Shown here in pieces: positions 1 to 30,348 of a stretch of DNA of 30,348 nucleotides (its first letter is position 1; every line of letters starts with the position of its first letter). Under the pieces are notes generated by a model that had not been told where the DNA came from, did not search any database, and saw only the letters and a program-made list of their open reading frames with translations. Source of the stretch: an uncultured Clostridia bacterium (GTDB lineage: Bacteria; Bacillota_A; Clostridia; Christensenellales; Aristaeellaceae); assembly GCA_945871545.1 (NCBI GenBank), contig CAMBWJ010000002.1, forward strand, positions 1 through 30,348. Direction: 5' to 3'. Position numbers and translations under genes: made by a program.

Positions 1-8
1 GATGGTGC

Positions 9-14
9 TATAAT
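9..14 (+). promoter_or_regulatory. Extended -10 promoter element
   Basis: A perfect TATAAT lies here, preceded by TG one base upstream (TGCTATAAT), which is an extended -10 element. A transcript would start near base 20-21, exactly at the 5' side of the riboswitch P1 helix. The -35 region is outside the window. Confidence 0.7.
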
Positions 15-20
15 GCACGC

Positions 21-186
21 GTAGGTACCCTTTCGCCCTGTGGGTGTCTGGGTTTAATAAGGAAGTTGGGTGCAAATCCCACGCGGTGCCGCCGCTGTAA
101 ATGGGGAACGGACGCGAGAAAGTCACTGGCTGTATAGCCGGGAAGACTGCGAAAGTGATGATCCATGAGCCAGAAGACTTGCCTGC
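21..186 (+). promoter_or_regulatory. Cobalamin riboswitch (RS1)
   Basis: This is an adenosylcobalamin-type aptamer. The conserved blocks appear in order: GGTGCAAATCCCAC, GCCGCCGCTGTAAATG (the CCGCNACTG-like L5 region), GTCACTGG, GCCGGGAAGACTGCGAAAG and GAGCCAGAAGACTTGCC. A closing P1 helix can be drawn between GTAGGT at 21-26 and GCCTGC at 181-186. It is followed by an intrinsic terminator and then a peptide/nickel-type ABC operon, so corrinoid binding is expected to switch that transporter off. Confidence 0.93.
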
Positions 187-268
187 AAAGTCGGTTTCAG
201 ATCTCCACGGTTCATGGAGGAAAGCGGCGAAGTGAAGCTTATATAGCTTGATTTGTTTTGGCAAAAAC

Positions 269-312
269 GGGCCATTACTATGCCTTTTGGGCGTGGTAGT
301 GGCCCTATTTTT
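269..312 (+). terminator. Riboswitch attenuator terminator (RS1)
   Basis: A 16-bp stem (269-284 pairs with 290-305, all positions paired counting G-U) with a 5-nt loop is followed by TATTTTT. It lies between the cobalamin aptamer and the binding-protein gene, so it is the likely expression platform for transcriptional attenuation. The rest of the 1-451 leader, bases 313-451, shows no further gene. Confidence 0.85.
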
Positions 313-451
313 GTGCAACGGATGCGCTTGGAGAACCGGGGAAAAAGTCTGGGACGCGGCAGACATGTGGAGACTCGGCAGATCGCCGGGTTTACACAAA
401 TGCGAACGATCCCGCGAATGCGGATCGAAAATAATGAGGAGGGTTCAACCC

Positions 452-1987
452 ATGAAAAAGCTACTTTCCCTGATCTTGGTGCTGCTGCTGGCGCTGGGCG
501 CGTTGGGCGGCCTTGCGATTGCCGAGCCTGCGCAGGATCCCGATGCTGAAATTGTGCTTGCCGGCTACCGCAACCTGGCACCCGGTGAGAAGGATGGCTA
601 CTACTGCAGCAAGATTCTCTACGTCTGGGAGCCGCTCATCACGCAGGATGATACCGCCGCGCCCATTCCCTGTCTGGCGGAGAGCTGGGAGATGAGCGAG
701 GATGGCACCCAGTGGACGTTCAACCTTCGACAGGGCGTAAAGTTCCACGATGGCGAGGATTTCAACGCCGACGCTGTGATCGCCAATTTTGATCGCATGA
801 TGCTGGGCGTGAAGAGCTCCTCCTTCTATCCGCTGGACATCACTGCCCACTACCCGAATCTGGCCAGCTACGAAAAAGTGGATGAATACACCATCCGTCT
901 GACCTTCTCCCAGCCCGCGCCGACCCAGCTCTACAACATGGTGAACTTCGGAAGCGCCATCTACAGCCCCAAGTGCTTCGATGAAGAGGGCAACTTCAAC
1001 GGCATCTGTGCCGGCACCGGCCCCTTCAGAATCGTCGAGAACGTTCTGGACGAGTATGTTCTGCTGGAGCGCTTTGACGATTACTACGGCGAACCCGCCA
1101 AGGCAAAGCGCATTCGCGTGAAGGTGATCCCGGATGCGGATACCCGCTTCTCTGCGCTGAAGGCCGGAGAGATTCTGGGCGTCATCGACCTCAGCGCCAT
1201 CCCGGCTTCTCTGGCAGTGGAGCTGGAGGGCGATGAGAACTTCGCCATCACCACCACCAAATCGACGATGATTCGCTTCCTCACGCTGAACGGCACGAAG
1301 TTCCCCTTCGATGACGTGCGCATGCGCCAGGCTGTGAGCCTGTGCCTGCAGCGCAGCGTGATCACCGACGATCTCTACTATGGCTTCGGCACGCCCACCA
1401 CCAACATTCTGAACTACTCGACCCCCTTCTACAAGGAGTTCCCCGTGGAGGAGGATCTTGAGAAGGCCAAGGCGCTGGCAGCAGAGGTTCTGGGTGACGA
1501 GCGCGTGCGCGTGACCTATCTGGTGAACGGCAGCGATGCGAGCCTGAAGGTCGAAGCCGAGCTGATCTCCACCTGGCTTGCTGAGATCGGCATCGACTGC
1601 GATATTCAGCCCATGGAATACTCCGCGATGAAGGAGCTGATGAAGGCCGGCGATTACGGCATCGCCCGCATGCAGCAGGGCCTGTCCAACTCCGAGCCTG
1701 CGACCATCTTCCGCCGCTTCATGCTCACCTCCGGCGACCACAACCAGAACTACTCCCTGGGCTACCAGAGCGACGAGGTGGATCGTTTGATGGACGAGGC
1801 CGCCGCTGCCCTCGACATGGAGGTTCGCACCGCCAATTATGACCGGATTCAGGAGATCTCTACGGAGGAATTCCCCGTTATTCCGCTCTTCAACGACATG
1901 ACTCTCATGGCCTACAGCACCAAACTCACCGGCTACGACGCCAAGCTCTACGGCATCGAGCTGCCCCTGGTCGCCTGGGCTGAATAA
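452..1987 (+). CDS. Peptide/nickel-type ABC transporter substrate-binding protein (set 1)
   Basis: This 511-aa extracytoplasmic solute-binding protein belongs to family 5 (DppA/OppA/NikA). It has an SPase I-type signal peptide (MKKLLSLILVLLLALG..., cleavage near AIA-EP) with no lipobox Cys. The family hallmark follows around residues 80-110: WTFNLRQGVKFHDG, then ADAV and NFDR. I chose the ATG at 452 because GAGGAGGG lies just upstream and a signal peptide starts there; the frame is open further upstream only through the leader. It is the first gene of a riboswitch-controlled operon and the permease starts 5 nt later. The substrate cannot be read from the sequence. The family handles peptides, haem, nickel and metallophore complexes, and the cobalamin control suggests a cobalt, corrinoid or tetrapyrrole-related ligand. 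Confidence 0.93.
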   Translation: MKKLLSLILVLLLALGALGGLAIAEPAQDPDAEIVLAGYRNLAPGEKDGYYCSKILYVWEPLITQDDTAAPIPCLAESWEMSEDGTQWTFNLRQGVKFHDGEDFNADAVIANFDRMMLGVKSSSFYPLDITAHYPNLASYEKVDEYTIRLTFSQPAPTQLYNMVNFGSAIYSPKCFDEEGNFNGICAGTGPFRIVENVLDEYVLLERFDDYYGEPAKAKRIRVKVIPDADTRFSALKAGEILGVIDLSAIPASLAVELEGDENFAITTTKSTMIRFLTLNGTKFPFDDVRMRQAVSLCLQRSVITDDLYYGFGTPTTNILNYSTPFYKEFPVEEDLEKAKALAAEVLGDERVRVTYLVNGSDASLKVEAELISTWLAEIGIDCDIQPMEYSAMKELMKAGDYGIARMQQGLSNSEPATIFRRFMLTSGDHNQNYSLGYQSDEVDRLMDEAAAALDMEVRTANYDRIQEISTEEFPVIPLFNDMTLMAYSTKLTGYDAKLYGIELPLVAWAE

Positions 1988-1992
1988 AGAAT

Positions 1993-2934
1993 ATGCGCCG
2001 CTATCTGATACAGAAAGTTCTCTCGCTGCTTCCGGTGCTGCTGGGCATCTCCCTGATCGCCTTTGTGCTGGGCGTGATTTCGCCGGGAAATCCGGCGGAG
2101 CTCGCCCTCAGCCGGGGCGGTTATGAGCCCACACCCGAACAGATCGAGGCAATGGAGCGTCAGATGGGCCTGGATGCGCCCTATCCCGTGCAATACCTGC
2201 GCTGGGTAGGGCGCGCGCTTACCGGTGATCTAGGTACGTCCTACGCCAGCAAGCTGCCTGTGGGCGCAGAATTGGCGCGCCGCCTGCCCGTCACCCTGAA
2301 GCTGGCGCTCTGCTCGATCCTTCTGGCGCTTGTGCTCGGCTTTTCCATGGGCTGCATCGCCGCAGCCTTTCATGAGCGGTGGCCGGATCGCGTGATTCGC
2401 AGCGCCATCAACATTCAGCTCTCCTTTCCGGCCTTCTGGCTGGCGCTCCTGCTCATACTTCTCTTTGCGGAAAACCTTCGCTGGCTGCCCACCAGCGGAA
2501 ACGGCGGCCTGAAGTACATGATCCTGCCCTCCCTCGTGCTCTCCTCGGCCAGCGCAGCCACGACGGCGCGACTCATTCGATCTGCGCTGCTCGCCGAGTT
2601 TGGCAAGCAATACTGCACCGCCGCGACGGCGAGAGGAATTTCAAGAAAGCGGCTGGTTCTGCAAAACGCGCTGCCCAACGCGGCTGTGAGCGCCGTGGCG
2701 CTGATGGGCAACTCCCTGGGCGGCATGCTCGGCGGATCGGTGATCATCGAATCCATATTTGCCCTGCCGGGAATCGGCAGCTATGCGCTGGACGCCATCA
2801 CGAACCGCGATTACCCCGCGCTGCAGGGATATGTGCTGCTGGCGGGGTGCATTTATGTGGCCGTTGCGCTGCTGGTGGACGTTGTGAGCATGCTGCTCAA
2901 TCCCAAGCTGCGCCTTGGAGGGAAAAGGATATGA
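1993..2934 (+). CDS. ABC transporter permease, DppB/NikB type (set 1)
   Basis: This 313-aa inner-membrane permease opens with the DppB signature: the N-terminal MRRYLIQKVLSLLPVLLGIS transmembrane segment, an ISPGNP motif, and the periplasmic loop MGLDAPYPVQYLRWVGRAL with GDLGTSY. The cytoplasmic EAA-type loop (TAATARGISRKRLVLQNALPNA, about residues 212-233) contacts the ATPase. About six membrane segments are visible, which is normal for the family. It starts 5 nt after the binding-protein stop and overlaps the next gene by 4 nt (ATGA). It pairs with the DppC-type subunit to form the channel. Confidence 0.93.
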   Translation: MRRYLIQKVLSLLPVLLGISLIAFVLGVISPGNPAELALSRGGYEPTPEQIEAMERQMGLDAPYPVQYLRWVGRALTGDLGTSYASKLPVGAELARRLPVTLKLALCSILLALVLGFSMGCIAAAFHERWPDRVIRSAINIQLSFPAFWLALLLILLFAENLRWLPTSGNGGLKYMILPSLVLSSASAATTARLIRSALLAEFGKQYCTAATARGISRKRLVLQNALPNAAVSAVALMGNSLGGMLGGSVIIESIFALPGIGSYALDAITNRDYPALQGYVLLAGCIYVAVALLVDVVSMLLNPKLRLGGKRI

Positions 2935-3755
2935 AGAATTCGAGGATGCGCCTGTTCATCGCGGCTGCGCTGCTGGGTGTCATTCTGCTGAGCAATCTGC
3001 TTGCACCCTGGATTGCGCCCTGCGATCCCAACGAAGCCAACATGCGCGTGCGCCTTCAGGGGCCCAGTCCGGAGCATCCGCTGGGCACGGACAGCCTGGG
3101 CCGGGATATGCTCAGCCGCGTACTCTACGGCGGCCGGTCCTCCATGCTCGTTGCGCTGGCGGCCACGGCGCTCTCCATGGCCCTCGGCATGCTTTTAGGC
3201 GTGCTCGGCGGCTACTACGGCGGCATGCCGGATTGGTGCATCACTGCCGTCGCCAACATCTTTCAGGGGCTTCCCGGCACCTGCCTGATGATCGCCATCG
3301 TGGGCGTGCTGGGCCCCGGCATTCCAAATTTGCTTCTGGCGCTGGTGCTCACCAGCTGGGCAGGCTTTTCGCGCATCGTGCGCACGGAGACCCTGCGCAT
3401 CCGCGAGGAGGCATACATTGAAGGCATGCGGGCCCTGGGCGCAGGCAACGGTCGGCTCCTCTGGCGGCATATCGTGCCGAACATGATGGCGAACATCATC
3501 GTCCTCTTTACCACCCGCATGGGCAGGTGTGTGCTCTCCATCGCGTCGCTGAGCTACCTCGGGCTGGGCATCAAGCCCCCCACGCCCGATTGGAGCGTCA
3601 TGATCTCCGATGCGCGTCTGAACTATCGCAGCGCGCCGCATCTGATCATCGTGCCGGGACTGTGCATCTTTTTGCTGCTCTTGTCCATCAACATGCTGGG
3701 CGACGCACTGCGCGATCTCCTTGACGTGCGCAGCAAGGAGGTGAAGGAGCTATGA
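2931..3755 (+). CDS. ABC transporter permease, DppC/NikC type (set 1)
   Basis: This is a 274-aa permease of the DppC family. The N-terminal hydrophobic helix ends in LLAPWIAPCDPNEAN, and the family motif HPLGTDSLGRDMLSRVLYGGR follows. The EAA loop (EGMRALGAGNGRLLWRHIVPNM) lies near residues 164-185. The ATG at 2931 has GGAGGGAAAAGG upstream and overlaps the previous stop (ATGA), which indicates translational coupling. The frame is open far upstream, but that portion lies inside the preceding permease gene and is not coding. It forms the channel heterodimer with the DppB-type subunit. Confidence 0.93.
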   Translation: MKNSRMRLFIAAALLGVILLSNLLAPWIAPCDPNEANMRVRLQGPSPEHPLGTDSLGRDMLSRVLYGGRSSMLVALAATALSMALGMLLGVLGGYYGGMPDWCITAVANIFQGLPGTCLMIAIVGVLGPGIPNLLLALVLTSWAGFSRIVRTETLRIREEAYIEGMRALGAGNGRLLWRHIVPNMMANIIVLFTTRMGRCVLSIASLSYLGLGIKPPTPDWSVMISDARLNYRSAPHLIIVPGLCIFLLLLSINMLGDALRDLLDVRSKEVKEL

Positions 3756-4666
3756 TCGAAATTGACGATCTTCGGATCACATTCCGGCTTCCGGGGGTGG
3801 ATGTGCGCGCCGTGGACGGCGTGAGCATTGCCTTTCCGGACAGTGAAATCACCGGCATCATCGGCGAGAGCGGCTGCGGAAAATCCGTGCTGGGACTTGC
3901 ACTGCTGGGACTGCTGCCGCCCTATGCGAGGGTGGAGGGCAGATTGACGATGGATGGCGAAGCACTCACGCCGGAGCGTGCACGCAGCCGCCTCGGCGTC
4001 GGCATCGGCCTGATTCCCCAGAATCCTGCCGAATCCCTGAACCCTGCGCGCACCATCGCCTTTCATCTGCGGGAAGCATTGCTGCCGCTGAAGCTCCCTT
4101 CAAAGGATGTAAAAGAACGTTCCGCCCGGTTGCTGCGGGATTTCGGCTTTGCAAGTCCCGAGCGCATCCTGCGCGCCTATCCCCACGAGTTGTCAGGGGG
4201 CATGCAGCAGCGCGTGCTCTGTGCGATTGGCTCGGCATGCGCGCCCAAATGGATGCTGGCGGATGAACCCACGAAGGGTTTGGACCGCGATCTGCGCGAT
4301 CAGGTTCGGGATACGCTGCGGTCGTTGAAGGATTTCGGCGTGGAAAGCATGCTCGTAATCACGCACGATCTTCCGCTGGCGCGGGAGCTGTGCGACAACC
4401 TGGCCGTCATGTATGCCGGGCAGATCGTCGAGATGGGGCCGAGGCTGCTGGAGCAGCCCATGCATCCGTACACAAGGGCCTTTTTGAACGCACTGCCGGA
4501 GAATGGCTTTCAGGCGATGGCCGGCGTTGCACCCCGGGCGGGCGAACGGCTTCCGGGCTGTCCATTTGCACCGAGGTGTTCCCATGCAAAGCCGCGCTGT
4601 CATCGGGAGCGTCCGTCCGAAACGGCTGTCAACGGCAGAATTGTGAGGTGTTTCCTGTATGCCTGA
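3752..4666 (+). CDS. ABC transporter ATPase, DppD/NikD type (set 1)
   Basis: This 304-aa nucleotide-binding subunit has Walker A GESGCGKS near residue 38, the Q-loop PQNPAESLNP, signature LSGGMQQR, Walker B MLADEPTKGLD and the H-loop THD. The C-terminal extension carries the oligopeptide/nickel ATPase domain motif GCPFAPRCSHAKPRC. The ATG overlaps the preceding stop by 4 nt and has AAGGAGG about 10 nt upstream. It energises import together with the next, shorter ATPase. Confidence 0.93.
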   Translation: MIEIDDLRITFRLPGVDVRAVDGVSIAFPDSEITGIIGESGCGKSVLGLALLGLLPPYARVEGRLTMDGEALTPERARSRLGVGIGLIPQNPAESLNPARTIAFHLREALLPLKLPSKDVKERSARLLRDFGFASPERILRAYPHELSGGMQQRVLCAIGSACAPKWMLADEPTKGLDRDLRDQVRDTLRSLKDFGVESMLVITHDLPLARELCDNLAVMYAGQIVEMGPRLLEQPMHPYTRAFLNALPENGFQAMAGVAPRAGERLPGCPFAPRCSHAKPRCHRERPSETAVNGRIVRCFLYA

Positions 4667-5327
4667 GTGCATTCTGGAGGGAAGGGACATATACAAAACC
4701 TTCCACAGCGGATTTGGCGGCAGGGCGCACACCGCGCTCAAGGGCGAGCGCCTGAAGCTGCACAGGGGAGAAACCCTCGCGCTGATGGGCCCGTCGGGCT
4801 GCGGCAAGAGCACCATGGCGCGCATACTGCTGCGTTTAATTGACCCGGACAGGGGTCGGGTATTCTTCTGCGGCGAGGACATTACGCATCTGCGGGGAAG
4901 CGCGCTGAAGCCGTTCCGAAGGCGCGTGCAGCTGATCTCCCAGCGCCCGGAAACCTTCTTTGATCCCCGGATGCGCTTGGGCGACAGCCTGTTGGAACCA
5001 CTCAGGATATTTGGTGTGACCGAAGAACAGTGCCGCCTGCCGGGGTTGCTGGAGCGGGTGAAGCTCACGGATGATCTGCTCCGCCGCTATCCCCATCAGG
5101 TGAGCGGCGGCGAAATCCAGCGGCTGTCCCTGTGTCGCGCGCTCCTGCTCGCTCCGGAAGTGCTGGTGCTGGATGAACCCACGTCCATGCTGGATGTATC
5201 CGTGCAGGCGCAGATCCTGCAGATTCTGAGGAGCCTTCAGGAGGAATATGGGTTGTCCTACCTGTTTATCACCCATGATCGCGAGGTCGCGCAGTATATG
5301 AGCAATCGAATCCAGTTTATGGAGTAG
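4659..5327 (+). CDS. ABC transporter ATPase, DppF/NikE type, short (set 1)
   Basis: This second ATPase of the transporter is 222 aa. It has Walker A GPSGCGKS, Q-loop ISQRPETFFDP, signature VSGGEIQR, Walker B VLVLDEPTSMLD and the H-loop THD. It overlaps the preceding gene by 8 nt. It ends shortly after the H-loop and lacks the roughly 80-100-residue C-terminal oligopeptide-ATPase domain usual in DppF. NikE-type proteins and the set 2 homologue here are similarly short, so this need not be a truncation. The operon ends at the terminator about 70 nt downstream. Confidence 0.9.
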   Translation: MPECILEGRDIYKTFHSGFGGRAHTALKGERLKLHRGETLALMGPSGCGKSTMARILLRLIDPDRGRVFFCGEDITHLRGSALKPFRRRVQLISQRPETFFDPRMRLGDSLLEPLRIFGVTEEQCRLPGLLERVKLTDDLLRRYPHQVSGGEIQRLSLCRALLLAPEVLVLDEPTSMLDVSVQAQILQILRSLQEEYGLSYLFITHDREVAQYMSNRIQFME

Positions 5328-5394
5328 TCCCTGGAGGCGCACATTCTTCCACCGGGGCAAGCTGCCCGGAAACAACTGAGTCTATTATAGAAGC

Positions 5395-5430
5395 AAAAAC
5401 CCGAGGGGAGCCGTACCCCTCGGGTTTATC
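5395..5430. terminator. Bidirectional intrinsic terminator
   Basis: A perfect 12-bp stem (5397-5408 pairs with 5416-5427) with a 7-nt loop lies between two convergent operons. The minus-strand transcript has a U-rich tail (TTTTTGCTT), and the plus-strand tail is TTTATCTAT. It ends the plus-strand transporter operon and the long minus-strand operon that finishes with cbiK. Confidence 0.88.
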
Positions 5431-5434
5431 TATG

Positions 5435-6166
5435 TCAGATGATCTTCCGCGCCTTTTCCACGAATCTTGTCTGCACCTCCTGCAGCGCGCCCAGGCCCTG
5501 CATGCGGACGCGCACATCGAAGCCGCGACGGGTCAGGATGGATTTCCAGGAATCCCCGTCGTCCCCGGCCATGTCGTTGCGGGCGTGATCCCCTGCCACC
5601 AGCATCAGCGGCATCAGTGCAAGGTCTTTGACCGGCAGGCGCTCCAGCTCGGGAAGCTGCTCTTCCAGGCTATGTTCACCCTCGACGCAGGCGAGGTACA
5701 CATTCTCCGGGAGCAGCTCCCGCAGGCGGGCGTAGGTCTCGTCTGCGGCGTGCTCGGTGCCGTGGCCCATCATCAGCAGGGGACGGCCCTCCTCCGCAGC
5801 GATCTTGCCCAGCAGACCGGCCATCCAGCTCAGATCCGCCTGCGTCTCCAGCAGCGGCTCGGACACGCGCAGGCCACCCGCCGCATCCTTCACCAGCTCG
5901 TACTCGATGCCGTGCAGGAAGTGGGTGGGCACGACGGCGATCTCTCCATAGTCCTCTCTGCGCAGGTGCTCCAGGGCCTCCGCTTCGCTCTCGATGGCGT
6001 CGCCGCGCTCCCGGAGCTTGCGCATGATGATGCGCGAGCTGTACGCCCGGCGCACATCGTGGCTGGGAAAGGCCTTTGCCAGGGCCGTTTCGACGGGCAG
6101 GATGCAGCTGCGCTCCGCCTCCGGGTAGCTGGTGCCGAAGCTGACGGCGAGAATTGCTTGTTTCAT
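5435..6166 (-). CDS. cbiK: Sirohydrochlorin cobaltochelatase, anaerobic type
   Basis: CbiK inserts Co2+ into sirohydrochlorin (or factor II) at the start of the anaerobic cobalamin pathway. The 243-aa protein begins with the family motif MKQAILAVSFGTSYPEA. The two metal-binding/catalytic histidines expected for the family appear as MGHGTEH (His135) and LVAGDHARNDMAGD (His194). There is no signal peptide, so it is cytoplasmic. An AGGAGG precedes the ATG, and the ATG overlaps the stop of the upstream ABC ATPase (ATGA). It is the last gene of the nitrogenase-like operon. No other corrin-ring gene is in the window, so its role could be synthesis from imported or endogenous sirohydrochlorin, or metal insertion into another tetrapyrrole. 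Confidence 0.93.
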   Translation of the reverse strand: MKQAILAVSFGTSYPEAERSCILPVETALAKAFPSHDVRRAYSSRIIMRKLRERGDAIESEAEALEHLRREDYGEIAVVPTHFLHGIEYELVKDAAGGLRVSEPLLETQADLSWMAGLLGKIAAEEGRPLLMMGHGTEHAADETYARLRELLPENVYLACVEGEHSLEEQLPELERLPVKDLALMPLMLVAGDHARNDMAGDDGDSWKSILTRRGFDVRVRMQGLGALQEVQTRFVEKARKII

Positions 6167-6933
6167 GTGCGAACCTCCTGTTCTTCTGTATAAAATAGGT
6201 ATTTATTGTCCGATGTCCGGCGCACGTCGATGGAAAAGACCCGCTGAATCTGTCCGGAGCGATAGACCTCCTCCGGGCTTCCCGCCGCGACGAGGCGGCC
6301 TCGCTCCATCAGCAGCAGGGAATCGGTATATTCCAGCGCCAGTGACAGCTCGTGCAGCACCAGAATCACGCTGCGGCCCTCCCTGCACAGCGCCCGCAGC
6401 AGCTCCATCAGCGCAAACTGGCTGGAGAGATCCAGATAGGCGGTGGGCTCGTCCAGCAGCATCACCGCCGCCTGCTGGGCAAGCATCATGGCGAGGTAGG
6501 CGCGCTGCCGCTCGCCACCGGAGAGCCGGCTCACGGGCCGGTTTGCAAGCGCACCGAGCTTCACGCGCTCGATGGCCGCCTGAACGATCTCCCGATCCTC
6601 CCGGCGCAGGCTCTGGCCCCACTTCAGGTGCGGGTAGCGTCCGTGGGTCACCAGATGGCGCACGCTGATGTCCGGCGCGATGCGGCTCTGGGGCATGTAG
6701 GACAGATGGCGGGCGCGCTCCTTCTCGGGGATGTCTGAGAGAGCTTGTCCGTTCAAGAGGATTTCGCCGCCGGAGGGCTTCATCAGGCCCACCGCACACT
6801 TCATCAGCGTGGACTTGCCGCAGCCGTTGGGCCCGATGATGGCGGTGAGCTTGCCGGGGGCAAGGTGCGCGCTCACGCCGTGCAGCGTCTCCACGCCGTC
6901 GTAGGCCGCGCGCAGTTCTCGAAATTCCAGCAT
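6163..6933 (-). CDS. Iron-siderophore/cobalamin ABC transporter ATPase (system 1)
   Basis: This 256-aa ATPase is of the FecE/BtuD type. It has Walker A GPNGCGKS (about residues 36-43), Q-loop YMPQSR, signature LSGGERQR, Walker B VMLLDEPTAYLD and an H-loop HELS. The ATG at 6933 is chosen for the GAGGAGG upstream and because the protein then starts exactly at the conserved MLEFRELRAAYDG strand. It lies 11 nt after the permease and overlaps cbiK by 4 nt. It is more diverged from the system 2 and 3 ATPases than those two are from each other. Confidence 0.93.
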   Translation of the reverse strand: MLEFRELRAAYDGVETLHGVSAHLAPGKLTAIIGPNGCGKSTLMKCAVGLMKPSGGEILLNGQALSDIPEKERARHLSYMPQSRIAPDISVRHLVTHGRYPHLKWGQSLRREDREIVQAAIERVKLGALANRPVSRLSGGERQRAYLAMMLAQQAAVMLLDEPTAYLDLSSQFALMELLRALCREGRSVILVLHELSLALEYTDSLLLMERGRLVAAGSPEEVYRSGQIQRVFSIDVRRTSDNKYLFYTEEQEVRT

Positions 6934-6944
6934 GCGATCCCTCC

Positions 6945-7943
6945 TCAGGTGGCGTCGTGGCGGCTGCGCTTCTTGCGGATCAGCAGCAGGTACAGGAAGA
7001 ACGGTGCGCCCACGATGGAGAGCACGATGCCCACCGGCAGCTCGAAGGGGGCGAAGGCCACGCGGGCGATCAGGTCGCAGATCAGGCACAGCGCCGCGCC
7101 GAAGGTTGCCGCGATGGGGAGCTGGAGCTGCGCGTCGTTCTTCAGCAGGATGCGGGTCATGTGGGGCGCAACCAGTCCCACGAAGCTCAACAGCCCGGCG
7201 AAGCTGACCGCAGCGCCCGCAAGCATGGCGGCGGCAACCAGAAACAGCGCCCGGAAGCGCTCCACCCGCAGGCCGAGGCTGTGGGCCACGTCGTCGCCCA
7301 GCGCCATCAGCTGAAGCTCTCTGCCAAAGACGAGGGCGGCGAGAAAGCCCATGGCGCACAGCGGCGCGGCAAAGCGCAGCTGCTGCATGGTTGTGGTGGA
7401 AAAGCCGCCGATGGAGAATGCGCTGCGGCTGACGACTGCCTCGGGGATCAGCGTGACGATGGCGTCCATGCACGCGCCGAAGATGCTGTTCACGGCGACG
7501 CCCGCGAGCACGATGGTGGCGCGGGAGGCCCCGGTGAGCCGCGCGAGAAGGTAGACGGCAAAGGCTGCGGCGCATGCGCCGAGGAAGGCTGCCAGCGAGG
7601 TCAGGCGGGACAGGCCGGGGAACACCGCCATGCAGATCAGTGCGCAGAGACCCGCACCGGAATTGATGCCGATCACGCTGGGCGCGGCCAGCGGGTTGCG
7701 CAGTACCGCCTGCAAAAGCAGTCCTGCCGCCGCCAGCGACGCGCCTGCGAGGATGGCGGCCAGCGTCCTAGGCAGGCGCACGTACCAGAAGATGCGTGCG
7801 GCGGTGCTCTCCCGGGCGGTATCTCCCAGCGCGGAGAGAATTTCCGAGGGCGAAAGGCCGCTTGCGCCCAGGCACAGGTTCATCAGCACCGCCAGCAGCA
7901 GGACGCCCAGGAGCATCAGCAGCAGCGCCCGGTTGCGGTTCAT
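6945..7943 (-). CDS. FecCD-family ABC transporter permease (system 1)
   Basis: This 332-aa multi-spanning permease belongs to the BtuC/FecCD family. Recognisable stretches are YVRLPRTLAAILAGASLAAAG, LQAVLRNPLAAPSVIGINSGA, LLSFVGLVAPHMTRILL and the C-terminal ELPVGIVLSIVGAPFFLYLL. About ten hydrophobic segments are visible, as expected for the family. The start codon overlaps the stop of the binding-protein gene (ATGA). It imports a cobalamin, siderophore or haem-type ligand; cobalamin regulation favours a corrinoid or related metal chelate. Confidence 0.93.
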   Translation of the reverse strand: MNRNRALLLMLLGVLLLAVLMNLCLGASGLSPSEILSALGDTARESTAARIFWYVRLPRTLAAILAGASLAAAGLLLQAVLRNPLAAPSVIGINSGAGLCALICMAVFPGLSRLTSLAAFLGACAAAFAVYLLARLTGASRATIVLAGVAVNSIFGACMDAIVTLIPEAVVSRSAFSIGGFSTTTMQQLRFAAPLCAMGFLAALVFGRELQLMALGDDVAHSLGLRVERFRALFLVAAAMLAGAAVSFAGLLSFVGLVAPHMTRILLKNDAQLQLPIAATFGAALCLICDLIARVAFAPFELPVGIVLSIVGAPFFLYLLLIRKKRSRHDAT

Positions 7944-8842
7944 CCCTCCGCCCCCTCGAGCACCTCCAGCATGAAGGCGTAGGACTCCGCCCAGCGGGCG
8001 TTGGGATGGTAGTGGAACAGGTCGCGGTCCAGCACGTAGAAGCGCCCCTCCCGCACGGCGCTGAGGGTGTTCCAGGCGGGATTTCCGGTCAGCACGGCGG
8101 TCAGGGATTCCTCGGCAGCCGCTGCGCTGGTGCCCTGCAGCACCACGAAGATGTAGTCCGGGTCCTCCACGAGCACGGTCTCCATGCTGATGCTTTCGCA
8201 GAGGGCGCTGTTGCCGTCGGCCAGGTTCTCAAAGCCCATGTCGCGCAGGATTGCGCCCGCCACCGTGCCCTCGCTGCTGCGCGCCTTGACGGTGATGGAA
8301 TTGGCGCGGATCAGCAGGGCGGTGGGATGCCGGTTCAGCGCCTGCGCCTCAGCCAGAATCGCCTCGATGGGCCGCTGCACCGTCTCCAGCTGCTGCTGGT
8401 AGAGATCCTCGCGTCCGGTGAGCCGGGTGAAGATGCGCATGCTCTCCATGTAATCGCGCCAGTCCTGGGTGGAGAAGAAGGCGCAAGGGATGTCCGCCTC
8501 CTCCAGCATGGCGGCGATGTCCACCTGGCTGGCCACGTCCGATGAGAGCAGCACGAAGTCCGGGTTCAGGGAGAACAGCAGCTCCATGTTCGGCTCGGTG
8601 TGGCTGCCCAGGTTCTGCACATCCTCGCCCAGCGCGTCGCCGTCGAAGGCGTCCGCAATGCTGCCCACCAGCGTGCCGCCAGCGGTCAACCACGCATCGC
8701 CGTAGGAATTGTAGAGGGAGACCACCCGCCGGGGATGCTCCGCGACCTCCACACTGCGGCCGTTTGCGTCGGTGAAGCTCAGTGCCAGCGCGGACGGGGC
8801 GCACAGCAGGGCAATCAGGATCAGACAAAGGAATTTCTTCAT
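7940..8842 (-). CDS. ABC transporter substrate-binding protein, BtuF/FhuD fold (system 1)
   Basis: This is a 300-aa periplasmic-binding-family-2 protein. The signal peptide MKKFLCLILIALLCAPSALA has an AXA-type cleavage site and no lipobox positioned before a mature Cys. The mature part begins with the family pattern FTDANGRSVEVAEHPRRVV, followed by the NPDFVLL motif. GGAGGT precedes the ATG. It starts 34 nt after the NifB-like gene and overlaps the permease gene by 4 nt, so the transporter is co-transcribed with the nitrogenase-like genes. The ligand is unknown. Confidence 0.92.
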   Translation of the reverse strand: MKKFLCLILIALLCAPSALALSFTDANGRSVEVAEHPRRVVSLYNSYGDAWLTAGGTLVGSIADAFDGDALGEDVQNLGSHTEPNMELLFSLNPDFVLLSSDVASQVDIAAMLEEADIPCAFFSTQDWRDYMESMRIFTRLTGREDLYQQQLETVQRPIEAILAEAQALNRHPTALLIRANSITVKARSSEGTVAGAILRDMGFENLADGNSALCESISMETVLVEDPDYIFVVLQGTSAAAAEESLTAVLTGNPAWNTLSAVREGRFYVLDRDLFHYHPNARWAESYAFMLEVLEGAEG

Positions 8843-8876
8843 GGCTCTTACCTCCGAATGAGAATCAGGTATGGAT

Positions 8877-9701
8877 TTACTTCACGCATCCGCCCGGTTC
8901 GCCCTCGCCGATCAGTCCGCAGGCGTCCGCCCGGCACTGCGCGCAGCGCCGGAACTGCGGGAGAATGGTGGACAGCTCGTCGCGCGCGCTGCGAAGCGCT
9001 TCCGCCGACGGCGACGGCCAGCCGGACAGGCGACCTGCGGGCTTCAGCGGCATGACGTTCATGATCGCCGCGCCGCGCTCATGCACTGCGCGCGCAATTT
9101 CGCGCAGCTCGCCGTCGTTGATACCGGGCACGAGCACCGTGTTCACCTTGACGGTCATGCCCGTCCTTGCGGCCAGCTCGACGCCGCGCAGCTGGCGGGC
9201 GATGGCCTCCCGCGCAGCCTCGATTCCCGTGAGAAGGTTGCCGCGCTCGTCCAGAATGTGATCGTTGAGCTGCGCGCCGGTCTCCGGACGCAGCGCATTG
9301 ACGGTCACGGTCAGAGTCTTCACGCCCAGCGACCGCAGCCGCGCCGCGTTCTCCGGCAGCAGAAAGCCGTTGGTGCCCAGGCACAGCCCCATCTCGGGAA
9401 AGCTCTGCTTCAGAAGCGCCAGAACCTCGAAGGTTTCCGGGTTGTACAGCGGTTCGCCGGGCCCGGCAACGCCCAGCACGCGCACCTCTGGATGGCATGC
9501 AAGGCGCTTGCGCACGTAGTCCACCGCCTCGTCCGGGCGCACGATCTGCATGGCCCGCCCGGGCAGCCGGGTCGCACCGTCATCCATGCCGCGCCCGCAG
9601 AAGGCGCAATCGAAGTTGCAGCGCGGCGCGCAGGGAATGTGCAGCCGACCGAACTGCCCGTGGGCAGCTTCGGAGAAGCAGGGATGTTCGCTGAGCTTCA
9701 T
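8877..9701 (-). CDS. NifB-like radical SAM protein
   Basis: This 274-aa protein matches the N-terminal catalytic half of NifB, which builds the 8Fe carbide precursor of nitrogenase cofactor. It has the N-terminal HPCFSEAAH (Cys8), the AdoMet cluster motif C28-X3-C32-X2-C35, GVAGPGEPLYN, LCLGTNG (Cys107), KVNTVLVPGINDGE, and the C-terminal CAQCRADA (Cys253, Cys256), which is highly characteristic of NifB. Two departures stand out. NifB normally has a Cys six residues after the last AdoMet Cys, and here that position is Asp41. There is also no NifX domain, although some NifBs lack it. The start overlaps the NifH-like stop (ATGA) with GGAGGG upstream. It could make a NifB-cofactor-like cluster for the adjacent D/K-like proteins or have diverged to another role. 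Confidence 0.88.
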   Translation of the reverse strand: MKLSEHPCFSEAAHGQFGRLHIPCAPRCNFDCAFCGRGMDDGATRLPGRAMQIVRPDEAVDYVRKRLACHPEVRVLGVAGPGEPLYNPETFEVLALLKQSFPEMGLCLGTNGFLLPENAARLRSLGVKTLTVTVNALRPETGAQLNDHILDERGNLLTGIEAAREAIARQLRGVELAARTGMTVKVNTVLVPGINDGELREIARAVHERGAAIMNVMPLKPAGRLSGWPSPSAEALRSARDELSTILPQFRRCAQCRADACGLIGEGEPGGCVK

Positions 9702-10543
9702 CGCGCATATCCCTCCTCCGATTGGGCGAACTGCGCCGCGATCCGCTCGCCGATGGCCTCCAGCGCCTCGGTGGAGAGCGGCTCGGGCACGGTGGTCTCC
9801 GCGCCGTGCAGCATTTCGTCCGCGATGACCTCAAAGGCCCGCGCAGCGGCGGAATCCGGTTCGCACTCGATGACCGTACTGCGGCGCATCTCCGCGCGGG
9901 AGATGGCCCGATCCAGCGGAACGCGCCCGGCGATGCGCGTTCCCACCGCGCGGGCGAAGTCCGACGCGGCGGATTCGTCGCCCACGGCGCTGCGCTCGTT
10001 GTAGATCAGTCCGCCCAGCCTGCATCCGCCCCGGTCGGCGTACTTGCGGATGCAGCGGCAGATGCCGTTCGCCGCGTACAGCGACATGTAGTCCGAGGTG
10101 GTGACGATGTAGGCCGCCTCGGCGACCTTCTCCCGCAGCGGCGTGCTGAAGCCGCCGCAGACCACGTCGCCCAGCACGTCGTAAAGGATCAGATCCGGCG
10201 CAAATTCCTCGACGATGCGCAGCTCCTGGATGTCCTTCAGCGCCAGCGCAATGCCCTTACCCGCACAGCCCTCGCCGGCGCGCGGCCCGCCGGACTCCAT
10301 GCACAGCACGCCGAACGCGCCCTCGTGCGCCGCATCCGCGCGGGTCAGCCTGCCGCCCAGACGGGCGTGAACGTCAAGGATCGTCTCAATTCGCCCGTGC
10401 ATCAGCACCCGAGTGGTGTCCGCCTTGGGATCGCAGCCCACCACCATCACCCGGTTTCCGGCCTTTGCGGCGGCGGCTGCGGCGTTGGCCACCACCGTGG
10501 ACTTGCCGATGCCGCCCTTTCCATATATGCAAACTTTTCTCAT
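9698..10543 (-). CDS. NifH-like nitrogenase-family iron protein (ATP-dependent reductase)
   Basis: This 281-aa Fe protein belongs to the NifH/BchL/CfbC superfamily. As a homodimer it carries one [4Fe-4S] cluster and passes electrons, with ATP hydrolysis, to a D/K-type partner. The P-loop GKGGIGKS is at residues 8-15, switch I is CDPKADTT, and the cluster ligands are ESGGPRAGEGC (Cys93) and LGDVVCGG (Cys129). The Arg that is ADP-ribosylated in some NifH proteins (GCAGRG) is Lys96 here. The ATG at 10543 is set by AAGGAGGT upstream; the longer open frame runs into the preceding gene and is not coding. It lies 11 nt after the K-like gene and overlaps the NifB-like gene by 4 nt. Confidence 0.95.
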   Translation of the reverse strand: MRKVCIYGKGGIGKSTVVANAAAAAAKAGNRVMVVGCDPKADTTRVLMHGRIETILDVHARLGGRLTRADAAHEGAFGVLCMESGGPRAGEGCAGKGIALALKDIQELRIVEEFAPDLILYDVLGDVVCGGFSTPLREKVAEAAYIVTTSDYMSLYAANGICRCIRKYADRGGCRLGGLIYNERSAVGDESAASDFARAVGTRIAGRVPLDRAISRAEMRRSTVIECEPDSAAARAFEVIADEMLHGAETTVPEPLSTEALEAIGERIAAQFAQSEEGYAR

Positions 10544-10554
10544 GGCGACCTCCT

Positions 10555-11742
10555 TCAGGGATTGAACCGCCCGTGGCGGCGGTAGGGCAGCGTCAGCAGC
10601 GCGTTGAGGATGTCGGACAGCAGAAAGTCCAGCCCATCGAAGCCCGCGTAGGGCTGATACCCCAGCGCAACCGCGTCCATCACCGGATAGGAAAAGCGGA
10701 TCAGCCGCGCGGGAATCTCGTCCTCCACCTGCCGCTGAAAGCTGGAGCCGAAGGCCAGCACCGTGCCCGAGCACCGCACCTGATCCATCCATTCGCCCGC
10801 GTCGGCGGACGGGTCGCGGTCGTCCATCTCCGCAGAGATTCGCAGGCCCAGCTCGCTTCTCAGAAACGCGGACATCGCCTGCGCGCGCATGAAGTCGCCC
10901 GCCACCGCAGCCTCTGCCTGATAGATCAGCCGCAGCGGATGCAGTGCCTTCTTCGCAGATTCCGCCGCATGGGCGAGTCCCGCTTCGATCTCCGGGCCGT
11001 GATCCGTGCCCAGCGCGGCGTCGATCTTCGCAAGGAAGCTCCGGCTGCCCTCCGCGCCGTAGGGATAGTCCACGGCGATGTAATCCATGCCCAGACGCGC
11101 CTTCAGCGCCTCGCCTACATCCTCAAAGCCCCGGAACACCACGTTCAGCCACGCCGCGCCGAAGCGGCGCATGGTCTCCTCCGTCAGCACCGGCAGCATG
11201 GCGTTGAGCCGGACCTTCGGCTCGAGCATCCGCCGGATCGACTCCGCGTCGGCTTCAGATCGGAAGTCGTCCTCCGCAATGCCGATCAGGTTGACCGACG
11301 GCTCCGGCGTTTTCTCTCCGCACGTTGGAAGTTCCCCGGCGAGGAAGCGCATGGCGTCGATGTAGCCCTGCCGCATGCTGCCGCAGTAGCCCGCCGTGTT
11401 CATCCAGCGCACGGGAAACGGGCAGTCCGCCGCGTCGATGCAGCCCTGAATGTCGTCGTGGATCATGTCCGACGGACAGCCGTTGAGCACGAACACCCGG
11501 CGCGGCGCGTGCGCCTTCAGAATCTCCAGCGCCTCGCGCAGCTTGTCCTCGCCGCCAAACACGATCTCGTTTTCGTGCATCATCGTGCAGGCCTGACGCA
11601 CGTCGTCGGCGCGGCCCATCTGGTGCAGCGCCAGCGCGCCCCAGGAGCAGCCCGACACCGAGTGGATCAGCAGAAACGCGTCCTGCACGCTGGACAGCGC
11701 GCGGTACGCACCCAGATAGTAGCATCCCTGAAACGGTTTCAT
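10555..11742 (-). CDS. Nitrogenase component 1-like protein, NifK-like subunit
   Basis: This 395-aa protein is of the oxidoreductase/nitrogenase component 1 family. It keeps three cysteines in P-cluster positions: Cys7 (FQGCYYLGA), Cys32 (SVSGCSWG) and Cys89 (LNGCPSDMIHDDI). The spacings of 25 and 57 are very close to those of NifK Cys70/95/153. FGGEDKL follows the second Cys, as in D/K proteins. The C-terminus (FSYPVMDA then GFDGLDFLLSDILNALL) also resembles the NifK end. The N-terminus is very short: the first cluster Cys is residue 7. It starts 2 nt after the D-like stop, with AGGGGG upstream. It should form a heterodimer or tetramer with the D-like protein. The substrate is unknown. Confidence 0.9.
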   Translation of the reverse strand: MKPFQGCYYLGAYRALSSVQDAFLLIHSVSGCSWGALALHQMGRADDVRQACTMMHENEIVFGGEDKLREALEILKAHAPRRVFVLNGCPSDMIHDDIQGCIDAADCPFPVRWMNTAGYCGSMRQGYIDAMRFLAGELPTCGEKTPEPSVNLIGIAEDDFRSEADAESIRRMLEPKVRLNAMLPVLTEETMRRFGAAWLNVVFRGFEDVGEALKARLGMDYIAVDYPYGAEGSRSFLAKIDAALGTDHGPEIEAGLAHAAESAKKALHPLRLIYQAEAAVAGDFMRAQAMSAFLRSELGLRISAEMDDRDPSADAGEWMDQVRCSGTVLAFGSSFQRQVEDEIPARLIRFSYPVMDAVALGYQPYAGFDGLDFLLSDILNALLTLPYRRHGRFNP

Positions 11743-11744
11743 GC

Positions 11745-13295
11745 TTATCGCCCCCTGTTCTGCCAGAGCCTCTGCCACAGCTCCCGCGACGCGGCGGCGC
11801 TGTCCCCGGCGAGGTGCGGGTAGAGCTCCGGTTCAAATTCTGCGCGGTGGATCAGCAGCCTGCCGCCGGTGGGATATTTTCCCAGATTCGCCGCCAGCAT
11901 CTCCGCACCCCGGCAGAGGTTCTCGAAATCCAGCGCCGTGATGAACAGATCGTCGGCTATCACCGGCTTGTCCGGGCACAGCCCGTGGACGAACTCGTCG
12001 CCAATCACCAGATCGGTTTCTCGGAGAATCTCCCTGAGCTGCGCCTCGTCCGGGTTTACGGTGAGCTCGCAGCGCAGATCGCACAGCTCCATGGCCTTTC
12101 GGACGTTCTCCAGCGCGCTCCGGGCCATCTCGTCGTCCATGTCGTTGAGCGCCAGACGCTTTGGTTCCATCCGGGCCACCACATGGGCGACGGGAATGCC
12201 CGCGCCCTTCACCGCCTGCACCAGCAGGTTCGGCAGCTGGTTGAACATCCGCGGCATCAGCAGCACGCGCTGTCCCCGGTACGCTTCCGAACAGGCGGCG
12301 AGCCGATCCCGGGCGCAGTCGATGTGCCGCGCAAAGACTTTATCCACATCGAAGTTCAGCCCCATCGTCTGCGCGATCTCACGATAAAACTGGAGTATGC
12401 CGTCCAGGCCCGTGTAGCGGGCGAAGCCGTGGATGTGCATGTACGGCGTACCGAAGCGCTGGTTCAGCGCCTTCGCCCAGCGCACGCGCCGCGCGATGTT
12501 CAGCTGGGCGGCGGGCGCGCGGACGATCTCCGCCGCCGTGCAGTTGGGCAGACAGTTCAGCAGCCGCAGGTTCATGTGCCACAGCATGCCGTCCATGCCC
12601 TCCAGAAGCGCGCGGCCGCCATAGCCCCAGGCATAGCCCTCCACATTGACCGTTCCGGGCAGCGGCTCCTGCGGCTCCATCAGCTGCTCGGCCAGTGTCA
12701 GCATCGCCTCGGAGAAGCCGCAGCCCTTGTAATCCGACGACGCCGGGGCGCAGGCCTTGCCCCAGCTCTTGAGCATGTCCTTTCGCCCGGTGCGCATGAC
12801 CGTCTTGTCGATGTGGGAAAACACCTCGGATTCCACCGCCAGCACCGGACAGCCCGTCTCCGCACGCAGCTGGCGTGCGAGACCCGTCAGGTCGCACTGC
12901 ATCACGTCGCTAGTCACCGTGGGAATCAGGATCACGCAGCCCGGCTTCCGTTCGGCAATGACGCGCCGCGCCAGCGCCATCAGTTTGTCCTCGCCGCCGG
13001 TCACCACGTCGGCCTCGGTCAGGTCGCTGGATTCGATATTGTACGCGGGCAGGTAGCGCCGCCGTGCGAAATAGCGGTAGTGGTACGCGCAGCCCTTCGG
13101 CCCGTGGAGTATGATCGCCGCGTCCTTGATCTGGGAAAACGCCGCCAGATTGCCCGCCACCTTGCCGTTCACGCCCTGCATGTGGTTCACCGCGGCCATG
13201 TGTATGCCCATCAGCACCCGGTCGCGCTCGTATTCGTAGAAATGATCCAAAGAATCGACCTGCCTTTCTGCCTGTCTGCGTCCAACGGCGTTCAT
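11745..13295 (-). CDS. Nitrogenase component 1-like protein, NifD-like subunit
   Basis: This protein is about 516 aa. The family signature near residues 56-105 is IKDAAIILHGPKGCAYHY, followed by TGGEDKL. Only the middle P-cluster-type cysteine (Cys69) is present. The position about 26 residues before it (GVNGKVAGN) has no Cys, and the third position reads TVTSDVMQC with a Cys shifted to 134. No Cys is seen in the segment equivalent to the FeMo-cofactor Cys275 region (APAAQLNIARRVRWAKAL), although a CLPNC pair lies about 20 residues earlier. The start is uncertain. ATG 13295 has no good ribosome site; TTG 13250 has AAAGGCAGG upstream, and a TTG at 13376 also keeps the frame. It pairs with the K-like subunit encoded 2 nt downstream. 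Confidence 0.88.
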   Translation of the reverse strand: MNAVGRRQAERQVDSLDHFYEYERDRVLMGIHMAAVNHMQGVNGKVAGNLAAFSQIKDAAIILHGPKGCAYHYRYFARRRYLPAYNIESSDLTEADVVTGGEDKLMALARRVIAERKPGCVILIPTVTSDVMQCDLTGLARQLRAETGCPVLAVESEVFSHIDKTVMRTGRKDMLKSWGKACAPASSDYKGCGFSEAMLTLAEQLMEPQEPLPGTVNVEGYAWGYGGRALLEGMDGMLWHMNLRLLNCLPNCTAAEIVRAPAAQLNIARRVRWAKALNQRFGTPYMHIHGFARYTGLDGILQFYREIAQTMGLNFDVDKVFARHIDCARDRLAACSEAYRGQRVLLMPRMFNQLPNLLVQAVKGAGIPVAHVVARMEPKRLALNDMDDEMARSALENVRKAMELCDLRCELTVNPDEAQLREILRETDLVIGDEFVHGLCPDKPVIADDLFITALDFENLCRGAEMLAANLGKYPTGGRLLIHRAEFEPELYPHLAGDSAAASRELWQRLWQNRGR

Positions 13296-13339
13296 CCGAC
13301 GGAATGTGCCTGGTCTGAATCCCCACGATCTGACAAATA

Positions 13340-13369
13340 CAGCTGGCACAAACATCCTTTGTCCAGCTG
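13340..13369 (-). other. Intercistronic hairpin between transporter and nitrogenase-like genes
   Basis: The arms CAGCTGG (13340-13346) and CCAGCTG (13363-13369) form a 7-bp stem, with a further inner CAAA/TTTG pairing. There is no U-run, so it is not a clear terminator. It lies in the roughly 110-nt gap between the system 2 ATPase and the NifD-like gene. It may set relative mRNA levels or weakly attenuate transcription. No separate promoter is evident in the gap. Confidence 0.5.
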
Positions 13370-13405
13370 CAAGCAAAACAGGGATTCCATTTGAGACAAT
13401 GCTCC

Positions 13406-14170
13406 CTAACGCATCGGATGATAGACGATATTGATCTGTCCGTCCGGCTCGGAGCGCACATCCGCATCCACCTCGTAGAGCCTGCGGATGAGCGCAGGCG
13501 TGAGCACCTCGCGGGGTGTGCCGCTGGCGACCACCCGCCCGCCGTCGACTGCAAAGATGCGGTCGCAGTACATGGCGGCGATGTTCAGGTCGTGAAATGC
13601 GGCCAGTACCGTCACACCCAGCTTCTTCACCACGTCCAGAATTTGAAGCTGATACTTGATGTCCAGATGATTGGTCGGCTCATCCAGGATCAGGCACTCC
13701 GTCTGCTGGGCGAGGGCGCGCGCCAGGATGATTCGCTGCTGCTCGCCGCCGGACAGCGTGGAGAAGATCCGGTCGATGAAGCCCAGCATCCCCACGCGGC
13801 GGAGCGAATCCTCCACGATGTCGAAATCCGCCTTTGTGTCCCGCTCCATCATCCGCTTGTGCGGGGAACGACCCATGAGCACGATGTCCCGGACGGTAAA
13901 TTCAAAGTTGTAGTAATTGTGCTGGGAGAGCACGGCCAGTCGCTTTGCCGTCTCCCGCACGGAAAATGCGCTGATCGGCGCATCGTCCAGGAGGATGTCA
14001 CCGCCGTCAGGCTTCAGCACGCGATAGATGCACTTGAGAAACGTGCTCTTTCCGCTGCCGTTGGGCCCGATCACACCCACAAACTCCCGGCTCCGCACGT
14101 CGATGCCGATCTGATTGAGAATCTGCGTGCCGCCAAAGGAGAGCTCCACGTTTTCCGCATGAATGTTCAC
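13406..14170 (-). CDS. Iron-siderophore/cobalamin ABC transporter ATPase (system 2)
   Basis: This 254-aa FecE/BtuD-type ATPase has Walker A GPNGSGKS, signature LSGGEQQR, Walker B LILDEPTNHLD and the H-loop FHDLN. The start is GTG at 14170, which overlaps the permease stop (GTGA) and has GGGAGGG upstream. It is closely similar to the system 3 ATPase: both have REFVGxIGPNGSGKST, MGRxPHKR and the C-terminal tail with NIxYH. It is the last gene of system 2 and lies about 110 nt before the nitrogenase-like genes. Confidence 0.93.
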   Translation of the reverse strand: MNIHAENVELSFGGTQILNQIGIDVRSREFVGVIGPNGSGKSTFLKCIYRVLKPDGGDILLDDAPISAFSVRETAKRLAVLSQHNYYNFEFTVRDIVLMGRSPHKRMMERDTKADFDIVEDSLRRVGMLGFIDRIFSTLSGGEQQRIILARALAQQTECLILDEPTNHLDIKYQLQILDVVKKLGVTVLAAFHDLNIAAMYCDRIFAVDGGRVVASGTPREVLTPALIRRLYEVDADVRSEPDGQINIVYHPMR

Positions 14171-15255
14171 GATTTTCCCTCCCCGAAGCCGTAGGACTTG
14201 CGCACCAGCAGGTAGACGAAACAGGGCGCACCGATGGCCGCGACCAGGATGCCCAGCGGCAGCTCGCTCTTGGGGATGATGATGCGGCAGGCCACGTCCG
14301 ACCAGATCAGGAACACCGAGCCGAGCAGCGCGGAGAGCGGCAGCAGCCGCTTGTGATCCGTGCCGAAGAGCATGCGCACCACATGGGGAATCATCAGACC
14401 CACGAAGCCGATCATGCCCGTGCAGTACACCGTCAGTCCCACCAGCATCGCCGAGAGCACCAGATACAGGTGGCGGTAGCGCAGCAGATCCGTTCCAAGG
14501 GTCACCGCCACGTCGTCCCCCAGCAGCATCAGATTGAGCACCCGGCTCTGCGTGATGAAGAACAGCGTGATTATCAGAATGACCGGCAGGACAAAGGCGA
14601 TGTTCTCCCACTTGGAACCGGCCAGGCTGCCCATCAGCCAGAAGGTGATGGACTGCATGCCCTCCCTGTCGTCCGCGATGTAGACGATGAAGTTTGAAAT
14701 CGCCGAGCACGCCGACGACAGCGCGGTACCCGCCAGCAGGAGACGTATGGAGCTGGAGCGCCCGCCGATGTTGGCCACGATCTGCACGAGGATCGACACC
14801 GCCAGCGCGCCCAGAAACGCGCAGATGCCCATGGCGTTGGCGCCGAATGCGGTGACCACGCCCAGCAGTGCCGCCACCGTCGCGCCCAGGGTCGCGCCGG
14901 AGGAGATGCCCAGGATGTACGGATCCGCCAGGGGATTGCGGACAATCGCCTGCATGACGCAGCCGGACACCGCCAGCGCCATGCCCACGCCCACGGCCAT
15001 GATGACCCTCGGCAGGCGAATGAACCAGACGATGTCGTAGAGCTTTCCGGAGCCAAAGACCTGCACATCCCCCACGCCCAGCAGCTTGTGGAGGATCACG
15101 CCGTAGACCTCGCCCACGCTGAGCGGAACGCTGCCGAAGGTCACCGCTGCCAGCACCGACACGACCAGCGCGGCGAGCAGAACCAGTATCGCCACGACAT
15201 AAATTGGCCTGCCGTGAAACAGGCCGCTCTTCAAATCGATCCTTGGGGTTTTCAT
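14167..15255 (-). CDS. FecCD-family ABC transporter permease (system 2)
   Basis: This 362-aa permease has the BtuC/FecCD hallmarks FIRLPRVIMAVGVGMALAVSG, MQAIVRNPLADPYILGISSG, GFVGLMIPHVVRML and SELPLGILVAAIGAPCFVYLL, with about ten hydrophobic segments. The ATG at 15255 is preferred because GAGGAGAA lies just upstream; a second ATG 15 nt earlier has no ribosome site. The C-terminal KSYGFGEGKS tail is shared with the system 3 permease (KNYGFGGD), supporting duplication of the two systems. Confidence 0.93.
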   Translation of the reverse strand: MKTPRIDLKSGLFHGRPIYVVAILVLLAALVVSVLAAVTFGSVPLSVGEVYGVILHKLLGVGDVQVFGSGKLYDIVWFIRLPRVIMAVGVGMALAVSGCVMQAIVRNPLADPYILGISSGATLGATVAALLGVVTAFGANAMGICAFLGALAVSILVQIVANIGGRSSSIRLLLAGTALSSACSAISNFIVYIADDREGMQSITFWLMGSLAGSKWENIAFVLPVILIITLFFITQSRVLNLMLLGDDVAVTLGTDLLRYRHLYLVLSAMLVGLTVYCTGMIGFVGLMIPHVVRMLFGTDHKRLLPLSALLGSVFLIWSDVACRIIIPKSELPLGILVAAIGAPCFVYLLVRKSYGFGEGKS

Positions 15256-15274
15256 GGCCGTTCTCCTCATAGAG

Positions 15275-15302
15275 CCGGTTCCGGCCGTCAGGCCGGAACC
15301 GG
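15275..15302 (-). other. Intercistronic hairpin after binding-protein gene (system 2)
   Basis: A perfect 12-bp G+C-rich stem (15275-15286 with 15291-15302) and a 4-nt loop lie between the binding-protein stop and the permease ribosome site. No U-run follows on the minus strand. Such hairpins usually protect the upstream message from 3' exonucleases and keep the binding protein in excess over the permease. Confidence 0.7.
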
Positions 15303-15310
15303 ATTCTGCT

Positions 15311-16285
15311 TTATTCGTACAGATCGGGGTACAGACCCGCGCCGAAGGTCTGGATGGCGTCCATCATGTGCAGTCCGGGGCAGTAGACCTGCACCAGGTT
15401 CAGCGCATAGACGTCGCCGTTCTGAACGGCCTTCAGGCTTGCAAAGGCGGGATTGTCCACGATGGAAGCCACGGCCTCCTCAGGCGTGATCCAGCCCTCG
15501 TACCAGATCATGAAGAGCTTGTCGGGATCGGCGGCGATCAGATCCTCCGCGCCGATGTTCGCGCTGTCCTCTGCACCCACGGCCAGCTTTGCACCCACGG
15601 CTTCGGCGATGTTGCCGCCGATGGTGGTCGTGCCGTACACGCGGTAGGAATCGCTCTCATCCTCCAGAATCGCCACGGTCATGGGCTCCAGACCCTTCTC
15701 CTCCATGTAGGCCACGACCTTGTCGATCTCGGCGTACATCTCGTCCACGATAGCCTGCGCCTCGGCAGTCTTGCCGAACATCGCGCCGATGTTCAGGATG
15801 TCCTCCATCTCGTTTTCGACGGTCTGGCCGTCCTCGAGACCCTTCATGTTGCCGCCGCTGTTGTTGGCCATGTAGGTGGCCACGCCGCGCTCGTTCCAGA
15901 AGGTCGTGTCGCCCATGCGGTCGTCGGCAAACAGGGAGCGCCAGCCGATGATCGCGTCGGGCTCCAGCGCAATGACCTCCTCCTGGGAGGGACGCGCATC
16001 GTAGTAGGGAATCTTCGCAAACTCGTCGGCCAGCTCGCCGGTGATCTCCTCGTCCAGGCCGAAGGCGCAGACGATGCGGTCGGCCAGACCGAGGCGCAGC
16101 ATGATCTCAATGTTGTCCTGATAGCCAACGACCACGCGCTCAGGCGCCTGTTCGACGGTCACCTCGATGGGTTCCTTGTTGTAATTGAAGGTCGGAATGG
16201 TTACGGGATAGGCCTCCGCAATGCCCGCCAGCGCGGAGAGCGCCACAAGCAGTGCCAGGATCAGGGTGAGAAGCCGTTTCATCAT
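15311..16285 (-). CDS. ABC transporter substrate-binding protein, BtuF/FepB fold (system 2)
   Basis: This is a 324-aa periplasmic-binding-family-2 protein. The signal peptide MMKRLLTLILALLVALSALAG ends in an AEA-type SPase I site, with no lipobox. The mature part has the family features QAPERVVVGYQ, the LGLADRIV motif and EPDAIIGWRSLF. AAAGGAGGT precedes tandem ATG codons; either could be used. It is the first gene of the operon controlled by riboswitch RS2. It is the same length as the system 3 binding protein and shares the N-terminal YPVTI motif and the PERxV region with it. The ligand is unknown; the regulation suggests a corrinoid or related chelate. Confidence 0.93.
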   Translation of the reverse strand: MMKRLLTLILALLVALSALAGIAEAYPVTIPTFNYNKEPIEVTVEQAPERVVVGYQDNIEIMLRLGLADRIVCAFGLDEEITGELADEFAKIPYYDARPSQEEVIALEPDAIIGWRSLFADDRMGDTTFWNERGVATYMANNSGGNMKGLEDGQTVENEMEDILNIGAMFGKTAEAQAIVDEMYAEIDKVVAYMEEKGLEPMTVAILEDESDSYRVYGTTTIGGNIAEAVGAKLAVGAEDSANIGAEDLIAADPDKLFMIWYEGWITPEEAVASIVDNPAFASLKAVQNGDVYALNLVQVYCPGLHMMDAIQTFGAGLYPDLYE

Positions 16286-16333
16286 AAGAACTTACCTCCT
16301 TTGTATTCGCATCCGCTCTTTGCGGAATCGCGC

Positions 16334-16370
16334 AAAAAAGCCGCATCGCTCCTACGGGAACCAATGCGGC
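16334..16370 (-). terminator. Riboswitch attenuator terminator (RS2)
   Basis: The arms GCCGCAT and ATGCGGC (16364-16370 and 16340-16346) enclose a 17-nt loop that can pair partly, followed on the minus strand by TTTTTT (16339-16334). It lies between the cobalamin aptamer and the binding-protein gene and is the likely expression platform. Confidence 0.82.
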
Positions 16371-16430
16371 AAGAAAGGCAAGCACAAAAACACCGCGCAT
16401 CCTGAACTCGAGGAGCACCTGCAAAACCCA

Positions 16431-16598
16431 TCGACCAATGTGTTCTGACTCAGGCATCATCGCAGCGCTTTCGCCTTCCCGGATTGCTCCAGTGACCGGT
16501 TTTGTTCAAACCATGAAAGCCGCTCCGCCAATACAGCAGCGGTCCTGTGCGGGATTCTCACCCGACTTCCTGCGTCTCCAAGACGCAAAATTTATCGA
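16431..16598 (-). promoter_or_regulatory. Cobalamin riboswitch (RS2)
   Basis: On the minus strand the conserved aptamer blocks occur in order: GGTGAGAATCCCGCAC, GGACCGCTGCTGTA, GTCACTGG, CCGGGAAGGCGAAAGCG, then GATGATGCCTGAGTCAGAAC. A small hairpin (TGCGTC/GACGCA) lies just inside the proposed P1, as in RS3. The P1 closing bases (ATCGA at 16594-16598 with TCGAC at 16431-16435, plus-strand reading) are approximate. It controls the long operon carrying the nitrogenase-like genes. Confidence 0.93.
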
Positions 16599-16624
16599 CA
16601 GGCTATGAAATTGTAATCGTATAT

Positions 16625-16653
16625 ATTATATTCCTGGCGGGCGTGAAAGTCAA
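16625..16653 (-). promoter_or_regulatory. Sigma-70-type promoter for the RS2 operon
   Basis: On the minus strand, TTGACT (16653-16648), a 17-nt spacer and a perfect TATAAT (16630-16625) form a near-consensus promoter. The transcript would start about 20 nt before the aptamer. The stretch 16654-16889, between this promoter and the system 3 ATPase, shows no gene and no convincing terminator, so read-through from the upstream operon is possible. Confidence 0.85.
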
Positions 16654-16889
16654 GAAGTTCAGTAGACTTCACGATTGACCATAAGCAGGTTGTACAGGGA
16701 TGCATTTCCTGCAAACGTGAGTATGCTCCCAAATTTTTGCCTGCTCCCTACAAGAATTATAGCAAGCAGAAACGCTCAGCCACATCCTGCCGCGTTCTCC
16801 CGCTTTGACGTCTGCGATCCGTCTTTACTTACGCTTGCTTCCGGCCCGTTATTTGAATTTCTGAGGAATCGTCCTGCCTTTCCGCATAT

Positions 16890-17660
16890 TCATATTCCGC
16901 CATGGTAGATGATGTTCAGCCGACCGGACGGCAGCGTCTGAAGCTCTGCGCGGACGCGAAACACCTCCGCCAGCATCTTCGGCGTCAGTACCTCCTGTGG
17001 GGTACCTGCAGCGAACAGCCTGCCGCCCTTCATGACATACAGGCGGTCGCAATAGGCCGCTGCCAGGTTGAGGTCGTGCATGGCAGCAAATACTTCAATC
17101 TTCAGTTCCTTTACCAGCTCCAGCAGGCTGATCTGATACTGAATATCCAGATGATTGGTCGGTTCATCCAGAATGAGCGCCTTCGGCTGAGCGGTGAGCG
17201 CCCGGGCCATGAGCACACGCTGGCGTTCGCCGCCGGACAGGGTGTTGATCTTTCGCCCCGCAAGCGTTCGCATACCTACTCGCTCAAGGGCTTCCCACGC
17301 GATGCGATAATCCTCATCGCCGTCTGATTCCAATGCGCGCTTGTGCGGCGTCCGGCCCATCATCGTCACTTCGAGCACGGTAAAATCAAAGCTGAAGGCA
17401 TTCATCTGGGTCATGACGCCCAGCTTGCGGGCGGATTCGCGCAGGGAAATCTTCTGGAGCGGCATATCATCCAGCCGAACCACGCCTCCGCTGGGCTTCA
17501 GCGCGCGATAGATGGTTTTGAGCAGCGTCGATTTTCCGCTGCCGTTCGGGCCGATGATGCCCACGAATTCACGGTTGTCCACGCAGACGCTCACGTCGTT
17601 CAGAATCTGCGCGCCGCCAATTTTCACATTCAGATGCTCTGTGGACAGCTTCACCGTCAA
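16890..17660 (-). CDS. Iron-siderophore/cobalamin ABC transporter ATPase (system 3)
   Basis: This 256-aa ATPase has Walker A GPNGSGKS, signature LSGGERQR, Walker B LILDEPTNHLD and the H-loop MHDLN. The TTG at 17660 overlaps the permease stop (TTGA) and has GGAGG upstream, the same arrangement as the GTGA overlap of its system 2 paralogue. A GTG at 17654 is an alternative. It is the last gene before riboswitch RS2. Confidence 0.92.
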   Translation of the reverse strand: MTVKLSTEHLNVKIGGAQILNDVSVCVDNREFVGIIGPNGSGKSTLLKTIYRALKPSGGVVRLDDMPLQKISLRESARKLGVMTQMNAFSFDFTVLEVTMMGRTPHKRALESDGDEDYRIAWEALERVGMRTLAGRKINTLSGGERQRVLMARALTAQPKALILDEPTNHLDIQYQISLLELVKELKIEVFAAMHDLNLAAAYCDRLYVMKGGRLFAAGTPQEVLTPKMLAEVFRVRAELQTLPSGRLNIIYHGGI

Positions 17661-18718
17661 TCACCTCCAAAGCCATAGTTCTTTGTGAGCATGAGATAGA
17701 TGAAGAACGGGCCGCCGATCATCGAGGTCACAATGCCGATGGGAAGTTCGCTGTTGTGCAGATAGGTGCGCGCAAACACATCGCACCAGACCAGAAAGAT
17801 ACTTCCGCACAGCACGGAGATGGGGGTGACGCGCTTGTGATCCGACCCGACCAGCATCCTGACCACATGGGGTACAATCAGGCCCACGAATCCGATCGTG
17901 CCGGACACCGCCACCACAACGCCCGTCACACAGGCAGAGAGCACAAGATAGATCTTGCGGTACAGTGTTACGTTGACACCCAGCGTCATTGCGGATTCCT
18001 CTCCCAGCAGCATGACGTTCAGCTTGCGGAACTGTGTGAGGAAAAAGGCCAGCGCGACTGCCAGTATTGCCGAGGGAATGGGCAGCATTGTCCACGACGA
18101 GCTGGTGAGACTGCCCATCGTCCAGAACGACACCGAGCGGATGCCCTCAGTGTCCTTCGCCGTATAGATGATGAAATTCGTAAAAGCCGCGCACATGGCG
18201 TTGATCGCCATGCCTGCCAGCAGCAGTTTGATGGTGTTGCCTCTCCCTGCGCCCGAGAATGCGATGGAGAAAACCAGAAGAGAAGTCAGCAATGCGCCCA
18301 GAAATGCGCCCACTGACACACCGTATTGTCCAAACATGGAAAACAATCCAATTAGAATGCCGGCCGTCGCGCCAAGGGACGCGCCGGAGGAGATGCCGAG
18401 AATATAGGGATTTGCCAGGGGATTTTTTACCACAGCCTGCATCACCACGCCCGACAGCGCCAGACCTGCGCCGACAACCACGGCCATCAGCACCCGCGGC
18501 ATGCGGATGTTCCAGATGATCTCGGCTCGGTTGGATGCGAGCATCTCCACAGCTTCCGGGCTGTCTGCGCCGATGATCCGGTACCATACGATCCGCGCCA
18601 CGTCCTCTGCCGGAATGGATACAGCGCCAAAGGTAATGGAGAATATGACCGACAATACAAGCAGCGCGATCAGCACAATCAGAATGGGGATCAGCGGAAA
18701 TCGCTTTTGAATGTTCAA
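17657..18718 (-). CDS. FecCD-family ABC transporter permease (system 3)
   Basis: This is a 353-aa permease from the preferred TTG start, or 366 aa from ATG 18757. The FecCD motifs NIRMPRVLMAVVVGAGLALSG, MQAVVKNPLANPYILGISSG, GFVGLIVPHVVRMLVG and SELPIGIVTSMIGGPFFIYL are all present. The TTG at 18718 has GAGGA seven bases upstream and places the gene after an 11-bp hairpin, exactly as in system 2. The ATG at 18757 lies inside one arm of that hairpin and has a poor ribosome site. Both options keep all membrane segments. Confidence 0.9.
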   Translation of the reverse strand: MNIQKRFPLIPILIVLIALLVLSVIFSITFGAVSIPAEDVARIVWYRIIGADSPEAVEMLASNRAEIIWNIRMPRVLMAVVVGAGLALSGVVMQAVVKNPLANPYILGISSGASLGATAGILIGLFSMFGQYGVSVGAFLGALLTSLLVFSIAFSGAGRGNTIKLLLAGMAINAMCAAFTNFIIYTAKDTEGIRSVSFWTMGSLTSSSWTMLPIPSAILAVALAFFLTQFRKLNVMLLGEESAMTLGVNVTLYRKIYLVLSACVTGVVVAVSGTIGFVGLIVPHVVRMLVGSDHKRVTPISVLCGSIFLVWCDVFARTYLHNSELPIGIVTSMIGGPFFIYLMLTKNYGFGGD

Positions 18719-18738
18719 TTTCTTGTCCTCACTTGCTT

Positions 18739-18764
18739 CCGGCGGATGGTTTTCCATCCGCCGG
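18739..18764 (-). other. Intercistronic hairpin after binding-protein gene (system 3)
   Basis: A perfect 11-bp stem (18739-18749 with 18754-18764) with a 4-nt loop of Ts (plus-strand reading) starts 14 nt after the binding-protein stop. No U-run follows. It occupies the same place as the system 2 hairpin, although its sequence differs. It contains the alternative ATG of the permease. Confidence 0.7.
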
Positions 18765-18778
18765 AGAAAAATTGTCGC

Positions 18779-19753
18779 TTACATATTTGCCATGATATCG
18801 GACAGTGCTTCAATGGCTTCGATGGTGCGCATGCCTCCGCAATAGAATGCCGCATGCTCGATGACGAGGAAACGGTCATTCTTGACAGCCTCTACCCGCT
18901 GCAGGCTCTCGTTGGCCTTCATGGCTGCAATCGTGTCCTCCGCCGGAGAGGTGAACTGATTGACCACAAGGATGATGTCGGGATTGAGCTCGATCAGCGT
19001 CTCAAGGCTCATGCGTCCGCCCGCATCGTCCAGAGAAATGCCGCCGGACAGGGTGATGATGTCTGCGGTGAGGTCGGTGGAGGCACGTCCGCCGTACTCG
19101 TTTTCATACATGAACTGCACGGTCGCCACCCGGGGACGCTCCTCCTCGGGAATATCGGCGGTGCGGGCGGCAACGGCATCCAGACGGGTCTGAATTTCAT
19201 CGATCAGCTCGTTTGCGCGATCCTCAACGTCAAAGATCTTTCCGAGCTTCTCAATGTCGTCCAGAATCCATGAAACCTTGCGGTCTCCCAGACCCGGCAC
19301 CGTATTGTTCATCACGTAGGTGTGAATGCCCTTTTCGTGCCATTCCACCACGCTGCCCAGATATTCACCCTCAAACAGAGAACCCCATCCAACGATGATG
19401 TCGGGATCTGCCTCCACGACAACCTCCTTGCTGGGATATTCATTGTCATCCGTCAGCTGCACCAACGCGTTGTATTCCTCGGCTACGGGTTCATAGACCG
19501 GGCTGCGACGGTGTGCAGTGGCGACAATCTTGTCGCCCAGACCCAGCATGATCAGCAGTTCGGTGTTTGCCTGAGAAATGCTCACGATGCGCTCCGGGCA
19601 GGATTCAAAGGTCTGCTCCACTACGGCTCCCTTGTTGCTCTCAATGTAGCCGTCGTAATTGGAAATGGTCACCGGATAGTGGCCCTCCGCCAGCGCACCG
19701 GCGGACAGCGTCATCAAGACGAGAACCAGAATCAGAGAAATACAGCGTTTCAC
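18779..19753 (-). CDS. ABC transporter substrate-binding protein, BtuF/FepB fold (system 3)
   Basis: This is a 324-aa periplasmic-binding-family-2 protein starting at GTG with AAAGGA upstream. The signal peptide MKRCISLILVLVLMTLSAG has an ALA-EG SPase I site. The early Cys4 is in the n-region and is not a lipobox. Mature features are CPERIVSISQANTELLIMLGLGDKIV, ADPDIIVGWGSLF and ELNPDIILVVNQF. It follows the set 2 peptide/nickel-type binding protein by 83 nt, with no promoter seen in that gap, so it is likely the sixth gene of the RS3 operon. It is paralogous to the system 2 binding protein. Confidence 0.92.
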   Translation of the reverse strand: MKRCISLILVLVLMTLSAGALAEGHYPVTISNYDGYIESNKGAVVEQTFESCPERIVSISQANTELLIMLGLGDKIVATAHRRSPVYEPVAEEYNALVQLTDDNEYPSKEVVVEADPDIIVGWGSLFEGEYLGSVVEWHEKGIHTYVMNNTVPGLGDRKVSWILDDIEKLGKIFDVEDRANELIDEIQTRLDAVAARTADIPEEERPRVATVQFMYENEYGGRASTDLTADIITLSGGISLDDAGGRMSLETLIELNPDIILVVNQFTSPAEDTIAAMKANESLQRVEAVKNDRFLVIEHAAFYCGGMRTIEAIEALSDIMANM

Positions 19754-19790
19754 AGAATCAAATCCTTTCCATCATAAGTATATTTCTGCG

Positions 19791-19822
19791 GGGCAGAGAC
19801 CCGGAATTCCAGAGTTCTGCCC
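19791..19822 (-). other. Intercistronic inverted repeat after binding-protein gene (set 2)
   Basis: GGGCAGA (19791-19797) and TCTGCCC (19816-19822) form a 7-bp stem around an inner GGAATTCC palindrome, just after the set 2 binding-protein stop. No U-run is present on the minus strand, so it is more likely an mRNA-stabilising structure than a terminator. Confidence 0.5.
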
Positions 19823-19836
19823 TAAACAGCTTTAAT

Positions 19837-21471
19837 TTACTTCGTCTGCAGCGTAAACCATGTGTCGTAGGAGAACGCGCCGTTGCCGCTGCGGAAGGAC
19901 CAGTTCGTGTAATCCCCGGTGTTGTAGGGGTAGAACATGTCCTCGACGCCCAGGGTGATCGCCACCATGTTGTCCGCGAGGTAGTGCTGGCTTGCGTAGG
20001 CCGCGGCGGCGTACTCCTCCTCGCTCTTGGAATCGATGATGCGGGAGAAGATTTCCACATACTCGGGCGTGTTGTTGGTACCGTTCCACGTGAGCGTGCC
20101 GTCGGAGCCGGCCTTTTCCACGATGCCCTGATTGACGGTGTCGATGATTGCAACGCCCTGAGAGCAGGCCGTGATGCAGATCTGGAAGTCCTTGTTCTGG
20201 CTCTTGCGCAGCTTCCATGCGTCGGAGTTGGAGACCTCCTCGTCCACGAATGCGTCGATGCCGACGTTCTTCAGGTCGCGCACCACAACCTGCGCCAGAC
20301 GCTCATACAGAGTGCCCTTGCTGGCGCTGTACGCGGGGCTGACCATGATGCGCAGCGCCTCGCCGTCGCGGTTCTCCCGCAGACCGTCGCCGTTGACATC
20401 CACATAGCCCGCCTCGTCCAGAATGCGCGTCGCCTCGTCGATGTTCTGCGCGTTCAGGGGCAGATCGTCCGCAAAGCCGATGTTGCCGGGGGTGATCACG
20501 CCCTTGTAGCCAGGCTTGCAGTATTCGCCGCCGGCGGTGGAGGCAATCAGCTCATAGTCCAGCGCGTAATAGACGGCGTTGCGCAGGTCGGGATCGCTCA
20601 TGACCGGATCCTTGAAATTGAACTCCAGATCGGGGCCGCCCAGATTGGTCTCTGCGCCCATGTCCAGACCCTCGACGTTGCTCAGCGCCTGCATATAGGT
20701 GCCGCTCAGGCCCGCCGCATACTGATACATGCAGTCGATCTCGCCGTTCTTGTATGCCAGCACGACGCTTTCGGGGCTGTCGTAGAGCTTGAAGGCGATG
20801 CGCTTGATGGTCGGCGCGCCCTCGTGATAGTCCTCGAAGCGGTTGAAGTAGACGGTCTTGGCCTCCTCGTCGTAGGAATCGTAGACAAACGGGCCGCAGC
20901 CGATCATGGCTTCGCGGCCGGTGAAGGACTTCAGGTCCTCCACGCCCTCCCAGATGTGCTTGGGATAGATCACGCAGCCCGCGCTGGACATGATCATGTG
21001 GCGCAGGAACACGTAGGCGCAGGAGGACTGCATGTTCACGCGGATGCTGGTGTCGTCCAGCACCTCGACGCTCTCCATGTAGCGCAGCGCCACGGAGGGC
21101 TTGAGCACATTCAGCCACAGGTTCAGGCTGAATTCGATGTCCTCCATGGTCAGCGGCGTGCCGTCGTGCCAGGTGATGCCCTCCTTGAAGAAGAAGGTCA
21201 CGGAGCAGCCGTCCTCGGCGATCTCGAAGTGGTCGCAGAGGCAGGGCACGACCTCGTTGTTCGCGCCGTAGCGGACGAGGTTGGCGTACATGAAGCTGTC
21301 GTAGCTCAGATACTTGATCAGGTCGCAGTAAGGGCTCTCGACGTCGAATTCATAGATGCAGCCGACGTTGAGCAGTTCCACGTCCCGGTTCTCCGCTTCG
21401 GCCAGCGACGCGCCAGTGAGCAGCGTCAGGGCGAGCAGGGCCGCAAGCAGTGCGGCAATGAGTTTCTTCAT
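19837..21471 (-). CDS. Peptide/nickel-type ABC transporter substrate-binding protein (set 2)
   Basis: This is a 544-aa family 5 solute-binding protein. The signal peptide MKKLIAALLAALLALTLLTG ends in ASLAEA with an SPase I site and no lipobox Cys. The family motif appears as VTFFFKEGITWHDGTPLTMEDIEFSL. The ATG at 21471 has AAGGAGGG upstream; the frame is open far upstream, but that is inside the permease gene. A DPDLRNAVYYALD stretch and an EF-hand-like DVNGDGLRENRDGE loop (near residues 355-370) are visible; such loops are common in this family and may bind Ca2+. It is the fifth gene of the RS3 operon and is flanked by hairpins on both sides. Confidence 0.92.
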   Translation of the reverse strand: MKKLIAALLAALLALTLLTGASLAEAENRDVELLNVGCIYEFDVESPYCDLIKYLSYDSFMYANLVRYGANNEVVPCLCDHFEIAEDGCSVTFFFKEGITWHDGTPLTMEDIEFSLNLWLNVLKPSVALRYMESVEVLDDTSIRVNMQSSCAYVFLRHMIMSSAGCVIYPKHIWEGVEDLKSFTGREAMIGCGPFVYDSYDEEAKTVYFNRFEDYHEGAPTIKRIAFKLYDSPESVVLAYKNGEIDCMYQYAAGLSGTYMQALSNVEGLDMGAETNLGGPDLEFNFKDPVMSDPDLRNAVYYALDYELIASTAGGEYCKPGYKGVITPGNIGFADDLPLNAQNIDEATRILDEAGYVDVNGDGLRENRDGEALRIMVSPAYSASKGTLYERLAQVVVRDLKNVGIDAFVDEEVSNSDAWKLRKSQNKDFQICITACSQGVAIIDTVNQGIVEKAGSDGTLTWNGTNNTPEYVEIFSRIIDSKSEEEYAAAAYASQHYLADNMVAITLGVEDMFYPYNTGDYTNWSFRSGNGAFSYDTWFTLQTK

Positions 21472-21499
21472 GAGTATTTCCCTCCTTGTATATCTGGAA

Positions 21500-21528
21500 G
21501 GGAAGCGCGGGATCATTCCCCGCTTCCC
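21500..21528 (-). other. Hairpin between permease and binding-protein genes (set 2)
   Basis: GGGAAGCG-C-GGG (21500-21511) pairs with CCC-CGCTTCCC (21518-21528), leaving one bulged base and a 6-nt loop. It covers the permease stop codon and lies just before the ribosome site of the binding-protein gene. No U-run follows. Together with the 19791-19822 repeat it brackets the binding-protein message. Confidence 0.55.
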
Positions 21529-22328
21529 AATCCTTCGTCGGTTCGGATTCGCCCCTTCAGCGAAAGAAAGCAGAAGATCGTCAGCGTGATGCAGAGAATC
21601 GGCGGCACATACCACCACCAGTAGCCGTTGAAGATACCGCCCACGCGGAACGCGTCGTTGAGAATGGAGCCCCAGCTCTTGATATTCATCGGCCCGAGGC
21701 CCAGATAGCTGACGCTGGTCTCCGTGAGCATGGCCGAGGCCACGCTGAGCAGGCCCTTGGTCAGAATGATCTCCTTCAGGTTGGGGATCAGGTGCCGGAA
21801 GATGATGTAGACGGAGCTGCAGCCCATGGTGCGGCAGTTGCGCACAAAGCCCAGATCCCGGAGCTGCATGGCCCGCGCCCGCACGATGCGCGCCGTGCCC
21901 ACCCATCCCGTCAGGCAGATGCACAGGATGATGTTGGCGATGCTGCGCTTCATGAACGAGGACAGCACGATGATCAGCGGCAGCGACGGAATTGCGAGGC
22001 TCACATTGATGAACACCATGATCAGCCGGTCTGCCGCGCCGCCGTAGTAGGCCGCCATCGCGCCCACGGCGCTGCCGAAGCAGGTGATCACCACAGCCGA
22101 AACCACGCCCACCAGCAGCGACACCCGCGTGCCGTAGACCAGCTCGCTGAAGATGTCCTGCCCGAGGTCGTTGGTGCCCAGCCAGTGCTCCGCCGAGGGC
22201 GGCAGAAACGGCGCGGTCATCTCCCATGGATCGTGGGGCGCGATTACCGGCGCGAGCAGGGCGATCAGGATCAGGAGCATCAGCGGAATCAGCCGCGGCA
22301 GAATCCGCCGGATATTCTCAGCCTTCAT
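21513..22328 (-). CDS. ABC transporter permease, DppC/NikC type (set 2)
   Basis: This 271-aa permease has the family pattern LLAPVIAPHDPWEMTAPF, HWLGTNDLGQDIFSELVYGTR and the EAA loop RNCRTMGCSSVYIIFRHLIPN. The ATG at 22328 overlaps the previous gene by 11 nt, with AAGGATGG about 12 nt upstream. An ATG 12 nt earlier would add four residues, so the exact start is not settled. It forms the channel with the DppB-type subunit. Confidence 0.9.
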   Translation of the reverse strand: MKAENIRRILPRLIPLMLLILIALLAPVIAPHDPWEMTAPFLPPSAEHWLGTNDLGQDIFSELVYGTRVSLLVGVVSAVVITCFGSAVGAMAAYYGGAADRLIMVFINVSLAIPSLPLIIVLSSFMKRSIANIILCICLTGWVGTARIVRARAMQLRDLGFVRNCRTMGCSSVYIIFRHLIPNLKEIILTKGLLSVASAMLTETSVSYLGLGPMNIKSWGSILNDAFRVGGIFNGYWWWYVPPILCITLTIFCFLSLKGRIRTDEGLGSGE

Positions 22329-23322
22329 GAAACACACCATCCTTGATCCTCGGGTCGATCAGCATGCACAGCAGGTCCGACAGCAGGTTGGCCAGCACCA
22401 CGCACAGCGTGAGCACCAGCAGGCTGCCCTGCAGCACCGGATAGTCGTTGGCCGCAATGGCCTTGTACACCAGCAGCCCCATGCCGTCCCAGTTGAACAG
22501 CCGCTCGATCATCATGGAGCCGGATACGATGAAGCCCATCTGCATGGTGATGATCGTCACCATGGGCAGTGCGGCGTTGGGCAGCACATGGCGAAACAGG
22601 ATTCTGCGCCGGGAAAGCCCCTTCGTCTGCGCCACCAGCACGAAGTCCTCCTTTTTTGCATCGATCATGCTGCTGCGCATCATCTGGATGTTGTAGCTGA
22701 GCTTGCTCAGCGTCAGCACGCTCACTGGAAGCGCCATGTGCCACAGCAGATCCCGGACATAGGCGCCGCCTGTCAGCCCACCGCTGGTCATGCCGCCCGA
22801 GGGCGCCGCGCCCAGATAGAAGCAGAAGATCATCAGACCGATCATGCCCAGACAGTAGCCGGGCACGGAGTACAGCAGCAGCGATAGCCCCGAAACCCAC
22901 CGGTCCAGCCGCGAGCCCTCCCGCCAGCCGATGACTGCGCCCAGCAGAATGCCCAGCACCGAGGAGATCGCCACCGCAGGCAGAATCAGCCGGAACGTCC
23001 GTCCCAGCCGCAGCAGGATCAGATCCAGCACGGCCACCTTGTTCTTGTAAGACTGGCCCAGATCAAAGCGGGCCAAGCGACCCAGATAGGCCAGATACTG
23101 CGCGCCCAGCGAACCGTCCAGACCGTACTCCGCCCGCAGTTCCTCCAGCACCTCCGGATGGGAGGACATCAGATACAGATAGTCCTCCTCTCCCACCAGA
23201 TGCTCCAGCGGGTCTCCGGGCATGAAGCGGATCAGAAAGAAATTGAACGTGGCGATCACCCAGACCGTCAGCAGCGCCACCGCCAGCTTGCCGCTGAGGC
23301 GGGAAAGGGTTCGGCTATGCAT
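22318..23322 (-). CDS. ABC transporter permease, DppB/NikB type (set 2)
   Basis: This 334-aa permease has the DppB N-terminus (VIATFNFFLIRFMPGDPLEHL), the loop AEYGLDGSLGAQYLAYLGRLARFDLGQSY (residues about 64-92) and the EAA loop AQTKGLSRRRILFRHVLPNA. The ATG at 23322 overlaps the ATPase stop by 8 nt, with GGAGGAG about 10 nt upstream. A TTG two codons earlier is possible. Six membrane segments are visible. Confidence 0.92.
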   Translation of the reverse strand: MHSRTLSRLSGKLAVALLTVWVIATFNFFLIRFMPGDPLEHLVGEEDYLYLMSSHPEVLEELRAEYGLDGSLGAQYLAYLGRLARFDLGQSYKNKVAVLDLILLRLGRTFRLILPAVAISSVLGILLGAVIGWREGSRLDRWVSGLSLLLYSVPGYCLGMIGLMIFCFYLGAAPSGGMTSGGLTGGAYVRDLLWHMALPVSVLTLSKLSYNIQMMRSSMIDAKKEDFVLVAQTKGLSRRRILFRHVLPNAALPMVTIITMQMGFIVSGSMMIERLFNWDGMGLLVYKAIAANDYPVLQGSLLVLTLCVVLANLLSDLLCMLIDPRIKDGVFHEG

Positions 23323-24004
23323 CTTCAAAACGCTCCTCCCGGATCAGCTCGCCCTGATCGATGGTATAGCAGCGGCTGCACATACTGCGGATCACCTGCG
23401 CGTCGTGGGAGATCAGCAGATAGGCCGTGCCGTGCTCCCGCTGATAGCGCTTCAGGATGCCCAGCACCTGCGCCTGCGAGATGGAATCCAGCATGCTGGT
23501 CGGCTCGTCCAGCAGAATCAGCTCCGGCTCCAGCACCATCACCCGCGCCAGCGCCGCCCGCTGCAGCTCGCCACCGCTGAGTGCGTGCAGTCCGCGGGTG
23601 AGATGTTCGTCGTACAGGCCGACCTGCGCCAGCAGTGCGCGCAGGCGCTCCTCTGTATAGGGAATCTTATGTACGCGCAGGGGCTCCAGGATGCTCCTTT
23701 TCAGGCTCCAGCCAGGATCAAAGGCGCTCTCCGGGTGCTGGTAGAGCACCTGAATGGCTCGCCGCACCGCGCCGCGATAGGGCGTCTGAATCGGCTGGCC
23801 GTGAAAGCGGATCTCGCCGGCAGTGGGCTTCAGCACGCCTGCGATCAGGTTGGCCAGCGTGGTCTTGCCGCTGCCGCTGGGGCCGAACAGTCCCACCGAT
23901 TCGCCGGCTTCGATGTGCAGATTGACTCCCCGGAGCGCCTCGGTGCGCCGCCGCGCCACCATGCCGGAGGAGAAGGTCTTGCTCAGATCATGTACGGTCA
24001 GCAT
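23315..24004 (-). CDS. ABC transporter ATPase, DppF/NikE type (set 2)
   Basis: This 229-aa ATPase has Walker A GPSGSGKT, Q-loop LYQHPESAFDP, signature LSGGELQR, Walker B LILLDEPTSMLD and the H-loop SHD. The ATG at 24004 begins the conserved MLTVHDLSKTF strand and overlaps the upstream ATPase gene by 17 nt. The longer open frame upstream duplicates that gene's DNA and is not coding. Like the set 1 homologue it lacks the C-terminal oligopeptide-ATPase domain. Confidence 0.91.
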   Translation of the reverse strand: MLTVHDLSKTFSSGMVARRRTEALRGVNLHIEAGESVGLFGPSGSGKTTLANLIAGVLKPTAGEIRFHGQPIQTPYRGAVRRAIQVLYQHPESAFDPGWSLKRSILEPLRVHKIPYTEERLRALLAQVGLYDEHLTRGLHALSGGELQRAALARVMVLEPELILLDEPTSMLDSISQAQVLGILKRYQREHGTAYLLISHDAQVIRSMCSRCYTIDQGELIREERFEDA

Positions 24005-24914
24005 AGCGCCAGCATTGCACCTGCCTTTCTGAAAGCTGAACCACGGGCGGCGGATTGCCGCAGCGCGGGCCCGCGTGAGGACAGCGGTCCGCGAACCGGC
24101 ATCCGAGGCGCGCGTAGTCCCGATGGGAGGGCGCAAAGCCCTCGGGAAAGTGAAAGCCGTTCTCCGGCATCGAAGCGATCAGCATCTGCGAATAGGGATG
24201 TAGCGGCTCCCGAAACAGCGCCTCGCAGCTGCAGGTCTCCAGCAGCTGTCCTGCGTACATCACCGATACGCTGTGGGCGATGCGCCGGGTAAAGCGCAGG
24301 TCGTGGGACACGCACAGCAGCGTCGTGCCTTCGAGCCCGCAGAACAGCGCCTCCACCTCCGCCCTCCGCGCCTCGTCCAGCCCCTTGGTCGGCTCGTCCG
24401 CCAGCAGCAGGCGGCTGCCCGCGATGGTGCCCATGGCGACCAGCGCGCGCTGCTTCATGCCGCCGCTCAGGTTGTGGGGATAGTGCCGCGCCCAGTGCTC
24501 CGGGCGTAAGAAGTCCAGCCGACGCATGGCCTCCACCGCCTGCCGGAAAGCTGCGCGGCGCTTCACACCCCGGTGTACGATCAGCGGTTCCCCGATCTGA
24601 TGTCCGTTCCGGATCAGCGGGTTCATGCCACTGGAGTTGCCCTGAGGGATGTATGCGATCTCGCTGCCCCGCAGCCGGGCAAACTCCCGCGCGCCGAGGC
24701 CCACCAGTTCGCGGCCATTCCAACGAATGCTTCCCTGCACCCGGCCGCCGCCAAGACCCAGAATCGTCGCCAGCAGCACGCTCTTGCCGCTACCGGTCTC
24801 GCCCACGATCACGTGCCGCCGGTTCTCCAAAACCTCCAGACAGATGTGATCCACGGGGCGTATGCTGCCGCCCTGTACCGGAAAATCCACACTCAGCTGA
24901 TCAATACACAGCAT
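23988..24914 (-). CDS. ABC transporter ATPase, DppD/NikD type (set 2)
   Basis: This 308-aa ATPase has Walker A GETGSGKS, Q-loop YIPQGNSSGMNP, signature LSGGMKQR, Walker B LLLADEPTKGLD and the H-loop SHD. It ends with the C-terminal cysteine motif GCRFADRCPHAGPRC of oligopeptide/nickel ATPases. It is the first gene after the RS3 leader. GGAG lies about 9 nt before the ATG. The gene order (ATPase, ATPase, permease, permease, binding protein) is the reverse of set 1 (binding protein first), so the two sets are not a simple recent duplication. Confidence 0.92.
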   Translation of the reverse strand: MLCIDQLSVDFPVQGGSIRPVDHICLEVLENRRHVIVGETGSGKSVLLATILGLGGGRVQGSIRWNGRELVGLGAREFARLRGSEIAYIPQGNSSGMNPLIRNGHQIGEPLIVHRGVKRRAAFRQAVEAMRRLDFLRPEHWARHYPHNLSGGMKQRALVAMGTIAGSRLLLADEPTKGLDEARRAEVEALFCGLEGTTLLCVSHDLRFTRRIAHSVSVMYAGQLLETCSCEALFREPLHPYSQMLIASMPENGFHFPEGFAPSHRDYARLGCRFADRCPHAGPRCGNPPPVVQLSERQVQCWRYADRT

Positions 24915-24934
24915 GTTTCACTGCTCCATTCCAC

Positions 24935-24960
24935 AAAAAAATGGCTCGGAATCGAGCCAT
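24935..24960 (-). terminator. Second attenuator terminator in the RS3 leader
   Basis: ATGGCTCG and CGAGCCAT (24941-24948 with 24953-24960) form an 8-bp stem with a 4-nt loop, followed on the minus strand by seven Us. It lies 20 nt before the first transporter gene. Confidence 0.85.
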
Positions 24961-24971
24961 TGCACGTCAAC

Positions 24972-24995
24972 AAAAAAGCTCCGCAATTACGGAGC
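24972..24995 (-). terminator. First attenuator terminator in the RS3 leader
   Basis: GCTCCG and CGGAGC (24978-24983 with 24990-24995) form a stem around a 6-nt loop, followed on the minus strand by TTTTTT. It lies about 70 nt after the aptamer and 12 nt before a second terminator. Confidence 0.8.
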
Positions 24996-25065
24996 CAACG
25001 CAAACAAAACCACGGCCTTTTCCATTGATTTCCCCAGCCATGGCTCGCAGCCGGAAACCTACAAA

Positions 25066-25217
25066 ACAAGCTGATATTCTGACTCGGAGCTCATTGCCCG
25101 CTTTCGCCTTCCCAGTTTCCCAGTGGCATCGTGAAAGCGCGCCAGCTCCATACAGCAGCGGCACTGTACAGGATTCTCACCTGTTTCCCATTTAAGCAGC
25201 CGAAGGACTGCACTTGC
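25066..25217 (-). promoter_or_regulatory. Cobalamin riboswitch (RS3)
   Basis: On the minus strand: AGGTGAGAATCCTGTACAG, TGCCGCTGCTGTA, GCCACTGGGAAACTGGGAAGGCGAAAGCG split across the J6/P6 region, then GAGCTCCGAGTCAGAAT. P1 can be drawn between GCAAGT (25217-25212) and GCTTGT (25071-25066). It precedes two tandem terminators and the set 2 peptide/nickel-type transporter. The 24915-25397 stretch holds no protein gene, only this leader, its promoter and the thioesterase terminator. Confidence 0.92.
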
Positions 25218-25250
25218 TCTGCGAAAAGACCCGTCTATTCAATTGGTGTA

Positions 25251-25279
25251 ATCATATCATCTGTGAAATTGGTTGTCAA
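25251..25279 (-). promoter_or_regulatory. Sigma-70-type promoter for the RS3 operon
   Basis: On the minus strand, TTGACA (25279-25274, perfect -35), a 17-nt spacer and TATGAT (25256-25251) lie about 30 nt upstream of the aptamer. Confidence 0.85.
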
Positions 25280-25336
25280 GCGGTGTCACGGGATTTTACG
25301 CGAACAGCTTCCGGTTTTGTCCAGACAAACAGAACA

Positions 25337-25377
25337 AGCAGGAGAGCACAGCCATAGATTGCCGCACTCTCCTGCTT
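25337..25377 (-). terminator. Terminator of the thioesterase gene
   Basis: AGCAGGAGAG and CTCTCCTGCT (25337-25346 with 25367-25376) form a 10-11-bp stem with a 20-nt loop, followed on the minus strand by the U-rich TTGTTCTGTTTG. It lies 21 nt after the thioesterase stop. Confidence 0.75.
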
Positions 25378-25397
25378 ATACAGTTACGGTCATTCCT

Positions 25398-25781
25398 TTA
25401 ATTCAGCTTGCCATTGGCCTTTTGCATGAATTTCTGATTGTCGATGATGAATCGTTCATGCGTCCCCTCGCCGATCAGGCCGCATGCGTCGAATGTCTTT
25501 ACCTCGAAGACCAGGCGCTTGCGATCAATCTCGATGAGCTTTGTTTCGCAGCGCACCTCCATGCCCACGGGCGTCGCCGCCAGATGCTTCACATTCAGCA
25601 GCGTACCCACCGTTCCCTGTCCGGGATCGAGGAAGGGCTGTACGCTTTTGTAAGCGGTATTCTCCATGAGCGCAATCATGCATGGCGTGGCAAACACCGC
25701 CAATTCACCACTGCCCAGGTATTTCGCAGTCTGCTGCTCCGTAACGATAATCGTCTGTTCTCCCCGAATACCTGTTTCCAT
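25398..25781 (-). CDS. Fluoroacetyl-CoA-thioesterase-like (FlK family) hotdog protein
   Basis: This 127-aa single hotdog-fold protein would hydrolyse an acyl-CoA. The FlK-type catalytic set is visible: Thr32 in VFATPCMIALME, Glu40 at the end of that motif, and His66 in NVKHLAATPVG. The Thr-Glu and Glu-His spacings of 8 and 26 equal those of FlK as I recall them. Gly-rich GTVGT and the C-terminal GTHERFII also fit. AAGGAG precedes the ATG. It has its own promoter and terminator, so it is independent of the neighbours. The true substrate is unlikely to be fluoroacetyl-CoA; most family members are uncharacterised. Confidence 0.85.
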   Translation of the reverse strand: METGIRGEQTIIVTEQQTAKYLGSGELAVFATPCMIALMENTAYKSVQPFLDPGQGTVGTLLNVKHLAATPVGMEVRCETKLIEIDRKRLVFEVKTFDACGLIGEGTHERFIIDNQKFMQKANGKLN

Positions 25782-25831
25782 AATGATCTCCTTGTCTGCC
25801 CCATGGCATTTATTTTGAATCGCCTGGAGGA

Positions 25832-25860
25832 ATTATAGCATCTTTGAGAAACAAGGTAAA
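25832..25860 (-). promoter_or_regulatory. Promoter of the thioesterase gene
   Basis: On the minus strand a perfect TATAAT (25837-25832), preceded by TGC (extended -10), lies 17 nt from a weak -35 (TTTACC). It is about 50 nt upstream of the start codon. Confidence 0.65.
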
Positions 25861-25930
25861 GAGTGCGTACTTATATCCTTCTTGTTTTATATGAGCAGCG
25901 AAATTGGGATTCTGGGATGTTTTATGTTGT

Positions 25931-25975
25931 GGAGGGGATATTGCCACACTGTTTGGCAATATCCCTCCGTTTTCT
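25931..25975. terminator. Hairpin after the VanW-like gene, probable terminator
   Basis: GGAGG-GGATATTGCCA and TGGCAATATCC-CTCC form a long stem (about 15 bp with one bulge) a few bases after the VanW-like stop. The plus-strand reading is followed by GTTTTCT. The minus-strand reading, which is the one needed for the gene, has only ACAACAT, so termination there may be weak. Confidence 0.6.
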
Positions 25976-25977
25976 GA

Positions 25978-27000
25978 TTACTTCAGGTAAGCATCAAGCA
26001 CATACCCTTCCTTCCCCTGATAAACCACCTTTCTGAACTCACCCTCAGTAATTCCGCCATCCTCCACCTCTGCGCCGAGGGGAACGTCTGCGAGGGCGGC
26101 GGCGCTGCGGGAGGGCTCGGCGCGCAGGGTGACGGACTGCTTGCAGTTGACCACCGTCAGCATTGCGGGCGCGTCGGTCATTTTCTCCAGATACTTGCCG
26201 TGGACATAGCCGGTCTTGCCCTCATAGCTGACCTTCAGGAAGTCGCCGTCCTGCTCGCCGGTGTATTCCACGACGGCGTCCCTGGGAATTTGCATCAGGG
26301 ATTCGGACTGAGTGCTGGGCGACTGGCGGAGGTTGACGTAGCTGTTCACGTTCACAACCTTCATCCTTTGAGCAGTGCTATCGACGGGTTCGGCAGGCTG
26401 GTCGGGTTCGGCGGGCCGGACAGGCTCCGGCACAGGCGTTTCTTCCGGTTCGTCGGTGGGGACGGTGGTTGCATCGCCGATGCCGGTCAGCTGGCAGAAG
26501 ATCATGCTGTCGGAGCGCCACATGGAGATAGCCAGATTTTCAGCATGGTTGCTGGTGAAGCGATAGTCCAGATTGTGGGAATAATCCGTCAATACGGTTT
26601 CTGCTGCGCTTTCCACATAACCGGCGCTGAACGCGAGCCCGAAGGCGTACAGCTGCTCATAGACGAGATCGCTGCCCAGATTCTTCATCGCCATGTTCAG
26701 CGTCGTGGCAATCTGTGAAACGCCGCCGCCCATGACGGGAACGCCGTTGCCGTTGGGCGCAGTCGTAAAGCCGTTCTTCGCGGTGCGCGGGCCGACGATC
26801 TCGTTGAACGAGAAGGATTGCCCCTTCACGATCACCTGATTGTTCAGCGCGGCAATCGCGCGGTCGAGGTTTGCGTACAAGGCGTCGGAATCGTCGTAGG
26901 CGTTGGTGCTGCTGACGATCATCACGCTGGCGGATGCGCCGGTGATTGTTCCGATCAGGATGCAGAGGGTCAGAATAAGCGAAATCATGATTTTCTTCAT
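25978..27000 (-). CDS. Secreted VanW-family protein with two SH3-type domains
   Basis: This is a 340-aa protein with an N-terminal signal peptide (MKKIMISLILTLCILIGTIT, AXA site at ASA). Residues about 30-175 carry the VanW core: GQSFSFNEIVGPRT, GFTTAP, then GGGVSQIATTLNMAM. A Pro/Glu-rich linker (about 176-211) leads to two bacterial SH3 repeats (about 212-270 and 277-340; SYVNLRQSPSTQSESL and QSVTLRAEPSRSAAAL), which commonly bind cell wall. GAAGGAG precedes the ATG and the gene starts 18 nt after the C39-peptidase gene, so it is likely part of the same conjugative-element operon. VanW function is unknown and does not by itself mean vancomycin resistance. Confidence 0.88.
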   Translation of the reverse strand: MKKIMISLILTLCILIGTITGASASVMIVSSTNAYDDSDALYANLDRAIAALNNQVIVKGQSFSFNEIVGPRTAKNGFTTAPNGNGVPVMGGGVSQIATTLNMAMKNLGSDLVYEQLYAFGLAFSAGYVESAAETVLTDYSHNLDYRFTSNHAENLAISMWRSDSMIFCQLTGIGDATTVPTDEPEETPVPEPVRPAEPDQPAEPVDSTAQRMKVVNVNSYVNLRQSPSTQSESLMQIPRDAVVEYTGEQDGDFLKVSYEGKTGYVHGKYLEKMTDAPAMLTVVNCKQSVTLRAEPSRSAAALADVPLGAEVEDGGITEGEFRKVVYQGKEGYVLDAYLK

Positions 27001-27018
27001 AAGTTATACTCCTTCTTT

Positions 27019-29319
27019 TCAATTTGCAGGTGAACAGATCATAAAGGGGCTGGAGGTCTTGGACTGGCTGAGGATGGTGGACAACGGATACGCCTTGCCG
27101 GTGCGGGACTTGCTGTTGGGATCGTTGACGAGAATCTTGCCGTCGTCGGTGACGCCCTTGAGCACGATGTAATGACCATGCTTGGTGAAGATGCCGGGGC
27201 CCATGTGGGCAATGACCGGATGCCCGGACTTCAGCGCTTCGACGATCTTGGAGCCGTTCTTGCCGATCCACTTTCCGGTGACTCCGCCCAGCCTGCCGAT
27301 GGCGCTCACCGCCTCATGATCGAGGCCATTGCCGTTGTAGTGACCGTTGTCGTAGGCCCACTTGAACAGTGTGTACGGGGTCGGTGTGGTGTTGCCGGTC
27401 AGGTAGTGAATCACCATGCACATGGAGGTCGCGCCGCAGCCAGAGGTGGACGCGGACTTGCCCTGCCCGCCGATGGTGCAGACCACCTTCTTGTAATCGA
27501 ACTGGTAGATCGCCGGAATCTTCATGACGCTGCCGGACATGCCGGGTTTGTAGTCCGGATCGACCGTGGAAACGCCGCCCCAGTCGGTCGGGCCGTAGCC
27601 CATGGATTCGCTGACGAAGTTTGACCAGAAGGCGTAGTAGTCGTCGCTCATGAGCTCCTGGCAGAGCTGAATCTGCTGCTCCGTGAAATTGTACCTTTCG
27701 TACATCTCGGTGTATGTACGGCTGGTGCCTACGATGTACTGCGTTGAATGGCCTTCTTCATCCGTCTCACTCATCTTTTTCAGGTCGTTCATGGCCCAAA
27801 AGATTTCGCGCAACTCCTGCAGCCTGGTCTTGTCCAGCTGCACGACGTCCATGGCATTGTCCTCGCGCATGGTCAGGTGAACGGAGAAGATCGCCAGCAC
27901 ATCCACCCAGTTTGCCGGCTCGGTTTCGCCCTCCAGATTGCCCTCGATGACCACATGCGCACCGCTGCCGCCCATGCGTTCGATCTCCTGCGCGTATTCG
28001 GCGTTGATGGTCGTGATGGCCTTGTCCAGAGAAATGGAATCCGGGAACTCGGTGGCGTCGGTGTGGGTGAAGATGCCGAAGGGCGAGGCGAGAATGGACA
28101 CGCACATCAAAAGCACGATGATGACCAGCGCGACAATCCAGCCTCCTGCCAGCAGCAGATTCATCAGCGCCCTGCCTGCGGCGATCCCGGCGCGGATGGC
28201 GGCTTCCGAAGCGCGCTTCAGGCTTTCGGCCATCCTCCGGGCGTTGCGACGGGCCAGCTCCGCCATGTGCCGTGCGGCCTTTTCCGCATTTTTCGCAGCA
28301 GTCTGCTTCGCCATGTCCGCAGCGCGGGTTTTGATCTGCGCCGCTTGTGCAGCGGATTGATGCGCGGCGGTCCTTGCCGCATTGTCGGCAGTTCGGATCG
28401 GTGGGCGCTGGCGCTGAAGCACATGCGCTATGTCCTCCACCGGCTGACGGGCAATCTCGCGCGTGCGCAGCAGCTGTGCCGGTGGACGCTCATGCTGAAT
28501 GTCCGTCACCTTTCTCCGAATGCGGGGACTGAACGAGTTTCCGTTGTTCTCAGCATCAGGTTTTGTCTCGGGCTGTACAGGAACCGGCGCTTTGCTTTCG
28601 GCAGCAGGCACTTCTTTCTTTTCAGCCGGTATGCTGGCTTTGATCTCTGCCTGTACCTTCTTACGTTTGTTTTCCCGCGCCTTGGCAAGCTCACGCTCGC
28701 TCAGGGGTCGGTTCAGTTGATCCTGCAAGCCTTCGTCTGCTTCCGGGACGGGTGCATCCGGGGATTTGACCTCCGCTTTCGGAGGAGACCTCTTTCTTCG
28801 GGAGGGCTTCTTCTGCGCTTTCTCCGGGGGTGGGGGCTCCTGCGTCGGCTGTGCTGTCTGCGGAACATTCGTCTGCACATCGGCGGGGACTTCAGGGGAT
28901 GCAGTGCCCGGCGCATCGGCCTGCATCTCATGCTTGGACTGCGCTTCGGACGGTACAGCGTCCGATGACGATGCTGTCACCTCGGCGGGATTCTCCTGCT
29001 GAACGAGTTCTTCCATCATCGCCAGCGCGCGTTCATTGCGTCTTGCTACGGTCTTCTTAATCAGCCGAATCTGTGCGCGGGTCAGCCTGTATGCTGCATA
29101 GGGAACCTTCTCCGCTGTCTGCGAAGCCTGATCCTCCACATTGGAAACGGCGTCGCCTTCGGGCTTGGTTTCCTGCTTGCGCACCTGCGCCTCCCTTCGG
29201 ATGGAGCGCAGCCTGTCCGCTGAGAAATAAACGGCCCCGGAGGACGCTTTTCCGGCGACGTGCATCACGCGGCCGCGAACCTCACGGGGCCTGGTCTTGA
29301 TGGTCTTGTAGTCCCGCAT
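27019..29319 (-). CDS. Conjugative-element membrane protein with C-terminal C39-like peptidase domain
   Basis: This 766-aa protein is of the kind found after VirB4 in Firmicutes conjugative elements (CD1107-like). Residues 1 to about 380 are charged and low-complexity: Lys/Arg/Glu/Pro-rich with Ala-rich, coiled-coil-prone stretches near 315-385. One strong membrane segment follows (GGWIVALVIIVLLMCVSILA, about 395-415). The C-terminal domain is a C39-like cysteine peptidase with likely Cys628 (STSGCGATS), His716 (KHGHYIVLKGV) and Asp733 (LVNDPNS). It may cleave peptidoglycan or a peptide during mating-channel assembly. It starts 3 nt after the SpoVG-like stop without a clear ribosome site, suggesting coupling. 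Confidence 0.82.
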   Translation of the reverse strand: MRDYKTIKTRPREVRGRVMHVAGKASSGAVYFSADRLRSIRREAQVRKQETKPEGDAVSNVEDQASQTAEKVPYAAYRLTRAQIRLIKKTVARRNERALAMMEELVQQENPAEVTASSSDAVPSEAQSKHEMQADAPGTASPEVPADVQTNVPQTAQPTQEPPPPEKAQKKPSRRKRSPPKAEVKSPDAPVPEADEGLQDQLNRPLSERELAKARENKRKKVQAEIKASIPAEKKEVPAAESKAPVPVQPETKPDAENNGNSFSPRIRRKVTDIQHERPPAQLLRTREIARQPVEDIAHVLQRQRPPIRTADNAARTAAHQSAAQAAQIKTRAADMAKQTAAKNAEKAARHMAELARRNARRMAESLKRASEAAIRAGIAAGRALMNLLLAGGWIVALVIIVLLMCVSILASPFGIFTHTDATEFPDSISLDKAITTINAEYAQEIERMGGSGAHVVIEGNLEGETEPANWVDVLAIFSVHLTMREDNAMDVVQLDKTRLQELREIFWAMNDLKKMSETDEEGHSTQYIVGTSRTYTEMYERYNFTEQQIQLCQELMSDDYYAFWSNFVSESMGYGPTDWGGVSTVDPDYKPGMSGSVMKIPAIYQFDYKKVVCTIGGQGKSASTSGCGATSMCMVIHYLTGNTTPTPYTLFKWAYDNGHYNGNGLDHEAVSAIGRLGGVTGKWIGKNGSKIVEALKSGHPVIAHMGPGIFTKHGHYIVLKGVTDDGKILVNDPNSKSRTGKAYPLSTILSQSKTSSPFMICSPAN

Positions 29320-29322
29320 CGC

Positions 29323-29667
29323 TTATCTGGAACCGTTGCGGGAAGGATAATGATTGGGATTGCGCTGGGGCGCGGCGTTCTGGGGCTGGGCCTTGTTCAA
29401 CTGGGCGTTGTACCTGTCCAGCACCAGTTTGGAAACCTGTTCGCGCACCTCCCTGCTGATGGGGAAGCAGATGTCCTGATAGCCGCCCTTTCCGTCCTTC
29501 GCCTGGGGCATGGATACGAAGGGGCCGTTCCTGCCCTGCACCACCTTCACACCGCGCACAGCAAAGCAGCCGCCGATGGTCAGGCTGGCCATCGCCAGCG
29601 TATTCCCGCGGGCTTCCTTCAGGGGATAGACCTGTGCTTCAATACTTGCGACGTTTCGGTTTTCCAT
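29323..29667 (-). CDS. SpoVG-family protein of a conjugative element
   Basis: This is a 114-aa protein with the SpoVG-like pattern: an opening with ASIEAQVYPL, then LAMASLTIGGCFAVRGVKVV, GPFVSMPQ and DICFPISREVREQVSKLVLD. SpoVG proteins bind nucleic acid, and homologues are carried in the transfer regions of Firmicutes elements. The ATG at 29667 is preferred, with GGAGGAG upstream. The gene overlaps the VirB4-like gene by 29 nt. The tail is low complexity (QPQNAAPQRNPNH). A role in transfer is inferred from context only. Confidence 0.82.
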   Translation of the reverse strand: MENRNVASIEAQVYPLKEARGNTLAMASLTIGGCFAVRGVKVVQGRNGPFVSMPQAKDGKGGYQDICFPISREVREQVSKLVLDRYNAQLNKAQPQNAAPQRNPNHYPSRNGSR

Positions 29668-30348
29668 CCATGTTCTCCTCCTCGTGTTCATCTTCGGTTT
29701 CGCTCAGCTTGGTCGTCATCAGCTGATACAGTCTGGAATCCTTCGGGAACTGGCTCTCGAAGGGCACGATGTTGCCGGAGCAGCGGATCAGCCCCTTGCC
29801 CACGCCTGCGTCCGTGATGTAACGCAGCTGCTCCTCCGAAATGTTCAGCAGGCGGGCCAGCTCCACGCGGTCGGACGCGGACTGGTTCAGCAGGATCAGG
29901 AACTCGGAGTTGCCCAGCATGGTGCGTGCGGTGTGGCTCTGGAGCATGTCCTCAAGGTTCTGGGAAATGCCTGTGGCAAACGCGCCGCTCTTTCGGACGC
30001 GCTTCCAGAGCTCAAACAGGAAGTTTGCGGAATAGTCGTTCTGGAAGAGCAGGTAGATCTCGTCGATGTAGATCCAGGTGTTCCGCTTCATTTCCTTGTT
30101 GCGGGCGATGCGGTTGTAGATGGCGTCCAGCACCACCAGCATCCCCAGCGGCTTGAGCTGCTTGCCCAGCTCATGGATGTCAAAGCAGACGATGCGGCGG
30201 GTGGTGTCCACGTTGGTCAGCTGCGCGAAGGTGTTCAGGCTGCCCTTGGTGAACAGCTCCAGCGCCAGCGCAATCTCCCGCGCCTCCGGCTCCGACTGCT
30301 TCAGCAGCTCCTGATGGAAGTTCTGGAGCGTGGGCGGGTTGCCGGTAT
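29639..30348 (-). CDS. VirB4/TraE-like conjugation ATPase, C-terminal part (cut by window edge)
   Basis: The reading frame is open to the right end, so only the last about 236 residues are seen. Walker B is WIYIDEIYLLF, followed by the VirB4 pattern FLFELWKRVRKSGAFATGISQNLEDML and SEFLILLNQSASDR. The preceding segment reads LFTKGSLNTFAQLTN then RRIVCFDIHELGKQLKPLG, also typical of these element ATPases. The P-loop lies beyond the window. It powers type IV secretion during conjugation. The GTG at 30211 is internal, not the start. Confidence 0.88.
   Translation of the reverse strand, partial: TGNPPTLQNFHQELLKQSEPEAREIALALELFTKGSLNTFAQLTNVDTTRRIVCFDIHELGKQLKPLGMLVVLDAIYNRIARNKEMKRNTWIYIDEIYLLFQNDYSANFLFELWKRVRKSGAFATGISQNLEDMLQSHTARTMLGNSEFLILLNQSASDRVELARLLNISEEQLRYITDAGVGKGLIRCSGNIVPFESQFPKDSRLYQLMTTKLSETEDEHEEENMDGKPKRRKY

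Follow-up and report, generated by a model that had tools for sequence, protein, structure and literature searches.

Relatives of nitrogenase with described functions serve N2 fixation and cofactor assembly, tetrapyrrole synthesis and sulfur assimilation, according to the accessible parts of PMC12552129 and PMC11423573. In these parts, DPOR, COR and CfbCD are named as the members that act on tetrapyrroles (PMC11423573), and Mar and Isr are presented as systems of the nitrogenase superfamily composed of HDK and a radical SAM protein (PMC12552129, PMC11423573). MarBHDK (group IV-A) is described there as having a six-cysteine P-cluster and [Fe8S9C] on Cys270 and His429 of MarD (PMC12552129). The locus reported here carries a D-K branch of the nitrogenase family that is apparently undescribed. 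A literature search, with most subscription journals outside its reach, found no description of such a system, and group IV classifications may name it.

The locus lies in a window of 30,348 nucleotides, the whole stretch of DNA that was analysed. Its NifD-, NifK-, NifH- and NifB-like genes (D, K, H and B) occupy 13250-8877 of the minus strand, inside one uninterrupted 11-gene run bounded by a promoter, riboswitch and terminator hairpin (16653-16334) on one side and a terminator after cbiK (5397) on the other:

16625..16653, minus strand, sigma-70-like promoter TTGACT-17-TATAAT (11/12 consensus positions)
16420..16610, minus strand, cobalamin riboswitch aptamer (RF00174, 60.7 bits; gathering threshold 31.5)
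16334..16370, minus strand, hairpin GCCGCAT/ATGCGGC followed by TTTTTT (terminator scan and fold)
15311..16285, minus strand, periplasmic-binding-type protein 1 (PBP1, Peripla_BP_2; PF01497, 3.2e-18)
14167..15270, minus strand, FecCD-type permease 1 (PF01032, 1.4e-92)
13406..14170, minus strand, ABC ATPase 1 (PF00005, 2.3e-30; start refined)
11745..13250, minus strand, NifD-like subunit D (501 aa; PF00148, 1.4e-38)
10555..11742, minus strand, NifK-like subunit K (395 aa; PF00148, 8.6e-54)
9698..10543, minus strand, NifH-like ATP-dependent reductase H (281 aa; PF00142, 1.1e-87)
8877..9701, minus strand, NifB-like radical SAM protein B (274 aa; radical SAM, 9.3e-22; TIGR01290 nifB, 3.2e-70)
7940..8842, minus strand, periplasmic-binding-type protein 2 (PBP2; PF01497, 7.1e-32)
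6945..7943, minus strand, FecCD-type permease 2 (PF01032, 7.9e-88)
6163..6933, minus strand, ABC ATPase 2 (PF00005, 7.4e-33; start refined)
5435..6166, minus strand, CbiK-like sirohydrochlorin cobaltochelatase (PF06180, 1.8e-58)
5397..5427, minus strand, intrinsic terminator (12-pair stem and T tail)

The original prediction of four consecutive, nearly overlapping nitrogenase-like genes, placed between two FecCD importers, upstream of cbiK and under a riboswitch, is borne out at each point. The Pfam matches are far beyond chance, and the four genes are nearly contiguous (D-K 2 nt, K-H 11 nt, H-B a 4-nt overlap). Placement under the riboswitch is supported by the promoter, the hairpin with its T-run and the terminator at 5427-5397. 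By sequence, the hairpin, which precedes the first ORF, is likely the riboswitch terminator (expression platform), and the terminator past cbiK is likely the operon end. Three promoter-like sites occur in the region versus 2.1 expected from shuffles, so the promoter is notable only because of its placement immediately before the aptamer. Within genes, the minus strand also has four weaker sites that resemble terminators (15225, 12407, 11696 and 7261; 5-8 pairs); they count against a single transcript, and are at roughly the level seen in shuffled sequence. D likely starts at the TTG at 13250 and not at 13295, which gives a 501-aa protein matching several homologues. As had been stated, no nifE, nifN, nifV or molybdate gene was found among the 29 ORFs of the window by Pfam scan.

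Judged from their sequences, the four genes encode a two-component reductase of the nitrogenase family and a NifB-like protein dedicated to it. In the trees, D and K are each a well-supported clade (support, for one side of a branch, 100/100 for D and 100/99 for K) that excludes the Nif, Bch and Mar-like reference sequences; this clade check, which the original prediction had proposed, was run on trees that do not include a certified MarD, Isr or Cfb D protein, and the Mar-like reference L048 was assigned via an O-acetylhomoserine sulfhydrylase neighbour rather than by assay. Both subunits score below every NCBIfam cut-off listed, with D reaching 68.7 on nifE (cut-off 505) and 47.5 on nifD (cut-off 653). 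At the column that we take to be NifD Cys275, D has Arg in 23/23 proteins, and at the presumed His442 column His is absent from all 21 proteins with a residue there (two have gaps); both columns were placed using NifD motifs. D keeps one of the three P-cluster cysteines (the Cys88 position in 23/23; Cys62 is a gap in 23/23 and Cys154 occurs in 1/23), and K keeps all three (21/21, 21/21 and 22/22). The D counts leave out L031 (truncated) and L037 (split into two open pieces), and the K counts leave out L002, L004, L008 and L037 (cut, broken or second copy). Together, the scores below the nif cut-offs, the separate clades and the changed columns uphold the view of an uncharacterised nitrogenase-family reductase for which N2 fixation is unlikely; a nitrogenase or a cofactor maturase such as NifEN can practically be dismissed on the same evidence. 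Invariant residues confined to the D of this family (His23, His57, His146 and Cys177) are candidates, from the alignment, for a substrate or cofactor site. Exact placement of Cys177 at NifD His195 was dropped because a column check put it two residues off, after some 30 residues that are missing from the references. For the predicted model of D (mean pLDDT 79.6), the matches to Mar, Bch, Nif and NifE structures differ by no more than 1 Z, and its fold therefore cannot pick a clade.

The window set differs from each described relative. In contrast to MarD, D retains a single P-cluster cysteine out of three and carries Arg at the Cys270/275 column, and Mar has a sulfur role, whereas the window set is associated with cobalamin control and chelate import. 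DPOR and COR (BchLNB, BchXYZ) are distant by score (K reaches 82.7 on DPOR_BchB versus a cut-off of 490; H is at 198.6 on BchL versus 345) and differ from the window set, in which a NifB-like partner is present. CfbCD acts in F430 synthesis, a tetrapyrrole pathway with a CbiX/CbiK-type chelatase. On the CfbC model H reaches 279.6, yet this is under the cut-off of 402, and Cfb is described in the accessible text of PMC11423573 as lacking a NifK homologue, whereas the window set has K. IsrBHDK is alike in being a four-gene BHDK set with ABC importers close by, but IsrB is closest to BciD in that text (PMC11423573), whereas the window B is NifB-like and matches the NifB structures 7bi7, 7jma, 7jmb and 6y1x at about 1e-70; the Isr comparison is by description, the trees being without Isr sequences. 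BtuFCD/FecBCD and NikABCDE/CntA belong to the same transporter families as the window importers, whose scores given below are under the equivalog cut-offs.

The nearest outside group to the family H consists of P0162 and P0163 (Methanococci) together with P0164 (support 94/98). P0162 and P0163 are above the cut-offs of nifH and of PRK13230, a 'nitrogenase reductase-like protein' of Methanococci, whereas the window H is below both. The match of B to TIGR01290 falls under the model cut-off; a nif-cluster B does likewise (330 vs 344), so this score is not decisive for NifB identity. All five of the motifs that we take to define NifB (HPC, CxxxCxxC, CxNExRPG, Cx(S/G)(T/S)NG and CxxCRADAxG) are present in 13/17 aligned B proteins, L005 (cut) being left out. 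CxNExRPG is missing from B of the window, L001 and L044, which keep the other four motifs, and the last motif is missing from B of L034, whose C-terminal part diverges from the family, yet was aligned. In eight host genomes (G002-G007, G009 and G010) the only PF00142 match found is in the D-K-H-B set, and in seven of these the only NifB-like match found lies there too; no NifB-like match was found in G005, where the contig stops at the gene set. A plasmid megablast of 12 kb returned a single record, with 47 bases matching bchL, and a plasmid tblastn of H served as a source of reference sequences only.

A survey of the proposed cobalamin link across relatives gave a divided answer. In one motif scan, 12/13 loci have a same-strand cobalamin riboswitch upstream of D; over all loci examined it is present in 14/25, with four further loci truncated by contig ends. 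Such a riboswitch occurs at most 10 kb upstream in 11/12 genomes versus 0.14/12 expected by chance. The riboswitch-to-D interval holds same-strand importer matches only, or nothing, with no opposite-strand match; it holds a TonB receptor in L008 and an extra solute-binding-type reading frame in L007. In L012 the D match lies 151 bases past a riboswitch. Expression under corrinoid shortage, as originally predicted, is probable. The link was not found in a sub-clade of four loci (L029, L030, L032 and L039), and five Negativicutes loci gave no cobalamin match in a permissive Rfam scan. D-K pairs of the riboswitch-less sub-clade are also near FecCD importers (4/4), with HTH_17-PBP_like regulators at 3/4 loci and nif genes adjoining 1/4.

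All window importer scores shown here are below equivalog cut-offs. Permease 1 scores 276 as an F420-0 permease (cut-off 437) and 245 as BtuC (cut-off 334), the latter being the best BtuFCD-type score of the window importers, which also score as 'corrinoid ABC transporter ATPase'. On the model 'nickel ABC transporter permease' (cut-off 350) the window OppB reaches 333. The best model for OppA1 is NikA (190 vs 393), although OppA1 likewise resembles heme-binding, glutathione and dipeptide proteins, and the best model for a second OppA is an oligopeptide one. Among five TonB receptors from relatives' loci, a siderophore-receptor model is best for four, of which two exceed its cut-off, and a heme model for one; one receptor matches the BauA and FemA structures. 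On the TonB-B12 model the five reach at most 93 bits versus a cut-off of 599.7, and they are not BtuB. The original prediction allowed for a corrinoid or metallo-tetrapyrrole as substrate. Partner importers elsewhere look, in sequence, more like nickel/cobalt-chelate and siderophore systems, but the cargo may instead be a corrinoid or another compound, because the OppA1/OppA matches are mixed and permease 1 is BtuC-like. CbiK scores 198.4 on PF06180 (gathering threshold 26.2) and 170 bits on the NCBIfam equivalog (cut-off 400); only the window operon contains cbiK, no match having been found in the relatives' loci searched.

Because a B12 switch is combined with metal-chelate importers, probably an imported cobalt compound is processed rather than N2 fixed. 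Our best reading is a reductase powered by ATP and produced when B12 is short, whose target is a cobalt compound taken up by the importers, a chelate or else a corrinoid; the substrate is the part that we infer. When cobalamin is scarce, the riboswitch would permit read-through transcription and the importers would take up a cobalt-bearing compound. H would pass ATP-driven electrons to DK via a [4Fe-4S]-type cluster, which may be ligated by three cysteines of K and one of D. Reduction by DK would make the cobalt usable, most likely by freeing it from a tight chelate and passing it to CbiK for corrinoid synthesis. We give this whole explanation, from riboswitch-controlled import to cobalt release by HDK, a probability of about 0.4. 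Counted in its favour were the riboswitch link, the importer scores, the CbiD enrichment given below, cbiK as last gene of the operon, the FecCD importers near riboswitch-less D-K pairs and the cysteine pattern. Against it stand the mixed likenesses of OppA1/OppA, the BtuC-like permease 1, importer scores under cut-off, the window-only cbiK, the 4/23 hosts with neither CbiD nor CbiJ and the riboswitch count of 14/25; in addition, a metal-chelate reductase would not obviously require a NifB of its own. A bolder version, which we regard as unlikely, is a metallophore (metal-chelate) reductase that strips cobalt under cobalamin-riboswitch control, with a riboswitch-less sub-clade that may serve another metal such as molybdenum, and a NifB-supplied cluster whose ligands (such as His146 and Cys177) would be new to the family.

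Corrinoid synthesis genes of the hosts bear on the alternatives. CbiD, a marker of de novo corrinoid synthesis, is present in 11/15 D-bearing genomes outside Negativicutes versus 60/243 in a sample of the class that includes G012 (Fisher p 1.9e-4), a sample unmatched for lineage, with G006 among the 15 titled Chloroflexi; it is present in 8/8 Negativicutes hosts, for which there is no base rate. CbiJ occurs in 19/23 D-bearing genomes, and CbiD in exactly these 19. Both are missing from the other four, whose assemblies may be incomplete; two of these (G007 and G679) retain CobS. CbiM exceeds its cut-off in 10/23 and is uninformative on cobalt supply. Simple salvage by B12 auxotrophs is disfavoured by the CbiD enrichment.

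A possible, if somewhat doubtful, alternative is that the importers carry corrinoids and that HDK reduces them (to Co(I), by axial ligand removal or at a ring bond), which would make scavenged analogues fit for adenosylation or remodelling. The riboswitch in 12/13 loci of the one scan, the BtuC-like and corrinoid-ATPase scores and the four hosts without CbiD and CbiJ, two with CobS, would all suit it. Most hosts make corrinoids, however, the TonB receptors are siderophore-like (4/5) or heme-like (1/5), and we know of no Opp/Nik-type importer that carries corrinoids. Nitrogenase kin that use tetrapyrroles (DPOR, COR and CfbCD; PMC11423573, in its accessible part) speak for such a reductase.

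Quite improbable is a B12-sparing enzyme akin to Mar or Isr, which would reduce an organic substrate and so stand in for a B12-dependent pathway, for instance as a source of methanethiol for methionine. The HDK and radical SAM composition shared with Mar and Isr (accessible parts of PMC12552129 and PMC11423573), the NifB motifs kept in 13/17 B proteins and the eight hosts with PF00142 matched only in the gene set favour it. Arg in place of the Mar ligand Cys270 in 23/23 D, the single retained P-cluster cysteine of D, importers of the metal-chelate/B12 kind, TonB receptors in diderms and a window operon in which the Pfam scan found no sulfur-metabolism gene argue against it. The earlier suggestion that a B12-dependent reaction is replaced is unsupported, because the genes transcribed with the set encode importers and a cobaltochelatase. 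A role in a missing corrin-ring synthesis step, for instance as a substitute for the CbiJ reductase, would fit cbiK in the same gene run and the cobalamin control, but it is very improbable and was rejected as a CbiJ replacement, since CbiJ co-occurs with D and the four hosts without it also lack CbiD.

The D-K clade links the nitrogenase fold to the B12/cobalt economy of gut and rumen bacteria, and the nitrogenase superfamily could gain a metal-acquisition role. The eight hosts with PF00142 only in the set, and the seven in which this also holds for the NifB-like match, therefore offer a clean system for a NifB role without known cofactor ligands. One D-bearing host is a cultured strain, Flavonifractor plautii ATCC 29863 (L012).

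The D-K-H-B genes of the window form a real and conserved system and represent a new clade of nitrogenase-like reductase, apparently undescribed, that is tied to a cobalamin riboswitch at 14/25 loci. Profile matches place the NifD-, NifK-, NifH- and NifB-like proteins (D, K, H and B) on a near-contiguous minus-strand run at 13250-8877 (gaps of 2 nt and 11 nt, then a 4-nt overlap), which bears out the consecutive, nearly overlapping set of the original prediction. Its bound at 8877 was retained, and its bound at 13295 overshot by 45 bases on the upstream side; the most probable start codon of D is the TTG at 13250, as in several homologues. On the same strand, a binding protein, FecCD permease and ATPase lie 5' of D, and a second such set followed by a CbiK-like gene lies 3' of B, as had been predicted for a set between two FecCD-type transporters and upstream of cbiK. 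Riboswitch control, also predicted, agrees with the signals found:

16610-16420, minus strand: cobalamin aptamer (Rfam match)

A promoter-like pair is directly 5' of the aptamer, a T-tailed hairpin separates the aptamer from the first gene, and a strong terminator is 3' of cbiK. The consensus scan detected no second promoter-like site on the minus strand from 17000 to 5200 and four weaker terminator-like sites inside genes; since counts of these consensus matches are near the shuffled mean, position carries the argument for the promoter and terminators. A perfect 12-pair hairpin (15275-15302), which separates the first binding-protein gene from that of its permease, is possibly an attenuator or mRNA stabiliser.

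Two Opp/Nik-type importer operons flank this region, and together with three PBP/FecCD systems bring the importers in the window to five.

6-5327, plus strand: Opp/Nik-type importer operon with its own cobalamin riboswitch (106 bits)
25232-19837, minus strand: Opp/Nik-type importer operon with its own cobalamin riboswitch (106 bits)
25978-30348, minus strand: VanW/SH3, C39-peptidase, SpoVG-like and TraG P-loop genes

The last group suggests the edge of a conjugative element adjoining the importer cluster. In OppA2 of these Opp importers, listed at 796 codons, the open frame includes a long N-terminal segment.

A protein search returned at least 48 relatives of D (among the matches listed, 18 share 51-97% identity with it, 29 share 28-35% and one shares 25%), and a profile built from 21 diverse D proteins returned the identical 48. 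Scanning for motifs in one genome of each species yielded 13 loci. The gene is rare and scattered, given its presence in 4/391 genomes of one class, 8/250 of another and 2/394 of one order, counts that take in the genome(s) around which each sample was drawn or that had been known beforehand. A tree of 64 proteins (D, K and references), with few references and some long branches, sets the 23 D apart by one branch (100/100) and the 22 K by another (100/99), both away from nifD, nifE, nifK, nifN, bchN, bchB and a Mar-like pair. This supports the predicted uncharacterised reductase as far as these references go. H of the family adjoins PRK13230-type proteins of Methanococci (94/98 support), and a protein 99% identical to the window's H carries the source label Aristaeellaceae, a pointer to the host of the window.

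By column alignment, K has all three P-cluster cysteines and D one of three; the Cys275 column is Arg in 23/23 D, and the His442 column of D has no His. The natural reading of this alignment would be a four-cysteine [4Fe-4S] cluster in DK, the type present in DPOR and NifEN. His23, His57, His146 and Cys177 are invariant in 23/23 D and occur in none of the six references compared. All five tested NifB motifs are found in 13/17 B proteins, and D-bearing genomes encode PF00142 in 22/23 cases and NifB-like genes in 21/23; in most hosts the enzyme thus probably requires a NifB-type product although the known anchors are missing from it, which is the main puzzle. The B sub-clade of the window (8877-9701) and loci L001 and L044 has lost the CxNExRPG motif and with it one cysteine, presumably a cluster ligand. 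Two other cysteines are common to these three proteins, one in H(I/V)PCA, N-terminal to the radical SAM motif, and one in a C-terminal GC(V/I)K. NifB is reported to be indispensable to methanogens that lack nitrogenase genes, and the MCR activation complex was seen to contain potential [8Fe-9S-C] clusters (PMC12176620), so a NifB product need not occupy a classical site.

RF00174, the Rfam cobalamin riboswitch model, matches 5' of D and in its orientation at 12/13 motif-scan loci (the L005 copy is cut by a contig end) and was not found upstream of D in L013 (Selenomonas artemidis). In L003, L004, L005 and L012, 149-223 bases separate the aptamer from the D match. For the remaining eight, importer matches on the strand of D account for 54-98% of the riboswitch-to-D distance, with no opposite-strand match between; among the larger stretches without a match is a TonB receptor frame in L008, and L007 has two solute-binding frames. 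A riboswitch lies within 10 kb upstream in 11/12 genomes versus 0.14/12 by chance (from riboswitch counts and genome sizes), in a scan that favours close relatives and so does not sample at random. Within the fetched stretch, eleven additional loci had no match. For L035, a genome-wide scan located a same-strand riboswitch (48.9 bits) just past the stretch edge, preceding a TonB-Opp-TonB-D-K-B run; contig ends truncate L031, L033, L036 and L038; and L029, L030, L032, L034, L037 and L039 have none. The link of homologues to cobalamin riboswitches, which the original prediction asked to have surveyed, holds for 14/25 loci including the window (14/21 without the four cut ones) and fails for L013 and these six, among them a whole sub-clade (L029, L030, L032 and L039; 0/4). 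Its members are D-K pairs without adjacent H or B near FecCD importers (~9 kb away in L032); three (L029, L032, L039) have an HTH_17-PBP_like regulator and L030 adjoins nif-like genes, a hint that these riboswitch-less pairs may serve another metal. In Flavonifractor plautii (L012), five tandem OppA-like genes (3-8577, minus strand; BLAST to the window's OppA2) are preceded by a second riboswitch that is oriented divergently to D-K-H-B.

Importers adjoining D-K genes alternate among loci between FecCD and Opp/Nik systems, with TonB receptors in addition in Negativicutes. Of five TonB receptors scanned, four scored best with a siderophore-receptor model (two above cut-off) and one with a heme model; none was close to BtuB. 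The window's OppB scores just below the nickel permease cut-off, NikA is the best model for OppA1 (heme-binding and dipeptide proteins are also similar), and an oligopeptide model scores highest for OppA2. Most D-bearing hosts encode CbiD (19/23), CbiJ (19/23) and CobS (20/23); leaving out eight Negativicutes, CbiD occurs in 11/15 versus 60/243 genomes sampled from one class (p 1.9e-4), a comparison in which lineage bias remains. These importer classes and corrinoid-synthesis markers are best accounted for by a requirement for cobalt instead of preformed corrinoid. The presence of cbiK in the window operon agrees with this, although the gene was in none of the relatives' loci searched. We infer that the cargo is a cobalt compound, which the enzyme would handle reductively, releasing cobalt from a chelate (probability about 0.4). 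That the imported compound handled is itself a corrinoid is somewhat less likely.

Negativicutes hosts whose operon lacks H have another NifH-like gene elsewhere, which might serve D-K in trans; those in L037, L041 and L042 have D/K-like neighbours.

L045 8791-9000: NifH-like gene
L037 1989-2792: NifH-like gene
L041 8175-8951: NifH-like gene
L042 7109-8149: NifH-like gene

Broken copies of the system were found at three loci:

L004 3590-4188: Flavonifractor; K largely missing, H without its start
L008 11473-12693: Phascolarctobacterium; K split over two reading frames
L037 7952-9382: second copy in host genome G529; D in two pieces

In the host genome of L001, a single 816-codon frame (L043 6273-8720, minus strand) comprises NifH-like and NifD-like domains and adjoins a weakly BchB-like gene; it may be a naturally fused H-D protein from a different nitrogenase-like system.
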